Shown in pieces: positions 1-64,000 of a stretch of 64,000 nucleotides of DNA. Below the pieces are notes generated by a model. It was not told where the DNA came from, searched no databases, and saw only the letters and a program-made list of their open reading frames with translations. The position numbers and the translations under genes were made by a program. The DNA is from Acidovorax sp. A79 (GTDB lineage: Bacteria > Pseudomonadota > Gammaproteobacteria > Burkholderiales > Burkholderiaceae_C): positions 806,001 through 870,000 of the forward strand of contig NZ_AP028672.1 in the NCBI RefSeq assembly GCF_041154505.1, written 5' to 3'. Within the stretch, counting starts at the first letter, position 1. Every line of letters begins with the position of its first letter.

Positions 1-2
1 AC

Positions 3-560
3 CCGGGCCTGTCCAAGGTGGCCGCCAAGAAGGAGCAGGCCACGCAGCTGCACGCCGCGCAGGAGGCACTGCGCAAGCCCCAGGTGTTCGCCTTCGGCCA
101 GCGCCAGCTCAAGACCGGCAAGGAGGCCGACTGGGTGGCGGGCGTGGGCGTGCGCTGGACGCTGTGGGATTCGATCGACCGCAATGCGCTGGCCGAGTCG
201 TCCAACCGCCAGATCGAGCAGGCCGAGCGCACCGGCGCGCAGGCGCAGAACGACATCGCCCTGCTGGTGGAAAAGCGCTGGCTGGGCGTGGAGCAGGCCC
301 GCCGCCAGTTCCTGGCCATGGCCCCCAGCCTGGAACTGGCCGACGAGGTGCTGCGCCTGCGCGCCGCGGGCCTGAAGGCCGGCACCAGCACCACGCTGGA
401 CCTGATCGACGCGCAGGTGAACCAGGCCAAGGCCCAGACTGAACGCGCCCAGGCGGCGCACGACTACGTGAAGGCCCTGGCCGACCTGCTGGAGAGCTGC
501 GGCCTGTCGGAAGACTTTGGCAACTACATGGCGCGCGCCGATGCAGTGCGGCTGGAATGA
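3..560 (+). CDS. TolC-like outer membrane efflux protein, C-terminal part (cut by window edge)
   Basis: Only the last 185 residues are visible, and the reading frame is open to the left edge. The segment is rich in Ala, Gln and Glu heptads and contains a run around GTSTTLDLIDAQVNQAKA, typical of the second long coiled-coil helix pair of TolC/OprM-type outer membrane channels. A short strand and the end of the periplasmic helices follow. The next gene, 30 nt downstream, encodes an HlyD-type adaptor, and two ABC-2 permeases follow that. This protein is therefore probably the outer membrane exit of the same tripartite exporter. Family assignment is fairly secure. The substrate is unknown. Confidence 0.8.
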   Translation, partial: PGLSKVAAKKEQATQLHAAQEALRKPQVFAFGQRQLKTGKEADWVAGVGVRWTLWDSIDRNALAESSNRQIEQAERTGAQAQNDIALLVEKRWLGVEQARRQFLAMAPSLELADEVLRLRAAGLKAGTSTTLDLIDAQVNQAKAQTERAQAAHDYVKALADLLESCGLSEDFGNYMARADAVRLE

Positions 561-590
561 ACGAAGGCGAAACGAACGAAGGCGAATGAC

Positions 591-1583
591 ATGAGCAACA
601 GCAAGAACAACAGCAAGAAGGCCGCCGTGATCGGCACCGTGGCCGTCGTGGCCGTGGCCGGTTTCGTGGGCTTTGGCCTGTGGAAGGCCTCGCAGCCCGC
701 ACCCGAGCTTTTCCAGGGCCAGATGGAGGCCCAGGAGGCCGACATCGCTCCCAAGGTGACCGCGCGCATCGCGAAGATCCTGGTGAAGGAAGGCGACCAG
801 ATCGCCGTGGGCGCGCCGCTGATCCGCATGGACAGCCCCGAAGTCAAGGCCAAGCTGGCCCAGGCCACCGCCGCGCAGGAGGCCGCCCAGGCCGTGGCCG
901 ACAAGGCCCAGCACGGCGCCCGCCCGCAGGAAATCGAAATGGCCCGGCTGAACTGGCAGCGCGCCGTGGCCGCCGCCGACCTGGCCGAGTCCTCCTTCAA
1001 GCGCGTGGACGGCCTGGCCCGCGAGGGCCTGGTGGCCGCGCAAAAGCGTGACGAGGCCGAGGCCAACTTCAAGGCATCGCGCGACCAGGCGCTGGCCGCC
1101 AGGGCCCAGTACGACCTGGCCCGCGCCGGCGCCCGCCCCGAAGACCGCTCGGCCGCCAGCGCCCAGGCGCGCCAGGTCGCGGGCGTGGTGGCCGAGGTCG
1201 AGGCCGCCCAGGCCGAGACCGAGCTCAAGAGCCCCGTGGCGGGCGAAGTGGCCAAGGTGCTGGCCCGCACCGGCGAACTCTCTCCCCAGGGCGTGGCCGT
1301 GGTCACCGTGGTGGACCTCAAGGACCAGTGGGTGGTGCTGAACGTGCGCGAGGACCGCCTGCAGCGCTTTGCCATCGGCAGCGAGTTCGACGCCACGCTG
1401 CCGGCCCTGGGCAACAAGGCGGTGAAGTTCAAGGTCTACCACACCGGCGCCCTGCCCGACTTCGCCACCTGGCGCGCCACGCGCGCGGGCCAGGGCTTCG
1501 ACGCCCGCACCTTCGAGGTGCGCGCCCGCCCCGCCGCGCCCATCGAGGGCGCGCGCCCCGGCATGACGGTGCTGGTGCAGTGA
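591..1583 (+). CDS. HlyD-family periplasmic adaptor (membrane fusion protein)
   Basis: This 330-residue protein has one N-terminal membrane anchor (about residues 9-31). A lipoyl/barrel-sandwich half follows (about 45-90), with the run ADIAPKVTARIAKILVKEGD. Next is an Ala/Gln/Glu-rich coiled-coil hairpin (about 85-205). The second lipoyl half contains ELKSPVAGEVAKV, and a beta-barrel domain closes the protein. Adaptors of this size (YhiI/YbhG type) link inner membrane ABC-2 permeases to TolC. It lies between a TolC-like gene and two ABC-2 permease genes, so it is inferred to bridge them. The start ATG is preceded by AAGGCG at suitable spacing. Confidence 0.88.
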   Translation: MSNSKNNSKKAAVIGTVAVVAVAGFVGFGLWKASQPAPELFQGQMEAQEADIAPKVTARIAKILVKEGDQIAVGAPLIRMDSPEVKAKLAQATAAQEAAQAVADKAQHGARPQEIEMARLNWQRAVAAADLAESSFKRVDGLAREGLVAAQKRDEAEANFKASRDQALAARAQYDLARAGARPEDRSAASAQARQVAGVVAEVEAAQAETELKSPVAGEVAKVLARTGELSPQGVAVVTVVDLKDQWVVLNVREDRLQRFAIGSEFDATLPALGNKAVKFKVYHTGALPDFATWRATRAGQGFDARTFEVRARPAAPIEGARPGMTVLVQ

Positions 1584-1593
1584 AATGTACCGA

Positions 1594-1740
1594 CACCCCC
1601 TGAGCGCCTGCGGCGCTTCCCCCCGGCTCTCGCAACGCTGTGCGTTGCGGGCAGGGGAACGCAGCCCTCGCCGCGGGGCGGCCCTTGTCCGGCTGCCCTG
1701 GCTGGGCCGCGCGTCTTTCACGCCCTGCGATGGCCGTGAA
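1594..1740 (+). repeat. Family B hairpin repeat after the adaptor gene (long, divergent copy)
   Basis: Eleven bases after the HlyD stop codon the sequence CCCCCTGAGCGCC begins, followed by GGCGCTTCCCCCC. The same signature follows three other stop codons in the window (30533-30616, 33921-34005, 43485-43575). This copy also holds a perfect hairpin, CGCAACGC (1631-1638) with a TGT loop and GCGTTGCG (1642-1649). It may act as a terminator or as a 3'-end stabiliser. The exact boundaries are my estimate. Confidence 0.55.
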
Positions 1741-1758
1741 GCGCAATGGATCATCGAT

Positions 1759-1817
1759 GTAAAAATTGCCTTCAGCGCTTGATAGATAAGCGCTAGCAGC
1801 TATGAATTCAATAGTAA
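1759..1817 (+). repeat. Family A palindromic repeat at the permease start codon
   Basis: AGCGCTT (1774-1780), a 7-nt spacer and AAGCGCT (1788-1794) form a perfect inverted repeat in AT-rich flanks, followed by AGCAGCTAT. The ATG of the next gene (1802) is within the repeat's right flank. An in-frame TAA at 1787 lies in the spacer, so translation cannot start further upstream. The element therefore seems to supply the start codon and the local 5' context of the permease gene. Confidence 0.75.
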
Positions 1818-2974
1818 ACAGCTTTCGCCGCGAGGCCCGCCGCCTGGCGGCCGACCCCTGGGACCTGGCCATGGTCACCTGGGTGCCGCTGCTGGCCGTG
1901 GCGCTGCTGTGGTGGATTTTCTCGGCCGGCCTGCCGCGCCACCTGCCCGTGGGGGTGGTCGATGAGGACCACTCCAGCCTGTCGCGCCAGCTGGTGCGCA
2001 TGCTCGACGCCACGCCGGGCGTGCGCATCGCGCAGAACCACGCCAACGCGGCCGAGGCGGAGCGCGCGCTGCGCGCCCTCGAGGTCTATGCCGTCGTCAC
2101 CATCCCGCGCGACTTCGCGCGCACCGTGAAGGAAGGCCGCGCCGCCCAGGTCACGCTGCTGCACAACGCGCAGATGGGCACGCATTCGGGCCTGCTGCAG
2201 CGCGACGTGCGCGCCGCCGTGGGCACACTGTCGGCGGGCATCGAGATGGCCGCGCGCAACAAGCGCGGCGAAAGCGCGCAAGCCGTGCGCGTGAGCATGG
2301 AGCCCATCCACACGCAGCTGGTGGCGCTGTTCAACGTGTCGAGCAACTACGAGCAGTTCCTGGGCGCGGCGCTGATCCCCGCGCTGCTGCACATCCTGGC
2401 CATGACGGCCGGTGCCTGGACGGTGGGCCGCGAGCTGCGCGACCGCAGCCTGGGCGAGTGGCTGGGCACAGGCCGTTTCGTCCCTGTCGCAGGCGCCTTG
2501 CTGGGCAAGCTCGTGCTGCCCTGGGCCACGCTCACGCTGGTGGGCCTGCTGGCGCTGGCGGGCATCACCTGGGGCCGGGGCTGGCACCCGCCGGGCAGCC
2601 TGCCCTGGGTGGCCGCCGCGCTGGCGCTGCTGATGGCCGTGTCGTTGGCGGCGGGCGCGGCCCTGGCGGCCCTCACGCGCTCGCTGCGCACCGCGCTGTC
2701 GGGCGCGGGGTTCTTCGCGGCGCCGGCGTTCGCGTTCAGCGGCGTGGCGTTTCCCCTGGCGGGCATGCCCGCCAGCGCGCGCGCCTGGGCCGAGGCCATG
2801 CCATTCACGCACTACATCCGGCTGCAGATCGAGCAGTTGCAGATGGGCGCGCCGCTGGCCACCAGCGTGTCCACCATGGCGGCGCTGCTCATCGCCACCG
2901 GCGTGCTCTGGCTCGTGGCCGCCATGGGGCTGAGCCTTGCCGCGGGCCAGCCCGCCAGCTGGGGAGGCCGCTGA
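1802..2974 (+). CDS. ABC-2 type permease (first of two paralogues)
   Basis: This 390-residue inner membrane protein has a first membrane helix near residues 22-40 and a large extracytoplasmic domain up to about residue 175, with VVDEDHSSLSRQ near its start. Five further hydrophobic helices follow in the C-terminal half, which is the ABC2_membrane_3 (YhhJ/YbhR-like) layout. The next gene encodes a paralogue with the equivalent motif VVDMDHSSLSRQ, so the two probably form a heterodimeric export channel. No ATP-binding subunit lies between the adaptor and the permeases. The only upstream start is the ATG inside repeat family A, with no clear Shine-Dalgarno sequence. Confidence 0.85.
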   Translation: MNSIVNSFRREARRLAADPWDLAMVTWVPLLAVALLWWIFSAGLPRHLPVGVVDEDHSSLSRQLVRMLDATPGVRIAQNHANAAEAERALRALEVYAVVTIPRDFARTVKEGRAAQVTLLHNAQMGTHSGLLQRDVRAAVGTLSAGIEMAARNKRGESAQAVRVSMEPIHTQLVALFNVSSNYEQFLGAALIPALLHILAMTAGAWTVGRELRDRSLGEWLGTGRFVPVAGALLGKLVLPWATLTLVGLLALAGITWGRGWHPPGSLPWVAAALALLMAVSLAAGAALAALTRSLRTALSGAGFFAAPAFAFSGVAFPLAGMPASARAWAEAMPFTHYIRLQIEQLQMGAPLATSVSTMAALLIATGVLWLVAAMGLSLAAGQPASWGGR

Positions 2975-2975
2975 C

Positions 2976-4130
2976 ATGCACGTCCACACGAACCCCGCCC
3001 CCCAGGGCCTGCTGCACGCCTGGCTGCTGGCGCTGGCCACCATGGCGCGCGACAAGGGCGTGCTGCTGCTGCTGATCGGCGCGCCCGTGCTCTACGGTTT
3101 TTTCTACCCCTGGTTCTATGCCGACGAGGTGCTCACCCGCGTGCCCGTGGCGGTGGTGGACATGGACCACAGCAGCCTGTCGCGCCAGATCACGCGCTTT
3201 GCCGACGCCGACCCGCGCATCGAGGTGCGCCTGGTCACGGGCAGCGAGCGCGAGGCGCAGGAGGCCCTGTGGCGCGGCGAGATCGAAGGCTATGCGCTGA
3301 TCCCCGCCAACCTCAAGCGCAGCGTGGTGCGCGGCGAGAACGCGGTGGTCAGCATCGAGGCCAACGGTGCCTATGCGCTGCTCAACAAGGCCGTGCAGTA
3401 CGGCTTCGCCGAGGCGGTGGGCACGGTGTCCGCCGGGGTCGAGATCCGCAAGCTGCAGGCCGGCGGCCAGAGCGCGCAGCAGGCCGCGGCCAGCCGCGCG
3501 CCGGTGCAGCTGCAGATGGTGGCGCTCTTCAATCCCATCGAGGGCTATGGCAGCTTCGTGGTGCCCGCCGTGGCGCTGCTGATCCTGCAGCAGACCCTGC
3601 TCATGGGCGCCGCCCTGCTCACCGGCACCTGGGTGGAGGCCGGCGAGCACCGCGCCAGCGCCACCACCTGGCTGGGCCGCCTGCTGGCGCTGAGCACGCT
3701 GGGCTGGGCCAGCGGGCTGTTCTACTTTGGCTGGATCTTCGTGCTGCACGGCTACCCGCGCGGCGGCAACCCGCTGGGCGCGCTGGCGCTCCTGGCCTGC
3801 TACGTGCCCGCCATCGCCGCGCTGGGGTCGCTGCTGGGGCTGTGGTTCGGCAACCGCGAGCGCGCGCTGCAGGTACTGCTGTTCACCACGCTGCCCATCG
3901 CGTTCGTGGCCGGTTTCTCGTGGCCCGTGGAGGCCCTGCCCGAGCCGCTGCAGTGGCTGCGCTGGCTGCTGCCCAGCACCTCGGGCGTGCAGGCCTCGCT
4001 GCGGCTCAACCAGCTGGGCGCGCCGCTGTCGGCCGCCCTGCCCCACCTGTGCGCGCTGGTGGCGCTGTGCGCGGTGGCCACGGCGGCGCTGCTGTACAAG
4101 ACCCGCCCCCGGCTCCTGCCAGCCGTCTGA
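2976..4130 (+). CDS. ABC-2 type permease (second paralogue)
   Basis: This 384-residue protein has the same architecture as its upstream neighbour: an N-terminal helix, a long periplasmic domain starting with VVDMDHSSLSRQ, and five or six C-terminal membrane helices. The start ATG at 2976 lies one base after the previous stop, with GGAGG at 2963-2967. Translation is therefore probably coupled and subunit stoichiometry fixed. A longer in-frame start (2937) overlaps the neighbour and lacks support. With the TolC-like and HlyD-like genes it forms one apparent operon for an exporter of unknown substrate. Confidence 0.87.
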   Translation: MHVHTNPAPQGLLHAWLLALATMARDKGVLLLLIGAPVLYGFFYPWFYADEVLTRVPVAVVDMDHSSLSRQITRFADADPRIEVRLVTGSEREAQEALWRGEIEGYALIPANLKRSVVRGENAVVSIEANGAYALLNKAVQYGFAEAVGTVSAGVEIRKLQAGGQSAQQAAASRAPVQLQMVALFNPIEGYGSFVVPAVALLILQQTLLMGAALLTGTWVEAGEHRASATTWLGRLLALSTLGWASGLFYFGWIFVLHGYPRGGNPLGALALLACYVPAIAALGSLLGLWFGNRERALQVLLFTTLPIAFVAGFSWPVEALPEPLQWLRWLLPSTSGVQASLRLNQLGAPLSAALPHLCALVALCAVATAALLYKTRPRLLPAV

Positions 4131-4186
4131 GCACCACGCCGCGCCGGGCCCGCCGCCCTGCCCCCTCACCCCTCACCCCTCACCGC

Positions 4187-5206
4187 TCAACGGCGCGCGG
4201 GCAGCCCGGCCCACACGTCCATCGCCTGCCACTCCAGCGGCAGGCGGACATCCACGCCGTCGCGCGCGCCCCGCTCGCGCAGGTAGGCCATGGACACATC
4301 GAAGGCATCGAGCGGCGGGGGCATGGGCTGCATGGGCCGGCCCGGAGGCTGCCAGAAGTCGTCCCAGTGGATGGGAATGACGCGCCGGGCGCCCACGGCG
4401 GCGATCACCTCGGTCCACAGCGCATCGCGGTAGCTCTCGGGCCGGGGCCCCAGCGCGCCGATGCCCTGCAGCACCACGTCGGCCTGCACGCCGCGCAGCG
4501 CACCAGGCTCGAAGCCCGCGCTGCCCACGATGAGCAGCGTCCTGCCGCCATGCTCCACATGCAGGGCATAACTTTGCCCCTCCTTGTAGTCGCTGGCACG
4601 CACCGGCGGGTGCAGCGGGGCGGTGACCTCGCCCCCCGTGAAGCCGGTGGGCGCATGGCGGCTGGCGAACAGCGTCGCCGTGAAGCGGCCAAAGCGCTGC
4701 GGCTCGCCCAGCTTCGCCACGCGGATCTGCGCCTCGGCCAGGCCCCAGCCGCGCCCCACGTTGGCCGTGGACTCGGAGCCCAGCAGCAGCGCACCCATGC
4801 GCCGCGCGACCTCGGGCGCATCCATGGCGTGGTCGTAGTGCGAATGCACGGGGATCACCGCCGCCAGCCTGCCCGTTTCGCCCGGCAGGCCGGCACGCCG
4901 CAGGCCCTGCGTGATGGCCTGCATGTCGGGCTCCACCTTGCCCAGGAAGGTCTGCAGCTTGCCGGGGCGCGAGAAAAATCCGTCCGTCATCAGCGCCGTC
5001 TCGCCATCGTCCAGCAGCACGGTGGAAACGCCCAGGAAGGTCACCTTGACGGGTGGCGGCGCCTCGCCGCCAGCGGGCACCTTCCAGCGCAGATCCGCGT
5101 ACGGCTGCAGCGAGGGGTGCTGCTGCAGCGCCCAGGCCAGCGCGCCCAGCGCGAACACCGCCAGCAGCCCCAGGGCCAGCAGCGCCTTCTTCATCAGCGG
5201 CCGCAT
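4187..5206 (-). CDS. MBL-fold metallo-hydrolase with N-terminal membrane anchor
   Basis: The 339-residue product has a hydrophobic N-terminus (about residues 6-27) that may be an anchor or uncleaved signal. A metallo-beta-lactamase-fold domain follows. HSHYDH at residues 121-126 is the HxHxDH zinc motif, FASRHAP carries a later ligand region, and IPIHWDDFW near residue 290 supplies the last histidine. The resemblance is to UlaG/ NAPE-PLD-like beta-lactamase superfamily hydrolases of unknown substrate. The ATG at 5206 was chosen because AAGGTGG lies 10 nt upstream. A GTG at 5215 overlapping the upstream stop is possible. It follows the transporter gene closely and is probably co-transcribed with it. 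Confidence 0.8.
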   Translation of the reverse strand: MRPLMKKALLALGLLAVFALGALAWALQQHPSLQPYADLRWKVPAGGEAPPPVKVTFLGVSTVLLDDGETALMTDGFFSRPGKLQTFLGKVEPDMQAITQGLRRAGLPGETGRLAAVIPVHSHYDHAMDAPEVARRMGALLLGSESTANVGRGWGLAEAQIRVAKLGEPQRFGRFTATLFASRHAPTGFTGGEVTAPLHPPVRASDYKEGQSYALHVEHGGRTLLIVGSAGFEPGALRGVQADVVLQGIGALGPRPESYRDALWTEVIAAVGARRVIPIHWDDFWQPPGRPMQPMPPPLDAFDVSMAYLRERGARDGVDVRLPLEWQAMDVWAGLPARR

Positions 5207-5211
5207 CGCGC

Positions 5212-6093
5212 TCACGCCACCTTGGCCGCGGCCGCCGTGCCAGGGCGGCGCAGCACCAGCATGCCGAACAGCGTGGCCAGGAGGTACATGCTGACCGAGT
5301 AGATGGCGGCGGGCAGCGCGAGCTGGAAGTTGCCGAGCACCGACAGCGCGATGAAGATCGCGAGCGTGGAATTGTGGATGCCGATCTCGAAGCTGATCGC
5401 CGTGGCCATGGACTTGTCCAGCCCCGCCGCGCGTGCGAGGTAGTAGCCCGATGCGAGGCTGATGGCGTTGAACAGCAGCACGGCCGGGCCGATGCCCGCA
5501 AAGGACTCCACGAGCGCCGTCCACTCCTTGGCGATGGCGATGAGCGCGAACGCCGCCAGCACCACGGCGCTGAAGATCTTCATGGGCTTTTCCATGCGTG
5601 CGCTGAACGCCGGCGCGCGCCGGTGCACCGCCATGCCCAGCACCACGGGCACCAGCACGATGACGATCACCTCCACCACCTTGCCGAACTGCAGCGGCAC
5701 CACCTGGCCCGTGCGGGCAAAGGTGTCGATGGCCCAGTTGGTGATGAGCGGCAGGCTCGCGATGGACAGCACGGTGTTGATGGCGGTGAGCGAGATGTTC
5801 ATCGCCACGTTGCCGCCGAACAGATGGCTGAACAGGTTGGCCGACACGCCGCCGGGCGATGCCGCCAGCAGCATCAGCCCCACCGCGTAGACGGGGGCCA
5901 CGCCCAGCAGCACGATGAGGGCGTAGCACGCCGCCGGCAGCACCAGCACCTGCAGCACCAGGGCCAGCAGCACCGCGCGCGGATGCTGCAGCAGGCGCCT
6001 GAAGTCGCCCACCGTGAGCGACAGGCCCAGACCGAACATGACCAGCCCGAGCGCAATGAACAGCAGGGTGGGAAGGATGGAAACAAAGCTCAT
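5212..6093 (-). CDS. Bile acid:sodium symporter (BASS) family transporter
   Basis: The 293-residue protein is almost entirely hydrophobic, with about nine or ten predicted helices. It carries the BASS-family stretch AASPGGVSANLFSHLFGGN and a later EIGIHNSTLA segment in the second inverted repeat, where characterised members bind sodium. The family moves organic acids such as bile acids, pyruvate or pantoate with sodium. The substrate here cannot be read from sequence. The start at 6093 places the first helix immediately after the initiator. A longer form beginning at 6156 would add 21 polar residues. Its stop codon lies just before the hydrolase gene start. Confidence 0.85.
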   Translation of the reverse strand: MSFVSILPTLLFIALGLVMFGLGLSLTVGDFRRLLQHPRAVLLALVLQVLVLPAACYALIVLLGVAPVYAVGLMLLAASPGGVSANLFSHLFGGNVAMNISLTAINTVLSIASLPLITNWAIDTFARTGQVVPLQFGKVVEVIVIVLVPVVLGMAVHRRAPAFSARMEKPMKIFSAVVLAAFALIAIAKEWTALVESFAGIGPAVLLFNAISLASGYYLARAAGLDKSMATAISFEIGIHNSTLAIFIALSVLGNFQLALPAAIYSVSMYLLATLFGMLVLRRPGTAAAAKVA

Positions 6094-6262
6094 GTGCACA
6101 CACGGCCCGCAGAGGGCCGTGCTCCGTTCAAAGCGGGTGGAAACGGCGATGCCCACGGCGCCACAAGGGCGCCGTGGGCGGAGTGCCGCGACCGGACGAC
6201 AAGGAGAGAGAGAAAGAGAAGGAAAAAGGGACAGCGAGGCGGGCGGAAAAAGCGGCGTGCCC

Positions 6263-6787
6263 CTAGGCCGCCGCCTGGCCCGTGCGCAGGCGCACCGGTC
6301 CGCTGCGCAGTTCGATGGCGGCCTGCACTTCCTTGCGCAGGCCCAGCGCGAAGGCCCACTCGGCCACCACGAACAGCGGGCCCACGATCAGGCCCACGAG
6401 GTCGTCCACGAACGCGGGCTTGCGGCCTTCGTAATGGTGGCCCACGAACTGGATCACCCAGCCCACGGCGAACAGGCCGACGCCCGTGGCCAGCCACACG
6501 GCCATGGACTGCAGCGCCACCCACTGCGCCACCACCAGCATCGCGGCCAGCAGCGCCGCCATGGCCAGGCCAAAACGCAGGTCGAGCCGCAGGTAGAAGA
6601 CGCTGCTGGCCAGCGCGCAGAACAGCGCCGGGGTCAGGGGCAGGCCGCCCACCGCCCACGCGGGGCGCGAGAGCAGCACCACCACCGCGAACATGATCAT
6701 CGGCACGCCCACGAAGTGGGTGTGGATGTTGCGCGGGTCGCGGTGGTAGTCGGCGTACTGGGCCAGGTGGTCGATCAGGGTTTTCAT
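6263..6787 (-). CDS. Mpo1-like (DUF962) membrane protein
   Basis: This 174-residue, four-helix membrane protein carries the two conserved histidine motifs of the DUF962/Mpo1 family: HRDPRNIHTHFVG near residue 15 and FVGHHYEGRKPA near residue 114. Yeast Mpo1 is an iron-dependent dioxygenase acting on 2-hydroxy fatty acids in alpha-oxidation. Bacterial members are usually uncharacterised. A good AGGAG lies 7 nt before the ATG. An FNR-like palindrome (6808-6821) lies about 20 nt upstream of the start, between this gene and the divergent Crp/Fnr-type gene. Confidence 0.85.
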   Translation of the reverse strand: MKTLIDHLAQYADYHRDPRNIHTHFVGVPMIMFAVVVLLSRPAWAVGGLPLTPALFCALASSVFYLRLDLRFGLAMAALLAAMLVVAQWVALQSMAVWLATGVGLFAVGWVIQFVGHHYEGRKPAFVDDLVGLIVGPLFVVAEWAFALGLRKEVQAAIELRSGPVRLRTGQAAA

Positions 6788-6807
6788 GGGTGTCTCCTGG
6801 TATTGTT

Positions 6808-6821
6808 TTGAGCAGGATCAA
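6808..6821. promoter_or_regulatory. FNR/CRP-type half-palindrome (TTGAG-N4-ATCAA)
   Basis: TTGAG CAGG ATCAA differs from the FNR consensus TTGAT-N4-ATCAA at one base. It lies between the divergent Mpo1-like gene and the Crp/Fnr-family gene. This is a suitable place for autoregulation or oxygen-responsive control. The position only about 20 nt before the Mpo1-like start suggests repression rather than activation of that gene. Chance occurrence cannot be excluded. Confidence 0.4.
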
Positions 6822-6937
6822 TGGTCGCCCCGCAGGGGCCGCAACGTCTGTCGTACACACGACAAAAAGCCCCCTTCCCTTCAGCACTTCCCCTCCAGCC
6901 CCTTCCTTCCGCCCCGCGCGCGCCCCGCCCTCCCCGC

Positions 6938-7642
6938 ATGACCCACCCCGCCGCCTACCTGCCCGTTCTCCAGTCCGGCCGCTGGTTTGCCCACCTGCCG
7001 CCGGACTTTGCCCAGCCGCTGATCGCCATGGCCCACCTGCGCCAGTTGCAGCCGGGCGAGGTGCTGTTCCTGCGCGGCGACGCGCCCTGCGGGCTGTACG
7101 CGGTGGTGCGCGGGGCCATCAGCATCTCGGGCACGGGCGGGCGGGCGCACGAGGCGCGCGCTGCGCTGCTCACGCGGCTGGAGCCGCCGCACTGGTTTGG
7201 CGAGATCTCGGTGTTCGACGGCTCGGCGCGCACCCACGACGCCCATGCCGCCGAGGCCAGCACGCTGCTGCAGGTGCCGCACGAACGGCTGCAGGCCTGG
7301 CTGCAGGCCCACCCGCAACACTGGCATGCGCTGGCCCTGCTGCTCACCGACAAGCTGCGCACCGCCTTCGTGGCCATGGAGGAACTGGCGCTGCTGCCCG
7401 CCCCGCAGCGCCTGGCACGCCGCCTGGTGATGATGGCCGAGGGCTACGGCCAGTGGACGGCCGAGGGCCAGTCGCGCCGCGTGATCGGCATCTCGCAGGA
7501 GCAGCTGTCGCTGATGCTGGCCATCTCGCGCCAGACCACCAACCAGATCCTCAAGGACCTGGAGTCGCGCCACCTGGTGCGCGTGCAGCGTGGCGAGGTG
7601 GAGATCTTGGACCTGGCGGCGCTGCGGGCCACCTGCTATTGA
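6938..7642 (+). CDS. Crp/Fnr family transcriptional regulator
   Basis: This 234-residue protein has a cyclic-nucleotide-binding-type beta-roll (about residues 15-120, with PGEVLFLRGD and LYAVVRG) and a dimer helix (about 125-155). The C-terminal winged helix contains ISQEQLSLMLAISRQTTNQILKDL-type recognition sequence. No N-terminal cysteine cluster is present, so it is not a classical iron-sulfur FNR. The ligand is unknown. The start ATG at 6938 gives the normal family length, whereas the longer open frame adds a Pro-rich tail with no similarity to the family. Its stop codon abuts a family A repeat, and an aldehyde dehydrogenase gene follows. Confidence 0.85.
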   Translation: MTHPAAYLPVLQSGRWFAHLPPDFAQPLIAMAHLRQLQPGEVLFLRGDAPCGLYAVVRGAISISGTGGRAHEARAALLTRLEPPHWFGEISVFDGSARTHDAHAAEASTLLQVPHERLQAWLQAHPQHWHALALLLTDKLRTAFVAMEELALLPAPQRLARRLVMMAEGYGQWTAEGQSRRVIGISQEQLSLMLAISRQTTNQILKDLESRHLVRVQRGEVEILDLAALRATCY

Positions 7643-7715
7643 ATTACTATTAAATATATAGCAACCAGCGCTTTACCATCAAGCGCCATAGCCATTTTTC
7701 ATACAAATAGTAAGC
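7643..7715 (+). repeat. Family A palindromic repeat between the regulator and aldehyde dehydrogenase genes
   Basis: GCGCTT (7669-7674) and AAGCGC (7681-7686) form the palindromic core, flanked by AT-rich DNA containing AGCAACC and CATAGCC half-motifs. The left flank starts directly after the Crp/Fnr stop codon. The AT content contrasts sharply with the neighbouring genes. Confidence 0.65.
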
Positions 7716-7737
7716 ACACATTCCATTTCCGGGCAAA

Positions 7738-9180
7738 ATGACGGCCATGCAACTGAACTACATCGCCAACGCCTCGGTTCCGTCCGCCTCGGGCCGCACG
7801 ATCCCCGTGATCGACCCGTCCGACGGCCAGACCTTCGACGAAATCCAGCGCAGCAACGCCGACGACATCGATGCGGCGGTGCATGCGGCGCGCCAGTGCT
7901 ACCACGCGGTGTGGCAGAAGATGGCGCCCGTGGAGCGCGGCCGCCTGCTGCAAAAGCTCTCGGCCAAGATCCTGGAGCATGCCGACGAACTCACGGCCCT
8001 GGAGCAGCGCGACTGCGGCAAGCCCACCAAGCAGGCACGCGCCGACGCCATTGCGCTGGCGCGCTACTTCGAGTTCTACGCCGGTGCGTGCGACAAGTTC
8101 CACGGCGAGACAATTCCCTACCCCGACGGCTACAGCGTGCTGACTTGGCGCGAACCCCACGGCGTGACGGGCCACGTCATCCCCTGGAACTACCCCATGC
8201 AGATCTTCGGCCGCAGCGTGGGCGGCGCCCTGGCGGCGGGCAACGTCTGCGTGGTCAAGCCCGCCGAGGACGCCTGCCTGTCGCTGATCCGCGTGGCGCA
8301 GCTGGCGGCCGAGGTGGGCTTCCCCTCCGGCGCGCTGAACATCGTCACCGGCTACGGCCACGAGGTGGGCGACGCGCTGGCGCGCCACCCCGGCATCGAC
8401 CACATCAGCTTCACCGGCAGCCCCAAGATCGGCACGCTGATCCAGCAGGTGGCCGCAGAGCGCCACTGCCCCGTCACGCTGGAGCTGGGCGGCAAGAGCC
8501 CGCAGATCATCTTTGCCGATGCCGACCTGGACGCCGCCATTCCCGTGGTCATCAACGCCATCGTGCAGAACGCCGGGCAGACCTGCTCGGCGGGCTCGCG
8601 CGTGCTGATCGACTCGCTGATCTATGAGCCCCTGCTCGAACGCCTGGGCAAGGCGTTTGAAAAGCTGCGCGTGGGCCCTGCCGCCATGGACCTGGACGTG
8701 GGCCCGCTGATCCGCCAGACGCAGCAGCAGCGCGTGTGGGACTTCCTGTCCGACGCGCAGGTGGCCGGCATCCCCATGGTGGCCCAGGGCGTGGTGGTGG
8801 ACGAAGCCCCCGAGACCGGCTACTACCAGGCCCCCACGCTGCTGCGCGATGTGCCTGTGCAGCACCGCCTGGCGCAGGAAGAAGTCTTCGGCCCCGTGCT
8901 GTCGGCCATGGCCTTCCAGGACGAGGACCATGCGGTGGAACTCGCCAACGCCACGCAGTTCGGCCTGGTGGCCGGGATCTGGACGCGCGACGGTGCGCGC
9001 CAGTTCCGCATGGCCAAGCGCGTGCACAGCGGGCAGGTGTTCATCAACAACTACGGCGCTGCGGGCGGTGTGGAGCTGCCGTTTGGCGGCGTCAAATCCA
9101 GCGGCTACGGGCGCGAAAAGGGCTTTGAGGCGCTGTACGGCTTCACCACCTTGAAGACCGTCGCCATCAAGTACGGTTGA
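7738..9180 (+). CDS. Aldehyde dehydrogenase family protein
   Basis: The 480-residue, NAD(P)-dependent aldehyde dehydrogenase oxidises an aldehyde to a carboxylate. Glu249 in LELGGKSP is the general base, and Cys283 in NAGQTCSAGSR is the catalytic thiol. FTGSPKIG is part of the Rossmann nucleotide-binding loop. Length and motifs fit the family well (betaine, gamma-aminobutyraldehyde or aliphatic aldehyde types). The substrate cannot be assigned. Two nearby ATGs (7738 and 7747) could both start it. It is the first of a plus-strand group with the DUF2889 and short-chain dehydrogenase genes, although a 270-bp inserted element separates it from them. Confidence 0.9.
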   Translation: MTAMQLNYIANASVPSASGRTIPVIDPSDGQTFDEIQRSNADDIDAAVHAARQCYHAVWQKMAPVERGRLLQKLSAKILEHADELTALEQRDCGKPTKQARADAIALARYFEFYAGACDKFHGETIPYPDGYSVLTWREPHGVTGHVIPWNYPMQIFGRSVGGALAAGNVCVVKPAEDACLSLIRVAQLAAEVGFPSGALNIVTGYGHEVGDALARHPGIDHISFTGSPKIGTLIQQVAAERHCPVTLELGGKSPQIIFADADLDAAIPVVINAIVQNAGQTCSAGSRVLIDSLIYEPLLERLGKAFEKLRVGPAAMDLDVGPLIRQTQQQRVWDFLSDAQVAGIPMVAQGVVVDEAPETGYYQAPTLLRDVPVQHRLAQEEVFGPVLSAMAFQDEDHAVELANATQFGLVAGIWTRDGARQFRMAKRVHSGQVFINNYGAAGGVELPFGGVKSSGYGREKGFEALYGFTTLKTVAIKYG

Positions 9181-9187
9181 AGGCCTT

Positions 9188-9457
9188 AGAACGTGTTCAC
9201 GATCTCCCAGGGGTCGCGCAGTGGTTTTTGCGGGATGGGATGCAAGGCGCGGTGGGCAGCCAATAGCTCGGCTATTGGCAAGCGCCGCAACGCCGCAGAC
9301 CGCCCGCAAAGACCACTGCCCGAAGGGTTGGAGCGAAATCGGGCGATTGGGCGCCTCGGCTGCTTGCATGGGCATGAGCCCATGCGGCGCATCCGAAGCA
9401 TCCACTCATCCCGATTGCGCTCCAACGCGATCCCCTGCGAGATCGTGAACACGTTCT
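9188..9457. mobile_element. MITE-like non-coding element with terminal inverted repeats and two hairpin arms
   Basis: The 357-nt gap between genes (9181-9536) holds an element bounded by a perfect 19-bp inverted repeat: AGAACGTGTTCACGATCTC at 9188-9206 and its complement at 9439-9457. The match continues imperfectly inward through CAGGGG. Inside are two arms of exactly 100 nt. Arm 1 is closed by 9219-9234 pairing with 9303-9318 (15 of 16), with an apical 8-bp stem at 9260-9267/9271-9278. Arm 2 is closed by 9327-9342 pairing with 9411-9426 (15 of 16), with an apical 8-bp stem at 9366-9373/9378-9385. No credible ORF or clear target duplication is present. The rest of the gap shows nothing else. 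Confidence 0.75.
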
Positions 9458-9536
9458 CAGTGTCCCGCCCGCGCACGACGGCACGGGCAGGCCCCGCTAA
9501 CCTCGGCTGCTTCTGTACGACGATTTTTCTTCCTCC

Positions 9537-10154
9537 ATGCCCCTGAGCCCCCCCGCCCCCCGCACCCTGAAGCATGTCCGCCGGGTGAACTACCAGGGCT
9601 TTGAACGCGACGATGGCCTGTGGGACATCGAGGGCGAGCTGCACGACAGCAAGGCCTACGACGCCCCCTCGCACCGCGACCCGACGCGCACGCGCCTGGC
9701 GGGTGAGGCCATCCACCACATGTGGCTGCGCGTGACCGTGAACCGCCAGCTGGTGGTGCAGGCGGTGGACGTGTCCATGGACTCGCACCCGCTCAAAGGC
9801 TGCACCGAGGCCCAGGCGGCGCTGCAGCGCATGGTGGGCTGCAGCATGGCGCGCGGCTGGCGCCAGGCCATTCAGAAGCACCTGGGCGGCGTGGAAAGCT
9901 GCACACACCTGCGCGAACTGCTGTTCAACCTGGCCACGGCGGCCTTCCAGTCGGTGCCTGCGGTGTTTGCCGCCAGCCACCCCGACGAGCCGCCGCGCCA
10001 CCTGGGCCAGTGCACGGGGTGGGACTTCAACGGCAGCGGCGTGAAGGAATTTTTCCCCCAGTTCCATGGCCGGGAATCCAAGGCACCCGCCCCGGCCGCC
10101 CCGACGGCCCCTGCCACTGAAGTTTCAGCCCCATCGGGCTCTAGCGCTGGTTGA
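9537..10154 (+). CDS. DUF2889 family protein
   Basis: The 205-residue soluble protein matches the DUF2889 pattern: GFERDDGLWDIEGEL near residue 21, HHMWLRVTV near 61, and CTHLRELLFNLATAAFQ near 121, with a conserved GW segment between them. The family has no established function and is common in proteobacteria, often near catabolic genes. The last residues and the TGA (10152-10154) are read from a family A repeat, so the Ala/Pro-rich C-terminal tail has probably been altered by that insertion. The start ATG is at 9537. It is followed by a short-chain dehydrogenase gene 58 nt downstream. Confidence 0.8.
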   Translation: MPLSPPAPRTLKHVRRVNYQGFERDDGLWDIEGELHDSKAYDAPSHRDPTRTRLAGEAIHHMWLRVTVNRQLVVQAVDVSMDSHPLKGCTEAQAALQRMVGCSMARGWRQAIQKHLGGVESCTHLRELLFNLATAAFQSVPAVFAASHPDEPPRHLGQCTGWDFNGSGVKEFFPQFHGRESKAPAPAAPTAPATEVSAPSGSSAG

Positions 10155-10186
10155 ATAAGCGCTGGCAGCTATCAATTTTGATATAT
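10139..10186 (+). repeat. Family A palindromic repeat containing the DUF2889 stop codon
   Basis: TAGCGCT, a short spacer with GGTTGAAT and AAGCGCTGGCAGCTATC form the element. The TGA that ends the DUF2889 gene is in the spacer. AT-rich sequence to the right probably also lies in the leader of the short-chain dehydrogenase gene. Confidence 0.75.
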
Positions 10187-10212
10187 CTCACCACAACCCA
10201 TCGGAGACACCC

Positions 10213-10974
10213 ATGCGTGTGCAGAACAAATCCATCATCGTCACCGGCGCCGGCAACGGCATTGGCGAAGGCATCGCCAAGCGCCTGGCCGCGGAGGGCG
10301 GCAAGGTCATCGTCAATGACATCAACGAGGCAGGAGGCCAGCGCGTGGTGGCCGAGATCACGGCGGCAGGCGGCACGGCCGCTTTCTTCAAGGCCGACGT
10401 GACGAAGTCCGCCGAAGTGAAGGCCATGGTGGACGAGGCCGTGCGCCTGTACGGCCGCCTGGACGTGGTGGTGAACAACGCGGGCTGGACGCACCGCAAC
10501 CGCCCCATGCTCGAAGTGAGCGAGGACGAGTTCGACAAGGTCTATGCCATCAACATGAAGAGCATCTACCTGTCGGCCATCCACGCCGTGCCCGCATTGC
10601 GCAAGGCCGGTGGCGGCAGCATCATCAACATCGCCTCCACCGCCGGCCTGCGCCCCCGCCCGGGCCTGACCTGGTACAACGGCTCCAAGGGCGCCGTCAT
10701 CATCACCAGCAAGTCCATGGCCGCCGAGCTGGGCCCCGACAACATCCGCGTGAACTGCATCAACCCCGTGTTCAACCCCGACACCGGCCTGGCCGCCGAG
10801 TTCGCGGGCGGCCCGGTGGACGAGGCGCGCCGCGCCAAGTTCCTGGCCACCATTCCGCTGGGCCGCTTCTCCACCGCGCTGGACGTGGCCAACGCCGCGC
10901 TGTACCTGGCGAGCGACGAGGCGTCCTTCGTCAGCGGCGTGTGCATCGAGGTGGACGGCGGGCGCTGCGTGTAG
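10213..10974 (+). CDS. Short-chain dehydrogenase/reductase (SDR) family oxidoreductase
   Basis: The 253-residue classical SDR has the nucleotide-binding motif TGAGNGIG at residues 11-18 and NNAG near residue 89. Catalytic Ser lies in NIASTAG near 138, with Tyr155 and Lys159 in WYNGSKG. ND after the second strand (VIVNDIN) suggests NAD(H) over NADP(H). The family interconverts alcohols and ketones, and the substrate is unknown. GGAGA lies 7 nt before the ATG. The aldehyde dehydrogenase upstream makes an alcohol-aldehyde-acid oxidation pathway plausible, but this is inference from proximity only. Confidence 0.88.
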   Translation: MRVQNKSIIVTGAGNGIGEGIAKRLAAEGGKVIVNDINEAGGQRVVAEITAAGGTAAFFKADVTKSAEVKAMVDEAVRLYGRLDVVVNNAGWTHRNRPMLEVSEDEFDKVYAINMKSIYLSAIHAVPALRKAGGGSIINIASTAGLRPRPGLTWYNGSKGAVIITSKSMAAELGPDNIRVNCINPVFNPDTGLAAEFAGGPVDEARRAKFLATIPLGRFSTALDVANAALYLASDEASFVSGVCIEVDGGRCV

Positions 10975-11083
10975 GCACCTGCTGGCGGTCTCGCAAGGGA
11001 TCGCGCCCGGGCGCCCGCCACCTGCAAGGCCGCCGGAGGCCGCCCCGCGCAGGCACAAGCCGCACCAGGGAGGTGCGGATTGA

Positions 11084-11112
11084 TTGACGGTTGCAGGGCA
11101 GCTGCCTATAGT
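11084..11112 (+). promoter_or_regulatory. Sigma70-type promoter of the beta-helix protein gene
   Basis: TTGACG (11084-11089), a 17-nt spacer and TATAGT (11107-11112) make a near-consensus promoter. Transcription would start near 11119, giving a leader of about 245 nt before the gene at 11364. That leader is GC-rich and capable of several stems, but I recognise no known riboswitch in it. The remaining part of the 389-nt gap (10975-11083) shows nothing definite. Confidence 0.6.
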
Positions 11113-11363
11113 GCCGCCCATCCATGTTTGCAAGCGCCTCTCCCGTCACGACCCCCAGCGGCACCGCGCCGCTGCGCCGTGCCGCGCGCTCGCAAGCCAC
11201 CCTCCAGGCCGGCGACCGCCGGGTCTGCACGCTTGCTGCAGACTCCTGAGCCCGGCGACACCCTCTCCCCCACGTTCTTTCGCGCACCTCCTGTCGCCGG
11301 GCCCATCCCCCAGGCGCTTGCTTGCGCCCAGGCCACGGCCCGGGGCAGCCTTGAGGAGTGTTG

Positions 11364-12338
11364 ATGCCCCCGTTCCCTTCCGGCGAGATATCGCTCGCCC
11401 CGTGCCCCCCCGCGCGCCACGACCCCGCCGACGGAGCCGCTGCCGGCCTGACGGCCGCCACCGACATCACCCGCCACTTCATCCGCGCCAAACGGCCCTG
11501 CGCCGACGGCTACCGCTGGTACCTGCGCCGCCAGGAGGGCGCCAGCAACTACCAGGCCCTGCTGGACGACCTGGTGCGCGAAGGCCGGGTGGAGGACGCC
11601 TGCTGGATGCTCGACCAGTTCGGCCCCACCAACGACGTGCTGGAGGTGGACCATCTGGAGGCCGACGCGCTGGTGTTCGCCGGCAGCGTTCGGTGCCAGG
11701 GCAGCGCCGACGTGGACGGTGTGCTGCGCACCGGCCGCAGCCTCAGCGTGCTGGGCGGCCTGCGGGTGGGCGGTGCGCTGCGGGTGGGAGAAGACCTGCG
11801 CGTCGCGGGCGCGCTGCGCTGTGAGGGCAGCGTGCGGCTGCACGGCGATGCGCGCGTGGGCGGCTCCCTGGTGGTGGCGCAGCGGCTGCAGTGCACAGGC
11901 GGCCTGCGCGTGGGCGGCGAGCTGGACGCTGGCGCCTCGGCCCACATCGGCGGCCACTGCACCGTGGGCCAGGACCTGCGCGTGGCAGGCGCCCTGGACG
12001 GCGGCGGAGGCATCAAGGTGGGCGGCCACCTGCACGGCGACGCGGCCGTGCAGGCCACGCACGGCCTGCAGGTGGCGGGCGACGTGGACTGCCGCGGCCA
12101 CCTGCAGGTGGGCTCGGGCGTCCGCGCGGGCGGGCGCATCCACGCAGGAGGGGCCATCCGCGCGGGCGAAAGCCTGTCGGCGGGGGAAACCATCGCGGCG
12201 GGTGAAGCCTATGGCGTGTACGCCGGCCTGGTGGTGCCACTGCCCGACTGGCCCCACAGCGCCCGGGTGTGCGCCCGTGAGCAGCCCGCGCGCCTGCTGA
12301 GCGGCTGCTGGACCGATGGCCCGGGGCACACGCCATGA
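11364..12338 (+). CDS. Beta-helix repeat protein, bactofilin-like (polymer-forming) type
   Basis: The 324-residue protein has a Pro-rich N-terminus and a helical segment with DGYRWYLRRQEGASNYQALL and VEDACWMLDQFGPT (about residues 48-92). About 35 imperfect six-residue repeats with Gly and Val spaced as in LRVGGALRVGEDLRVAG occupy roughly residues 95-290. Such repeats fold as a parallel beta-helix, as in bactofilins and polymer-forming cytoskeletal proteins. No signal peptide is seen, so it is probably cytosolic. GAGGAG lies 5 nt before the ATG. The ORF ends in ATGA overlapping the next gene, so the two products are likely made together. Function is unknown. Confidence 0.7.
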   Translation: MPPFPSGEISLAPCPPARHDPADGAAAGLTAATDITRHFIRAKRPCADGYRWYLRRQEGASNYQALLDDLVREGRVEDACWMLDQFGPTNDVLEVDHLEADALVFAGSVRCQGSADVDGVLRTGRSLSVLGGLRVGGALRVGEDLRVAGALRCEGSVRLHGDARVGGSLVVAQRLQCTGGLRVGGELDAGASAHIGGHCTVGQDLRVAGALDGGGGIKVGGHLHGDAAVQATHGLQVAGDVDCRGHLQVGSGVRAGGRIHAGGAIRAGESLSAGETIAAGEAYGVYAGLVVPLPDWPHSARVCAREQPARLLSGCWTDGPGHTP

Positions 12339-13009
12339 TGCCCGGGGCCTGCGCCTTGCACCTCGCGCCCCGCATCGCCCCCTGTGCCCCGGCCGGGCGG
12401 GGCTGGCTGGGTGCGCTGGGCCACCTGCTGACCGAACTGCGCATCGACGTGGACCTGTCGGGCCGCGACATCCAGCGCGAGTTCGACGCACTGCACGAAC
12501 GCATCCGCACCAACCACCGCACCCGCGAGGCGATGCGCGCGCTGCCCCTGCGCCTGCACGGGCTGGAGTTGCGCCTGCGCGAAGCCGACGGCGAGTATTT
12601 TGTCTACGCCATCGACCCGCAGCGCAACCGCATCGTGGCCTACACCGTGTTCAACCGGCTGGTCGAGGTGGACCGCCGCACCGACCGCCACCTGCGCGCG
12701 CCCCACACCAAGGTGGTGGACGGCTACCGCCGCATGGGCATTGCCTCCGCCATCTACCGCTGGTGGCTGGACTCGGGCCGCAGCCTCATGACCGGGGCAC
12801 GCCAGTCCGCCGGGGCCCACGGCCTGTGGATGGCCCTGGCGCGCGACTATGAGCTGGCGGCGGTGCGCATCGACGCGCACAAACGCGTGCAGCGCCTGCC
12901 CCTGCCACCACCCCCGGGATTCTTCGACGCGCTGGACACCCGGCTGGTGCTGGTGGGGCGCGATTGCCGCCTGGCGGACTTCACGCAGCACGCGGCCTGC
13001 AGCGGCTGA
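12335..13009 (+). CDS. GNAT-like N-acetyltransferase, coupled to the beta-helix protein
   Basis: The 224-residue protein has a segment YRRMGIASAIYRWW (about residues 130-143) matching the acetyl-CoA pyrophosphate loop of GNAT enzymes. Beta-strand-like sequence precedes it (EYFVYAIDPQRNRIVAYTVF). The flanks do not match a named subfamily, so the acceptor is unknown. The start overlaps the preceding stop as ATGA, a translational coupling arrangement, and there are two consecutive ATGs. Pairing with a beta-helix protein suggests that it modifies or works on that scaffold. A hairpin follows its stop codon. Confidence 0.6.
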   Translation: MMPGACALHLAPRIAPCAPAGRGWLGALGHLLTELRIDVDLSGRDIQREFDALHERIRTNHRTREAMRALPLRLHGLELRLREADGEYFVYAIDPQRNRIVAYTVFNRLVEVDRRTDRHLRAPHTKVVDGYRRMGIASAIYRWWLDSGRSLMTGARQSAGAHGLWMALARDYELAAVRIDAHKRVQRLPLPPPPGFFDALDTRLVLVGRDCRLADFTQHAACSG

Positions 13010-13010
13010 T

Positions 13011-13037
13011 GGGGGGCCGGATGGCCGGATTGCCCCC
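13011..13037. terminator. Hairpin between convergent genes
   Basis: GGGGG and CCCCC arms enclose a CCGG-ATGG-CCGG inner stem in the 34 nt between the converging GNAT-like and PilJ-type genes. No T-tract follows on either strand. It is called on position and pairing alone. Confidence 0.4.
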
Positions 13038-13043
13038 GGACGC

Positions 13044-13886
13044 TCAGCCCAGCACCTCGCGCAGGGCTGCCTCGTACAGGTTGGTGAGCTTGTCCATCAC
13101 GCCCAGCAGGCGCTCGCTGGTGGTGGCCACGGCGTTGAGCCCCACGTCATCGGCCGGGCGGCGCAGGGCCGATTCAAAGAACAGCCACTGCGAGTCGGCC
13201 AGCTCCAGCTCGTTGCGGATGGCGGGGGTGGACACCGGCGCCGCCTTCAACGTCTGCAGTGCCTGGCGGAAGTCGGCGGCGTCGGAGGCCAGTTGCGCCT
13301 GCACTACCTTGGACTCCACCTTGGCCGCGTGCAGAAAGTAGTTCTTGGCCAGGCGCTGCGACAGCATGCGCTGGCGGCCCGCCAGGTTCACCAGCCGCGC
13401 GCTGGGGGCCTGCGCCAGCCTCTCGATCGACTCGGTCACGGCCTGGGAAACCAGCAGCGTGCGGTCGGCCTGGTCGGACGCCGCCACCACCAGCGCCGTC
13501 TGGGTGGCTGGCACGGCGGTCAACTGGTTGAGCAGGGCAAACTGCTTTTGCACTTCTTCCAGCTGGCGCCCCACGTCGGCCGGCCAGCGCCCCGACTGCA
13601 GGCCCCGCGCCAGTTCGCTGCTGCCCGACTGCACCATCTTGCGCGCCAGCCCCATCGCATCCACCGCCGCCCCCGGCAGCACCTGCAGGTACTGCTGGCA
13701 ATAGGCCTTGGCCATCCGCTGCGACAGGGCGCGGAACCAGCCCGCATAGTTGATGGCCCCCGACAGCCCTATCTGCGCCTGGGCACTGTGGCCCCAGGTG
13801 GGCAGCAGGATGCCCGCCGCCACCCATTGAACCGCCACGCGGCGCTGGCATGGCAGGGCGTCGGCGAAGAACTCACGAACTGGCAT
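13044..13886 (-). CDS. Exported PilJ/NarX-type sensor domain protein
   Basis: The 280-residue protein has an N-terminal export signal after two arginines (VAVQWVAAGILL...AQAQ, about residues 16-40). Two copies of the motif typical of PilJ-type transducer N-domains follow: RALSQRMAK and AGRQRMLSQRLAK. In NarX-like sensors the related motif binds nitrate or nitrite. No membrane helix, HAMP, methyl-accepting or kinase domain follows, so this is a free-standing periplasmic domain. ATG 13886 was chosen over the longer frame because AGGGGAT precedes it and the signal peptide then starts properly. It is divergent from moaA, which fits a link to nitrate respiration, but that is inference. Confidence 0.75.
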   Translation of the reverse strand: MPVREFFADALPCQRRVAVQWVAAGILLPTWGHSAQAQIGLSGAINYAGWFRALSQRMAKAYCQQYLQVLPGAAVDAMGLARKMVQSGSSELARGLQSGRWPADVGRQLEEVQKQFALLNQLTAVPATQTALVVAASDQADRTLLVSQAVTESIERLAQAPSARLVNLAGRQRMLSQRLAKNYFLHAAKVESKVVQAQLASDAADFRQALQTLKAAPVSTPAIRNELELADSQWLFFESALRRPADDVGLNAVATTSERLLGVMDKLTNLYEAALREVLG

Positions 13887-13914
13887 GGGAATCCCCTGAA
13901 ATCGGATGCCGTAT

Positions 13915-13929
13915 TGTTGCAATGCAACA
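13915..13929. promoter_or_regulatory. Perfect palindrome TGTTGC-N3-GCAACA
   Basis: This site lies 29 nt upstream of the PilJ-type gene start. A second copy with one mismatch lies at 28636-28650, 22 nt upstream of the substrate-binding protein gene. Such TGC-rich palindromes resemble sites reported for PhaR, the polyhydroxybutyrate regulator. The assignment to PhaR is from memory and unverified. Shared placement suggests one regulator for both genes. Confidence 0.45.
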
Positions 13930-13984
13930 TCCAGAGCGCCCTGCGCCATGTCAAAGGCGGGCCACGCCGCCGCCGGGGCAGAAC

Positions 13985-13998
13985 TTGACCGCGATCAA
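13985..13998. promoter_or_regulatory. FNR-type palindrome upstream of moaA (TTGAC-N4-ATCAA)
   Basis: TTGAC CGCG ATCAA differs by one base from the FNR/Anr/Dnr consensus and lies 55-68 nt upstream of the moaA start, in the divergent region shared with the PilJ-type gene. Oxygen- or nitric-oxide-dependent induction of molybdenum cofactor synthesis would make sense for nitrate respiration. Confidence 0.5.
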
Positions 13999-14052
13999 CT
14001 CCGCGCGCAGGGGCTTGCCCCTCTGCGGGGCCCCTTGCGGCAAAATCACCCC

Positions 14053-15192
14053 ATGGCCGAACGTGTGATTCCCCTGGTGGACCAACGCATCGCCGCACTG
14101 GCGGCGCGGGTGCCCACGCACCCGGTGGCCCCCACGGGCCAACTCACCGACACCCGGGGCCGCCCGCTGCGCGACCTGCGCATCAGCGTGACGGACCGCT
14201 GCAACTTCCGCTGCAACTACTGCATGCCCAAGGAAGTGTTCGACAAGGACTACCCCTACCTGCCGCACGGTGCCTTGCTGAGCTTCGAGGAGATCACCCG
14301 GCTGGCGCGGCTGTTCCTGGCGCACGGCGTGCGCAAGATCCGCCTGACCGGCGGCGAGCCCCTGCTGCGCAAGAACCTGGAAGCGCTGGTGGCCCAGCTG
14401 GCCCAGCTGCGCACGGTGGACGGCCTGGCGCCCGACCTCACCCTCACCACCAACGGGTCGCTGCTGGCGCGCAAGGCCCAGGCCTTGAAGGATGCGGGCC
14501 TGAACCGCGTGACCGTGAGCCTGGACGGACTGGACGACACGATCTTTCGCCGCATGAACGATGTGGACTTTCCGGTGGCCGACGTGCTGGCGGGCATCGA
14601 AGCCGCGCACGCGGCGGGCCTGTCGCACATCAAGGTCAACATGGTGGTCAAGCGCGGCACCAACGACCATGAAATCTTGCCCATGGCGCGCCACTTTCGC
14701 GGCACGGGCACCACGCTGCGTTTCATCGAGTACATGGACGTGGGCGCCACCAACGGCTGGCGCATGGACGAGGTGCTGCCCTCGGCCGAGCTGATCGAAC
14801 GCCTGCGCGCCGAGCTGCCGCTGGTGCAGCTCGACCCCAGCAGCCCCGGCGAGACCGCCGAGCGCTGGGGCTACACCAACGCACAAGGCCAGTACGACCC
14901 CGCCCTGGGCGAGGTGGGTGTGATCAGCAGCGTGACCCAGGCCTTCTGCCACGACTGCAACCGCGCGCGCCTGTCCACCGAAGGCAAGCTCTACCTGTGC
15001 CTGTTTGCCTCGGAGGGCTACGACCTGCGCACCCTGCTGCGCGGCGGCGCCAGCGACGAAGCGATCGCGTCGGCCATCGCCCCCATCTGGCAACAGCGCG
15101 GCGACCGCTATTCGGAGCTGCGCAGCAGCCTGCCGGCGGACACCACACAGGGTGGCGCGCGGCGGGTGGAGATGAGCTATATCGGCGGCTAG
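14053..15192 (+). CDS. moaA: GTP 3',8-cyclase MoaA (molybdenum cofactor step 1)
   Basis: This radical SAM enzyme, with MoaC, turns GTP into cyclic pyranopterin monophosphate in molybdenum cofactor synthesis. The 379-residue protein has the N-terminal 4Fe-4S cluster ligands Cys50, Cys54 and Cys57 (CNFRCNYC) and LTGGEPLL for SAM binding. The C-terminal cluster ligands are Cys299, Cys302 and Cys316 (CHDC...C), and the essential C-terminal GlyGly is present. The ATG at 14053 gives the usual family start just before [12 protein letters not shown] longer frame to 13906 is not supported. mobA and moeA follow on the same strand, separated by two small genes. Confidence 0.96.
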
Positions 15193-15316
15193 CGGTGAGA
15201 CCGGCCCCGTGCATCTCGGCCCTGCGGAGCCCCCGCCCCGCGCCATGGTCCGGGCGCCGACGGTTTTCAGGCACCATGGGTGGCTGCGGCCTTCACCTCT
15301 TGCCCACACCCACCCC

Positions 15317-15700
15317 ATGCTCCTTCAATCCACGCACCGCGCACTGTTCCTGGCCAATGCCACCGTCCTGGTCACGCACCAGATCGACGCCGCGTACTGG
15401 CATGAGTGGGAGCTGTTCCACATTCCCGGCGGCAACCAGGTCAACCTGCTGCTCAACCTGCCCATCATTGCGCTGGTGCTGTATGCCCAGGCGCAGGTCG
15501 CCCGGGGCGACGGCCGTTCGGCCCTGGCCTTCTACAAGCTCATGCCCTGCCTGGGAGCCTTGACCGTGGCGATCCACGGCCTGTTCTTTGCGCTGGGGCA
15601 CGGGGCGTTCGCGCAACCCGTGTCCCTGGGCCTGCTGGCCTGCACGGCCGTCCTTTCGTGCCTGCAACTGACCGCGCTGCGTGCCCGGCAGCCGCTGTAG
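15317..15700 (+). CDS. Small DUF6713-like membrane protein
   Basis: The 127-residue protein has four predicted membrane helices. The segment TVLVTHQIDAAYWHEWELFHIPGG near residues 17-40 is the conserved core I associate with the DUF6713 family. Function is unknown. The ATG at 15317 begins the hydrophobic part directly, and the 36 extra residues of the longer frame look non-coding. It lies between moaA and mobA on the same strand, but nothing in the sequence connects it to cofactor synthesis. Confidence 0.65.
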   Translation: MLLQSTHRALFLANATVLVTHQIDAAYWHEWELFHIPGGNQVNLLLNLPIIALVLYAQAQVARGDGRSALAFYKLMPCLGALTVAIHGLFFALGHGAFAQPVSLGLLACTAVLSCLQLTALRARQPL

Positions 15701-15730
15701 CACCCTGCTTTTCACCCATCGCCCACCCCC

Positions 15731-16387
15731 ATGATCGAAACCCAAGACATCACCGGCCTCGTGCTCGCAGGCGGACGCGGCAGCCGCATGGGCGGCGTCG
15801 ACAAAGGCCTGCAGAACTTTCGCGGCCTGCCGCTGGCGCTGCACACGCTGATGCGGCTGCAGATGCAGACCGGCGCCACCATGGTCAATGCCAACCGCAA
15901 CCTCGCGGCCTACGAGGCGTTTGGCGCCCCCGTGTGGCCCGATGTGCTGGCCGACTATGCCGGCCCGCTGGCGGGCTTTCTGACGGGGCTGGAGCGTTGC
16001 GAAACACCCTGGCTGCTGACGGTGCCCTGCGACACCCCGCTGTTCCCGCTGGACCTGGCCCAGCGCCTGGCGGCCGCGGCAGACGCCCAGGACGCCGACA
16101 TCGCCATGGCCGCAGCGCCCGAAGACGATGGCACGGGCCGCACCAGCGTGCGCACCCAGCCGGTGTTCTGCCTGCTGCGCGTGGACCTGCTCGAAAGCCT
16201 GGTCGCCTTCACCCAGGCCGGCGGCCGCAAGATCGACGCCTGGACGGGCCAGCACCACTGCGCCATCGTGCCCTTCGACCAGCCGGGCGATGACCCCAAG
16301 GCCTTCTTCAACGCCAATACGCTGGCCGAGCTGCACGCGCTGGAGAGCACCAGCACACCGCAGGCCCCACAGGCCTCACAGGCTTGA
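15731..16387 (+). CDS. mobA: Molybdenum cofactor guanylyltransferase MobA
   Basis: MobA transfers GMP from GTP to molybdopterin to make the guanine dinucleotide cofactor used by nitrate reductases and other DMSO-reductase-family enzymes. The 218-residue protein begins with the nucleotide-binding signature [16 protein letters not shown] (about residues 12-27). It has the downstream conserved elements [10 protein letters not shown] and VPCDTPLFP for the metal-binding loop. Length is slightly over that of E. coli MobA because of an extended C-terminal tail. The gene lies between moaA and moeA. Confidence 0.93.
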
Positions 16388-16404
16388 CGCGCCCCCCAAC
16401 CGCC

Positions 16405-16950
16405 ATGAACACGCGCCCGTTTCCGGCCACCAGCTCCGTACAGATCCGCCCCTTGGCCGCCGCGGATGCCGTGGCCTACAAGGCCCTGCGCGACGAGGCG
16501 CTGCGCACGGCGCCGGATGCGTTCACCTCCGACTACGAATCCTCGGTGGGCCGCGATGCCAGCGAGTACGTGGCGCGCTTTGGCCCCCTGGAATCCGGCC
16601 AGTTCTTCCTGGGGGCCTTCGATGCCACGGGCCAGCTGCTCGGCTGCCTGGGCTGTGAACGCGAGCAGCGCGCCAAGCAGCGCCACTGCGCCGTGGTGGT
16701 GGGCATGATGGTGGCACCCCGTGCGCAGCGCCAGGGCATCGGCCAGCAACTGGTGGCCGCCTGTGTGGAGGCCGCCAGCCGCGTGCCCGGGCTGACCCAG
16801 CTGGTGCTGACCGTCACCGCCTCCAACACGCACGTCGTGCGCCTGTACGAGCAGGCCGGGTTCCGCGCCTGGGGCCTGCTGCCCCACGCCATCGTGGTGG
16901 ACGGCGTGGGCTTCGACAAGCTGCACATGGTGCGCGTGCTGCACGACTGA
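16405..16950 (+). CDS. GNAT family N-acetyltransferase
   Basis: The 181-residue protein fits a single GNAT domain. It has VVVGMMVAPRAQRQGIGQQLVAACVE as strand 4 and the acetyl-CoA loop (split here as VGMMVAP and RAQRQGIG, about residues 99-118). LVLTVTASNTHVVRLYEQAGF supplies strand 5 and the C-terminal motif. Substrate is unknown. ATG 16405 is preferred. A TTG at 16384 would overlap the mobA stop. It is close to both mobA and moeA and probably in the same transcript. Confidence 0.82.
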   Translation: MNTRPFPATSSVQIRPLAAADAVAYKALRDEALRTAPDAFTSDYESSVGRDASEYVARFGPLESGQFFLGAFDATGQLLGCLGCEREQRAKQRHCAVVVGMMVAPRAQRQGIGQQLVAACVEAASRVPGLTQLVLTVTASNTHVVRLYEQAGFRAWGLLPHAIVVDGVGFDKLHMVRVLHD

Positions 16951-16969
16951 TTGAAAGCTACTGAGACCC

Positions 16970-18328
16970 ATGAAAACCATTGCCCAGATTGCCGCCGAAC
17001 TGCAAGGCTACGACCCGCAGGCCCTGAGCGCCGCCGACGTGAACGCGTTTCTGCAGCGGCTGGTCGAGCCCGTGACCGCCACCGAAGAGCTCCCCCTCTT
17101 CGACGCCCTGGGCCGCGTGCTGGCGCGGGACGTCGTCTCGCCCCTCAGCGTGCCCCCGCACGACAACTCGGCGATGGACGGTTATGCGTTCGCCGGCGCA
17201 CAGCTCACCCCAGGGCAGCCCCTCACGCTGCGGGTGGTGGGCACGGCGCTGGCGGGCAAGGCCTGGGTGGGCACCGTGGCGGCGGGCGATTGCGTGAAGA
17301 TCATGACCGGCGCCATCATGCCCCCGGGCCTGGACACCGTGGTGCCGCAGGAGTTCACCACGGCCGCAGCCGATGATGGCCACATCACCATCGCGGCCGA
17401 CGTGCTCAAGACCGGCGACAACCGCCGCTTCAAGGGCGAAGACCTCCTGGAAGGCGGCGTTGCGCTGGCCCAGGGCACGCTGCTGGCACCCGCCGCGCTG
17501 GGCCTGGTGGCCAGCCTGGGCCTGCCCACGGTGACGGTGTTCCGCCGCCTGCGCGTGGCGTATTTCTCGACCGGCGACGAGATCCTGAGCCTGGGCGAAG
17601 CCCCACGCGAAGGCGCGGTGTACGACAGCAACCGCTACACCGTCTTCGGCCTGCTCACCCGCCTGGGCGTGGAGGTGATCGACCTGGGCGTGGTGCGCGA
17701 CGAGCCCGCGCTGCTGGAGGCGGCCTTTCGCAACGCGGCACAGCGCGCCGACGCCATCATCACCAGCGGCGGTGTGAGCGTGGGCGAGGCCGACCACACG
17801 CGCACCATGATGAAAAAGCTGGGCGACGTGGCCTTCTGGCGCATCGCCATGCGGCCCGGCCGCCCCATGGCCGCAGGGAGCATCGCCGCCACGGAATTTG
17901 AGGAAAAAACAGCCTCTGGCGCTGATCCAGCAAGCGCCAATAGCTACCCAAATAATAGCAAACAATCCCACAACGGCGCGGTGCTGTTCGGCTTGCCCGG
18001 CAACCCGGTGGCCGTGATGGTGACGTTTCTGGCCTTCGTGCGCCCCGCCCTGCTGCGCATGATGGGCAGCACACACACCGCCCCGCCCCTGGTGCGCGCC
18101 ACCAGCACCGAAGCCCTGCGCAAGAAACCTGGCCGCACCGAGTACCAGCGCGGCACCGTCACCACCGCCGCCGACGGCACGCTGCAGGTGCGCACCACGG
18201 GCAACCAGGGCTCGGGCGTGCTCAGCTCCATGGTGCAGGCCAACGGGCTCATCGTGTTGCACCACGGCCAAGGCAATGTGGCGGTGGGCGACACGGTGGA
18301 TGTGATGCTTTTTGACGGCGTGATCTGA
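16970..18328 (+). CDS. moeA: Molybdopterin molybdenumtransferase MoeA, with an extra loop
   Basis: MoeA inserts molybdate into adenylylated molybdopterin. The 452-residue protein carries PHDNSAMDGYAF (substrate loop), STGDEILSLG, YDSNRYT, TSGGVSVGEADHT and GLPGNPVAVMVTF in the usual order. Between MRPGRPMAAGS and VLFGLPGNP the protein has about 30 residues (about 302-331), where family members have far fewer. The DNA of this loop is AT-rich and matches family A repeats, so the loop is probably a repeat insertion tolerated on the surface. A 9-bp perfect hairpin follows the stop codon (18336-18358). Confidence 0.93.
   Translation: MKTIAQIAAELQGYDPQALSAADVNAFLQRLVEPVTATEELPLFDALGRVLARDVVSPLSVPPHDNSAMDGYAFAGAQLTPGQPLTLRVVGTALAGKAWVGTVAAGDCVKIMTGAIMPPGLDTVVPQEFTTAAADDGHITIAADVLKTGDNRRFKGEDLLEGGVALAQGTLLAPAALGLVASLGLPTVTVFRRLRVAYFSTGDEILSLGEAPREGAVYDSNRYTVFGLLTRLGVEVIDLGVVRDEPALLEAAFRNAAQRADAIITSGGVSVGEADHTRTMMKKLGDVAFWRIAMRPGRPMAAGSIAATEFEEKTASGADPASANSYPNNSKQSHNGAVLFGLPGNPVAVMVTFLAFVRPALLRMMGSTHTAPPLVRATSTEALRKKPGRTEYQRGTVTTAADGTLQVRTTGNQGSGVLSSMVQANGLIVLHHGQGNVAVGDTVDVMLFDGVI
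17893..17975 (+). repeat. Family A repeat inserted in frame in moeA
   Basis: The stretch contains GCCTCTGGCGCTGATC, CAAGCGCCAATAGCTA and AATAATAGCAAAC, the same order of half-motifs as the intergenic family A copies. It is much more AT-rich than flanking moeA. It encodes a polar segment rich in Glu, Ser, Asn and Ala without stop codons. Confidence 0.75.
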
Positions 18329-18335
18329 CACGGCC

Positions 18336-18358
18336 ACGGGTACCGGGCCGGTACCCGT
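18336..18358 (+). terminator. Perfect hairpin after moeA
   Basis: ACGGGTACC, a 5-nt loop and GGTACCCGT follow the moeA stop by 7 nt. No T-run follows, so intrinsic termination is uncertain. It could be a Rho-dependent 3' end or a protein site. Confidence 0.4.
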
Positions 18359-18429
18359 CCACCCCTGTCCCGCTAATCTGGAACCCACTGCCTTCCATTT
18401 ATTTTTATTTCCCTCCGTGGACTCTGCCC

Positions 18430-18762
18430 ATGACCTACGCCGCCCAGCACCTTGCCACGCCCCCCTCCCGCGACGATGTGGACCGCCTGCCGGGCGCGGC
18501 CGTCGTCGAGTTCGGCACGCCCTGGTGCGGCCACTGCCAGCGGGCCCAGCCCCTCATCGAGCAGGCGCTCAAGGGCCGCGCGGACGTGGCGCACATCAAG
18601 GTGGAAGACGGCCCCGGCCAGCGCCTGGGCCGCACTTTTGGGGTCAAGCTGTGGCCGACGCTGGTGTTCCTGAAGAACGGGCAGGAAGTGGCGCGCCTCG
18701 TGCGGCCGCAGGCCCTGCAGGAGGTGCTGGATGCGTTGCAGGCGAGCGCGGGGCCGGCCTGA
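18430..18762 (+). CDS. Thioredoxin-family protein (WCGHC)
   Basis: The 110-residue protein is a compact thioredoxin fold with the redox-active pair in TPWCGHC (Cys35 and Cys38) and the cis-proline in LWPTLVFLKNG. The His between the cysteines differs from the WCGPC of the trxA gene at 41615 and is seen in more oxidising family members. No signal peptide is visible, so it should be cytosolic. It stands alone, with a terminator hairpin downstream. Confidence 0.88.
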   Translation: MTYAAQHLATPPSRDDVDRLPGAAVVEFGTPWCGHCQRAQPLIEQALKGRADVAHIKVEDGPGQRLGRTFGVKLWPTLVFLKNGQEVARLVRPQALQEVLDALQASAGPA

Positions 18763-18787
18763 CCACGCCCCGGCGCCCTGAACGAAA

Positions 18788-18812
18788 AGAAGCCCCGAGG
18801 GGGCTTTCCTTT
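18788..18812. terminator. Intrinsic terminator between convergent genes
   Basis: AAGCCCC, a GAG loop and GGGGCTT form a 7-bp stem followed on the plus strand by TTCCTTTC. It serves the thioredoxin-family gene. A-rich DNA on the left may let it serve the RND operon also. Confidence 0.7.
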
Positions 18813-18859
18813 CATCCGTTCCTCATGCACGCGCCCGGCGCCCCGGACCGGGAGGGGCG

Positions 18860-21800
18860 CTACTTGGCCACGTAGTCATGCGGGTGCAGCGGATGCGCGG
18901 GCTCCTCGGCCGCCACCGCCGTGTTCGCGCCCGGCACGGCCCGGCGCGCGAACAGCGTGTACATGGTGGGCACCACGAAGATGGTGAGCAATGTGCCCAG
19001 CGACATGCCGCCCACGATCACCCAGCCGATCTGCGTGCGCGTCTCGGCCCCCGCGCCCGAGGCCAGCGCCAGCGGGATGGCGCCGAGCACCATCGCGCCC
19101 GTGGTCATCAGGATGGGGCGCAGGCGCTGCGCCGAGGCCTTGACCAGCGCGTCCACCATCTCCATGCCCTGCTCGCGCAGCTGGTTGGTGAACTCGACGA
19201 TCAGGATCCCGTGCTTGGTGATCAGCCCCACGAGCGTGATCAGCCCGATCTGCGAATACACGTTGAGCGACCCCCCGCTCCACTTGAGGGCCAGCAGTGC
19301 CCCGATCATCGACAGCGGCACCGAGACCATGATCACCAGCGGGTCGATGAAGCTCTCGAACTGCGCCGCCAGCACCAGGAAGATGAACACCAGCGCCAGC
19401 ACGAACACGATGCCCAAAGCGCCCTGTGAGCTCTTGAACTCGCGCGACGTGCCGTTCAGATCCGTGGTGTAGCCCGGCCGGATGACCTTGGCGGCGGTGT
19501 CATCCATGAACTTGAGCGCCTCGCCCAGCGAGTAGTCGGGCGACAGGTTGGCCGTGATGGTGGCCGAGCGGCGCTGCCCGAAGTGGTTGAGCTCGCGCGG
19601 GCTCACGCTCTCGCGCACCTTGACCAGGCTGGACAGCGGGATCATCGAATCGTTGCGTCCCCGCACGTAGATGGTGTCGATGTTCTCGGGCGTGGTGCGG
19701 CCCCGGGCCGCCGTCTGCACGATCACGTCGTACTGCTCGGCATCGCGCTTGTAGCGCGTCACCGTGCGCCCGCCCAGCATGGTCTCGATGGCCTTGGCCA
19801 CCACGTCCACGCTCACGCCCAGGTCGGCCGCGCGCTCGCGGTTCACCTCGATGCGCAGCTCGGGCTTGTTCAGGCGCAGGTCGATGTCGGGCCCGATGAT
19901 GCCGGGGTTCCGGGCGATCTCGGCCATGAACGCGGTGGTCACCTGGTTGAGGTTCTCGTAGCTGTCCGAGGTCTGGATCACATAGGTGAGCGGGCGCGCC
20001 CGGAACCCCTGGCCCAGCGACGGCGGGGTGATGAGGAACGAGCTGACGCCCGGCAGGTTGCCCACCTTGGGCTGGAGCTCGCGCGCAAGCTCCAGCGTGG
20101 TGCGCTTGCGGTTTTCCCAGTCCACCGTGCGGTAGATCACGCTGCCCTGCGCCACGGTGGGGTTGCCGATGTTGGCGAAGATGCGGTCGAACTCGGGGTA
20201 CTCGCGGCCGACCTTCTCCAGCTCCAGCGCGTAGCGGTTGGTGTAGTCCAGCGTGGCGCCGTCGGGGGCGGTGACGTTGACGAGCACCGTGCCCCGGTCT
20301 TCCAGCGGCGAGAGCTCCTGCCGCATGCTCGGGTACACCACCACCAGCGCGGCGCCGCTGACCGCCATGACCGCGATCACGATCCAGCGCGCCTGGAAGA
20401 CCGCGCCACGAATGCCGCCGCGCCCCGCGCCCTGACCGCCCCAGCGCGCCGTCACGATCCAGCGCAGCAGGCGGCCGTAGGCGTCCGACAGTGCCGTGAG
20501 CCAGCGCTCCATGGAGCGGTCGAACCAGTTGGGCTTGGGGTTGTGCTTGAGCAGGAGCGAACACATCATGGGCGACAGCGTGAGCGCCACGAAGCCCGAC
20601 ACCACCACCGCGCCGGCCAGCGCCAGCGCAAACTCCACGAACAGGCGCCCGGTGCGGCCGGGCGTGAAGGCCAGCGGCGCATACACGGCCACCAGCGTGA
20701 GCGTCATGGCCACGATGGCAAAGCCGATCTCGCGCGCGCCCTTGATGGCGGCGGAGAACGGGTCCAGGCCTTCCTCGATGTGCCGGTAGATGTTCTCCAG
20801 CATCACGATGGCGTCGTCCACCACCAGGCCGATGGCCAGCACCAGCGCCAGCAGCGTGAGCGTGTTAATGGAAAAGCCCGCCAGCGACATGAGCGCGAAG
20901 CTGCCCACCAGGCTCACCGGGATGGTGATGATGGGGATGATGGACGCGCGCAGCGTGCGCAGGAACACGAAGATCACCAGCGCCACGAGCACCACGGCTT
21001 CGGCGATGGTGGAGTACACGCTCTTGATGGACCGGTCGATGAACAGCGAGTTGTCGTTGGCCACGTCGATCACGATGTCCGAGGGCAGGTCGTCCTTGAG
21101 CACGGGCATCATCGCGCGCACGCCCTGCGACAGCTCCAGCGGGTTGGCCGTGGCCTGCCGGATCACGCCGACCGAGATGGCCTCGCGCCCGTTCAGGCGC
21201 ACGCGGCTGCGGTCGCTGGCCGCACCCTCCTCCACGCGCGCCACGTCGCGGATGCGCACCGGAAAGCCGTTGACGGTGCGGATCACCACCTCGGCGAACT
21301 GCCCGGGCGTGGCCAGGTCGGTCTGCGATGTCACGCTGAACTCGCGCTGCTGCGACTCGATGCGCCCCGCGGGCAGCTCCAGGTTGTTGCGCCGGATGGC
21401 GTCTTCCACGTCCTGCGTGGTCAGGCGGTAGCCGGCCATGCGCTCGGGGTCCAGCCACACCCGCATCGCGTACTTGCGCTCGCCATAGATGGGCACGTCG
21501 GCCACGCCGGTCACCGTCTGCAGGCGCGGCTTGACGATGCGGTTGACGAGGTCGTTGATCTCCAGCGGCGTGCGGGTGTCGCTGCTGAAGGCCAGCCACA
21601 TCACGGGCGAGGCGTCGGCCTCCACCTTGGCGATCACGGGCTCGTCCACCGCGTCGGGCAGGCGGTTGCGCACACGGGCCGTGCGGTCGCGCACTTCGGC
21701 GGCCGCGTTGTCCGCGTCCTTCTCCAGGCGGAAGCGCACGCTGATCTGGCTCTGCTCGGGGCGGCTGATGGAGGTGATCACATCCACCGCGTCGATGCCG

Positions 21801-22015
21801 GCGATGGAATCCTCCAGCGGCTTGGTGACCTGCGACTCGATCACCTCCGCCGAGGCGCCCGCATAGCGCACGCTCACCGTCACCACGGGCTCGTCGATCT
21901 TGGGGTACTCGCGCACCGACAGGCGCGTGAAGCTCACGGCGCCGATCAGCAGCACCAGCAGGGACAGCACGGTCGCAAAGACCGGCCGGCGTATCGATAT
22001 TTCAGCGAGTTGCAT
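18860..22015 (-). CDS. RND-type (HAE1) multidrug efflux permease
   Basis: This 1051-residue inner membrane proton antiporter belongs to the AcrB/MexF class. It starts with the usual ISIRRPVFATVLSLLVLL first helix and has two large periplasmic loops. The fourth helix carries the proton-relay aspartate pair in GLVVDDAIVMLENIYRHIEEG, and the second half has the matching GLITKHGILIVEF. Length and motifs are complete. It is the second gene of a two-gene unit with the adaptor 15 nt upstream. No outer membrane channel gene is adjacent, so it probably uses one encoded elsewhere. Substrates are unknown. Confidence 0.93.
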   Translation of the reverse strand: MQLAEISIRRPVFATVLSLLVLLIGAVSFTRLSVREYPKIDEPVVTVSVRYAGASAEVIESQVTKPLEDSIAGIDAVDVITSISRPEQSQISVRFRLEKDADNAAAEVRDRTARVRNRLPDAVDEPVIAKVEADASPVMWLAFSSDTRTPLEINDLVNRIVKPRLQTVTGVADVPIYGERKYAMRVWLDPERMAGYRLTTQDVEDAIRRNNLELPAGRIESQQREFSVTSQTDLATPGQFAEVVIRTVNGFPVRIRDVARVEEGAASDRSRVRLNGREAISVGVIRQATANPLELSQGVRAMMPVLKDDLPSDIVIDVANDNSLFIDRSIKSVYSTIAEAVVLVALVIFVFLRTLRASIIPIITIPVSLVGSFALMSLAGFSINTLTLLALVLAIGLVVDDAIVMLENIYRHIEEGLDPFSAAIKGAREIGFAIVAMTLTLVAVYAPLAFTPGRTGRLFVEFALALAGAVVVSGFVALTLSPMMCSLLLKHNPKPNWFDRSMERWLTALSDAYGRLLRWIVTARWGGQGAGRGGIRGAVFQARWIVIAVMAVSGAALVVVYPSMRQELSPLEDRGTVLVNVTAPDGATLDYTNRYALELEKVGREYPEFDRIFANIGNPTVAQGSVIYRTVDWENRKRTTLELARELQPKVGNLPGVSSFLITPPSLGQGFRARPLTYVIQTSDSYENLNQVTTAFMAEIARNPGIIGPDIDLRLNKPELRIEVNRERAADLGVSVDVVAKAIETMLGGRTVTRYKRDAEQYDVIVQTAARGRTTPENIDTIYVRGRNDSMIPLSSLVKVRESVSPRELNHFGQRRSATITANLSPDYSLGEALKFMDDTAAKVIRPGYTTDLNGTSREFKSSQGALGIVFVLALVFIFLVLAAQFESFIDPLVIMVSVPLSMIGALLALKWSGGSLNVYSQIGLITLVGLITKHGILIVEFTNQLREQGMEMVDALVKASAQRLRPILMTTGAMVLGAIPLALASGAGAETRTQIGWVIVGGMSLGTLLTIFVVPTMYTLFARRAVPGANTAVAAEEPAHPLHPHDYVAK

Positions 22016-22030
22016 GGCAGTCCTGGTGCT

Positions 22031-23374
22031 TCATCGATCGCGCGCGGGGCGCGGGCCGGATGGCACCGCCTTGCCGGATGCGCCCGCAAGCTGGCAGGGG
22101 CTGGCCCCGGGCAGCGGGGCCACCAGGGCCGGCGAAGGCGCCGCGGCCACAGGCACGGAGCCGGCCGCGCCCGGTGCCGGGGCATCGGCCAGCGCCGCGG
22201 GCGCCGCCGAAGCGGGCTGCGCCGCGCCGGTGGCCGGCTTGCCCAGTTCCACCACGCGCACCACGGTGCCGTCCTTCTGGATGCGCTGCTGCCCTGCGGT
22301 CACCACCAGGTCACCCGTGGCAAGGCCGTCCACCACTTCCACAAACCCCGGCGTGCGCACGCCCAGCTTGACCGGCGTGCGCCGCGTGACCCGGCTGCCG
22401 GGCTCCTTGCCCTCGACGATCCTGAGCACGTAGGGGCTGGTGCCGTCCGGCACGACAGCCTCTTCCGGGATGACCCGGGCGTCGGCGCGCTCCGAAAACA
22501 CCGCCGTCACCCGGGCAAACATGCCAGGGCGCAGCTGCAGGCGGCGGTTGTCGATGCATCCGCGCACCGCCACGGCACGGCCGTCGGCATCGATCTGGGG
22601 GTTGATGGCCTGCACCACGGCGGCATAGCGCACGCCCGGCAGCGCGTCGAACGCCACCTGGGCGGTCTGGCCCGTGCGGATCTTGCCTTGCAGGCGCTCG
22701 GGCAGGCGGAAGTCCACGTACACGGCATCCAGATCTTCCACGTTGACGATGTCGGCGCCATCCTTGAGGTAGTCGCCCACGTTCACGCCCCGGATGCCCG
22801 CAATGCCGTCGAACGGCGCCACGATCTTCAGGCGCGAGGCCGTGGCCTGCGCCAGGGAGAGCTTGGCCTGGGCCACCTCCAGGTTCGCGGCGCTTTCGTC
22901 CACGGACCGCTGGCTGATGAAGCCCTGGGCCACGAGCTCCTGGTTGCGCTTGTGGTTGGCCCGGGCAATCGACAGTTCGGCCTGGCCCTGCTGGACCTGG
23001 GCACGCGGCAACTGGTCGTCGAACTGCACCAGCACCTGCCCGCGCCGCACGCGCTCGCCGTCCCGGAAATTGAGCTGGGTGATGCGCCCGCTCACCTCGG
23101 GGCGCAGCACCACGCTCTGGCGCGAACGCAGGCTGCCCACGGCCTCGGCGTCATCGCGCATGGCCATCTGCCGGACGGCCACCGCCTCGACCGCCACCGG
23201 CCGGCCGGCCCCACCCGGGGCGCCGCCCCGGGCGGGTGCGCCATTGCCACCGCCGGCCAGGGCCGCCTCGGTGCGCGGGGCCTGCACGGATTTCTTCTGC
23301 AGCCACCATGCGGCACCGGAGGCTGCAGCGATGCCGATGACGGCGAAAACGATGTATCTGTGCTTGGACGCCAT
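22031..23374 (-). CDS. RND efflux periplasmic adaptor
   Basis: The 447-residue membrane fusion protein has a single N-terminal hydrophobic segment (about residues 7-25). It then has a lipoyl half (VLRPEVSGRITQLNFRDGERV), a short alpha-hairpin, the second lipoyl half (APFDGIAGIRGVNVGDYL) and beta-barrel and membrane-proximal domains. The C-terminal tail from about residue 390 is Ala/Pro-rich. It forms the bridge between the RND permease encoded next and an outer membrane channel. The strongly Gly/Ala/Arg linker after the anchor (about 38-62) is unusual in composition only. Confidence 0.92.
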   Translation of the reverse strand: MASKHRYIVFAVIGIAAASGAAWWLQKKSVQAPRTEAALAGGGNGAPARGGAPGGAGRPVAVEAVAVRQMAMRDDAEAVGSLRSRQSVVLRPEVSGRITQLNFRDGERVRRGQVLVQFDDQLPRAQVQQGQAELSIARANHKRNQELVAQGFISQRSVDESAANLEVAQAKLSLAQATASRLKIVAPFDGIAGIRGVNVGDYLKDGADIVNVEDLDAVYVDFRLPERLQGKIRTGQTAQVAFDALPGVRYAAVVQAINPQIDADGRAVAVRGCIDNRRLQLRPGMFARVTAVFSERADARVIPEEAVVPDGTSPYVLRIVEGKEPGSRVTRRTPVKLGVRTPGFVEVVDGLATGDLVVTAGQQRIQKDGTVVRVVELGKPATGAAQPASAAPAALADAPAPGAAGSVPVAAAPSPALVAPLPGASPCQLAGASGKAVPSGPRPARDR

Positions 23375-23510
23375 GGATCAATGAAACCGGGTGAAGTGGG
23401 AAAGCGCAACCAAAGAATGTATCAGTGCGTGTCTTGACCTGCAGCAACTCGCGGCTTGACCCCAAGGTCAATTGCGGCAGTTTTACGCAGGCTTTACACA
23501 AGGCGCGCAC

Positions 23511-23534
23511 AAAAAAGGCTCCCGAAGGAGCCTT
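23511..23534 (-). terminator. Intrinsic terminator of rnhA with UUCG loop
   Basis: On the minus strand AAGGCTCC, loop TTCG and GGAGCCTT are followed by TTTT. This is a strong intrinsic terminator with an extra-stable tetraloop, 19 nt after the rnhA stop codon. Confidence 0.9.
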
Positions 23535-23552
23535 GGCTGGCGAAGAGCGCCG

Positions 23553-24002
23553 TCACGCGCGGCCCAGGGCCTTGTCCACGCCGCGGTTGGCCAGCGCGTC
23601 CGCGCGCTCGTTGCCCGGATCGCCAGAATGCCCCTTCACCCATCGCCACTCGATGCGATGCCCGCCTGTGCTCACCAGCGCATCCAGGCGCTGCCACAGC
23701 TCGACGTTCTTGACGGGCTGCTTGGAGGCGGTGCGCCAGCCCCGGGCCTTCCAGCCATGAATCCATTCGGTGATGCCCTTGCGCACATATTCGCTGTCCA
23801 GGTACAGCGTCACGGCGCAGGGCCGCTTCAAGGCGGAGAGCGCCTCGATCACGGCCAACAGCTCCATGCGGTTGTTGGTGGTGCCCAGCTCGCCGCCAAA
23901 AATCTCCTTCTCCGTCGGGCCGGAACGGAGCACGGCGCCCCATCCCCCCGGACCCGGGTTGCCCTTGCAGGCGCCATCTGTGTATATCTCTACCTGGTTC
24001 AA
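23553..24002 (-). CDS. rnhA: Ribonuclease HI
   Basis: RNase HI degrades the RNA strand of RNA-DNA hybrids. The 149-residue protein has the four catalytic acidic residues in context: Asp9 in [11 protein letters not shown], Glu in [13 protein letters not shown], Asp in [10 protein letters not shown] and Asp in [10 protein letters not shown]. The size is canonical. Translation most likely starts at TTG (24002-24000), which overlaps the upstream methyltransferase stop as TTGA and has AGGAA 7-8 nt before it. No ATG fits. A terminator follows. Confidence 0.93.
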
Positions 24003-24868
24003 ACTGTGTTCCTGTCTCTTTCGGCGGCCGTGATGGCCCGGGAGGTGCGCGCGGGCGTACCCGCCGCGTGTGCGCGGTTGGCGATGGGCACCGTGGCGGC
24101 GGACCGCTGGCGGCTGGTGCGCCAGGCGGGCTCCAGCAAGCGCATGCCATGCACCCGCTTGACCGCCACGATGAAATAGGCGGCGCCAAAAATGGGCCAC
24201 CATTTCTCACCCAGCCCATCCATGAAGCCAAAGCGCTCCAGCCACCGGGTGGTGCGCACCGCTGGACGATAACAGCCAAAACGGGCGGATTCGACCTCGA
24301 AACTCAAAAGCCTGAGCCAGTCGCGCAACCGCCGGTAGCCAATGAACTCGCCCACGTCGGGCAGGTACAGCGTGCCATTGCCCATGCGCTGGTACATGCG
24401 TGCGCGCCACTGGCGCAGCCCCCACAGGCTCGTGGGGTTCAGCCCGCTGATGACCACGCGGCCCTCGGGCACCAGCACCCGCTCCACCTCGCGCAGGGCG
24501 GCGTGGGGGTCGACACTCAGCTCCAGCGTATGGGGCAGGACCAGCAGGTCCAGGCTGGCCTGCGCGAACGGCAGGGCCACGGGCTCGGCGAGCAGGTTGA
24601 CCATGCGGCACTGCAGGGGTGCGTCCACGCCACTGCCCGCCTCCAGAAAGCCCAGGGAGCCCTGGACGCCCTCCTGGCCCAGGGCCAGCCACTGGTGCGG
24701 CATGCGGTTGGCGCGCAGGCCGTCAAGCAGGGGCATGCCAAGCTGCAGGCTGTGGTATCCAAAAATATCCGCCACCGCCTCGTCGAAGCGCGCCTGCTCC
24801 CACGCCAGCAGGTACCGGCCCGGCGGGGAATCGAACCAGTGGTGCAAACCTATAATTTGATCGCTCAT
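23999..24868 (-). CDS. Class I SAM-dependent methyltransferase-like protein
   Basis: The 289-residue protein belongs to the methyltransferase group commonly encoded between gloB and rnhA in betaproteobacteria. It has [27 protein letters not shown] (motif region with post-II/III, about residues 91-117) and [21 protein letters not shown]. The SAM-binding GxGxG is degenerate, so activity is not assured. ATG 24868 was chosen. It overlaps by two bases the ATG of the divergent gloB gene (24867). Its stop overlaps the rnhA start, so rnhA probably depends on it for translation. Substrate is unknown. Confidence 0.82.
24851..24856 (+). promoter_or_regulatory. Perfect -10 hexamer TATAAT just before gloB
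   Basis: TATAAT ends 10 nt before the gloB ATG, with no good -35 hexamer at 17 nt. If used, transcription would start near 24863 and leave an almost leaderless gloB mRNA. No Shine-Dalgarno sequence precedes the ATG, which fits. Confidence 0.4.
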
Positions 24869-25643
24869 GAACTTGCTGCCGCTGCCCGCCTTTACCGACA
24901 ACTACATCTGGATGCTGCACAACGGCCGCCAGGCGCTCGTCGTCGACCCGGGGGATTCCGCGCCCGTGCTGCAGGCACTGCAGCAACTGGACCTGCAGTT
25001 GCAGGCCATTCTAGTCACGCACCACCACGCCGATCATGTCGGTGGCGTCGATGCCGTGCGCGACGCCACCGGCGCCACGGTGTATGGCCCCGCGCGGGAG
25101 CAGATCCCCGGGCCCCTGCACCGCCTCGCGCAGGGCGATACGGTGGACGCGCTGGGGCTGCGCTTCGAGGTCATCGACGTTCCGGGCCACACCGCCGGCC
25201 ACATCGCCTACTACTGCCGCCGCATCGACGGTGAGCCCCTGCTGTTCTGCGGCGACACGCTTTTTTCCGGCGGCTGCGGCCGGCTGTTCGAGGGCACGCC
25301 GGCCCAGATGCTGGACTCCCTGGACCAGCTGGCGGCCTTGCCCGGCAACACCCGCGTGTGCTGCACGCACGAGTACACCCTGTCCAACCTGAAATTCGCA
25401 CGGGCCGTGGAACCCGGCAACGATGCGCTGCTCCACTACAGCAGCCAGTGCGAGGCGCTGCGGGCACGCCACCAGCCCACGCTGCCTTCGCGCATGGCCC
25501 TGGAGCGAGACATCAACCCCTTCCTGCGTGTGCGCCAGCCCGCGGTGGCCCATGCCGCCCGAGGCTACGACGCGCAGGTGAATCAAGACGATGCAGTGGC
25601 GGTACTGGCCGCGCTGCGCCAATGGAAAAACGAGTTTCGATGA
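24867..25643 (+). CDS. gloB: Hydroxyacylglutathione hydrolase (glyoxalase II)
   Basis: Glyoxalase II hydrolyses S-lactoylglutathione to lactate and glutathione, completing methylglyoxal detoxification. The 258-residue protein starts with the typical [17 protein letters not shown]. It has the metal-binding THHHADH at residues 51-57, VPGHTAGHIAYY, CGDTLFSGGCGR and CTHEYTLSNLKFA, all in family order. The length is standard. The start codon overlaps the divergent methyltransferase start. The stop overlaps the mltD start (ATGA). Confidence 0.95.
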   Translation: MNLLPLPAFTDNYIWMLHNGRQALVVDPGDSAPVLQALQQLDLQLQAILVTHHHADHVGGVDAVRDATGATVYGPAREQIPGPLHRLAQGDTVDALGLRFEVIDVPGHTAGHIAYYCRRIDGEPLLFCGDTLFSGGCGRLFEGTPAQMLDSLDQLAALPGNTRVCCTHEYTLSNLKFARAVEPGNDALLHYSSQCEALRARHQPTLPSRMALERDINPFLRVRQPAVAHAARGYDAQVNQDDAVAVLAALRQWKNEFR

Positions 25644-27166
25644 AAATTTTGCACATCGCCTGCCTGGCCTGCGCGCTCTGGCTCACGGGCTGCGCCACCA
25701 CCGCGCCATCGCAGGACAGCGCAGCCGGCACCGCCCCTTCATCCTCCACCGGCGCTGCGCCCCGCACCGCCTCCCACACCCCCGTCATTCCCAACGGACC
25801 GCTGCGCCCCATCACGGCGGCGCAGGCGGCCAGCGGCGAGGTCGCATCGCTCTCCACCCCCGCCGACCTGTGGGACCGTATCCGCCGGGGCTTCGCGATG
25901 CCCGACCTGCAGCACGAACTGGTGCAGGACCGCGAGCAGTGGTACGCCACGCGCCCCGACTACATGCAGCGCATGACAGAGCGTTCGAGCAAGTACCTGT
26001 TCCACATCGTCGAGGAGCTGGAGCGGCGCGGCATGCCCACCGAGCTGGCCCTGCTGCCCTACATCGAGAGCGCGTTCAACCCCCAGGCCGTCTCCAGCGC
26101 CAAGGCGGCCGGCATGTGGCAGTTCATGCCCGCCACGGGCAACTACTTCGATCTCAAGCAGAACGCATTCCGCGATGACCGCCGCGATGTGCTCGCCTCC
26201 ACGCGCGCCGCGCTCGACTACCTGCAAAAGCTCCATGGCATGTTCGGCGACTGGCACCTGGCCCTGGCCGCCTACAACTGGGGCGAGGGCAGCGTGGGCC
26301 GGGCCATCGCCCGCAACCAGAAGCAGGGGCTGGGCACCACGTACACCGACCTCAACATGCCGGCCGAAACCCGCATGTACGTGCCCAAGCTGCAGGCCGT
26401 CAAGAACATCGTTGCCCACCCCGAGGCCTTCCGCACCGAGTTGCCGCTCATCGAGAACCACCCCTACTTCCAGACGGTGGACATCACCCACGACATCGAC
26501 GTGGCCCTGGTGGCCACGCTGGCGGGCGTGCGCGAGGAGGACTTCCGGGCGCTGAACCCCTCCTTCAACAAGCCGGTGATCCTGGCGGCCGGCACGCCGC
26601 AGATCCTGCTGCCCTGGGACAACGCCAAGGTGTTCCAGCGCAACCTCGAAGCGCGCCGCGAAGGGCAGTACGCCAGCTGGACCGTGTGGTCCGTGCCCTC
26701 CACCATGACGGTGGCCGAAGCGGCGCAGCGCGCGGGCATGAGCGAGAACGACCTGCGCAGCGTCAACAACATACCGCCCCGCATGCTGATCAAGGCGGGC
26801 TCGGCCCTCATGGTTCCGCGCTCGTCGGCCATCCGCCAGGACGTGTCGTCCCACCTGGCGGACAACGGGCAGGTCGCTTTCTCGCCGGAGATCGTCACCC
26901 GCCGCACCACCGTGCGGGCGGGCAAGGGCGAAACCGTGGCGAGCATCGCCCGCCGCTACAAGCTCGCGGCGGCCAGTGTCGCGGACTGGAACGATGTGCG
27001 CGCGACGGCCGCCTTCAAGGCAGGCCAGCAGGTCGTGGTGTATCTGCCGGTGCGGCAGGCCAGCCAGGCACGGGGCACGGTGGCGCGGGCGGGCACCGCC
27101 GCCAAGCGGCCGGCGGCCGCGCCGTCGCGCCGGGGCGGCACGCCCTCCAAGGTCAAGCGCCGCTGA
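25640..27166 (+). CDS. mltD: Membrane-bound lytic transglycosylase D-type lipoprotein
   Basis: This enzyme cleaves the glycan strands of peptidoglycan to form 1,6-anhydromuramic ends. The 508-residue protein has a lipoprotein signal ending in the lipobox LTGC with Cys18. It has an SLT catalytic domain (about residues 115-230) with the catalytic Glu in PYIESAFNPQAVSSAKAAG and the AYNWGEGSV motif. A C-terminal LysM-like segment (TVRAGKGETVASIARRYKL) is for wall binding, and a basic tail closes the protein. A second LysM-like region may lie near residue 355. The start overlaps the gloB stop as ATGA. Confidence 0.92.
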   Translation: MKILHIACLACALWLTGCATTAPSQDSAAGTAPSSSTGAAPRTASHTPVIPNGPLRPITAAQAASGEVASLSTPADLWDRIRRGFAMPDLQHELVQDREQWYATRPDYMQRMTERSSKYLFHIVEELERRGMPTELALLPYIESAFNPQAVSSAKAAGMWQFMPATGNYFDLKQNAFRDDRRDVLASTRAALDYLQKLHGMFGDWHLALAAYNWGEGSVGRAIARNQKQGLGTTYTDLNMPAETRMYVPKLQAVKNIVAHPEAFRTELPLIENHPYFQTVDITHDIDVALVATLAGVREEDFRALNPSFNKPVILAAGTPQILLPWDNAKVFQRNLEARREGQYASWTVWSVPSTMTVAEAAQRAGMSENDLRSVNNIPPRMLIKAGSALMVPRSSAIRQDVSSHLADNGQVAFSPEIVTRRTTVRAGKGETVASIARRYKLAAASVADWNDVRATAAFKAGQQVVVYLPVRQASQARGTVARAGTAAKRPAAAPSRRGGTPSKVKRR

Positions 27167-27209
27167 AAAGCCCCTGAAAGGGCAGCGCGGACAGAGGCGC
27201 CCGCCCGCC

Positions 27210-27362
27210 TCAGAACTTCAGCGTGTGCATGCCCAGCAGCCCCAGGATGCCCATGATGATGAGGTACAGCGCCACGATGGTGCTGAGCAGGCGGGGCATG
27301 ACCAGGATGAGGATGCCCGCGATCAGGGAGACAAGCGGGCCGATGCTGAGGGTGAACGTCAT
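27210..27362 (-). CDS. DUF3096 small membrane protein (50 residues)
   Basis: This short ORF encodes 50 residues with two hydrophobic helices separated by a Pro-Arg turn: LVSLIAGILILVMPRLLS and IVALYLIIMGILGLLG. The pattern matches DUF3096, a family of tiny proteobacterial inner membrane proteins of unknown role. AGGA lies 8-9 nt before the ATG at 27362. It converges on mltD and stands alone. Confidence 0.8.
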   Translation of the reverse strand: MTFTLSIGPLVSLIAGILILVMPRLLSTIVALYLIIMGILGLLGMHTLKF

Positions 27363-27531
27363 GGAGCGATCCTTGGTGGAGGGGTGAGTGGTATGCCGAG
27401 GCTACGGCCAACCGGACGCCGACGAATGTAAGCCATCTTCCCGACCCGGATGCCGCAGGCGCCACACGGAATGGGCGGCCTCACTTCATGTCTCCAGCGC
27501 CCGGCCCCCGCCCCACGGCAACGGCCGCCGC

Positions 27532-27551
27532 AAAGCGCCTCCGAGAGGCGC
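27532..27551 (-). terminator. Hairpin after the substrate-binding protein gene
   Basis: On the minus strand GCGCCTC, a TCG loop and GAGGCGC are followed by only three T residues. It lies 11 nt downstream of the stop codon. It is probably a weak terminator. Confidence 0.5.
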
Positions 27552-27561
27552 CGCCGCACGT

Positions 27562-28614
27562 TCAGACGCTGAATTTCTGGCGCGCCTTGCGCACGAAGTC
27601 GTTGGTGTAGGTGCGCGCCAGCTCCACCTTGAAATCCCCCAGCTCGGGGTGCACGCGCGCCAGCACGCGCAGCGCCGTGGCCGCGCCGTCGTCGGGCATC
27701 ACCCCGTTGGGCGAGTAGGTTTCCCGCACGCGGCTGAAGGCGGCCAGGTACAGCCCCCGGTCGCCCATCAGGTAGCCCGCGGGCACGGCCTTGACAAGGT
27801 CGGCAGGGGCCGCGGTCTGCAGCCACTTGAGGGCGTGCACGATGCCGTTGGCCAGCGCCTGGGCCTGGGCGGCGTTCTTTTGCAGGAAGGCCTGCGGCGC
27901 GTAGAGGCAGCTGGCGGGCATCGCGCCGCCGAACATCTCCTGCGCGGCCTTGAGCGAGCGCATGTCGGCCGTGATGCGGGTGTCCGCCTTCTGCTCCAGC
28001 AGCGTCATGATCGGGTCGGCATGGCACAGCGCATGCACCTGGCCGGAGCGCAGCGCATTCATCGCGGCCATGCCGGAGCCCACGCCGACAAAGGCCACAT
28101 CGCGCGGGCCCAGGCCCGCGCGCGCCAGCACCAGGCTGGCCGCCAGGTGCGTGGACGACCCCGCGGACGACACCCCGATGCGCCGCCCCTGCAGGTCGCC
28201 GAGATCCTTGTAGGCCGGCAGCGACCGCAGCGAGACCCCCAGTGCCAGCTGGGGCGCGCGCCCCTGCACCACCAGCGACCGGAACGCCTGGCCCCGCACC
28301 TGCTGGCGGATGGTGTGCTCGAAGGCGCCGGCACAGACATCGGCCGCGCCCTCCTGCACCGCCTGCAGCGCCAGCGCGCCGGCCGAGAAATCGCGCACCG
28401 TCACGTCCAGCCCCTCGGCGCGGAAATAGCCCAGCTGGACAGCGAGCGCCAGCGGCAGGTGGTAGAGCACGCCCTGCCCGCCCACGGCGATCGTGACATT
28501 GCCCAGTGCCGCGCCTTCAGCCTGTGCCCGCACGGCAGCCGGCGCGAACACCGCGGCCGCCGACAGGGCGGACACGGCACCAAAGGCGCGGCGGGTGAGC
28601 AAGGGGCGGGTCAT
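27562..28614 (-). CDS. NMT1/SsuA-type ABC substrate-binding protein with Tat-like signal
   Basis: The 350-residue periplasmic protein has an N-terminal LTRRAFGAVSALSAAAVFAP, which looks like a twin-arginine signal. A type II periplasmic-binding fold of the NMT1/THI5/SsuA/TauA group follows, with VTIAVGGQGVLYHLPLALAVQLGYFRAEGLDV-type opening (about residues 40-72) and IGVSSAGSSTHLAASLVL. Family members bind nitrate, sulfonates, taurine or pyrimidines. The ligand here is unknown. No permease or ATPase gene is adjacent, so it is an orphan. A palindrome shared with the PilJ-type gene lies 22 nt upstream (28636-28650). Confidence 0.83.
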   Translation of the reverse strand: MTRPLLTRRAFGAVSALSAAAVFAPAAVRAQAEGAALGNVTIAVGGQGVLYHLPLALAVQLGYFRAEGLDVTVRDFSAGALALQAVQEGAADVCAGAFEHTIRQQVRGQAFRSLVVQGRAPQLALGVSLRSLPAYKDLGDLQGRRIGVSSAGSSTHLAASLVLARAGLGPRDVAFVGVGSGMAAMNALRSGQVHALCHADPIMTLLEQKADTRITADMRSLKAAQEMFGGAMPASCLYAPQAFLQKNAAQAQALANGIVHALKWLQTAAPADLVKAVPAGYLMGDRGLYLAAFSRVRETYSPNGVMPDDGAATALRVLARVHPELGDFKVELARTYTNDFVRKARQKFSV

Positions 28615-28635
28615 GGCAATCCGGAAAAGTATCGA

Positions 28636-28650
28636 TGCTGCATTGCAACA
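28636..28650. promoter_or_regulatory. Near-palindrome TGCTGC-N3-GCAACA
   Basis: This is the second copy of the site at 13915-13929, with one mismatch between arms. It lies between the substrate-binding protein start (28614) and its likely promoter. The same N3 (ATT/AAT) core is kept. Confidence 0.45.
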
Positions 28651-28785
28651 ATCGTGCCGCAGAGCGGGCCAGCCCGCATCAGGGGGATTCCCAGCGGGTT
28701 TCTACGTACCAGGGTCGAAAAACAGGGGCGCCGGCCCCGGGCGAACCGGCCGTCCTGGCCCTTTGCAAGCCAGGCGCGGCGCGGG

Positions 28786-29211
28786 TCAGCGGTAGCCGAC
28801 GAACAGGATGGCGATGTTGACCAGAAACGCCCCGGCCCAGATCGCGCTGCGCACGGTGGGCATGTCGGAAACGTACATCATGATGTAGAAGATGCGCAAC
28901 ATGACATACAAAAATGCCAGGATGTCCAGCAATGTCTGCCCCGCCCCCAGCAGGTGCGCAATGATCACGGCGCCGATGAAGAACGGCAGTGCCTCGAAGC
29001 TGTTGGCCTGCGCCGCATTGGCGCGGGCCCGCCAGTCGGTCTGACGGGCCATCCAGGCGCGGGGGTCCCGGTTGTCGAAGCCCCCGTCCTTGCGCGGCTT
29101 GCCGAAGCTGCCGCTCTTGGCCAGCCAGGCACAGGCGATGGGAAGCAGTGCCGCGATCAGCACGCACCAGTAGGCCACTGTGAACCGTGCGACATGCATG
29201 GTGGTATTCAT
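28786..29211 (-). CDS. MAPEG family membrane protein
   Basis: The 141-residue protein has four hydrophobic helices and the MAPEG-type segments FDNRDPRAWMARQTDWRARANAAQANSFEALP (read in two parts, about residues 45-76) and LYVMLRIFYIMMYV. Bacterial MAPEG proteins are related to glutathione-dependent eicosanoid enzymes, and many are uncharacterised. The conserved Arg-Ala-x-x-Ala-x-x-Asn-x-x-Glu pattern is present. ATG 29211 has AAGGC upstream. A TTG six bases earlier is less likely. A family A repeat lies upstream. Confidence 0.85.
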   Translation of the reverse strand: MNTTMHVARFTVAYWCVLIAALLPIACAWLAKSGSFGKPRKDGGFDNRDPRAWMARQTDWRARANAAQANSFEALPFFIGAVIIAHLLGAGQTLLDILAFLYVMLRIFYIMMYVSDMPTVRSAIWAGAFLVNIAILFVGYR

Positions 29212-29228
29212 TTTCAAGCCTTTTCGGG

Positions 29229-29280
29229 CCCCAGCGCTTTATAGATAAGCGCTGGCAGCTATTAAATTGTGAGTATTCTA
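29229..29280 (-). repeat. Family A palindromic repeat between the MAPEG and recR genes
   Basis: CCAGCGCTT, a short spacer ATAGAT and AAGCGCTGGCAGCTATT make a near-perfect copy with AT-rich flanks. It lies between the recR stop and the MAPEG start, both on the minus strand. Confidence 0.8.
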
Positions 29281-29311
29281 GCCGCCGTGGCGCCCTTTTT
29301 CCACGCAGGGC

Positions 29312-29902
29312 CTAGCGGCGGTCCACCAGCGCATGCGCAATCGTGCCCAGGTCCACATATTCCAGTTCGCTGCCCACGGGCACGCCGCGCGCCAGCCGCG
29401 TCACGTGCAGCCCCCGGCTCTTGAGCGCCTCGCTGATCACATGGGCCGTGGCCTCGCCTTCGGCATTGAAATTGGTCGCCAGGATGACCTCCTGCACCGT
29501 GCCATCGGTGGCGCGGCCCATGAGTTTCTGCAGGCCGATCTCCTTGGGGCCGATGCCGTCGAGCGGGCTCAGGCGCCCCATGAGCACGAAGTACAGCCCC
29601 TTGAACGCCCCCGTGCGCTCCAGCGCCGCCTGGTCGGCCGGCGTCTCCACCACGCACAGCCGCGTGGCGTCGCGCGCAGGGTCCAGGCAGGTGCCGCACA
29701 CCTCGGCCTCGGTGAACGTGTGGCAGCGCGCGCAATGGTGCACGGTGCCCACCGCCTCGCCCAGCGCCCGCGACAGCGCCAGCGCCCCCTCCCGGTCATG
29801 CTGCAGCAGATGGAACGCCATGCGCTGCGCAGACTTCACTCCCACCCCCGGCAACCGGCGCAGCGCCTGGATCAAGACATCAAGGGAATCGGAAGCAGAC
29901 AT
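29312..29902 (-). CDS. recR: Recombination mediator RecR
   Basis: RecR, with RecO and RecF, loads RecA onto single-stranded gaps. The 196-residue protein has an N-terminal helix-hairpin-helix ([20 protein letters not shown]), a C4 zinc finger ([16 protein letters not shown]) and a Toprim domain ([17 protein letters not shown] and [14 protein letters not shown]). The ATG at 29902 gives the standard length. It follows ybaB and dnaX on the minus strand, the widely conserved dnaX-ybaB-recR order. Confidence 0.96.
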
Positions 29903-30060
29903 GCAGGTATTGGTTTTCAAAAACTCCGCCCTCAAGGGCGTAGCGAGCGGGATCAGCTGCCAGGCGGCCGGAGCGCAGGAACCGCAGCGTACTTCCTGTA
30001 CGTGAGGCTTGCGAGCACCGCCCAACGACGCAGATGGCCCGCCCCGCTCGGCAGCCAGCC

Positions 30061-30393
30061 TCAGAAGGGGAATTTCATGCCGCCGGGGAGGCCTGGCATG
30101 CCTTGCGTCAGCTTGCCCATCTTCTCCGCCGAAGTCTCCTCTGCCTTGCGCACCGCCGCATTGAACGCCGCAGCCACCAGGTCTTCGAGCATGTCCTTGT
30201 CTTCGGCCAGCAGGCTCGGGTCGATGGTGATGCGCTTGACGTCGTGCTTGCAGGTCATCAGCACCTTCACCAGGCCGGCACCCGATTCACCTTCCACCTC
30301 GATGAAGGCCAGCTCGTCCTGCGCCTTCTTGAGGTTGTCCTGCATCGCCTGGGCTTGCTTCATGAGACCGGCGAGTTGTCCTTTGTTGAACAT
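30061..30393 (-). CDS. YbaB/EbfC family nucleoid-associated protein
   Basis: The 110-residue protein begins with [21 protein letters not shown] and continues through the helical dimer domain with [19 protein letters not shown]. It ends with the Gly/Met-Pro-rich [10 protein letters not shown] typical of YbaB. The family forms DNA-binding dimers encoded between dnaX and recR. AAGGAAA precedes the ATG at 30393. The 228-nt gap upstream to dnaX holds a family B repeat and no gene. Confidence 0.95.
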
Positions 30394-30532
30394 GGTGTGT
30401 TTCCTTTGCTTCTTTCTGGTTGATCGATTCCCACGAAGGGACAGAGATTCGGTATCCGAGATGCACGGTATTGTGCTGTGCAATGTCAGCGGCCGTCGAA
30501 ACTGGCACACCCCAATCCAGTGCACTCGTGGA

Positions 30533-30616
30533 GCTGGCCGTGCCAGGCCACCGAGTGCGTCCGCCTCCCGCGAAGCGAGAGAGGGGGAAGGCGCCGAAGG
30601 CGACTCAGGGGGAGCT
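30533..30616 (-). repeat. Family B hairpin repeat after dnaX
   Basis: On the minus strand the copy starts 6 nt after the dnaX stop with CTCCCCCTGAGTCGCC. TTCGGCGCCTTCCCCC follows, with later GGTGGCCTGGC and GGCCAGCTCCAC arms. The order of blocks is the same as in the copy after rho. Confidence 0.7.
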
Positions 30617-30621
30617 TCATC

Positions 30622-32589
30622 TCACGCAGGCTTGATGCTGCCCGGCACGATTCTCGCGCCGTAGTCGCGCATCAGCGATTGCACATAGGGGTCGTTGTTC
30701 ACGATCTCTTCGGCGCGGCGCTGGCGCTCGGCAGCGGCGGCCGCATTGCGGCGGGCCGGGCTGTCGATGACATTGCCCACCTCCACACTGATCTGGGTGG
30801 CGTGCCCCGCGGCCTCCAGCGCGGTGCGCAGGCGCTCGCGGGCGGTGGGCTGATTGAGCGACTCGCGCTCCACGCGCAGCAGCCAGTGGCCACCGTCGCG
30901 CGCCACCAGCTGCGACTGCAGGGCCAGCTCACGCACCAGCGCGGTGATCGATTCCGCCGCCACCATCTGCTGCACGGTGGCATGCCAGACATCGCCCTCC
31001 TCGGTGGGCGTGTAGCGCGCGGAAACAGGCGCGGGGGCCGAAAGCGGCAGCGGTTGCAGCCGCTCCCCGGGTTCGGGCGTCTCGCGCACCGGAATCGCTA
31101 CGAATTCAGGAGCACCCTGCGCATGCGGGGACTGCGCTGGGGGCCGATTTCGCTCAAACCGATCGGACGTGCGCACCGGCAGCGCGGTGGCGGCCGAGGG
31201 GGCAGGCGCCGCGGCGCCCGGCTCGTCCGAGCCCGGCCAGGGAGGTGGCTCGGAGGCATCGGCGGATTCTGGTGAAGGGGCGTCTTGCGCCAACGCCGGG
31301 GCCACGGCGGGCTCCGGCGAAGCCGCCGGCACCTGGGGAGGTGGCGCGGCGGCCAGGGCCGGGGGAACCACGGGTGCCGGCATGGCGGCATCCGCCGCCG
31401 CGGGCACCGCGGAAACCGCCGGTGGCGGGCCAGAAGACGCCGCTTCAGGCCGCGTCAGAGTTTTTTTTTCAGCCGTTTCGCCCGAAGGCTTGAACGCCAG
31501 CAAGCGCAGCAGCACCATGGTCAGCGCCGCATACTCATCGGGCGCCAGGCCCAGTTCGCCGCGCCCGTGCAGGCACAGGCTGTAGAGCAGCTGGGTTTCG
31601 TCGGCGGGCATCAGGCCGGCAAGCCGGGCCGTTTCCACCGCCTCGGGGTCGTCGGCATCCACGGCAGCCGCCATCTGCGGCACGGCCTGGAACACGGCCA
31701 TGCGCTGCAGCACGGCGCTCATCTCTTCCAGCGTGGAAGCGGCAGACAGGCCATTGAGGCGCAGCGTGTCCGAGGTTTCCACCACCGTCTTGCCATCGCC
31801 ACGGGCCAGCGCGTCGATGAGGCGAAACACGTAGGAGCGGTCCACCGCGCCCAGCATCTGGCGCACGGCGGCCTCCTGCAGCTGGCCGCTGCCAAAGGCG
31901 ATGGCCTGGTCGGTGAGCGACAGCGCATCGCGCATGGAGCCACGCGCCGCGCGCGAGAGCAGGCGCAGCGCCGGGGGCTCGGCCGGCACGTTCTCCGACG
32001 CCAGCACCTGCGTGAGGTGCGACAGCACGGTCTCCGGCGCCATGGGGCGCAGGTTGAACTGCAGGCAGCGCGAAAGGACGGTGACCGGCACCTTCTGCGG
32101 GTCGGTCGTGGCGAGCACGAACTTGAGGTACTCGGGCGGCTCTTCCAGCGTCTTGAGCATGGCGTTGAACGCCGTGTTCGTGAGCATGTGCACTTCGTCG
32201 ATCATGAAGACCTTGAAGCGGCCCTGCACCGGCTTGTAGACGGCCTGTTCCAGCAGGCTCTGCACCTCGTCCACGCCCCGGTTGGAGGCCGCGTCGAGCT
32301 CGGTGTAGTCCGGAAACCGGCCACTGTCGATATCGGTGCAGGCCGCGCACACGCCACACGGCGTGGCGGTGATGCCGCCCTGCCCATCGGGCCCCTGGCA
32401 GTTGAGCGACTTGGCCAGGATGCGCGACACCGTCGTCTTGCCCACGCCCCGCGTCCCGGTGAACAGGTAGGCATGGTGCAGCCGCTGCTGGGTGAGCGCA
32501 TTGGTCAGGGCCTGCACCACGTGCTCCTGCCCCACCATTTCGGTGAAATTGCGGGGGCGGTACTTGCGGGCGAGCACGAGATAGGACAT
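30622..32589 (-). CDS. dnaX: DNA polymerase III tau subunit, with a candidate gamma-producing slippage site
   Basis: DnaX is the clamp-loader ATPase and the polymerase organiser. The 655-residue protein starts MSYLVLARKYRPRNF. It has Walker A GTRGVGKTTVS (about residue 45), a C4 zinc module around CGVCAAC, DEVHML and the LATTDPQKVP sensor. A Pro/Ala-rich linker follows from about residue 380, then a C-terminal tau domain. At codons 374-377 (GAA AAA AAA ACT; 31459-31470) there is a run of nine A residues. A -1 shift, or one extra A in the mRNA, gives Asn-Ser-Asp-Ala-Ala-stop after Lys376, a 381-residue gamma-like product. It leads the dnaX-ybaB-recR cluster. Confidence 0.97.
   Translation of the reverse strand: MSYLVLARKYRPRNFTEMVGQEHVVQALTNALTQQRLHHAYLFTGTRGVGKTTVSRILAKSLNCQGPDGQGGITATPCGVCAACTDIDSGRFPDYTELDAASNRGVDEVQSLLEQAVYKPVQGRFKVFMIDEVHMLTNTAFNAMLKTLEEPPEYLKFVLATTDPQKVPVTVLSRCLQFNLRPMAPETVLSHLTQVLASENVPAEPPALRLLSRAARGSMRDALSLTDQAIAFGSGQLQEAAVRQMLGAVDRSYVFRLIDALARGDGKTVVETSDTLRLNGLSAASTLEEMSAVLQRMAVFQAVPQMAAAVDADDPEAVETARLAGLMPADETQLLYSLCLHGRGELGLAPDEYAALTMVLLRLLAFKPSGETAEKKTLTRPEAASSGPPPAVSAVPAAADAAMPAPVVPPALAAAPPPQVPAASPEPAVAPALAQDAPSPESADASEPPPWPGSDEPGAAAPAPSAATALPVRTSDRFERNRPPAQSPHAQGAPEFVAIPVRETPEPGERLQPLPLSAPAPVSARYTPTEEGDVWHATVQQMVAAESITALVRELALQSQLVARDGGHWLLRVERESLNQPTARERLRTALEAAGHATQISVEVGNVIDSPARRNAAAAAERQRRAEEIVNNDPYVQSLMRDYGARIVPGSIKPA
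31459..31470 (-). promoter_or_regulatory. A9 slippage/frameshift site in dnaX
   Basis: Codons GAA AAA AAA ACT provide a slippery A-AAA-AAA heptamer within nine A residues. The -1 frame closes after five codons (TGA), and the +1 frame closes after one codon (CTC TGA). This lies at the end of domain III, where gamma subunits end in other bacteria. Confidence 0.6.
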
Positions 32590-32803
32590 GGGGGGTGATT
32601 CTAGGGCCCATGGCGTACCGGGTCTGGGTGCCGCGGCCCGCCATCCGCGAAAGCCCTGCGCCGCCCGATACCGGCTCGCGCGCCCACGCCAGACACGCCG
32701 CCCAGGGGCCGCCCCTGGCGTGGGCAACGCCGCGCTGGCGTCGTCGCCCTTTGCAATTGCAGGCCATTCGAGAGGAGTAAAAAATGGCGTCCTGTTCAGG
32801 AGG

Positions 32804-32809
32804 TAGAAT
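32804..32809 (+). promoter_or_regulatory. Likely -10 element (TAGAAT) of ffs
   Basis: TAGAAT lies about 9 nt before the predicted 5' end of the SRP RNA. The -35 region is A-rich without a clear hexamer. Confidence 0.45.
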
Positions 32810-32817
32810 CCCATCCT

Positions 32818-32912
32818 GACGGGCCTCCCCGCATGGTGAAGCGGCCAACCGGGTCAGGTGGGGAACCAAGCAGCCCTAACTGTGGAGTCAGTGCCGGGGG
32901 TAAGGCTCGTCA
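32818..32912 (+). ncRNA. ffs: Signal recognition particle RNA (4.5S)
   Basis: The conserved apical hairpin of SRP RNA is present: GGGTCAGGTGGGGAACCAAG (32861-32880), then CAGCCCTAACTGTGG and GTGCCGGGGG. The M-domain binding loop is flanked by the asymmetric AGCAGCC side. The 5' GGGCCTCCCCGC pairs with the 3' GGGGGTAAGGCTC to close the rod. The RNA binds Ffh to target membrane proteins. Length near 95 nt is inferred from pairing. It lies downstream of and divergent from dnaX. The next 250 nt (32913-33163) hold nothing I can identify. Confidence 0.88.
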
Positions 32913-33163
32913 ACTTCTCTTTTGTTGCCTGCGCGGCGTGCCCGCGAGCGGCATTCCTGGCGCGGTGTTGTCGCGCATCCCCTCCCCCACCCCGTTCGCC
33001 TTCGTGGCATGTGCTGGCTGCCTCCAGCGCGCACAGGCACGCGGCGCGAGCGCATGTCAGTCCTTTCCCACGCTGTTTTGCGGCTTTCGGGATTGCGCCG
33101 CCCCGGGCGGCAGGCGCACACTTTGTTGCATCGCTTCATCCTTTCTTTTCATCGGGTGCCGCC

Positions 33164-33919
33164 ATGTCAACCCCCCTGACTGCGCAAGTGATTTTTTCCT
33201 TCCGTTACCGGCGCGCCTTGCCGGCGCGTGCGCGCCGGCCGCAAGCCCTGGCCCGCATGCTGCCGGCGCGCCCGGTGGTAGGCTGGCTGTGCCTGGCCGT
33301 CGCGGGCGCGGCCTGGGGAGCCGACTCCCAGTTCGCCGACGAGGCGCGGGCCAGCCTGGAGCAGGAAACGGCCCGCCTTTCCGCCGTGTACGAGGTCCAC
33401 AGCGTCGAGCTGCCCAGCATGGGCGAGACGGCCCCGCCATGGGCTACCTCGGGAGCGGCCCAGCCGGGCAGCAGCTTCAACAGCACGCAGCACATCGGCG
33501 TGACGCGCTGGCTTACGCCCGAAACGTCCGATAGCGGGGGCCGATTCGGGCTGTCGCTGGGCATGAGCGCGCCGGCGCCCTCGGCCGCTGGCGCCCCCCT
33601 GGCGGGCGGCGCCCTGCCCCCCGCCAGCCTGGACCTCGGGGTTCGCTGGCGGTCCCGCCTGGACAGCGGGCGCCATCTGGACATTTCCGCCTGGACACGG
33701 CCTCTCCCGGCAGGCCAGCCCCAGGACGCGATGGGCATGATCTGGCAGTCGCAGCCGCCGACGTATGGAACCCGGGTGGAGGTGCAATGGGCCTCCTCCC
33801 GCACCCGGGGGCTGGTGCCCGAGTTTGGCGCCATCGGCGTGCAGCTGCAGGGCGGATCGCGCCTGGTGCTGCGGGCGCGCAAGGGCGGTCCGATGCTGTA
33901 TTACCGCGCCAAGTTTTGA
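33164..33919 (+). CDS. Exported hypothetical protein
   Basis: The 251-residue protein is not recognised. With ATG 33164 it has a long basic leader, then a hydrophobic segment VVGWLCLAVAGAAWGAD (about residues 36-52) that looks like a signal peptide. The alternative ATG at 33258 (residue 32) would begin a normal-length signal peptide. The mature part has a Ser/Gly/Ala-rich middle and alternating hydrophobic strands near the C-terminus (TRVEVQWASS, FGAIGVQLQGGSRLVLRAR). It may be a small beta-rich periplasmic or outer membrane protein. Function is unknown. Confidence 0.55.
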   Translation: MSTPLTAQVIFSFRYRRALPARARRPQALARMLPARPVVGWLCLAVAGAAWGADSQFADEARASLEQETARLSAVYEVHSVELPSMGETAPPWATSGAAQPGSSFNSTQHIGVTRWLTPETSDSGGRFGLSLGMSAPAPSAAGAPLAGGALPPASLDLGVRWRSRLDSGRHLDISAWTRPLPAGQPQDAMGMIWQSQPPTYGTRVEVQWASSRTRGLVPEFGAIGVQLQGGSRLVLRARKGGPMLYYRAKF

Positions 33920-33920
33920 G

Positions 33921-34005
33921 CCCTCCTGAGCCGCCTTCGGCGTCTTCCCCCCGGGGGGGACGCCTCCGGTGGACCGGCGCAGCCGGATCCACGGTGGCGG
34001 TGGCG
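33921..34005 (+). repeat. Family B hairpin repeat after the exported protein gene
   Basis: The copy starts directly after the stop codon. GCCCTCCTGAGCCGCC, TTCGGCGTCTTCCCCCC and GGGGGGGACGCC form stacked hairpins, followed by GGTGGACCGGC and GCCGGATCCACGGTGG. It separates convergent genes and may terminate both. Confidence 0.65.
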
Positions 34006-34063
34006 GCGTGTCAGTTTTGAACGCCGAAGGGAACTGCCATCTGGATGAAGGAGCCGCCGAAAG

Positions 34064-35419
34064 CTACACCCCGCGTTGGCGAATCCAGTCCAGCGCGCCG
34101 TGCCCGGCCACGCGACCACTCGCCAGACAAGCCGTGAGCAGGTAGCCGCCGGTGGGGGCTTCCCAGTCGAGCATCTCCCCCGCGCAGAACACGCCGGGCG
34201 CGGCGGTGGCCATGAGGCGGGCATCGAGCGCGTCAAAAGCCACGCCGCCCGCGGTGCTGATGGCCTCGTCCAGCGGCCGCGCGGCGACCACCGTGACGGG
34301 CAGCGCCTTGATCGCGTGGGCCAGCGCCACGGGGTCGTTCATCCCGTCCTTGCCCAGGTGCTCGTACAGGATGCCGGCCTTGATGCCGTCCAGCCCCAGG
34401 CGGCTCTTGAGATGGCTGGACAGCGAGCGCGACCCGCGTGGATGGCGCACCTCCACCAGCACGCGTTCGGGCGTGTGGTCGGGCAGCAGATCCAGGTGAA
34501 AAGTGGCATGGCCGTGGGCCTCGATCTCGTCGCGCAGCAGGTGCGATGCGGCATAGACCAGGCTGCCCTCCACGCCCGTGGCCGTGGCCACGAACTCGCC
34601 CCGGCGGCTGAAGGCGCGGCCCTGGCTGTCGGTGAACGCCAATGCCACCGTCTTGAACGGCTGGCCCGCGAACCGTCCGGCGAAGTGGGGCGTCCAGCCC
34701 GTGGCGGGAGCAGGTGTGCGGCCGATGAGCTCCTGCAGGAACGCGCGGCGCGTCTCGCCCGCAGGCACATCGCCACGAAGCACGTCGAAACCGCAGTTGG
34801 CGGGGCGCAGCGGCGCCACGGCAAGCCCACGCCCGGCCAGCAGGGGCACCCAGGCGCCGTCCGAGCCGAGGCGCGCCCAGCTGCCGCCCCCGAGCGCCAG
34901 CACCACGGCGCGCGCCTGCACCCGCTCCTCGCCCGACGGCGCGGCGAAGCGCAGCGCGCCATCGTCCGCCCAGCCCAGCCAGCGGCGGCGCATGTGGAAC
35001 ACCACGCCCTGCCCCCGCAGGCGCTGCAGCCAGGCGCGCAGCAGCGGGGCGGCCTTCATGTCGGCCGGAAAGACCCTGCCCGAGGTGCCCACGAAGGTCT
35101 CCACCCCCAGCCCCTGCGCCCAGGCGCGGATCTCGGGCCCGCCCCACGCGGTGAGCCAGGGCTCGACCTGCGGCTGGCGCTCCGCAAACCGGGCGGCGAA
35201 CGGCGCATGGGGTTCGGAATGCGTGAGGTTCAGCCCCCCCTTGCCCGCCAGCAGGAACTTGCGCCCCACCGAGGGCATGGCGTCGAACAGATGCACCGCC
35301 ACGCCCGCCTGCGCCAGCACTTCGGCGGCCATGAGCCCGGCGGGGCCTCCGCCCACGATGGCGACGTCGCAGTGCAGGCCGGCCACGTCGTCGGGGGCGG
35401 GAGGAAGGGAAACATTCAT
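34064..35419 (-). CDS. BaiN/TIGR03862-type FAD-dependent oxidoreductase
   Basis: The 451-residue flavoprotein has an N-terminal FAD-binding Rossmann motif VAIVGGGPAGLMAAEVLAQ (about residues 20-38). The family signature GRKFLLAGKGGLNLTH follows, and the closing FAD motif is GVFCAGEMLDWEAPTGGYLL. These features place it in the HI0933/BaiN-like group, in the shorter TIGR03862 branch. The physiological substrate is unknown. The ATG at 35419 is the second in the frame and gives the normal family start. It lies 45 nt after the addA-like gene on the same strand. Confidence 0.87.
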   Translation of the reverse strand: MNVSLPPAPDDVAGLHCDVAIVGGGPAGLMAAEVLAQAGVAVHLFDAMPSVGRKFLLAGKGGLNLTHSEPHAPFAARFAERQPQVEPWLTAWGGPEIRAWAQGLGVETFVGTSGRVFPADMKAAPLLRAWLQRLRGQGVVFHMRRRWLGWADDGALRFAAPSGEERVQARAVVLALGGGSWARLGSDGAWVPLLAGRGLAVAPLRPANCGFDVLRGDVPAGETRRAFLQELIGRTPAPATGWTPHFAGRFAGQPFKTVALAFTDSQGRAFSRRGEFVATATGVEGSLVYAASHLLRDEIEAHGHATFHLDLLPDHTPERVLVEVRHPRGSRSLSSHLKSRLGLDGIKAGILYEHLGKDGMNDPVALAHAIKALPVTVVAARPLDEAISTAGGVAFDALDARLMATAAPGVFCAGEMLDWEAPTGGYLLTACLASGRVAGHGALDWIRQRGV

Positions 35420-35464
35420 GGGGAAAACCTTTGGATGGAAGGCCGGCAATCGGGAAAAAAAGCG

Positions 35465-38400
35465 TCAGAACAGGGAACCCTGGGGCGAATCGTCGGGGCC
35501 GGGTCCCCGCGGCAGGGGCAGCGGCGGCGGCACGGCCCCGGGTTCCTGCGCGGCGGGGGCGAGAGTATGCCGCAGCGCGGCCTCTGCGCCCTGCACTGCA
35601 TCGGGCCCGGCAGGCACGGCGTCGGGCACGGGCACGAGGCGCCCGTCGCCCGTGAGGAAGGCCGCGCGCACGCGCTCGCCGGGCGTCTGCCCCTGCACGG
35701 CGCTGCGGTAGCGCTGCAGCTGGGCCAGCAGCGCGGGCTGGCGCTCGGGCTCGGCCGCGCTCTTGTAGTCCAGCACCCACCACCCGGCGCGTTCGGGCGG
35801 CTGGTGGCAATGCACCAGGCGGTCCAGCCGCAGGCTCAGGCCCTGGTAGCGCAAGGGCGCCTCGTTGATGGCGGTGTCCACGGCCGACGCCTCCCAGGCC
35901 CAGGCGCCTTCGCCCGCCAGGATGCGCTGCGCGGTCAGCGCGGCGTGCCGCGCGGCCGCGATGGTGATGTCGAAATCCCGCGCCAGCCGCGCCACCCGCG
36001 CGGGCGGCCAGCCCTGGGCGCGCAGCTCCACCAGCGGGGCCCCCGCCACGCCCGCCTGCTCCAGCAGCTGGTGCATGGCCTCGCCCAGCCGGGACTGCGG
36101 CGTGGAGGCAGCCGTGGCATCGCCGGGGTCGGCGGCCCGGTCGGCATCCACCGGCCCCGCGGCGGGCGCCGCGCGCAGGTGCTCCGGCAGCGGCGGCAGC
36201 TCCGCCAGCATGAAGTGATCGTGGCGGCCCGGCCCGGCCAGGGTTTCGCCCCCGGGCGCGCCAGGGCCCTCCTGCACGGCGATCTCGGCCGCCAGCGGCG
36301 CCAGGCGGTTCCACCAGCTGCCCGGCGCGGATGCGGCCGGCTGCACGCTGGACAGCGCCAGGCAGTGCTTGGCCCGCGTCATCGCCACGTAGAGCATGTT
36401 CAGCTCTTCGCGCTGGCGGGCCTGCTGCTCGGCGGCCAGCACTTCCACGGCGCTGGGCGGCGGGTTCGATTCGCTGGCCAGGAAGACGAACGCCCTGGGC
36501 ACGGCCTGCTCGCCGGGCCAGTCCACCAGCACGCCCATGGTCTCGGCCTTCTGGGGGCGGGTGTCGGTGTCCAGCAGCAGCACGCAGCGCGCCTCCAGCC
36601 CCTTGGCGCCGTGCACGGTGAGCAGGCGCACCGCCTGCGCATCCACCCGGCCCGGTGCGCGCACGCCGCCCTTTTTCATGGCACGCACAAAGGCGTAGGG
36701 CGTGAGGTAGCGGCCGCCGTCGTGCTGCAGCGCGGCCGACAGCAAGGCGCGCAGATTGGCCTGCACCGCGGTGCGCTGCGCGGCGGGGGCGGCCGCCGCG
36801 AAGCGGGCCAGCACATCGGCGTGCTGGTAGATGGCGTGCAGCGCGTCGTGCGGGGGCAGGCCATCCACCCAGGCCCTGTATTGAGCCAAAACGGGCCCCA
36901 GCGCTTTCATTTCATGCGGTAGCAGCTCACTTTTCTGTAGCAAATCAAACCAGCTGCAGGCAGCGTGTTCCGGCTGGCGGCGCAGCAGCGCCAGGGTCAC
37001 CAGGGCCTCGTCGCCGCAGCCAAACAGGGGCGAGCGGAGTGCCCGAGCCAGGGAAAGGTCGTGCCCGGTGGACACCAGCGCATCGAGCAGCGCCACGATG
37101 TCCTGCACCTCGGGTGCGTCGAACAGGTCGGCCTTCTCGGGCTGCACGCAGGGCAGGTGCAGGGCGCGCAGGGCCTCCTGCAGGGCGGCGAGCCGGTCGC
37201 GCTTGCGGGCCAGCACCAGCACTTCGTGGGGCGGCGTGCCCTGCGCGATCTGCGCCGCCACCCACGCGGCGGCCTGTGTGCATTCGCGCATGCGCTGGGT
37301 TTCCTCGGCCTCGTGGCGGGGCTCGGTCAGGCTGTCGCGCCAGGCGAAAGGGTCCGCGCCCGCGCCGCCGCTGCCGGCATCCGGCGGCAGGATGGCGGGC
37401 AGGCGCAGCAGCACGCCGGGGTCCCTGGACTCGGTGGTGTGGTCGCGAAAGCCGCTGGTTTCGTGCTGCGCCTGGGCGGTGCCCATGACGTGGTTCACGG
37501 CGGCGATCACGCCCGTGGCGTTGCGGCGCGTGTGGTCGCAGCTGAGCAGGTCGCCCGCGAGCCCATGGCGCACGAAGGCCTGCGCGGCGATGAACACCTG
37601 TGGCTCGGCGCGGCGAAAACGGTAGATGCTCTGCTTGGGGTCGCCCACGATGAACACGCTGGGCGGCGTCTGGCCGCTGGCGCCGCCGCCCGAACCCGCA
37701 TAGCCCGACAGCCAGGCGTGCAGCGCCTGCCACTGCAGCGGGTTGGTGTCCTGGAACTCGTCGACCAGCAGGTGGCGCACGCGCGCATCGAGCCGCTCCT
37801 GCACCCACCCCGAGAGGATGGGATCGGACAGCATGACCAGCGCCGTGCGCTCCACGTCGTTCATGTCCACCCAGCCGTGCCGGTTCTTCACGGCGGCAAA
37901 TTCGCCGATCAGGCAGCGTGCCAGGCGGGCCATGCGCTGCTGGTGCTGCCAGGCCTCGTGCTGGCGCCGCGCCAGCAGCAGGCGCTGCAGCTCGGGCTCG
38001 GCTTCCTGGGCGGCTGCGAACTTCTCGAGGTTCTTGGACAGCCGGTCTTCCTTGGCCACGAACATCGCCTTGCGCAGCAGGTCCAGGCGCAGGTTCGGGT
38101 CGCCGCAGGCCAGCGCGTCCACGATGGCGTCCGCCGCCTTCTGGGGTGTCTTGTTGGTCTCGGCCCCCAGCGCCCTGGCGCGCGCCAGCCAGCGCTGGTG
38201 GCAGGCATCGCCCTGCAGCGCGCCGGCGGGCTCATCCAGTCCCGCCAGTTCCGGGCAGTGCGCCTGAAAGGAAGGCACCGAGGCATCGAGCACGCCCGCC
38301 GCGTCGGCCAGGTCGAATTCCACGCGCTTGGCCAGCGCCGCCGCCAGCGCCTTGTGGGTCTGCGAGCGGCCGTGGCGGGCTACCACGGCCTCGTAGTCGG

Positions 38401-38953
38401 CCCGCAGGCCGGCGCTGGTGGCCACGGTGTGCAGGAACGGGGCCCACACCTCACGCACGGCCTCGGCATCGTCTTCGAGGAGCTCAAAATTGGCAGGCAA
38501 GCCCTGGGCCTGCAGCAGTGCCAACGGGGCCGTGCCGAGCAGCGCTGCAAACCAGCTGTGGAAAGTGCGGATCTGTACCGGGCGGCCACTGGCCAGCATC
38601 TGGCGGTATAGATTTTGTAGCGCCTCGCGCTTGTCCTGAGCGCGCTCGGGGCTGATTCCTCTTGCCACCAGCTCGCGGGTGAGGTCTTCCAGGGGAGCCT
38701 GGGCAAAGGCTTCGAGCCATTCCTGCAGGCGCTGGCGCATTTCACCGGCCGCCTTCTTGGTGAAGGTGATGGCCAGGATCTCGTGCGGCGCGGCGCCATC
38801 GAGCAAGGCACGCAGCATGCGCGACACCAGCATCCAGGTCTTGCCCGCGCCCGCGCAGGCCTCCACCGCCACGCTGCGCGCGGGGTCGCAGGCAATGGCG
38901 TAGAACGCCTCGCGGGAAACGGGGTGGCCGTTGTGTTCGTAGGCAGCGTTCAT
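35465..38953 (-). CDS. addA: AddA-like UvrD-family helicase/nuclease
   Basis: The 1162-residue protein is a superfamily 1A helicase with Walker A EACAGAGKTWMLVSR (about residue 34) and LAITFTKKAAGEMRQRL motif Ia. The DEXX box is LLVDEFQDTNPLQWQ, and motifs IV-VI appear as VHGAKGLE and LLYVAMTRAK-like LNMLYVAMTRAKH. A C-terminal RecB-type nuclease motif is WVLDYKSA. With the AddB-like protein encoded upstream (ATGA overlap) it should process double-strand breaks for RecA, replacing RecBCD. A stretch near residue 680 (DLLQKSELLPHEMKALGP) is encoded by DNA matching repeat family A. The symbol rests on family and gene pairing. Confidence 0.85.
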   Translation of the reverse strand: MNAAYEHNGHPVSREAFYAIACDPARSVAVEACAGAGKTWMLVSRMLRALLDGAAPHEILAITFTKKAAGEMRQRLQEWLEAFAQAPLEDLTRELVARGISPERAQDKREALQNLYRQMLASGRPVQIRTFHSWFAALLGTAPLALLQAQGLPANFELLEDDAEAVREVWAPFLHTVATSAGLRADYEAVVARHGRSQTHKALAAALAKRVEFDLADAAGVLDASVPSFQAHCPELAGLDEPAGALQGDACHQRWLARARALGAETNKTPQKAADAIVDALACGDPNLRLDLLRKAMFVAKEDRLSKNLEKFAAAQEAEPELQRLLLARRQHEAWQHQQRMARLARCLIGEFAAVKNRHGWVDMNDVERTALVMLSDPILSGWVQERLDARVRHLLVDEFQDTNPLQWQALHAWLSGYAGSGGGASGQTPPSVFIVGDPKQSIYRFRRAEPQVFIAAQAFVRHGLAGDLLSCDHTRRNATGVIAAVNHVMGTAQAQHETSGFRDHTTESRDPGVLLRLPAILPPDAGSGGAGADPFAWRDSLTEPRHEAEETQRMRECTQAAAWVAAQIAQGTPPHEVLVLARKRDRLAALQEALRALHLPCVQPEKADLFDAPEVQDIVALLDALVSTGHDLSLARALRSPLFGCGDEALVTLALLRRQPEHAACSWFDLLQKSELLPHEMKALGPVLAQYRAWVDGLPPHDALHAIYQHADVLARFAAAAPAAQRTAVQANLRALLSAALQHDGGRYLTPYAFVRAMKKGGVRAPGRVDAQAVRLLTVHGAKGLEARCVLLLDTDTRPQKAETMGVLVDWPGEQAVPRAFVFLASESNPPPSAVEVLAAEQQARQREELNMLYVAMTRAKHCLALSSVQPAASAPGSWWNRLAPLAAEIAVQEGPGAPGGETLAGPGRHDHFMLAELPPLPEHLRAAPAAGPVDADRAADPGDATAASTPQSRLGEAMHQLLEQAGVAGAPLVELRAQGWPPARVARLARDFDITIAAARHAALTAQRILAGEGAWAWEASAVDTAINEAPLRYQGLSLRLDRLVHCHQPPERAGWWVLDYKSAAEPERQPALLAQLQRYRSAVQGQTPGERVRAAFLTGDGRLVPVPDAVPAGPDAVQGAEAALRHTLAPAAQEPGAVPPPLPLPRGPGPDDSPQGSLF
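36881..36952 (-). repeat. Family A repeat within the addA-like coding sequence
   Basis: On the plus strand CCAGCGCTTTCATTTCATGC, GGTAGCAGCTCAC and TGTAGCAAATCAAACC repeat the order of family A half-motifs. AT content is far above that of the rest of the gene. It is read in frame without stops. Confidence 0.6.
38606..38642 (-). repeat. Possible degenerate family A repeat in the addA-like gene
   Basis: The plus-strand text ATTTTGTAGCGCCTCGCGCT then TGTCCTGAGCGC resembles a degenerate family A copy in an AT-rich patch. It encodes part of KREALQNLYRQML. Chance similarity is possible. Confidence 0.3.
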
Positions 38954-41556
38954 TCCCAGAAATCCTTGCGACACAGGCCGCGCGCAACGCAGTAGTCGCA
39001 GACCATGCCCTCACCCAGCGCGGGCATGGGGTCGCCCGCAGCGATGCGTTCGAAGTCGTGCTGAATGCCCTCCACGAGCAGGTCGCGCAGGTGCACCACC
39101 TCTTCCTGTTCGTGCATCTGCGTCTCGCCCCGCTCGCCCACGTTCACGTACGCGGCGCGCAGCGTGTCGTGGCTCAGCAAGGCTGCGTAGAACGCGAGCT
39201 GGGTGTCTTCCGCGCCCGCGCCGATGCGCTTGCGCGTGACGGTGTCGTTCTCGGTCTTGTAGTCGATGACCAATGGCATGGGCTCGCCGGTGGACGAGAT
39301 GGCATCGATGCGGTCGATGGTGCCCACCAGCTGCAGGGCACCCAGCGGCTGGCGGGTCTGCACCTCGGCCTGCCGGAAGTGCCCCCCGGCCTGTTCATGC
39401 TGCGCAAGCCAGCGCAGGTAGCCATCGCGCACCTGCGGCCAGCCCGCGGCGAACGGCAGGAAGTCGCCCTCCCCCAGGCCCTGCTCCAGCGTGACGGCCT
39501 GCGCGGCGCTGTCCATGCGCGCCGCGCGCGCGCCCGCGTCGTCCGTCGGCTCGGCCAGCAACGCCTCATGGAAGTGCTGCAGCACCGCGTGCAGCCAGTT
39601 GCCGAAGTCGCGCTTGTCCACCTCGGCGGCCAGCTCGTCGGCCTCCTGCAGGCCCAGCTGGCGCAGCGCAAAGAAGCGGTAGGGGCAATGCCGCAGGTCG
39701 GAATAGGCCGTGGACGACAGGCGCTGGACAGGCAGGGCACTCCCGTCGGGCCCGGGGCGCGGGGTGGGCGCGGTCGGCACGGTGCGCGCGCGGCGCCCAT
39801 CGGTGCCAGGGCGGGCGGCGCCATCCAGGTGCAGCGCCAGCACCAGCGCGCTGGCCAGCAGGGGCTCGCCACCTTCGTCGCCCGTGCGCCACAGCACATC
39901 CACCTCGGGTGTCTGCAGGGCGTAGTGCCAGGCCGCGCGCTGGGCGGCCTCGAGCGATCCGCGCGTGGGCAGGCCCCAGGCCTCGCGCTGGGCCGTGGTC
40001 CAGTCGCCCGTGGGCTCCGGTGACGACTGGAGGCGTTTTTCGTCGCACCCGGGCAGCACGAGCGCCGCAAACGGCCGTGCCAGCAGCTGCGGCAGGGGCA
40101 GGACGACCACGGGCGCATCGCCCGCGAGGGCCGGCACGTAGCGCGCGGCCTCGCACACCTCGCTGGCCCAGCGCGTGAATTCGGCGAGCGCCATGGGCCG
40201 CCCCGCGCTGTCCCAGCCGTCGAGCTCGGCCTCCTGCCCCGCCTGCAGGCGCAGCGCGGCCAGAACGCGGGCGCCCGCGTCATCCGCCTCCAGTTGCGCC
40301 CATTGGCCGCTGGCCTGCAGCAGCAGGCGCAGGGCCTGCAGCCACTGCGCCAGCGGGCGGGGCGCGCGCAGGCCCTCACGCCAGCCCTGCGCGAGCGCCA
40401 CGCACTGCGCCAGGGCCGGCTTGCCGGACCAGTCGCGCTGCGCCGCACCGGCCCAGTTCGCCACCGGGGCCTTGCGCAGCGCGCGCTCGAGCGCATCGAG
40501 CGCTGGCGCCGCCACGGCGGGGGCGTGCTTGAGCCAGTCGAGCACTTCATCCGCATGGGCATCCCATGCGCAGGCCTTGAGTGCGGCCATCAGCTGCGCG
40601 GCGGCGCGGGTGGTGGACAGCGTCCAGCCGTTTTCGTCGCGCACCGCCACGCCCGAGCTTGCCAGGTGCGCGCCAATGCGGCGCGTGAGAGCCCGGTCGT
40701 TGGCCGCCAGCGCCACCGGTGTGCGGCCCGCCGCCACATGCGCCAGCACGCAGGCGGCGGCCCGCTGGGCTTCGTCCTCGGCATCCTGCGCGGCATGCAG
40801 CGCGACCCGCCCCATGGGACCTGGATCGCCAGGCCCGGGAGGCAGCGCCAGGGCCGTGGCCTTGTCGCCCCAGTGGTTCTGCAAGGCCTGCGCCAGGGGT
40901 TCTGCCTGGAACCCGTGCAGCACCACCAGCGCGTCCACGGACTCCCGCACGCCGGCCTCGAACAGCACATCGGTGGCATGGCGCGAGGCAAGCACCCATT
41001 CGAGCGCAATGCGCGCCACGACGGCCTCGAAGCGCAGCGCCGAGGCGCCATCGGCCTCGGGCAGCAGGCCGCGCGCATGCGCGGCCCATGCTGGCCGCTG
41101 CGCGGGCGGCACCGCGGCCACCACGGTCGCCAGCTGCGCCGCGGCCTCCTGCAGCGGCGCGGCCATCACGTCGCGCTGGGCCGAAAGGCCCGCGCGGTCC
41201 AGCAGCGCCCGCGCCGTCAAGGTGTCGCGCGCCACATCCCCGGCCAGGTCGTCGCCCATGGGCACGAACGCCGCCAGCTGCCGTGCCCAGTTGCGCGTTG
41301 TTTCAAACCGGGGAGCAAAACCGTCCGCATGGAACAGGGCCCAATAGCGCTGCGCCCACGGCATGAGCTGGGCATAGGGGACCAGCACCACCGTGCGCGC
41401 GGGATGCGCGCCCTGCTGGCGCAGGTGCCCGGCCACCTGTCCCAGCACGCGCCGCCACAGGGGCACCAGGGCTGCGCACTGATCGCTTTTCGCTATGACA
41501 GTCATAGCGTCGCAGGGCCCGGCCACACCGGTGAACGTGGGATTGGTTTCTGTCAC
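38950..41556 (-). CDS. addB: AddB-like PD-(D/E)XK nuclease/inactivated helicase
   Basis: The 868-residue protein (if GTG 41556 is the start) has a degenerate helicase region and a C-terminal RecB-type nuclease with MPLVIDYKTEN. The four cysteines of the AddB iron-sulfur staple are present: one in LRHCPYRFFALRQ (about residue 620) and three in MVCDYCVARGLC at the end. The stop overlaps the addA-like start (ATGA). The start is uncertain. GTG 41556 lacks a Shine-Dalgarno sequence, and ATG 41505 lies inside a 19-bp palindrome. It diverges from trxA. Confidence 0.83.
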   Translation of the reverse strand: MTETNPTFTGVAGPCDAMTVIAKSDQCAALVPLWRRVLGQVAGHLRQQGAHPARTVVLVPYAQLMPWAQRYWALFHADGFAPRFETTRNWARQLAAFVPMGDDLAGDVARDTLTARALLDRAGLSAQRDVMAAPLQEAAAQLATVVAAVPPAQRPAWAAHARGLLPEADGASALRFEAVVARIALEWVLASRHATDVLFEAGVRESVDALVVLHGFQAEPLAQALQNHWGDKATALALPPGPGDPGPMGRVALHAAQDAEDEAQRAAACVLAHVAAGRTPVALAANDRALTRRIGAHLASSGVAVRDENGWTLSTTRAAAQLMAALKACAWDAHADEVLDWLKHAPAVAAPALDALERALRKAPVANWAGAAQRDWSGKPALAQCVALAQGWREGLRAPRPLAQWLQALRLLLQASGQWAQLEADDAGARVLAALRLQAGQEAELDGWDSAGRPMALAEFTRWASEVCEAARYVPALAGDAPVVVLPLPQLLARPFAALVLPGCDEKRLQSSPEPTGDWTTAQREAWGLPTRGSLEAAQRAAWHYALQTPEVDVLWRTGDEGGEPLLASALVLALHLDGAARPGTDGRRARTVPTAPTPRPGPDGSALPVQRLSSTAYSDLRHCPYRFFALRQLGLQEADELAAEVDKRDFGNWLHAVLQHFHEALLAEPTDDAGARAARMDSAAQAVTLEQGLGEGDFLPFAAGWPQVRDGYLRWLAQHEQAGGHFRQAEVQTRQPLGALQLVGTIDRIDAISSTGEPMPLVIDYKTENDTVTRKRIGAGAEDTQLAFYAALLSHDTLRAAYVNVGERGETQMHEQEEVVHLRDLLVEGIQHDFERIAAGDPMPALGEGMVCDYCVARGLCRKDFWE
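41491..41509. promoter_or_regulatory. Perfect 9-bp-arm palindrome at the addB start
   Basis: CGCTATGAC-A-GTCATAGCG is a perfect inverted repeat with a one-base centre. It covers the second possible addB start codon and lies about 110 nt upstream of trxA. Operator-like, regulator unknown. Confidence 0.35.
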
Positions 41557-41614
41557 AATGCCCAGACTTTAAACGTACACCGGTCACAACCCGCTCAAAA
41601 ACAAGGAATCCGCC

Positions 41615-41947
41615 ATGGCCAGCGAACTCATCAAACATGTCTCTGACGCCAGCTTTGAAGCCGACGTGCTGAAACCCGGCACCGCCGTGCTGGTGGACTA
41701 CTGGGCCGAATGGTGCGGCCCCTGCAAAATGATTGCCCCCATCCTGGACGAAGTCGCGGGCACCTACCAGGGCAAGCTGCAGATCGCCAAGATGAACGTG
41801 GACGAGAACCGCGAGATTCCCGCCAAGTTCGGCATCCGCGGCATCCCCACGCTGATGCTGTTCAAGGATGGCCAGCTGGCCGCCACGAAAGTGGGCGCCA
41901 TGAGCAAGGCACAGCTGACCGCCTTCATCGACCAGCAACTGGCCTGA
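41615..41947 (+). CDS. trxA: Thioredoxin 1
   Basis: The 110-residue general disulfide reductase has the active site [10 protein letters not shown] (Cys34 and Cys37) and the cis-proline loop [15 protein letters not shown]. Size and sequence are canonical for TrxA. AAGGAA lies 8 nt before the ATG. The trxA-rho order, with a terminator between them, is common in proteobacteria. Confidence 0.96.
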
Positions 41948-41964
41948 CCGACGGCCCAGCCCCG

Positions 41965-42001
41965 GCCCCGCACGCGATCACCCGGCATGCGGGGCTTTCT
42001 T
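41965..42001 (+). terminator. Intrinsic terminator of trxA
   Basis: GCCCCGCA and TGCGGGGC arms (8 bp, 15-nt loop) are followed by TTTCTT. It lies 18 nt after the trxA stop codon. Confidence 0.75.
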
Positions 42002-42221
42002 GATGAAGGCGCATGGCCCGGGCCGCCAGCCCGGCGCCCACCGAATCCGGCCCGCGTGAATCCCCTGCTTTTTTTCCTGTCATAATTCCCCCAGATCACC
42101 GGCCTGCACGCATTGGCAGCCGGACCGAGATCCCCGGCAAGCCGGACCTGCAAACAGCAGCCCATCCGGCACCAGCCCTCCTCCCCCAAGATTCATACCA
42201 GCTCCGCAAAGGAGTCATTCC

Positions 42222-43484
42222 ATGCACTTAAACGAACTCAAGGCACTGCACGTGTCTGAAGTCCTGAAGCAGGCCGAAGAACTCGAAATCGAAAACACGG
42301 GCCGGATGCGCAAGCAGGAGCTGATGTTTGCCATCATCAAGAAGCGCGCCAAGGCGGGAGAGCAGGTGTTCGCGGACGGGGTGCTGGAAATCCTGCCGGA
42401 CGGCTTCGGCTTCCTGCGCAGCCCGGACACGAGCTTCACGGCGAGCACGGACGACATTTACATCTCCCCCAGCCAGGTGCGCCGCTTCAACCTGCACACC
42501 GGCGACATGATCGAAGGCGAAGTGCGCACCCCGAAGGACGGCGAGCGCTACTTTGCCCTGACCAAGCTCGACAAGGTCAACGACGGCCCGCCCGAGCAGA
42601 ACAAGCACAAGGTGATGTTCGAAAACCTGACGCCCCTGTTCCCCAAGGAGCAGATGCGCCTGGAGCGCGACGTCAAGAGCGAAGAGAACATCACCGGCCG
42701 CATCATCGACATCATCGCGCCCATCGGCCGCGGCCAGCGCGCGCTGATCGTCGCCCCGCCCAAGAGCGGCAAGACGGTGATGATGCAGCACATCGCCCAC
42801 GCCATCACGGCCAACAACCCCGACGTGCACCTGATGGTGCTGCTGGTGGACGAGCGCCCTGAAGAAGTGACCGAAATGCAGCGCACGGTGAAGGGCGAGA
42901 TCATCGCCTCCACCTTCGACGAGCCGGCCGCGCGCCACGTGCACGTGGCCGAGATGGTGATCGAGCGCGCCAAGCGCCTGGTCGAGCTCAAGAAGGACGT
43001 GGTGATCCTGCTCGATTCGATCACCCGCCTGGCCCGCGCCTACAACAACGTCGTGCCTTCCAGCGGCAAGGTGCTGTCCGGTGGTGTGGACGCCGCCGCG
43101 CTGCAGCGCCCCAAGCGCTTCTTCGGCGCGGCGCGCAAGGTCGAGGAAGGTGGCTCGCTCACCATCATCGCCACCGCGCTGGTCGACACCGGCAGCCGCA
43201 TGGACGAAGTGATCTTTGAAGAATTCAAGGGCACCGGCAACTGCGAGATCCACCTGAACCGCCGCCTGTACGAAAAGCGCGTGTTCCCGGCCATCGAGCT
43301 CAACAAGAGCGGCACCCGCCGCGAAGAGCTGCTGCTGGCGCCCGAGATCCTGCAAAAGACCCGCATCCTGCGCCAGTTCATGTACAACATGGACGAGATC
43401 GAGTCCATGGAGCTCATGATCAAGAACATGAAGGCCACCAAGACCAATGTGGACTTCTTCGACATGATGCGACGAGGCGGGTAA
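42222..43484 (+). CDS. rho: Transcription termination factor Rho
   Basis: The hexameric RNA helicase terminates transcription at C-rich sites. The 420-residue protein begins [15 protein letters not shown] and has the cold-shock-type RNA-binding domain with [12 protein letters not shown]. It carries Walker [13 protein letters not shown] and the Q- and R-loop region [20 protein letters not shown], all complete. AAAGGAG lies before the ATG. The 274-nt leader from trxA holds the trxA terminator and a CATAAT hexamer (42081-42086) that could be a -10 element. Many rho genes are autoregulated in such leaders, but no specific signal is visible here. Confidence 0.97.
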
Positions 43485-43575
43485 GCCCCCCTGAGTCGCC
43501 TTCGGCGCCTTCCCCCGGAGGGGGACGCCACCCGTGGCCTGGCAGAGCCAGTTCCACGGTGGCACTGGGCTTGGG
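43485..43575 (+). repeat. Family B hairpin repeat after rho
   Basis: CCCCCCTGAGTCGCC follows the rho stop. CGCC-TTC-GGCG (43497-43507) and CCCCC-GGA-GGGGG (43512-43524) make two small stems, or a larger one can form between GGCG and CGCC. Later blocks GTGGCCTGGC and GCCAGTTCCACGGTGG complete the family pattern. Confidence 0.7.
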
Positions 43576-43743
43576 CCGCGCCGGTTTCCATCGCTGTGAC
43601 GGATGCGCAGCGACGTTGAAGAAGACACGTATTCGCCCTGTGCCATAATAGAGGGCTTTTTCTGCGGAAAGTACGCTGGATGTTCCACGGCGCAAAGGTT
43701 GCACCGGGTTCAGCACGGCTCCCGCACTTGACAAGGATTGATC

Positions 43744-43998
43744 ATGAAAGAAGGCATTCACCCCAACTACCGCGAAGTCCTGTTCTCGGACCTGTCCAAC
43801 GGTTTCAAGTTCGTGACCCGTTCGTGCGTGAACACGAAGGAAATGGAAACCTTCGAAGGCAAGGAATACCCGCTGTTCAAGCTGGACACCTCCTCTGAAT
43901 CGCACCCCTTCTACACCGGCACGCAAAAGTCCGTGGACAACATGGGTGGCCGCGTCGAGCGCTTCCGCAACCGTTTCGGCAAGACCGCAGCGAAGTAA
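43744..43998 (+). CDS. rpmE2: 50S ribosomal protein L31 type B
   Basis: The 84-residue protein begins [20 protein letters not shown] and contains [22 protein letters not shown] in parts. This is the type B (zinc-independent) L31, without the CxxC pairs of type A. Type B L31 often replaces the zinc form under zinc limitation, but here it may be the sole copy. AGGA precedes the ATG at 43744. A strong terminator follows. No Zur-type palindrome is evident upstream. Confidence 0.95.
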
Positions 43999-44020
43999 TT
44001 CGCCTTCTGCGCTCCGCCAC

Positions 44021-44056
44021 AAAGGCAGCCCGGGCAACCGCGCTGCCTTTTTCTAT
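44021..44056 (+). terminator. Strong intrinsic terminator of rpmE2
   Basis: AAAGGCAGC pairs with GCTGCCTTT. An inner CGG-GCAA-CCG stem with a GNRA tetraloop continues the helix, and TTCT follows. It lies 22 nt after the stop. Confidence 0.9.
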
Positions 44057-44104
44057 GCTTTTGCCTTTATTCTCGGTGGCTCCGCTTTTGCCGCCCCCTG
44101 ACGC

Positions 44105-45805
44105 GTGAATCCACCGACCCCCGCCATCGTCACCCAGAACGCCGTCAGCCCCCTTCCACGCTGGGCGCTGATGCTGCTGTGCATCGCCTACGTCGTGCCG
44201 GGCTTCATCGGGCGCGATCCTTGGAAGAGCGCGGATGTCACGGCATTTGGGTACATGCTGGAGCTGGCACAGGGGCGCACTCCGTGGCTCAGCCCCTTGC
44301 TCGGGGGCATGCCTCCGGAAACCGAGGGGCTGCTTCCGTATTGGCTGGGTGCGTGGGCCATCCAGCTGGCGCCGCAGTGGGTGTCCGCCGAGATGGCCGT
44401 GCGCCTTCCGTTCGCGGCCCTGCTGGCGATCACCTTGACCGCCACCTGGTATGCCGTGTACTACCTCGCGCGCAGCCCGGGGGCCCAGCCCGTGGCCTTC
44501 GCCTTCGGCGGCGAAGCCAACCCGCCCGACTATGCCCGCGCCATCGCCGATGGCGGCCTGCTGGCCCTGATTGCCTGCCTGGGCCTGGCGCAGCTGTCGC
44601 ATGAGGTGACGAGCTACCTGGCGCAGCTCAGTTGCACGGCGCTGCTCTTCTTCGCCGTGGCTGCCATGCCGCACCGCACGGTCGCGCCCGCCATGGCGCT
44701 TGTCGCCGGCATGGCCGGCCTGACGCTGGCCGGGGCTCCCGCGCTCGCGGCCCTGCTCGGGCTGGGCAGCATGGCGGTGGTGGTGTATGCGCCCGGCAGC
44801 GGTTCTGACCGCCGCCTGCGGTGGGCGCTGGCCCTCGCGGCGGTCACGCTGGCGGCGGCGCTGCTGGCCTGGGGCCTGGACCTCTGGCGCTGGCGGATCG
44901 TGGGCTCCGGCTCCGGGGGCAAGGAGTGGCAGAGCCTGGCACGGCTGCTGCTGTGGTTTGGATGGCCCGCCTGGCCCCTGGCCCTGTGGACCCTGTGGCG
45001 CTGGCGCAAGCAGATCGTCAGCCGCCAGGGGCACCGGCACCTGCTGCTTCCGCTGTGGTTTGTGGCGGTATCCGTCGCCGCCACCGCCACCACCCAGCCC
45101 GCCGACCGGGCCTTGCTGCTGGGCCTGCCCGCCATGGCCGCGCTGGCGGCCTTCGCGCTGCCCACGCTGCGCCGCAGCGTGGGCGCCCTGATCGACTGGT
45201 TCACGCTGCTGTTCTTCACGGTATCGGCGTTGGCGATCTGGGTCATCTGGATCGCCATGCAGACCGGGTTTCCCGCCAAGCCCGCCGCCAATGTGGCCAA
45301 GCTGGCCCCCGGCTTCGTGCCGGAGTTCTCCGCGCTGGCCCTGGTCGTGGCCCTGGCGGCCACCGTGGGCTGGTGCAGCCTGGTCTGGTGGCGCGCTTCG
45401 CGCGACCGGGCCCCGATCTGGAAAAGCCTGGTGCTGCCCGCCGGCGGCGCGGCGCTGGGCTGGCTGCTGCTCATGACGCTGTGGCTGCCGCTTCTGGACT
45501 ACGCCCGCAGCTACCGGCCCCAGGTTCGCAGCGTGATGGCGGCACTCGGGCCGGCACCGGGCTGCGTGCAGACCGTGGGATTGAACCGCGCCCAGGTGGC
45601 GGCGCTGCAGTACCACGGCGGCCTTTCGCTCCAGCGGGCGGGACTGCAGGACGAGTGCGACTGGCTGGTGGCAGACATCGCGTCCTGGCCGCCTTCCGAG
45701 CGCATGGTCAACGCGGCGCGCTGGGAAGCCCGGGCCACCATTCCCCGCCCCACCGACAAGAACGACCACCTCCTGGTGTTTCGCCGCGCAGGGCCTGCGC
45801 GCTGA
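44105..45805 (+). CDS. ArnT/PMT-like GT-C glycosyltransferase
   Basis: The 566-residue membrane protein has about a dozen hydrophobic helices. The first periplasmic loop contains FIGRDPWKSADVTAFGYM, the acidic loop of GT-C enzymes that use polyprenyl-phosphate sugars (ArnT, PMT, GT83). A soluble C-terminal domain of about 90 residues follows. Family members attach a sugar to lipid A, proteins or other acceptors at the periplasmic face. The donor and acceptor are unknown. The start is GTG at 44105. Its stop overlaps the MATE start by one base (TGATG). Confidence 0.78.
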   Translation: MNPPTPAIVTQNAVSPLPRWALMLLCIAYVVPGFIGRDPWKSADVTAFGYMLELAQGRTPWLSPLLGGMPPETEGLLPYWLGAWAIQLAPQWVSAEMAVRLPFAALLAITLTATWYAVYYLARSPGAQPVAFAFGGEANPPDYARAIADGGLLALIACLGLAQLSHEVTSYLAQLSCTALLFFAVAAMPHRTVAPAMALVAGMAGLTLAGAPALAALLGLGSMAVVVYAPGSGSDRRLRWALALAAVTLAAALLAWGLDLWRWRIVGSGSGGKEWQSLARLLLWFGWPAWPLALWTLWRWRKQIVSRQGHRHLLLPLWFVAVSVAATATTQPADRALLLGLPAMAALAAFALPTLRRSVGALIDWFTLLFFTVSALAIWVIWIAMQTGFPAKPAANVAKLAPGFVPEFSALALVVALAATVGWCSLVWWRASRDRAPIWKSLVLPAGGAALGWLLLMTLWLPLLDYARSYRPQVRSVMAALGPAPGCVQTVGLNRAQVAALQYHGGLSLQRAGLQDECDWLVADIASWPPSERMVNAARWEARATIPRPTDKNDHLLVFRRAGPAR

Positions 45806-47172
45806 TGTCCGAACTGTCGGGCATCTCGCGCCACGCGGTGACGGTGCTGGCGGGGCAGCTGGCCGTGATGGCCTTTGGTGTCACGGACACCATCGTTGCC
45901 GGGCGCCATGCGGAATCCTCGCTGGCCGCGCTGTCAGTGGGTTCGGCCATCTTCATCAGCGTGTATGTGGCGCTGATCGGGATTCTGCAGGCCCTGCTGC
46001 CGGTATGGGCCGAGCAGCGCGGCGCCCGGCAGACGGACGCCCTGGGCCGCTCCCTGCGGCAGGCGCTGTACCTGTGCGGGGCGGCATCGCTGCTGGGAAT
46101 GGCCATCCTGCTGTCGCCGGGGCCCCTGCTGCGCTGGACCGAGGTGCCCCCCGCCCTGCGCACCGAGGTGGAGAGCTACCTGGCCGTGCTGGCCCTGGCG
46201 CTGCCACCCGCCCTGCTCTTTCGGATCTACAGCACCCTGAACCAGGCCCTGGGCCGCCCCCAGCTGGTGACCTGGCTGCAGGTGGGATCGCTGCTCGTGA
46301 AGCTGCCCCTGTCGGTCTGGTTCACCTTCGGCGGCGGCGGGCTACCCGCGCTGGGCGTGGTCGGATGCGCCTGGGCCACGCTGGTGGTCAACTGCAGCAT
46401 GCTCGCGGTGGCGGTCTGGCTGCTGCGCACCCAGGATCTCTATGGGCCCCTGCGCATCTGGCGCCGCATGGAACCCCCTCACTGGCCCACTATCGCGGGC
46501 TTTGCCCGGCTGGGCATCCCGGCCGGGCTCGCGGTCATGGTCGAGGTGACCTCGTTCACGCTGATGGCCTTGTTCATCGCGCGCCAGGGCACCACGGCGT
46601 CGGCGGCCCACCAGATTGCGGCCAATGTGGCGGCCGTGCTCTACATGGTGCCGCTGTCGCTGGCGATCGCCACCAGCGCCCGCGTCAGCTACTGGCTGGG
46701 GGCGGGCGAACCTGCGCGGGCACGCCAGGTGGTTTTCATAGGTTTCAAGCTCTCAGCGCTTATCGGTATTGCGCTGGCAGCTATATTATTAATAGCAAAA
46801 GACCAGATTGGGGGCGTGTACTCCGGCAACACCGGCGTGGTGGCCCTGACGGGAGGGGTCATGGTGTGGGTGGCCGCCTACCACGCGGCCGATGCGCTGC
46901 AGACACTGTGCGTCTTCGTGCTGCGCTGCTACCGCATCACGGTGGCGCCGCTGGTGGTGTATTGCGTGCTGCTGTGGGGCGCCGGCCTGGGGGGCGGCTA
47001 CCTGCTGGCCTATCGTGGCCTGGGGCCGTGGGCCGCTGAGCCATCGCCTACGCCTTTCTGGGCCGCGAGCGCAGCGGCGCTGGTCGCGACGGCCGCGCTG
47101 TTCCTGGCGATGCTCTGGCGTGCGGTCAATCCGGCAGCGAGAAAACACGCAACCGGTTCGCCGGGAAGGTGA
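45805..47172 (+). CDS. MATE family efflux transporter
   Basis: The 455-residue protein has twelve predicted helices in two homologous halves and MATE motifs such as ISVYVALIGILQALLPVWAEQRGA and TASAAHQIAANVAAVLYMVP. It exports cationic drugs or metabolites with sodium or protons. A helix near residues 311-335 (GFKLSALIGIALAAILLIAK) is encoded by DNA that matches repeat family A, including AGCGCTTATC and GCTGGCAGCTAT. The total length stays normal. The start overlaps the previous stop. The 3' end overlaps the converging phoR gene by 47 nt. Confidence 0.9.
   Translation: MSELSGISRHAVTVLAGQLAVMAFGVTDTIVAGRHAESSLAALSVGSAIFISVYVALIGILQALLPVWAEQRGARQTDALGRSLRQALYLCGAASLLGMAILLSPGPLLRWTEVPPALRTEVESYLAVLALALPPALLFRIYSTLNQALGRPQLVTWLQVGSLLVKLPLSVWFTFGGGGLPALGVVGCAWATLVVNCSMLAVAVWLLRTQDLYGPLRIWRRMEPPHWPTIAGFARLGIPAGLAVMVEVTSFTLMALFIARQGTTASAAHQIAANVAAVLYMVPLSLAIATSARVSYWLGAGEPARARQVVFIGFKLSALIGIALAAILLIAKDQIGGVYSGNTGVVALTGGVMVWVAAYHAADALQTLCVFVLRCYRITVAPLVVYCVLLWGAGLGGGYLLAYRGLGPWAAEPSPTPFWAASAAALVATAALFLAMLWRAVNPAARKHATGSPGR
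46732..46806 (+). repeat. Family A repeat within the MATE coding sequence
   Basis: TTTCAAGCTCTCAGCGCTTA, GGTATTGCGCTGGCAGCTAT and TTATTAATAGCAAAAG follow the family A order. The block is AT-rich and encodes a membrane helix in frame without a length change. Confidence 0.65.
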
Positions 47173-48469
47173 CCGCGAACACCGAGCCCTTGCCCAGGGT
47201 GCTGGAGATGTCCAGCGTGGCGCCGTGCCGCTGCAGCACATGCTTGACGATGGCCAGTCCCAGGCCCGTGCCGCCGGTCTCGCGGGAACGGCTGCGGTCC
47301 ACGCGGTAAAAGCGCTCCGTCAGGCGTGGCAGGTGTTCCGGCGCGATGCCCGGCCCCGTGTCCTGCACCGAGAAGACGGCACGGCCGTCCTCCTTGCGCT
47401 GCCAGGCCACCGTGATCGATCCGCCCGCGGGCGTGTAGCGCACGGCGTTGCTGATGAGGTTGGACAGCGCGCTCTGCAGCTCGGCGGGCACGCCCGCGAT
47501 ATCGCCTTCGGCACGCAGGCTGTCCACGGCCGGAAAAACCATCACATGCTGGCGCGGCTGGTTCTGCGTGAGCAGGGCGGACAATGCGCGGCCCTCTTCC
47601 TCGCACCGCTGCATCAGCGCCTGCACGGGCGTCCACTCCGCCATGCCGGGCGGCGGGCTGCCCTCCAGGCGCGACAGAGTCAGCAGGTCCTGCACCACGC
47701 TTTGCATGCGCAGCGCCTGCTGCGCCATCATGCCCAGATAGCGCGCCCGCTCATCGGCATTCAGCGGCAGAGTCTGCAGGGTTTCGACGAAACCGGCCAG
47801 CACCGTCAGGGGCGTGCGGATCTCATGGGACACGTTGGCGACAAAGTCGCGCCGCATGGCCTCGGCCTGCTCCAGCGCAGTGACATCGCGCGACAGCAGC
47901 AAGGTGCGCCCGTCCCCGTAGGGGTGCAGGTGCACCGAGATGCGCACGGGCCGCGAGGGCGTGCTGAAGCGCCCTTCCAGCACCACATCGTGGGTGAAGT
48001 CCTGGGCGGCGAAGTAGGCCGTGAACTCGGGGTCGCGCACCAGGTTGCCGATCGATTGCATCACGTCGCGCTGGGCATCGAAACCAAACTGGTTGGCCGC
48101 CATCTGGTTGCACCACTCGATCCGGCCCTGCGCATCCAGCAAGACCACGCCGTTGGGCGTGGCCTGCAGCGCCGCCAGGATTTCCTGCAGCCGGTCCTGG
48201 CTGTCGCGGATCTGCGCCTGCTGCCTGCGCAGAAGGCGCCGAGCGCGGTCCGCCGCCTCGCCCCAGATGCCGCGCATGGCAGGCACTTCCGCCAGGTCGC
48301 CCGTGCGCAGCCAGCGCAGCACGCGGGCACCGCGCAGCAGGTCCCATACAAACCAGGCCCAGCCCGCCAAGGCTGCGCCCAGGGCCGCGCCCCAGGGGCC
48401 GCCCTGCCACCATCCCAGGCCACCACCCGCCATCTGCCAGAGCAGGAAATACGAAATACGCCACAGCAT
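47126..48469 (-). CDS. phoR: Phosphate regulon sensor histidine kinase PhoR
   Basis: PhoR phosphorylates PhoB when phosphate is scarce. The 447-residue protein has two N-terminal hydrophobic helices (about residues 8-45), a PAS domain (about 90-195) and a HisKA domain with His215 in VSHEIRTPLTVL. The ATP-binding domain shows NLISNAVRYTP, QDTGPGIAPEHL and GGTGLGLAIVKH. The layout is that of E. coli PhoR. It follows phoB after a 74-nt gap and closes the pst-pho cluster. Its 3' end overlaps the MATE gene on the opposite strand. Confidence 0.94.
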   Translation of the reverse strand: MLWRISYFLLWQMAGGGLGWWQGGPWGAALGAALAGWAWFVWDLLRGARVLRWLRTGDLAEVPAMRGIWGEAADRARRLLRRQQAQIRDSQDRLQEILAALQATPNGVVLLDAQGRIEWCNQMAANQFGFDAQRDVMQSIGNLVRDPEFTAYFAAQDFTHDVVLEGRFSTPSRPVRISVHLHPYGDGRTLLLSRDVTALEQAEAMRRDFVANVSHEIRTPLTVLAGFVETLQTLPLNADERARYLGMMAQQALRMQSVVQDLLTLSRLEGSPPPGMAEWTPVQALMQRCEEEGRALSALLTQNQPRQHVMVFPAVDSLRAEGDIAGVPAELQSALSNLISNAVRYTPAGGSITVAWQRKEDGRAVFSVQDTGPGIAPEHLPRLTERFYRVDRSRSRETGGTGLGLAIVKHVLQRHGATLDISSTLGKGSVFAVTFPANRLRVFSLPD

Positions 48470-48543
48470 GCGGTCAGCTCAGCCTTCTTATCAACGCCAG
48501 GGGCGCAACCCGTGCACCCCATCCAAACATCAGGCCTGCGCCA

Positions 48544-49251
48544 TCACGCCTGCAACTGCACCTGCGGCTGGGCCGTGAGCCGGTAGCCTGCCCCGCGCAC
48601 GGTTTCCACCATGACGGATGCGGCACCCAGCGCTTCACGCAGCCGCTTGACATGCACATCCACCGTGCGCTCCTCGATGAACACATGGTCGCCCCACACC
48701 TTGTCGAGCAGCTGCGAGCGGCTGTGCACGCGCTCGGCGTGTTTCATCAGGAAGTGCAGCAGCTTGAACTCGGTGGGGCCCACCTTGAGCGGCTGGCCCT
48801 GGAAGGTCACGCGGTAGGTGCCGGCATCCAGCACCAGCTCGCCGATGGTCACGCTGTCGCTGACCTGCTCGGGCGCACGGCGGCGCAGCACCGCGCGGAT
48901 GCGGGCCAGCAGCTCCTGCGTGGAAAATGGCTTGGTGATGTAGTCGTCGGCACCGGCATCCAGCCCCGCCACCTTGTCGGGCTCGTCGCCACGGGCGGTG
49001 AGCATGAGGATGGGGATGGGCTTGGTACGGCTGTCGGCACGCCATTTGCGGGCCAGCGACAGGCCGCTTTGGCCCGGCAGCATCCAGTCCAGCAGGATGA
49101 CATCGGGCAGCACGGCGTCGAGCTCGCGCTGGGCGGAGTCGCCGTCTTCCGCCCAAAAGGGCTGGAATCCGTTGTGGCGCAGATTGACGGCAATCAGCTC
49201 GGCAATCGCGGGTTCGTCCTCCACGATGAGGACGCGTGGGAGCTTTCTCAT
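48544..49251 (-). CDS. phoB: Phosphate regulon response regulator PhoB
   Basis: The 235-residue OmpR-type regulator has a receiver domain with the acidic pocket VEDEP, phospho-acceptor Asp55 in LLDWMLPG and KPFST. The winged-helix DNA-binding domain has VGPTEFKLLHFLMKH and EERTVDVHVKRLREAL. It binds Pho boxes, direct repeats of TGTCA spaced by 11 nt, and activates the phosphate-starvation regulon. Candidate boxes are found upstream of pstS, ppx and ppk1 in this window. It lies between phoU and phoR. Confidence 0.96.
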   Translation of the reverse strand: MRKLPRVLIVEDEPAIAELIAVNLRHNGFQPFWAEDGDSAQRELDAVLPDVILLDWMLPGQSGLSLARKWRADSRTKPIPILMLTARGDEPDKVAGLDAGADDYITKPFSTQELLARIRAVLRRRAPEQVSDSVTIGELVLDAGTYRVTFQGQPLKVGPTEFKLLHFLMKHAERVHSRSQLLDKVWGDHVFIEERTVDVHVKRLREALGAASVMVETVRGAGYRLTAQPQVQLQA

Positions 49252-49271
49252 AGGTGTGCCAAAGCCCTTTC

Positions 49272-49973
49272 TTACAGCACGGCCGACTCGATCTCGTCGA
49301 GGGCAGTGTGGCGCACATCCTTGCCCTTGACCAGATAGATGATCAGCTCGGCCACGTTCTTGGAATGGTCACCGATGCGCTCGATGGCCTTGGCCAGGAA
49401 CAACAGGTCCAGGCTGGGCGAGATGGTGCGCGGGTCTTCCATCATGTAGGTGATGAGCTTGCGCACGAAGCCGTCGAATTCCTTGTCGATGAGGTCGTCC
49501 TCCTTGAGGATGGCCACGGCCGCCTTGACGTCCAGCCGCGCGAACGCGTCCAGCGTCTTGCGCAGCTGGCCCGAGGCCAGCTCGGCTGCCACGCGCAGGT
49601 CGCTCGACGGCAGCGAACGCGGGGCGCCGCCTTCGATGATGGAGCGCACCATGCGCGCCATCTTGTTGGCCTCGTCGCCCATGCGCTCGAGGTTGGCCGT
49701 GGCCTTGGAGAAGGCCAGCAGCAGGCGCAAATCGCGCGCGGTGGGCTGGCGGCGGGCGATGATGGAGGAGAGCTCCTGGTCGATCTCGACCTCCATCGCA
49801 TTGATGCGGGTCTCCATCGAGGCCACGGTCTCCACGGCCTCCAAGCTGAACTGGGACAGCGCGTAGACCGCCTGCCGGATCTGCGATTCCACCAGCCCCC
49901 CCATCTCCATGACACGGGCGGACACGCTGTTGAGTTCGCTGTCGAACTGGGACGAAAGATGTTTATCGGGCAT
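49272..49973 (-). CDS. phoU: Phosphate transport system regulator PhoU
   Basis: The 233-residue all-helical protein consists of two PhoU repeats, each with the metal-binding pattern seen in SKATANLERMGDEANKMARM and AKAIERIGDHSKNVAELIIY. PhoU couples Pst transporter state to PhoR and lowers kinase output when phosphate is plentiful. Loss is usually toxic through unrestrained Pst activity. AAGGAGA lies before ATG 49973. It is encoded 11 nt after pstB. Confidence 0.96.
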   Translation of the reverse strand: MPDKHLSSQFDSELNSVSARVMEMGGLVESQIRQAVYALSQFSLEAVETVASMETRINAMEVEIDQELSSIIARRQPTARDLRLLLAFSKATANLERMGDEANKMARMVRSIIEGGAPRSLPSSDLRVAAELASGQLRKTLDAFARLDVKAAVAILKEDDLIDKEFDGFVRKLITYMMEDPRTISPSLDLLFLAKAIERIGDHSKNVAELIIYLVKGKDVRHTALDEIESAVL

Positions 49974-49984
49974 CTGCTGTCTCC

Positions 49985-50767
49985 TTAGCCGAAACGGCCG
50001 GTAATGTAGTCTTCGGTTTCCTTGCGCTCGGGCTTGAAGAAGATCTGTTCGGTGGCACCGAACTCGATCATTTCGCCGAGGTACATGTAGGCGGTGTAGT
50101 CGCTGCAGCGGGCGGCCTGCTGCATGTTGTGCGTCACGATGGCGATGGTGTAGTCGTGCTTGAGCTCGTCGATCAGCTCTTCGATCTTGGCGGTGGACAG
50201 CGGGTCCAGCGCAGAGGTGGGCTCGTCGAGCAGGAGCACCGAGGGCTTGACGGCCACGCTGCGCGCGATGCACAGGCGCTGCTGCTGGCCGCCGGACAGG
50301 GACAGGCCGCTCTGGTGCAGCTTGTCCTTCACCTCGGTCCACAGCGCGGCCTTGGACAGAGCCCATTCCACGCGGTCGTCCATCTCGCTCTTGCTCAGCG
50401 TCTCGTAGAGCTTCACGCCGAATGCGATGTTGTCGTAGATGGACATGGGAAACGGCGTGGGCTTCTGGAACACCATGCCGATGCGCGCGCGCAGCAGGTT
50501 GATGTCCTGCTTGGGGTCCAGGATGTCCTGGCCGTAGAAGTTGATCGAGCCTTCCGCACGCTGGCCCGGGTACAGGCTGTACATGCGGTTGAGCGTGCGC
50601 AGCAGGGTGGACTTGCCGCAGCCCGAAGGGCCGATGAAGGCGGTGACCTTGTGTTCCGCGATGTTGAGGCTGACATTGCGCAGCCCTTGGAACTTGCCGT
50701 AGAAGAAGCTCAGGTTGCGCAGTTCCAGCGCATTCTTGCTGGCGGTGGCGGTAGCGGTGGCGTTCAT
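49985..50767 (-). CDS. pstB: Phosphate ABC transporter ATP-binding protein PstB
   Basis: The 260-residue ATPase has Walker [15 protein letters not shown], the Q-loop [12 protein letters not shown] (typical of PstB), signature [13 protein letters not shown] and Walker [14 protein letters not shown] with the H-loop VTHNMQQ. It powers high-affinity phosphate uptake with PstA and PstC. ATG 50767 with AGGA 7 nt upstream was preferred to the TTG at 50773. An Ala/Thr-rich N-terminal tail precedes the domain. Confidence 0.96.
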
Positions 50768-50825
50768 TGTCAATTCCTGAAAATGGAGGCGGTCTGTATC
50801 TGCAATGGGGAGGGCTGGCGTGGGG

Positions 50826-51680
50826 TCAGACGCGGTTCTTCTCGCGCAGGAAGACCCGTGCCACGACGTTGAGGATCAGCACCGACAGCGTGATGAGCAA
50901 GGCACCGCCCCAGGCCAGGCGCACCCAGTTCTCATAGGGGCTCAGGGCAAACTGGAAGATCACCACCGGCAGGTTGGCCATGGGGGCGCTCATGTTGGTG
51001 CTGAAGAACTGGTTGTTGAGCGCGGTGAACAGCAGGGGCGCCGTCTCGCCGCTGATGCGGGCCACCGCCAGCAGCAGGCCGGTCATCACGCCGCTGCGCG
51101 CGGCGCGCAGGGTGACCATGGTGGACACCTTCCAGCGCGGCGCGCCGAGCGCGAAGGCCGCTTCGCGCAGGCTGCCGGGCACCAGGCGCAGCATGTTCTC
51201 GGTGGTGCGCACCACCACGGGCACGGCGATCAGCGACAGCGCCAGGCTGCCAGCCCAGCCCGAGAAGTTGCCCACCGTGGCCACGGCGATCGCGTAGACG
51301 AAGAGCCCGAGCACGATGGACGGGGCCGACAGCATGATGTCGGTCACGAAACGGGTGAGTTCGGCCGTCTTGCTCTGGTCGCCGTATTCCGCCAGGTACA
51401 CGCCCGCCAGAACACCGATCGGCGTCGATACCAGCACGGTGAAGCCCACCATCATGAGGCTGCCGACGATGGCGTTGGCCAGGCCGCCGCCCTCGGAGCC
51501 CGGTGCCGGCGTGGACTGGGTGAACATGTTCAGGTCCAGCGCGGCCAGGCCGTTGGCCAGCAGCACGCTCAGTATCCACAGCAGCACGAACAGGCCCAGC
51601 ACCATCGCGCCCAGGGACAGGGTCAGGCCGACGGCGTTGGAGCGCTGGCGCTTTTTGTAGAGTTGTTGGTTGAATTCCAT
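50826..51680 (-). CDS. pstA: Phosphate ABC transporter permease PstA
   Basis: The 284-residue inner membrane permease has six hydrophobic helices and the PstA segments [37 protein letters not shown] and [15 protein letters not shown]. The EAA-type coupling loop is [15 protein letters not shown]. It forms the channel with PstC. It is 58 nt upstream of pstB and 43 nt downstream of pstC. Confidence 0.95.
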
Positions 51681-51723
51681 GGAGCTTGTCTCAAAGGAGG
51701 TTCATGGGCAGTGCGGCGCGGGC

Positions 51724-52731
51724 TCAGAGGCCCTTGGCCTTTTCGGCGCGCAGCATCATGATCTTGGCGGCCGACAGGACCACGAACGTGATCACGAACA
51801 GCAGGAAACCGAGGGCAAACAGCGTGGAGAGGTGGAAATCCGCCGCCTCGCCAAATTCATTGGCCAGCGTGGAGGCAATGGACGTCCCTGGCGAAAACAG
51901 CGAAGTGGGCATGCGGTTGGCATTGCCGATCACGAAGGTCACCGCCATGGTCTCGCCCAGGGCGCGGCCCAGGCCCAGCATGACGCCGCCGATCACGCCC
52001 TTTTGCGTGTAGGGCAGCACGACGCGGCGCACCACCTCCCAGGTCGTGCAGCCCAGGCCGTAGGCCGACTCGCGCAGGATGGGCGGGACGATCTCGAACA
52101 CATCGCGCATCACGGCCGCCACGAAGGGCAGCACCATGAACGCCAGCACGATGCCGGCGGCCAGGATGCCGAAACCGTTGGTGCTGCCGCCAAACAGGAA
52201 GCCCACCAGCGGCATCGAGCCCAGCAGCTTCTGCACCGGCATCTGGAAGTAGTCGGCAAACAGCGGGGCGAACACGAACAGGCCGAACATGCCGTAGATG
52301 ATCGAAGGCACGGCCGCCAGCAGCTCCACCGCCGTGCCCAGCGGGCGCCGCAGCCAGACCGGGCAGGTTTCCGTGAGGAAAAGGGCGATGCCGAAAGCCA
52401 GGGGCACCGCGATCAGCAGCGCGATGCCGGCGCTCGCCAGGGTGCCGACGATGGCAATCGCGGCACCGAATTCTTCATTGATGATGTCCCATTCCACGCG
52501 CCAGATGAACTGGACTCCGAACTTGTGGAATGTCGGCCACGCGTAGACAAAAAGGGAAACGATGATGCCCAGCAGCGCCGCGAGCACCAGCAGCGACAGG
52601 CTTTGGGTCAGGCGATGGAAAAAGATGTCCTGCAGGCGCTGCCGCCTGGCAATCGATACCATGGACTCTGTGGGGGCATCCGTCGTCTTGACGGACACAG
52701 GTTGCGAACTCATGGTGGTTCCCACGCTCAT
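51724..52731 (-). CDS. pstC: Phosphate ABC transporter permease PstC
   Basis: The 335-residue permease partner of PstA has six helices, a large first periplasmic segment ([14 protein letters not shown]) and [15 protein letters not shown]. The coupling loop is [14 protein letters not shown], followed by [19 protein letters not shown]. Three in-frame ATGs (52743, 52731, 52713) are possible. 52731 was chosen for GGGAG 5 nt upstream. A 91-nt gap separates it from pstS. The higher pstS expression common in such operons may be set there, though no clear terminator is seen. Confidence 0.94.
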
Positions 52732-52822
52732 GTTGACTCCCATCTGGCTTCTGGAGGCCCCACAAACCAGCACCCATCAGCCAGACCAGCCGGCCGATGG
52801 GGGGTATTCTGGGGCAACTGGC

Positions 52823-53845
52823 TTACTTCTTGATCTGCGACCAGACCTTGGAGCGGATCTCGGCGGTCAGGCTGTCGGGCAGCGGAACATAGTCCAGTTC
52901 CGTGGCCATGCCCTTGCCGTTCTTGAACGCCCACTCGAAGAACTTCAACACTTCGGCCGACTGCGCCTTGTCGGCGGGGTCCTTGTACATCAGGATGAAA
53001 GAAGCGGTGCTGACGGGCCAGCTGTCCGCGCCCTTGGCGTTGACCATCGAGATGCCCATGCCCGGCACGCTGAACCAGTCGGCGCTGGCGGCGGCGGCCG
53101 CAAAAGTCTTGTCGTCAGGGCTCACGTACTTGCCGTCTGCATTCTGCAGTTGCAGGAAGTTCATGTTGTTCTTCTTGACGTAGGCGTATTCCACGTAGCC
53201 GACAGCGCCCTTCACGCGGGTCACGTTGGCGGCCACGCCTTCGTTGCCCTTGCCGCCCACGGACGACGCGGCAGGCCACTTCACGGCCGCGCCCTTGCCC
53301 ACGGAATCAGCCCACTCCTTGCTGACCGCCGACAGGTAGTCGGTCCAGTTGAAGGTGGTGCCCGAACCATCCGCGCGGTGTACCACGGTGATGTTCTGGT
53401 CGGGCAGGGTCTTGCCAGGATTCAGCGCGGCGAGCTTGGCATCGTTCCACTTGGCGATCTTGCCCAGGAAGATGTCCGCCAGCACGGGGCCCGTCACGCG
53501 CAGTTCGCCGGGCTTGAAGCCGTCCAGGTTGATCACGGGCACCGTGCCGCCGATGATGGCGGGAAACTGCACCATGCCGTCCTTGTCCAGGTCGGCGCCG
53601 GACACGGGCGCATCGGTGGCGCCGAAAGCCACGGTCTTGGCGCGGATCTGGCGGATGCCGCCGGAAGATCCGATGGACTGGTAGTTCAGGCCCGTGCCCG
53701 TTTCCTTCTTGTAGGCCTCGGCCCACTTGGCGTACATGGGGAACGGAAAGGTCGCGCCTGCACCGGTGATGTCCGCCGCAAAGGCACTGCCCACAGCCAT
53801 GGTGGCCAGTGCGACAGCGACGGTTTTGAGAAATGTGCGTTTCAT
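52823..53845 (-). CDS. pstS: Phosphate-binding periplasmic protein PstS
   Basis: The 340-residue protein has a cleavable signal peptide (about residues 1-23, ending VGSAFA) and the PstS-type binding pocket. GAGATFPFPMYAKW and SSGGIRQI are near the N-terminus, GATDAP is in the middle, and RADGSGTTFNWTDYL supplies the second-domain ligand loop. It captures phosphate for PstCAB. The gene opens the minus-strand cluster pstS-pstC-pstA-pstB-phoU-phoB-phoR. A Pho-box-like repeat lies 59-74 nt upstream of its start. Confidence 0.97.
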   Translation of the reverse strand: MKRTFLKTVAVALATMAVGSAFAADITGAGATFPFPMYAKWAEAYKKETGTGLNYQSIGSSGGIRQIRAKTVAFGATDAPVSGADLDKDGMVQFPAIIGGTVPVINLDGFKPGELRVTGPVLADIFLGKIAKWNDAKLAALNPGKTLPDQNITVVHRADGSGTTFNWTDYLSAVSKEWADSVGKGAAVKWPAASSVGGKGNEGVAANVTRVKGAVGYVEYAYVKKNNMNFLQLQNADGKYVSPDDKTFAAAAASADWFSVPGMGISMVNAKGADSWPVSTASFILMYKDPADKAQSAEVLKFFEWAFKNGKGMATELDYVPLPDSLTAEIRSKVWSQIKK

Positions 53846-53902
53846 TATTCAGTACCTTTTGGCTAGGGTTAACAGGAACAGCACGAACTCTAGGCCCCCA
53901 AG

Positions 53903-53919
53903 ATGACAATTCGGTGACA
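53903..53919 (-). promoter_or_regulatory. Pho box of pstS
   Basis: On the minus strand TGTCACCGAAT is followed immediately by TGTCAT, two TGTCA half-sites with an exact 11-nt period, as PhoB requires. It lies 58-74 nt upstream of the pstS start. Confidence 0.8.
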
Positions 53920-53972
53920 CAAGGCACCCCGTCGCACAGAGCCGCCACACGGTCATCCAGCGCCGCGCGCAC

Positions 53973-53989
53973 CGTCATGAATCTGTCAC
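53973..53989 (+). promoter_or_regulatory. Pho-box-like repeat of ppx
   Basis: On the plus strand CGTCATGAATC then TGTCAC gives two half-sites with the 11-nt period and one mismatch. It is about 125 nt upstream of the ppx start and points towards ppx. Confidence 0.6.
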
Positions 53990-54112
53990 ACGGTCCACGG
54001 ACACTGGGCGGCTCGCGATCAGCACCCGCCTCCATCAGCGAGACGACGGGTGCCGCACAGATGCACCTGACGCTCGCGGTACGATGCCGAACGAAGCTCC
54101 CACCAGAAATAC

Positions 54113-55591
54113 ATGCAGAACGGCACACGCCTCGCCGCGGTCGACCTCGGCTCCAATAGTTTTCGCCTTGAAATCGGGCGCTATGAGTTCGGACATATCC
54201 AGCGGGTGGAATACCTCAAGGAAACCGTGCGCCAGGGCAACGGCCTCGATGAAGACCGCAATCTGACGCGCGACGCCATGGAGCGTGGCTGGGCCTGCCT
54301 GGCACGATTCGGGGAGCGGCTGGCGGGGTTTCCCCGTGCCCAGGTCCGAGCCGTGGCGACCCAGACGCTGCGCGAGGCACGCAATCGGGACGAGTTCCTG
54401 TCACGCGGCAGCGAGGTGCTGGGCTATCCGATCGATGTGGTGTCGGGCCCGGAAGAAGCACGGCTGATCTACCAGGGGGTGGCCCGCCTGCTGCCGCAAT
54501 CCGACGAGCGCCGCCTGGTCGTGGACATCGGAGGGCGTTCCACGGAGCTCATCCTGGGCCAGCAGTTCACACCCTACTCCGTGGCCTCGTACCGCGTGGG
54601 CAGCGTGGCCTGGTCGCAGCGCTACTTCGCCAACGGCGAATTCACGGCCCAGGCGTTCCTGGCCGCCGAGATCGCGGCCAAGGCCGTGCTGGACGAAGCG
54701 CTGGAAACCTTCCGCCCCGAGACCTGGGACGTGTCTTACGGCTCCTCCGGCACCGCGGGCGCCGTGGGTGACATCCTGGCCGCCGCCGGCGGCCCGCAGG
54801 GCCTCATCACGCGGGACGGGCTGGGCTGGCTGCACGAGCGCCTGCTGCGCGCCCAGTCTGCCGACCGCGTGCGCCTGGAAGGGCTGAAGGAAGAGCGGCG
54901 CGCCGTCATCGGCGGGGGAATCAGCGTGCTGCGCGCCGTCTTCGACCTGCTGGACATCGAGCACATGCAGGTGGCACAGGGCGCCTTGCGCCAGGGCGCC
55001 CTCTACGACCTGCTGGACAGAGAGCAACCCGGCACCGACCTGCGTACCACCACCGTCAATGGACTCATGCAGCGGTTTGGCGTGGACATGGAGCACGCGG
55101 AACGGGTGGCGCGCACCGCGTGTGCCCTGTTCGAGCAGGCCACGCCCGGCGACAGCGAGCGAGCGTCGCGCAAGCTTGACTGGGCGGCGCGGCTGCACGA
55201 GATCGGCTGCCGCATATCCCACAGCGACTACCACCGCCACGGCGCCTACATCCTGGACAACACCGATGCCGCCGGGTTTGCCGTTCCCGAACTGCATCGC
55301 CTGGGCGTGCTGGTGCAGGGACAGCGCGGCAAGGTGCGCAAGCTCGGCGCGGACCTGCAAGATCCTGTCTTCGTGCTGCAGCTGCTGAGCCTGCGCCTGT
55401 CCGTGGCGCTGTGCCATGCGCGCCGCGATCCGGACACGGCAGGCCTCTCATTGCAAGCCGAAGGGCCGCGTTTTCTCCTGCGCGCCCGCCCCGGCTGGGC
55501 TGCGGCCTTTCCGCAGTCTGCGCACCTTCTTCGCGAGGAAGTCCAGGCCTGGCAGAAGACGCCCTGGGAACTGGTGGTTGACCTTCCCTGA
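54113..55591 (+). CDS. ppx: Exopolyphosphatase Ppx (Ppx/GppA family)
   Basis: Ppx removes terminal phosphates from polyphosphate. The 492-residue protein has the ASKHA-fold phosphate-1 motif AAVDLGSNSFRLEI (about residues 8-21), the phosphate-2 region VVDIGGRSTELILG (about 139-152) and SSGTAGAVGD-like adenosine-site sequence. A C-terminal HD-like helical domain carries LDWAARLHEIGCRISHSDYHRH. Length is typical. It is divergent from pstS with Pho-box-like repeats between, consistent with control by PhoB. GppA activity on pppGpp is an alternative. Confidence 0.92.
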   Translation: MQNGTRLAAVDLGSNSFRLEIGRYEFGHIQRVEYLKETVRQGNGLDEDRNLTRDAMERGWACLARFGERLAGFPRAQVRAVATQTLREARNRDEFLSRGSEVLGYPIDVVSGPEEARLIYQGVARLLPQSDERRLVVDIGGRSTELILGQQFTPYSVASYRVGSVAWSQRYFANGEFTAQAFLAAEIAAKAVLDEALETFRPETWDVSYGSSGTAGAVGDILAAAGGPQGLITRDGLGWLHERLLRAQSADRVRLEGLKEERRAVIGGGISVLRAVFDLLDIEHMQVAQGALRQGALYDLLDREQPGTDLRTTTVNGLMQRFGVDMEHAERVARTACALFEQATPGDSERASRKLDWAARLHEIGCRISHSDYHRHGAYILDNTDAAGFAVPELHRLGVLVQGQRGKVRKLGADLQDPVFVLQLLSLRLSVALCHARRDPDTAGLSLQAEGPRFLLRARPGWAAAFPQSAHLLREEVQAWQKTPWELVVDLP

Positions 55592-55599
55592 GCATTGGC

Positions 55600-55632
55600 A
55601 ATAAACTATATAAACTGTTTATACCGTTTATT
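55600..55632. promoter_or_regulatory. 33-bp operator-like double palindrome
   Basis: AATAAACTATATAAAC, a single T and GTTTATACCGTTTATT form an inverted repeat matching at 14 of 16 positions. Each arm contains two AAAC-type half-sites. A TTGGCA hexamer begins at 55595 and the expected -10 region falls inside the palindrome. It lies 21 nt before the RHH-type gene start. Autoregulation is inferred. Confidence 0.6.
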
Positions 55633-55653
55633 TATTGACCCACTGCCTTCATC

Positions 55654-56211
55654 ATGACCACCACCAGCGCCACACCACCCGCCCCGTCCGCCCCCGCAGT
55701 CACAGCCACAGCGCCCGCAAAACCTGCCAAGCCCTCTGCCGCGGTGGCCGCCAAATCACCCGCCAAGGCAGCGGCACCCGCCAAGCAGGCCAGGAAAGCG
55801 GGCGCGAAGCCCGCTGCTGCCGCCCCCAAGGCGAAAGGGGCCAGCTCTAAGAAGGCTGCGGCCGCGCCCCAGCCCGCCAAAGCAAAAGCACCCACGCCGC
55901 AGGCTGCCCCGGACACCAAGGCCAAGAAGCCCAAGCTGGTGCGTGACAGCTTTACCATCCCGAAGGATGAATACGCCGTCATCGAGACACTGAAGCAGCG
56001 CTCTGCGGCGCTCGCGCAGCCCGTGAAGAAGAGCGAGCTGTTGCGCGCCGGCCTGAAGGTGCTGGCGGCGATGTCCGACAGCGCACTGCGCACCGCAGTG
56101 CAGGCCGTGCCCTCCATCAAGACGGGACGCCCCAGGGCCCAAGCGGCCGCAGCCCCCGTCGCCGCGGCCGCACCGGCCGCCAGGACCGCCGCCAAGGCCA
56201 CGCGCAAGTGA
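55654..56211 (+). CDS. Ribbon-helix-helix protein with histone H1-like Ala/Lys/Pro tail
   Basis: The 185-residue basic protein has a low-complexity Ala/Lys/Pro N-terminal half (about residues 1-92) like bacterial H1-type tails. A compact segment follows whose pattern fits a MetJ/Arc ribbon-helix-helix: strand RDSFTIP (97-103), helix KDEYAVIETLKQRSAALA (104-121) and helix KKSELLRAGLKVLAAM (126-141). A second Ala-rich basic tail closes it. It is probably a DNA-binding protein. The double palindrome upstream would suit an RHH tetramer. It converges on sixA across a long hairpin. Confidence 0.65.
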   Translation: MTTTSATPPAPSAPAVTATAPAKPAKPSAAVAAKSPAKAAAPAKQARKAGAKPAAAAPKAKGASSKKAAAAPQPAKAKAPTPQAAPDTKAKKPKLVRDSFTIPKDEYAVIETLKQRSAALAQPVKKSELLRAGLKVLAAMSDSALRTAVQAVPSIKTGRPRAQAAAAPVAAAAPAARTAAKATRK

Positions 56212-56249
56212 GCCGGTCTGCGCCGGGGACGGCCCCTGGCGCAACCGGC
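56212..56249. terminator. Long hairpin between convergent genes
   Basis: GCCGGT, GCGCC and GGGG pair in turn with CCCC, GGCGC and ACCGGC around an ACGG loop, a 15-bp stem with small bulges. It fills the 39-nt gap between the converging stop codons. No T-tract is present. Confidence 0.6.
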
Positions 56250-56250
56250 A

Positions 56251-56715
56251 TCAAACAAACTCGGGCGACTGAACGGCGATCAGCAATGTCTGGCTTTGGT
56301 CCAGCCGCTGCCGCTGCCTCAGCCACCAGACCGAGCCCTTGCGCACGGCGCATTCCGAAGCCTGCAGTCCCATCAGTTGGGCGATGGTCTGCCCCAGCAT
56401 GGGCTGGTGGCCCACGATCAGCACCGTGCCCTTGGCGCGCGGCCACTGTGCGAGGTCCAGCAGTTCCTGCGGCGTCCCGCCCGGCAGCAGCTCGGCCCGC
56501 ATCTTGAACTTGCGCCCCAGGGCGCTGGCCGTCTGCTCGGTGCGCCGCGAGGGGCTGGCCAGCACGCGCAGGCCCTCGGGCAGCTGCCGGTCCAGCCATG
56601 CAGCCATGCGCGCTGCCTGCTTTTCGCCCCGCGGCGTCAAGGCCCGCGCCAGGTCATCACCCCCCTCAGCGGCTTCTTCCGCCTCCGCATGTCGCCACAG
56701 GATGAGATCCATCAT
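56251..56715 (-). CDS. sixA: SixA-type phosphohistidine phosphatase
   Basis: The 154-residue histidine phosphatase has the catalytic LWRHAEAEE (His9) and ASPSRRTEQTA, with the second histidine in VGHQPMLGQ. SixA enzymes remove phosphate from histidine-phosphorylated proteins such as phosphotransfer domains. The start overlaps the ppk1 stop (ATGA), so it should be co-translated with ppk1. The pairing of ppk1 and sixA is common in betaproteobacteria. It ends at the hairpin shared with the RHH-type gene. Confidence 0.88.
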   Translation of the reverse strand: MMDLILWRHAEAEEAAEGGDDLARALTPRGEKQAARMAAWLDRQLPEGLRVLASPSRRTEQTASALGRKFKMRAELLPGGTPQELLDLAQWPRAKGTVLIVGHQPMLGQTIAQLMGLQASECAVRKGSVWWLRQRQRLDQSQTLLIAVQSPEFV

Positions 56716-58898
56716 GCTGTCCCTTGGTCGAGTTGCGCCGGGGAAGGGGCCGGTCCGTAGCGGACCATCAGGGCGTCCTGGGCGCCCACTCCGTCCTCGG
56801 GGCGGGGTGCCCGGTCATAGCCTCCCTGCGCATTCAGCGTCCATGCGTCCCGGTCATCGTGCAGGTAGGCCACCAGGCACTCGTCAACGATCTGCTGTCG
56901 CAGGCGCGGGTCCGTCACGGGCCAGGCCAGTTCCACGCGCCGCATCATGTTGCGGTTCATCCAGTCGGCACTGGAAAGGTACAGGTCCTCGTCGCTGCCG
57001 CAGCGGAAGTAGAAGACCCGCGTGTGCTCGAGGAAGCGGCCGATCACAGAGCGCACCCGAATGTTGTCGGTCACCCCGGGCACCTGGGCCGCGAGCATGC
57101 AGGCCCCGCGCACGATGAGGTCGATGCGCGCTCCGCGCTGGGCGGCCAGAATCAGCGCGCGCATCAAGGCTTCATCGGTCAGGGCATTCATCTTGGCCAC
57201 GATGCGCGCATCCTCTCCCCGGCTCGCGGCCTGCCCCACCTGCTCGATCTTCTCCAGCATGCGCCGGTGCAGATGGAACGGCGCCAGCATCAGCTTGCGC
57301 AGCTTGGGCGGGCGGTTCTGGCTCGCGAGGTGGTTGAACACCCCGTCCATGTCCGCCGTGGTTTCCTCGTCGGCAGTGAGATAGCTCAGATCGGTATAGA
57401 GCCGTGCCGTGCGCACGTTGTAGTTGCCGGTGGACAGATGCCCGTACCGCCGCAGCTGGCGCCCTTCCCTGCGCGTGACCAGCAGCATCTTGGCATGTGT
57501 CTTGAGCCCCACCACGCCATACACCACCTGCGCGCCGATCGACTCCAGCGCCTCCGCCCAGTTGATGTTGGCTTCCTCGTCAAAGCGGGCCTTGAGTTCC
57601 ACGACCGCCATGACCTCCTTGCCCCGGCGCACGGCCTCGGTCAGCAGGTCCATGAGTTCGGAATCGCCACCGGTGCGGTAGATCGTCTGCTTGATGACGA
57701 GGACGTCGGGATCGTTGACGGCCTCGCGCAGGAAGGCGAGCAGTCCGTCGAAGCTCTCGAACGGCTGGTGGATGAGCACGTCGCGCTGGCGCAGCTGCTC
57801 CATGATGGACACTCCGGCCTGCAATTGCCGTGGCCAGGCGGAATTCCAGGTCGGAAACAGCAGGGCGGGTGCATCCACCAGGTCCACCAGCTGGGTCAGG
57901 CGCACCAGGTTCACGGGCCCGGGTACCCGGTACAAGGCGGCGGGGGGCAAGGCAAACTGCGCCAGCAAAAAGTCGGACAGAAATTGCGAACATCCCGCGG
58001 ACACTTCCAGCCGGACGGCCTGCCCATAGTGCCTGTGCTGCAAGCCCTGGCGCAGGGCTGTCCGCAGATTGCGCACATCCTCCTCATCCAGCGCGAGGTC
58101 GGAATGGCGCGTCACCCGGAATTGCGAGAACTCCGTCACCTCGCGCCCCGGAAAGAGCTCGTCCAAGTGTGCCCGCACGATGCTGGAAAGGCTCACGAAA
58201 AGCGCTTCCGAGGGTGCCACGCGGGCAGGCATGCGAATCAGCCTGGGCAGGGCCCTGGGAACCTTGACGATGGCGATCTCGTTCTCTCGCCCGAATGCAT
58301 CGTGCCCCTTCAGGCGCACGATGAAGTTCAGGGACTTGTTGGCCACCTGGGGAAAGGGGTGCGCGGGGTCCAGCCCCACCGGGATCAGCAGCGGCCGCAC
58401 CTCGCCCACGAAATACTCGTGGACCCAGCGCTTCTGGGCGGGCGAACGCTCCCCATGCCCCACGATCCGGATGCCATGGGCGGCAAACGCAGGCACCAGG
58501 GACTCGTTGTACAGCGTGTACTGCCGGTCCACCAGCCCGTGCACCTTGGCGGCCACGGCTTCGAAGGATGCCGTCGAATAAAGGCCCTGGGTCTCGCCTT
58601 TCTGGGCCGCGGTGATGTGCGGCGCGGCACGCACTTCAAAAAACTCGTCCAGGTTGGACGACACGATGCACAGGTAGCGCAGCCGCTCCAGCAGCGGCAC
58701 ATCCGTTCTCACGGCCCAGTCGAACACCCGTTCGTTGAACGCGAGGATGCTGTGGTCCCTGTCCAGGAACATGTGGGGCGGCGCCGCAGTGGGCGCGGCT
58801 GCCGGTGCGTGGCCCACGCCGCCGTCGCGTGGCGTCGGCGTGGCATCGGGACTGTCACACGACAGGGCAACAGCGTCATCGGGGGGCAAGGGCAACAT
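56712..58898 (-). CDS. ppk1: Polyphosphate kinase 1
   Basis: Ppk1 makes polyphosphate from ATP. The 728-residue protein has a variable N-terminal tail (about 40 residues, Ala/Pro-rich), then FLDRDHSILAFNERV, which begins the N domain. The catalytic domains contain the phosphorylated histidine in GLKTHAKMLLVTRREG, YGHLSTGNYN and SADWMNRNMMRRVE. All main Ppk1 features are present. Three TGTCA half-sites lie 51-79 nt upstream, inside the agt-like gene. It follows that gene on the same strand and is overlapped by sixA. Confidence 0.96.
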   Translation of the reverse strand: MLPLPPDDAVALSCDSPDATPTPRDGGVGHAPAAAPTAAPPHMFLDRDHSILAFNERVFDWAVRTDVPLLERLRYLCIVSSNLDEFFEVRAAPHITAAQKGETQGLYSTASFEAVAAKVHGLVDRQYTLYNESLVPAFAAHGIRIVGHGERSPAQKRWVHEYFVGEVRPLLIPVGLDPAHPFPQVANKSLNFIVRLKGHDAFGRENEIAIVKVPRALPRLIRMPARVAPSEALFVSLSSIVRAHLDELFPGREVTEFSQFRVTRHSDLALDEEDVRNLRTALRQGLQHRHYGQAVRLEVSAGCSQFLSDFLLAQFALPPAALYRVPGPVNLVRLTQLVDLVDAPALLFPTWNSAWPRQLQAGVSIMEQLRQRDVLIHQPFESFDGLLAFLREAVNDPDVLVIKQTIYRTGGDSELMDLLTEAVRRGKEVMAVVELKARFDEEANINWAEALESIGAQVVYGVVGLKTHAKMLLVTRREGRQLRRYGHLSTGNYNVRTARLYTDLSYLTADEETTADMDGVFNHLASQNRPPKLRKLMLAPFHLHRRMLEKIEQVGQAASRGEDARIVAKMNALTDEALMRALILAAQRGARIDLIVRGACMLAAQVPGVTDNIRVRSVIGRFLEHTRVFYFRCGSDEDLYLSSADWMNRNMMRRVELAWPVTDPRLRQQIVDECLVAYLHDDRDAWTLNAQGGYDRAPRPEDGVGAQDALMVRYGPAPSPAQLDQGTA

Positions 58899-58937
58899 GG
58901 ATACGCAAGCGCGACGAGTGCAGGATGGCTGCAGTAT

Positions 58938-60026
58938 TTAACGCCCAGATGACAAAGATGTGACAGGCTCCGTGACAGTCACACGCGCCACGCCCTGTGT
59001 CCGGGCAGGAACCAGGTACTGCTCGAACAGCCGCGCGGCGTGGGCCCATGTGAAATCGAGCGCACGCGCCCGGGCGTCGGAGCGGGCAATCGCCAGCGCC
59101 TCCTGGCTTGCAGTCAGCAAATCGTCATGCAGCACGCCCCCCCGTGCCGGCTGGCCAGGATGTGCACCCAGCACTTCCATCGGCCCGTCCACGGGGAAAG
59201 CGGCCACCGGCGTTCCGCAGGCCATGGCCTCGAGCATGACCAGCCCGAAGGTTTCAGAACGGCTGGGAAACACAAAAACATCCGCCGCCGCATACACCTG
59301 GGCCAGTGCCGGGCGGTCCAGGATGCCCAGCCAGCGGACCTGCGGGTACCTGGCCTTCAGGCGCGCCTCCAGCGGGCCGACACCACACACCACCTTGGAG
59401 CCGGGCATGTCCAGCCGGAGGAAGGCCTCGATGTTCTTTTCGTACGAGATCCGTCCCACGTACAAGGCCACGGGATGGGCCAGGGCCCCCATGAGCGGGC
59501 TGGGGGTGGTGGCGCCGTGGAACGCGAAAGCCTGCGTGTCAACGCCATGGGTCCACAGGCGCAGGTTGCGAAATCCCCGGTGCTCCAGCATCTGCAGGAC
59601 GCCGTGCGTCGGCACCATCACGCCCGATGACGGGCGATGGAAATGACGGAACAGCGCGTACCCCCATCCAAGCGGCACCCGCAAGGCCGCGTTCAGTATT
59701 TCCGGGAAACGGGTATGGAATGCCGTGGTGAATGCCAGGCCCTTGCGCAGGCAGTAGCGGCGCCCCGCCCAGCCCAGCGGTCCTTCGGTGGCCAGGTGGA
59801 TGGCGTCGGGCTCCATCGCGTCCAGCATCCCTGCCACGCGCTGCGCGGGCCGCACGGCCAGATCGATCCCTGCATAGCCAGGGCACGGGCGCGTTGTGAA
59901 CTGGCCGGGATGCAGCACCTGGACCGCGTGCCCGGCGGCTTCCAGCTCCCGCACCAGCTCCAGCAGCGTGGTGACGACCCCGTTGACCTGGGGAAGCCAG
60001 GCATCCGTCAGCAAGGCGATTTTCAT
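58938..60026 (-). CDS. GT4 glycosyltransferase, likely diacylglycerol glycosyltransferase (Agt-like)
   Basis: The 362-residue protein is a GT-B fold, family 4 enzyme. It has the N-terminal TDAWLPQVNGVVTTL (about residues 7-21), the middle THGVDT and VGRISYEKNIEAFL, and the donor-binding FPSRSETFGLVMLEAMACG (about 273-291). Related enzymes (Agt, SqdX) put glucose, galactose or glucuronic acid on diacylglycerol. It is translationally coupled (ATGA) to the PlcP-like gene, which would supply diacylglycerol. Its last codons contain three TGTCA boxes facing ppk1. The role in lipid remodelling is inferred from context. Confidence 0.8.
   Translation of the reverse strand: MKIALLTDAWLPQVNGVVTTLLELVRELEAAGHAVQVLHPGQFTTRPCPGYAGIDLAVRPAQRVAGMLDAMEPDAIHLATEGPLGWAGRRYCLRKGLAFTTAFHTRFPEILNAALRVPLGWGYALFRHFHRPSSGVMVPTHGVLQMLEHRGFRNLRLWTHGVDTQAFAFHGATTPSPLMGALAHPVALYVGRISYEKNIEAFLRLDMPGSKVVCGVGPLEARLKARYPQVRWLGILDRPALAQVYAAADVFVFPSRSETFGLVMLEAMACGTPVAAFPVDGPMEVLGAHPGQPARGGVLHDDLLTASQEALAIARSDARARALDFTWAHAARLFEQYLVPARTQGVARVTVTEPVTSLSSGR
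58950..58977 (-). promoter_or_regulatory. Triple Pho-box half-sites upstream of ppk1, inside the agt-like gene
   Basis: On the minus strand TGTCACGGAGCC, TGTCACATCTT and TGTCAT give three TGTCA half-sites spaced 12 and 11 nt. The second and third form a regular Pho box. They encode part of the C-terminal VTVTEPVTSLSS of the agt-like protein and lie 51-79 nt before the ppk1 start. Confidence 0.75.
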
Positions 60027-60892
60027 AGGGCAACGGCGGCCTCGGTCCGCGATGTGTCGGCGAAGGGAGAAGCGGGCCACTGGAGCAGTTCCAGCCGGCC
60101 GTCCAGGTGTTCGACCAGCGCGGTGTGGCTTTCCACCCAGTCGCCGTCATTGCAATACAGGGTTCCGCCGATCTCCCGCATCTCCGCGCGGTGGATATGG
60201 CCGCACACCACGCCGTCATGTCCCCTGCGGCGCGCCTCGGCGGCCACGGCCACTTCAAAGTCGGTCACGTAATTGAGCGCCTTCTTGACCTTGCCCTTCA
60301 GGTAGGCCGACAGCGACCAGTAGGGCAGCCCCATGCGGGCGCGCAAGGTGTTGAGGTGCCGGTTGAGCCGCAGCGTGAACTCATACAGGTTGTCCCCCAG
60401 GTAGGCCAGCCACTTGGCGCACTGGATCACTCCGTCAAAGTGGTCTCCGTGCGTGACCCACAGGCTGCGGCCGTCCGCCGTGGTGTGCACCGCCTCGGCC
60501 AGCACTTCGATGCCGCCGAACGAGTGGCCGACAAAGGCGCGTGCAAACTCGTCATGGTTGCCAGGCACGAAGACCACCCGGCATCCCTTGCGCGCGCGCC
60601 GCAGGAGCTTTTGCACGACATCGTTGTGGGCCTGGGGCCAGAACCACTTGCGGCGCAGCTGCCAGCCGTCGACGATGTCGCCCACGAGGTAGAGGTGGTC
60701 GCTGGGGTGGTGCTTGAGAAAGTCCAGCAGCGCGACAGCCTGGCACCCCGGGGTGCCCAGGTGCAAATCCGAAATGAAGACCGCGCGGTACCGGCGATGA
60801 CCCGCCGCGAAGGCATGTGCGTCGTCGGCCATGTCCTCGTGGCCCACGGACGGTTCCATCCAGGGGCCCAGGGCATCGAACGCGGTGCGCAT
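60023..60892 (-). CDS. Metallophosphoesterase of the PlcP/LpxH-like (COG2908) group
   Basis: The 289-residue binuclear-metal enzyme has FISDLHLG (about residue 40), GDIVDGWQL, GNHDEFARA, VTHGDHFDG and GHIHRAEM in family order. LpxH cleaves UDP-diacylglucosamine in lipid A synthesis. PlcP, a relative with WPQAHNDVVQKLLRRARKG-type sequence, cleaves phospholipids to diacylglycerol during phosphate starvation. The sequence and its place between an OlsB-like gene and a GT4 gene favour PlcP. The annotation UDP-2,3-diacylglucosamine diphosphatase remains possible. The start touches the upstream stop (TGATG), and the stop overlaps the agt-like start. Confidence 0.8.
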   Translation of the reverse strand: MRTAFDALGPWMEPSVGHEDMADDAHAFAAGHRRYRAVFISDLHLGTPGCQAVALLDFLKHHPSDHLYLVGDIVDGWQLRRKWFWPQAHNDVVQKLLRRARKGCRVVFVPGNHDEFARAFVGHSFGGIEVLAEAVHTTADGRSLWVTHGDHFDGVIQCAKWLAYLGDNLYEFTLRLNRHLNTLRARMGLPYWSLSAYLKGKVKKALNYVTDFEVAVAAEARRRGHDGVVCGHIHRAEMREIGGTLYCNDGDWVESHTALVEHLDGRLELLQWPASPFADTSRTEAAVAL

Positions 60893-61728
60893 CAGGCCCC
60901 CAGGAAATGCTTGCGGTAGCGGGGGTGCAGGTCCGCCAGGCGCATCAGCATCGGCAGGTCCGCGGTGTTGAAGTCCGGGTCCCAGGCTGGAGCGCCCAGC
61001 ACGCGCGCGCCCAAGCGCAGGTAGCCCTTGATGAGCGCCGGGGGCTCCACCGTGATCGAGCCGTCCAGCTGCTCGACGGGCAGCGGCAGCCGGGGAAGCA
61101 CGTGGTATTCGATGGGGGCCAAATGTGTCTTGCGCACCTGCTGCCAGATGCTCGCGGCCGCGTCGCCGCTGACGACGCCGTTGTGCAGCATGGGGATGCT
61201 GGCGCAGCCGATCATCGTGTCGAGCTGGTTGCGCACCATGAAGTCCGCCAGCGCGCTCCACAACGCCATGATCACGCCGCCGTGGCGGTGGTCGGGGTGC
61301 ACGCAGCTGCGGCCCAGCTCCACCATGCGCGGGCGCAGGGAGCGCAGCCGCGTCAGGTCGAACTCGGTGTCGCTGTAGGTGCCGCCGACGCGCCGGGCCT
61401 GTGCGGGAGTGAGCACGCGGTAAGTCCCAATGACTTGCTGGCTCTGGGCGTCGCGCACCAGCAGGTGCTCGCAATAGTCGTCGAACAGGTCCACGTCGTG
61501 GCCGGGGATGGGGGTCGTCAATCGAGCGCCCATCTCCGCCGCGAACACATCGAACCGCAACCGCTGCGCCTGGCGCACCTCATCTTCATGCCGCGCCCAT
61601 GCCACCTCGATGGCCCCCCGCGCCGCCACCGGCTGCAGGGCGCCGGGCATGGCAGCCGTGCCGCGAAGCGGCCGCTGGGGAACGATCTCGGTGGACAGGG
61701 GCGGCGTCAAGGTGGGCAGCTCATTCAT
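60892..61728 (-). CDS. OlsB-like GNAT acyltransferase (ornithine lipid synthesis)
   Basis: The 278-residue protein belongs to the hemolysin-like GNAT group (Acetyltransf_5). It has AQRLRFDVFAAEMGARL, the core RMVELGRSCVHPDHRHGGVI (about residues 148-167) and MIGCASIPM. OlsB N-acylates ornithine with a 3-hydroxy fatty acid, giving lyso-ornithine lipid. A second acyltransferase (OlsA) must be encoded elsewhere. ATG 61728 gives the normal start. The gene is first of an apparent operon with the PlcP-like, GT4, ppk1 and sixA genes. A degenerate TGTCA-N6-TGACA site is about 120 nt upstream. Confidence 0.78.
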   Translation of the reverse strand: MNELPTLTPPLSTEIVPQRPLRGTAAMPGALQPVAARGAIEVAWARHEDEVRQAQRLRFDVFAAEMGARLTTPIPGHDVDLFDDYCEHLLVRDAQSQQVIGTYRVLTPAQARRVGGTYSDTEFDLTRLRSLRPRMVELGRSCVHPDHRHGGVIMALWSALADFMVRNQLDTMIGCASIPMLHNGVVSGDAAASIWQQVRKTHLAPIEYHVLPRLPLPVEQLDGSITVEPPALIKGYLRLGARVLGAPAWDPDFNTADLPMLMRLADLHPRYRKHFLGA

Positions 61729-61845
61729 GGTGCAACATCTCCTTGTGTCAGGACGGGTTCGGCTGGAGGCCCCAACCATGGGCTGGGAACCGTTTCCCCT
61801 GGGCACGAGTGTGAAATTGCCGCGTGACGCCGCCATGTCGGCCGC

Positions 61846-61863
61846 ATGTCAATTCCATGACAG
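61846..61863. promoter_or_regulatory. TGTCA-N6-TGACA element upstream of the olsB-like gene
   Basis: On the minus strand CTGTCATGGAATTGACAT resembles a Pho box with one changed base in the second half-site. It is equally a perfect inverted repeat. It lies about 120-135 nt before the olsB-like start and 68 nt before the divergent GGDEF gene. Which gene it serves is unclear. Confidence 0.35.
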
Positions 61864-61930
61864 CGGATCGCCGCGCAGAACCCTGCATCGGCTCCAACGG
61901 GCCTGCATAATTGGTTCAGGAAACCGCACC

Positions 61931-64000
61931 GTGCACGCATCCGCCCCCACCCGCTCCCGAAGCCCTCTTGCGGGCTCGCTGGTCGTGTTTGTTCTGGCGG
62001 CGGCCTGTGCCGGGGTGGTGGTGTGGGCCCTTGAGCGCCAGGAGCGCGCCCAGCACCGCACGCAGGTGACGGACATGGCGGGTGACCACGTCCAGGCGCT
62101 GCAACGCGCCATCGAGCTGGCCCTGTCGGCCAACAACACCCTGGTGGCGCTGGTGCGCCAGGGCCGGGGAGAGGTGACGCAGTTCGAGGAGATCGGCACG
62201 CAGATGCTGCCCTTCTACCCGGGCATCACGGCCATGGGCCTCTCTCCCGGGGGGGTGGTCAAACAGGTCGTGCCGCGCCAGGGCAACGAGAACTCCATCG
62301 GTTTCGACCAGCTCAACGACCCCCGGCAGGGCCCCGAATCCGCCAGGGCCCGGGAGTCGGGCCGGCTGACCCTGGCCGGCCCCATGGAGCTGGTGCAAGG
62401 CGGCCTGGGCGTGGTGGGGCGCCAGCCCGTCTACCTCGACGATGCCCAGGGGCACCGCGCCTTCTGGGGGTTCACCTACGTCACCATCCGCCTGCCCGAA
62501 GTGCTGGCCGCCGCGCGCCTGCCGCAGCTGACGCTGCGGGGCTACCACTACCGGCTGTGGCGCGTCCGGCCCGACACGGGCGAGGAACAGACCATTGCCG
62601 CATCCGACCCGCCCCCGGGCGCGGACGCGGTGGGCCGGTCGCTGACCCTGCCCAACGGGCAATGGACCCTGAGCCTGGTCCCCATCAAGGGCTGGGGCGA
62701 CCCGGCCGTGCTGCTCATGCGCTGCGCGGTGGGCCTGCTGTTTGCCTTGATGATGACCTACCTGGCCCGGCTTCTTTTCGAGCTGAAGGCCCACGAGCGC
62801 GGGCTGGCCTATCAGGTGGCCCAGCGCACCTCGGAAATCCAGGCCACCCAGCAGCAGCTGCACGCCACCATCGACGCCATCCCGGACCCTCTCTTCGAAC
62901 TCGACCAGGACGGGTTCTATTGCAGCGTGCACAGCCAGCGCGCCGAATTGCTCATGGGCCCCGCCGAAACGCTGGTGGGACGCAACGTGACCGAGGTGCT
63001 GCCAGCGCTGGCAGCCCTGTCGGTGCTGGACGTGCTGAGCGATGCCCAGGCGCAGGGCTGGTCCTCCGGGCGGCAGATCATGCTCGACCTGCCCGGGGTG
63101 GGCACCACGTGGTTTGAGCTGTCCGCCGCGCGCAAGGCCACGTCCCCGGGCGCGAAGCCACGGTTCATCCTGCTGTCGCGCGACATCACGGAGCGCAAGC
63201 GGTCCCAGGAGCAACTGCAGCTGACCGCCCAGGTGTTCGACCAGAGCAGCGAAGCCATCGTGATCGCCGACGCGGCCCATACGATCGTGCGCATCAACCG
63301 GGCTTTCACGCGGATCACGGGGTACACGGAAGCCGAGGCCGTGGGGCAGTCCGTGCGCCTGCTCACGGTCGCCCGGCCGGCAGACAACGCCAGCGCCGAC
63401 GCCGTGTACGCACGGCTGTCCCAGGACGGCCACTGGGAGGGCGAGGCCTGCGGCCGCCGCAAGGACGGGTCCACCTACCCCCAGTGGCTGTCGGTCAGCA
63501 GCGTGCGCGATGGCAATGGCGTCGCCACGCACTCCATCACGCTGTTTCGCGACATCACGCAGCAGCGCGAGGCCCAGGACCGCATCCAGCGCCTGGCGCA
63601 TTTCGACCCGCTCACGAACCTTCCCAACCGCGCGCTGCTGGCCGAGCGCGCGCAGCACCTCATTGCCAACGAGCAGGCGCGAGGCGGCACCCTGGCCATG
63701 CTGTTCCTGGACCTGGACCACTTCAAGAACGTCAACGATTCGCTGGGCCACCGCATTGGAGACATCCTGCTCGTGGCGGTGGCGCAGCGCCTTCAGTCCC
63801 TGCTGCGGCCTCAGGACACCGTCTCGCGCCTGGGGGGCGATGAATTTCTGCTGCTGCTGCCCGCCACCTCGGCACCCTCCGCGGCCGACATGGCAACCCG
63901 GCTGCTCGCGGCCATCGCCCAGCCGTTTCAGGTGGACCCGTACGAACTCACCACCACCTTGTCGGTGGGCATCGCGATGTATCCCGCCGATGGCGACTCG
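61931..64000 (+). CDS. CHASE-PAS-PAS-GGDEF signalling protein (cut by window edge)
   Basis: The reading frame is open to the right edge (689 codons seen). Residues 15-36 form a membrane helix. A periplasmic CHASE-type domain follows (about 45-245, with SGRLTLAGPMELVQGGLGVVG in parts). A second helix lies near 258-280, then two PAS domains (about 310-420 and 430-550). The GGDEF domain has DPLTNLPNRALL and RLGGDEFLLLLP, an intact active site for cyclic di-GMP synthesis. An EAL domain may lie beyond the edge. GTG 61931 has AGGAAA 5-10 nt upstream and a CATAAT hexamer (61906-61911) before that. Confidence 0.88.
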   Translation, partial: MHASAPTRSRSPLAGSLVVFVLAAACAGVVVWALERQERAQHRTQVTDMAGDHVQALQRAIELALSANNTLVALVRQGRGEVTQFEEIGTQMLPFYPGITAMGLSPGGVVKQVVPRQGNENSIGFDQLNDPRQGPESARARESGRLTLAGPMELVQGGLGVVGRQPVYLDDAQGHRAFWGFTYVTIRLPEVLAAARLPQLTLRGYHYRLWRVRPDTGEEQTIAASDPPPGADAVGRSLTLPNGQWTLSLVPIKGWGDPAVLLMRCAVGLLFALMMTYLARLLFELKAHERGLAYQVAQRTSEIQATQQQLHATIDAIPDPLFELDQDGFYCSVHSQRAELLMGPAETLVGRNVTEVLPALAALSVLDVLSDAQAQGWSSGRQIMLDLPGVGTTWFELSAARKATSPGAKPRFILLSRDITERKRSQEQLQLTAQVFDQSSEAIVIADAAHTIVRINRAFTRITGYTEAEAVGQSVRLLTVARPADNASADAVYARLSQDGHWEGEACGRRKDGSTYPQWLSVSSVRDGNGVATHSITLFRDITQQREAQDRIQRLAHFDPLTNLPNRALLAERAQHLIANEQARGGTLAMLFLDLDHFKNVNDSLGHRIGDILLVAVAQRLQSLLRPQDTVSRLGGDEFLLLLPATSAPSAADMATRLLAAIAQPFQVDPYELTTTLSVGIAMYPADGDS

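What the first reader, a model, noticed from the sequence alone, without database searches (positions are those of the whole stretch)
56712..61728. Candidate phosphate-starvation lipid-remodelling operon fused to polyphosphate synthesis
Five minus-strand genes lie in tight order. They are an OlsB-like N-acyltransferase, a PlcP/LpxH-like phosphoesterase, a GT4 glycosyltransferase, ppk1 and sixA, with stop/start overlaps at three junctions. Known families: OlsB makes phosphorus-free ornithine lipids; PlcP frees phosphate from phospholipids and leaves diacylglycerol; Agt-type GT4 enzymes glycosylate diacylglycerol; Ppk1 stores phosphate. Together they would swap phospholipids for phosphorus-free lipids and bank the released phosphate. 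Joining this directly to ppk1-sixA and to the pst-pho cluster about 3 kb away is a compact arrangement that I do not recall described for Comamonadaceae.
Basis: partly seen in the sequence, partly recalled or inferred. Interest (0 to 1): 0.82.

Follow-up and report, generated by a model that had tools for sequence, protein, structure and literature searches.

The report
Phosphate-starvation lipid and polyphosphate gene cluster
In an Acidovorax-like bacterium, genes predicted to replace membrane phospholipids with phosphorus-free lipids sit directly before the gene that makes polyphosphate, behind predicted phosphate-starvation switches, and similar neighbourhoods recur in many related bacteria; the parts are known, the combination was not found in the papers searched, and none of it has been tested in the laboratory.

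Summary
The five genes exist as described: olsB-like, plcP, GT4, ppk1, sixA, with three stop/start overlaps. The phosphoesterase is a PlcP, not LpxH: 49-52% identical to presumed orthologues of two characterised PlcPs, 23% to LpxH, and the genome has a separate LpxH above its cut-off. The GT4 is 51% identical to the presumed P. aeruginosa Agt1. The acyltransferase is OlsB-like (below curated cut-offs); an OlsA-like gene lies elsewhere. The best reading is two adjacent PhoB-controlled units (olsB-plcP-agt; ppk1-sixA), not one fused operon. In 120 genomes of the family, ppk1 directly follows one of the three lipid genes in 57 of the 110 that have it; the full order occurs in 21; partners change often. 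ppk2 also has predicted boxes. Boxes are weaker in unnamed, more distant loci. Known parts in a combination I did not find in print: a new variant. Routing of lipid phosphate into polyphosphate, lipid products and PhoB binding are untested.

The parts
60892..61728 (-). olsB-like N-acyltransferase (Acetyltransf_5), first gene of the lipid unit
   Evidence: Pfam PF13444 4.9e-36; best NCBIfam models OlsB 158.8/150.7 bits, below cut-offs; 47-51% to Streptomyces, Kitasatospora and Nonomuraea relatives, the Kitasatospora one overlapping a lysophospholipid acyltransferase gene; only Acetyltransf_5 gene found in the genome
60023..60892 (-). plcP, intracellular phospholipase C-type phosphoesterase
   Evidence: 49% (alignment) to the presumed S. 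meliloti PlcP, 52% to the presumed PA3219, 23% to LpxH; split from LpxH 100/100
58938..60026 (-). agt-like GT4, predicted diacylglycerol glycosyltransferase
   Evidence: 51% (tblastn) or 48% (alignment) to the GT next to plcP in P. aeruginosa, presumed Agt1
56712..58898 (-). ppk1, polyphosphate kinase 1
   Evidence: TIGR03705 859.6 bits, cut-off 465.85
56251..56715 (-). sixA-like phosphohistidine phosphatase, overlaps the ppk1 stop by 4 nt
   Evidence: TIGR00249 70.6 bits, cut-off 74.5
61846..61863 (-). predicted Pho box before olsB (1 mismatch)
   Evidence: upstream scores in relatives
58949..58966 (-). predicted Pho box before ppk1 (0 mismatches), inside the 3' end of gt4
   Evidence: boxes before ppk1 also where gt4 is absent
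53903..53920 (-). predicted Pho box before pstS (1 mismatch)
53972..53989 (+). predicted Pho box before ppx (1 mismatch)
54113..55591 (+). ppx/gppA exopolyphosphatase
   Evidence: Pfam Ppx-GppA 1.8e-72
55654..56211 (+). Lys/Ala/Pro-rich protein with a conserved domain, convergent with sixA
   Evidence: no Pfam or NCBIfam match at 0.001; domain in 52 of 140 loci; opposite strand and within 1 kb of sixA in 40 of the 45 named loci that have it; model pLDDT about 93-95 over residues 111-150
47126..53845 (-). pstSCAB-phoU-phoB-phoR cluster
   Evidence: each of the seven proteins over at least one NCBIfam cut-off of that name

Best explanation
Two adjacent, PhoB-controlled transcription units lie beside the pst-pho cluster. 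Low phosphate activates PhoR-PhoB, which binds Pho boxes before olsB and before ppk1 (boxes shown; binding inferred). Unit 1 (olsB-plcP-agt) renovates the membrane. PlcP cuts phospholipid to diacylglycerol plus a phosphorylated head group. The Agt-like GT4 glucosylates the diacylglycerol, most likely to monoglucosyldiacylglycerol. OlsB N-acylates ornithine or another amino acid, and the OlsA-like enzyme encoded elsewhere adds the second acyl chain to give a phosphorus-free aminolipid. Unit 2 (ppk1-sixA), with ppx and ppk2, which also have predicted Pho boxes, sets up polyphosphate turnover, most likely so that phosphate regained by Pst and other uptake is stored when supply returns. The two units share a regulator and a neighbourhood; direct channelling of lipid phosphate into polyphosphate is not shown.
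For: Pho boxes: 4 of the 12 genome-wide sites with at most 1 mismatch lie in 7.96 kb here; the reversed-pattern control found 3 in the genome. Over the 80 named loci, best upstream score of at least 12 of 14: olsB 35 of 79, ppk1 36 of 64, ppx 23 of 46, pstS 30 of 30; plcP 0 of 57, gt4 0 of 44, sixA 2 of 62. Random 280-mers from the same loci: 5.1% of 1500, or 1.6% of 3000 taken away from these genes. A ppk1 box of at least 12 is present when the upstream gene is olsB (8 of 13), plcP (4 of 6), gt4 (22 of 41) or none of these (2 of 4). PlcP clade and separate LpxH. Agt-like GT4. An OlsA-like gene whose best NCBIfam models are OlsA (128.7 and 116 bits, cut-offs 300) ahead of the 1-acylglycerol-3-phosphate acyltransferase model (93.2 bits). 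A lipid gene directly before ppk1 in 57 of 110 genomes with ppk1. PPK2 above cut-off behind two predicted boxes. Precedents: P. aeruginosa PlcP-Agt with Pho box (PMC8528852, passages); Acinetobacter with PhoR-dependent olsB and a distant olsA not induced by low phosphate (PMC11828411, passages); putative Pho boxes before olsB in Burkholderia sensu lato (PMC7814305, passages).
Against: The boxes are not universal: in 20 unnamed family loci only 4 of 20 ppk1, 3 of 7 olsB and 3 of 13 plcP score at least 12, and in 40 order loci 0 of 6 olsB, 1 of 2 ppk1 and 12 of 40 plcP do; 28 of 64 named ppk1 and 44 of 79 named olsB score below 12, and only 7 of 79 olsB reach 13. The gene at 55654-56211 scores at least 12 in 11 of 45 named loci although it lies outside both proposed units. 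The named loci were fetched by OlsB similarity and are related, so counts are not independent. OlsB and OlsA candidates fall below NCBIfam cut-offs, SixA just below. With 3 control matches, some of the 12 genome sites may be chance: one lies by a branched-chain amino-acid SBP gene (L126), and the genes by L134 were not scanned. No expression, binding or lipid data.
Confidence: 0.75

Rival explanations
1. One reading: one five-gene operon that directly routes phosphate released from phospholipids into polyphosphate.
For: Overlapping starts and a 39-nt gt4-ppk1 gap allow read-through; ppk1 follows a lipid gene in 57 of 110 genomes with ppk1; in two other families of the order ppk1 lies before plcP-gt4 on the same strand (L143, L181). 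28 of 64 named ppk1 have no box of at least 12.
Against: In the window ppk1 has its own perfect-match box, and boxes occur before ppk1 in loci without gt4; gene order is a mosaic; 53 of 110 genomes have ppk1 without such a neighbour within 600 nt; making polyphosphate during starvation costs ATP and phosphate (established knowledge).
Confidence: 0.2
2. The phosphoesterase is an LpxH paralogue in lipid A synthesis, so the cluster is not lipid renovation.
For: Where a source names listed relatives it is mostly as LpxH or UDP-2,3-diacylglucosamine diphosphatase; weak LpxH profile matches of 39-48 bits.
Against: Separate LpxH above cut-off; 23% identity to LpxH against 49-57% to PlcP-type proteins of S. 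meliloti, Sphingomonas, P. aeruginosa and Methylobacterium; motifs GNHDE and GHIH instead of GNRDF and GHTHRP; tree split 100/100.
Confidence: 0.02
3. The acyltransferase makes an aminolipid other than ornithine lipid, or several, as in Acinetobacter (lysine and ornithine lipids).
For: Below OlsB equivalog cut-offs; only 33.5% to the S. meliloti relative; Acinetobacter makes both lipids (PMC11828411, passages).
Against: OlsB models are far ahead of GlsB (158.8 against 21.6 bits); 47-51% to Streptomyces, Kitasatospora and Nonomuraea relatives, and Streptomyces SCO0921 is reported as an ornithine N-acyltransferase (PMC7937720, passages), though orthology was not tested.
Confidence: 0.3
4. Clustering reflects only shared PhoB control beside pst-pho; lipid and polyphosphate genes have no functional link.
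For: Separate boxes; partners of ppk1 interchange; in 40 loci from other families of the order ppk1 is within the fetched stretch in only 4.
Against: The repeated presence of different lipid genes directly before ppk1 (gt4 32, olsB 17, plcP 8) is more specific than mere location in a regulon.
Confidence: 0.45

Closest known systems
plcP-agt lipid renovation cluster (type 2 of Sebastian et al., PMC4796936, passages and section 13; P. aeruginosa PA3219-PA3218, PMC8528852, passages; Methylosinus, PMC9239053, passages)
   Same: Adjacent plcP and GT4 agt, Pho box, protein identity about 50% to the P. aeruginosa pair
   Different: olsB ahead in the same unit, Pho box before olsB instead of before plcP, ppk1-sixA directly behind; I saw none of these in the parts read
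olsBA ornithine lipid genes (S. meliloti, Streptomyces SCO0921-SCO0920, Acinetobacter, Burkholderia; PMC7814305, PMC7937720, PMC11828411, passages)
   Same: OlsB superfamily, Pho box before olsB, an OlsA-like enzyme in the genome
   Different: olsA-like gene not adjacent (as in Acinetobacter); olsB placed with plcP-agt; scores below OlsB cut-offs
PHO-dependent PlcP, OlsA and OlsB of Pseudomonas putida BIRD-1 (PMC5082522, passages)
   Same: PlcP and OlsAB absent in the PHO mutant during phosphate depletion
   Different: olsAB, plcP and ppk have distant locus numbers there; Ppk is listed with small values (1.34 and 0.89), which I read as changes in wild type and mutant
ppk1-ppx polyphosphate loci (recalled)
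   Same: ppk1 and ppx near each other
   Different: Lipid genes directly upstream of ppk1 and a Pho box before ppk1

Membership tests
PlcP | Groups with characterised PlcP and apart from LpxH | tested here: met
   references are presumed orthologues placed by neighbourhood, locus tags recalled
PlcP | A separate LpxH exists in the genome | tested here: met
   196.8 bits, cut-off 190.35
PlcP | Phospholipase C activity on membrane phospholipids | not testable with these tools
   Needs an assay
Agt | GT4 family and close similarity to the GT next to plcP | tested here: met
Agt | Glycosylates diacylglycerol | not testable with these tools
   Needs an assay
OlsB (NCBIfam equivalogs) | Score above the curated cut-off | tested here: not met
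   158.8 of 350 and 150.7 of 320; called OlsB-like only
OlsB | An OlsA partner encoded in the genome | tested here: inconclusive
   OlsA models are best for L118 but below cut-off
LpxH | Score above the curated cut-off | tested here: not met
   about 39 bits of 190.35, 47.9 of 134
PPK1 | Score above the curated cut-off | tested here: met
   859.6 of 465.85
SixA | Score above the curated cut-off | tested here: not met
   70.6 of 74.5; called SixA-like
Pho regulon | Pho box upstream, recurring in relatives | tested here: met
   weaker in unnamed loci
Pho regulon | PhoB binding and phosphate-dependent expression | not testable with these tools
   Needs an experiment

The most novel reading that the evidence does not exclude
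The locus is a phosphorus-reallocation module. Lipid renovation and polyphosphate synthesis are functionally coupled: phosphate freed from membrane lipids, with phosphate taken up on recovery, is stored as polyphosphate. A histone-H1-like protein encoded between sixA and ppx may organise the granules.
Probability: 0.2. Interest if true: 0.72.

Novelty: new variant of a known kind. Interest (0 to 1): 0.5.

Why it matters
Comamonadaceae are common in freshwater, soil and activated sludge (general knowledge). If these genes work as predicted, many of them have a PhoB-controlled programme that lowers the phosphorus cost of membranes while priming phosphate storage. It gives a compact, deletable locus in which to ask whether membrane phospholipid serves as a phosphate reserve for polyphosphate, which bears on phosphorus cycling and biological phosphorus removal.

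Tried and rejected
LpxH identity of the phosphoesterase: rejected. Sequence search of solved structures with the PlcP and the OlsB-like protein gave no match at 0.001; the GT4 gave 53, all general GT4-type or glycogen-synthase-like chains or their fusions. A fold search with the model of the small + strand protein gave one match, E 7.4. Promoter prediction beyond Pho boxes was not attempted. Searches for prior description: 14 of 14 papers listed; 20 of 1,440; 15 of 310; 7 of 7; 15 of 17; none found; 15 of 587. In these listings (titles, abstract starts) and in the passages opened I saw no description of olsB-plcP-agt next to ppk1, nor of ornithine lipids in Comamonadaceae; the library lacks most subscription papers and the long lists were seen only in part. 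One Caenimonas description tabulates unidentified aminolipids in some species and none in the new one (PMC9628874, passages); a Rhodoferax description lists no aminolipid in the passages seen (PMC7074706); neither is decisive.

Rows dropped: for the synteny count I pasted all listed PlcP and GT4 places but left out nine secondary or fragment OlsB places and two fragment ppk1 places; each of those genomes kept another row. Matches with an internal stop were counted. In one search, 79 of 80 named loci gave an olsB upstream region and 64 a ppk1 one; the others lacked the gene, ran off the contig or were at 45% identity or less. For the order survey I fetched 40 of the 114 PlcP-positive genomes outside the family. 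One search used 80 ppk1 sequences with at least 1200 nt upstream room, at least 550 residues, over 600 bits and at most one stop; its loci were chosen for plcP or olsB, so its count of 'none' says nothing.
Full report
What is there. The window lies in a 5.87-Mb genome; its OlsB-like protein is identical to that of Acidovorax sp. sif1233. Five minus-strand genes run olsB-like, plcP, gt4, ppk1, sixA with overlaps at three junctions and a 39-nt gap before ppk1. Next come a small + strand gene, ppx (+), and the pstSCAB-phoU-phoBR cluster.

The phosphoesterase. Against the LpxH profile the window protein scores 39.2 bits, and another gene at C1:5039494-5040138 scores 196.8, over the cut-off of 190.35. 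In an alignment it is 49% identical to an S. meliloti protein beside an AHL synthase and a LuxR regulator (recalled as the neighbourhood of SMc00171, PlcP), 52% to the P. aeruginosa protein between azoR3 and cyaB (recalled as PA3219), and 23% to E. coli LpxH and to its own genome's LpxH. The tree separates PlcP and LpxH at 100/100 (14 rows, long LpxH branches). PlcP motifs GNHDE and GHIH replace LpxH GNRDF and GHTHRP. Database names calling relatives LpxH are therefore probably wrong.

The glycosyltransferase. Among plasmid records its highest-identity relatives are the GTs next to plcP in P. aeruginosa (51%). The presumed orthologue, Agt1, makes monoglucosyldiacylglycerol (PMC8528852, passages). 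No NCBIfam model is matched over its cut-off.

The acyltransferase. OlsB models are best but below cut-off. Outside its close kin, plasmid-record relatives at 47-51% occur in a Variovorax plasmid, Streptomyces, Kitasatospora and Nonomuraea; other actinobacteria are at 33-40%. The Kitasatospora gene overlaps a lysophospholipid acyltransferase gene, and the same pairing is seen in Methylomagnum (43%). Streptomyces SCO0921 gives lyso-ornithine lipid (PMC7937720, passages), but I did not test orthology. The S. meliloti relative is 33.5% identical. The genome has six PF01553 matches in five proteins. One, L118, is 37% identical to the Kitasatospora acyltransferase and has OlsA as best NCBIfam models, below cut-off, while L119 looks like PlsC. 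Acinetobacter also keeps olsA away from olsB, without induction by low phosphate (PMC11828411, passages).

Regulation. In the window the pattern CTGTCAYNNNNYTGTCAY with up to 3 mismatches gives 16 matches against 17.07 expected, so as a whole it is uninformative; but the only four with 0 or 1 mismatch lie before olsB, ppk1, pstS and ppx. Genome-wide there are 12 such sites against 3 for the reversed pattern. Treating sites as independent, four in this 7.96-kb span has probability 1.7e-9 for a given span, 1.2e-6 over all spans. Other sites lie before or beside ppk2 (two boxes), phnC and a phytase-like gene, each over a curated cut-off, and an SBP whose best models are 2-aminoethylphosphonate SBPs, below cut-off. 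One (L126) lies by a branched-chain amino-acid SBP; a Pit-type gene at L130 is about 0.7 kb from its site; genes by L134 were not scanned. Across named relatives, scores of at least 12 recur before olsB and ppk1 and are nearly absent before plcP, gt4 and sixA; the gene at 55654-56211 also reaches 12 in 11 of 45. Boxes before ppk1 are found where gt4 is missing. In unnamed loci they are weaker: ppk1 4 of 20, olsB 3 of 7, plcP 3 of 13 in the family; plcP 12 of 40, olsB 0 of 6, ppk1 1 of 2, gt4 0 of 25 in the order.

Distribution. In 120 genomes of the family (119 genera), olsB is found in 96, plcP in 87, gt4 in 47 and ppk1 in 110 at the chosen limits. The full order occurs in 21 (22 with wider gaps). 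The gene directly before ppk1 is gt4 in 32, olsB in 17, plcP in 8 and none of these in 53 of 110; some of the 53 may be contig ends. Of the 80 named loci, fetched by OlsB similarity, 40 hold all five genes. On a quick ppk1 tree of 80 sequences the partner state needs 18 changes, at least 10 for gt4 forced by supported branches, so genes come and go. In 40 loci from other families of the order, gt4 lies directly after plcP in 26 (24 at 40% identity or more), olsB is within the fetched stretch in 6, and ppk1 in 4, two of them with ppk1 first. On a Mitsuaria plasmid plcP directly precedes ppk1. In these samples the tie to ppk1 is mainly a feature of this family.

Mechanism. Shown: gene identities to family level, order, recurring boxes. 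Inferred: PhoB binding, transcription units, lipid products, timing of polyphosphate use. A plausible logic is that starvation lowers the phosphorus quota through lipid exchange while enzymes for storage are made ready. Whether lipid phosphate itself enters polyphosphate is open.

Novelty. plcP-agt, olsB and their Pho boxes are each known in print. I saw no description of their union with ppk1 in the listings, within an open-access library and partly capped lists. I rate it a new variant of a known kind, interest 0.5.

Noticed in passing
window 55654-56211 (+): Lys/Ala/Pro-rich protein with a conserved domain of about 60 residues (three predicted helices, pLDDT about 93-95 over residues 111-150; tails low), no family match, beside sixA; the domain was found in 52 of 140 loci. 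In composition it resembles AlgP, which spaces polyphosphate granules in P. aeruginosa (PMC9239181, passages). A granule role is a guess.
   Followed up: partly
own genome C1:4651759-4651803 (L125, L133): Two predicted Pho boxes between a PPK2 gene (380 bits, cut-off 301.8) and a divergent CorA-type transporter gene, so ppk1, ppx and ppk2 all have predicted boxes.
   Followed up: partly
relatives of window 60023-60892: PlcP-type proteins are often annotated as LpxH / UDP-2,3-diacylglucosamine diphosphatase, including the S. meliloti presumed PlcP; probably a widespread misannotation.
   Followed up: partly
L140 (P. aeruginosa plasmid record): A plasmid record carries plcP-agt in what looks like the chromosomal gene order from azoR3 to cyaB (order recalled); it may be chromosomal DNA filed as a plasmid or an acquired copy.
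   Followed up: no
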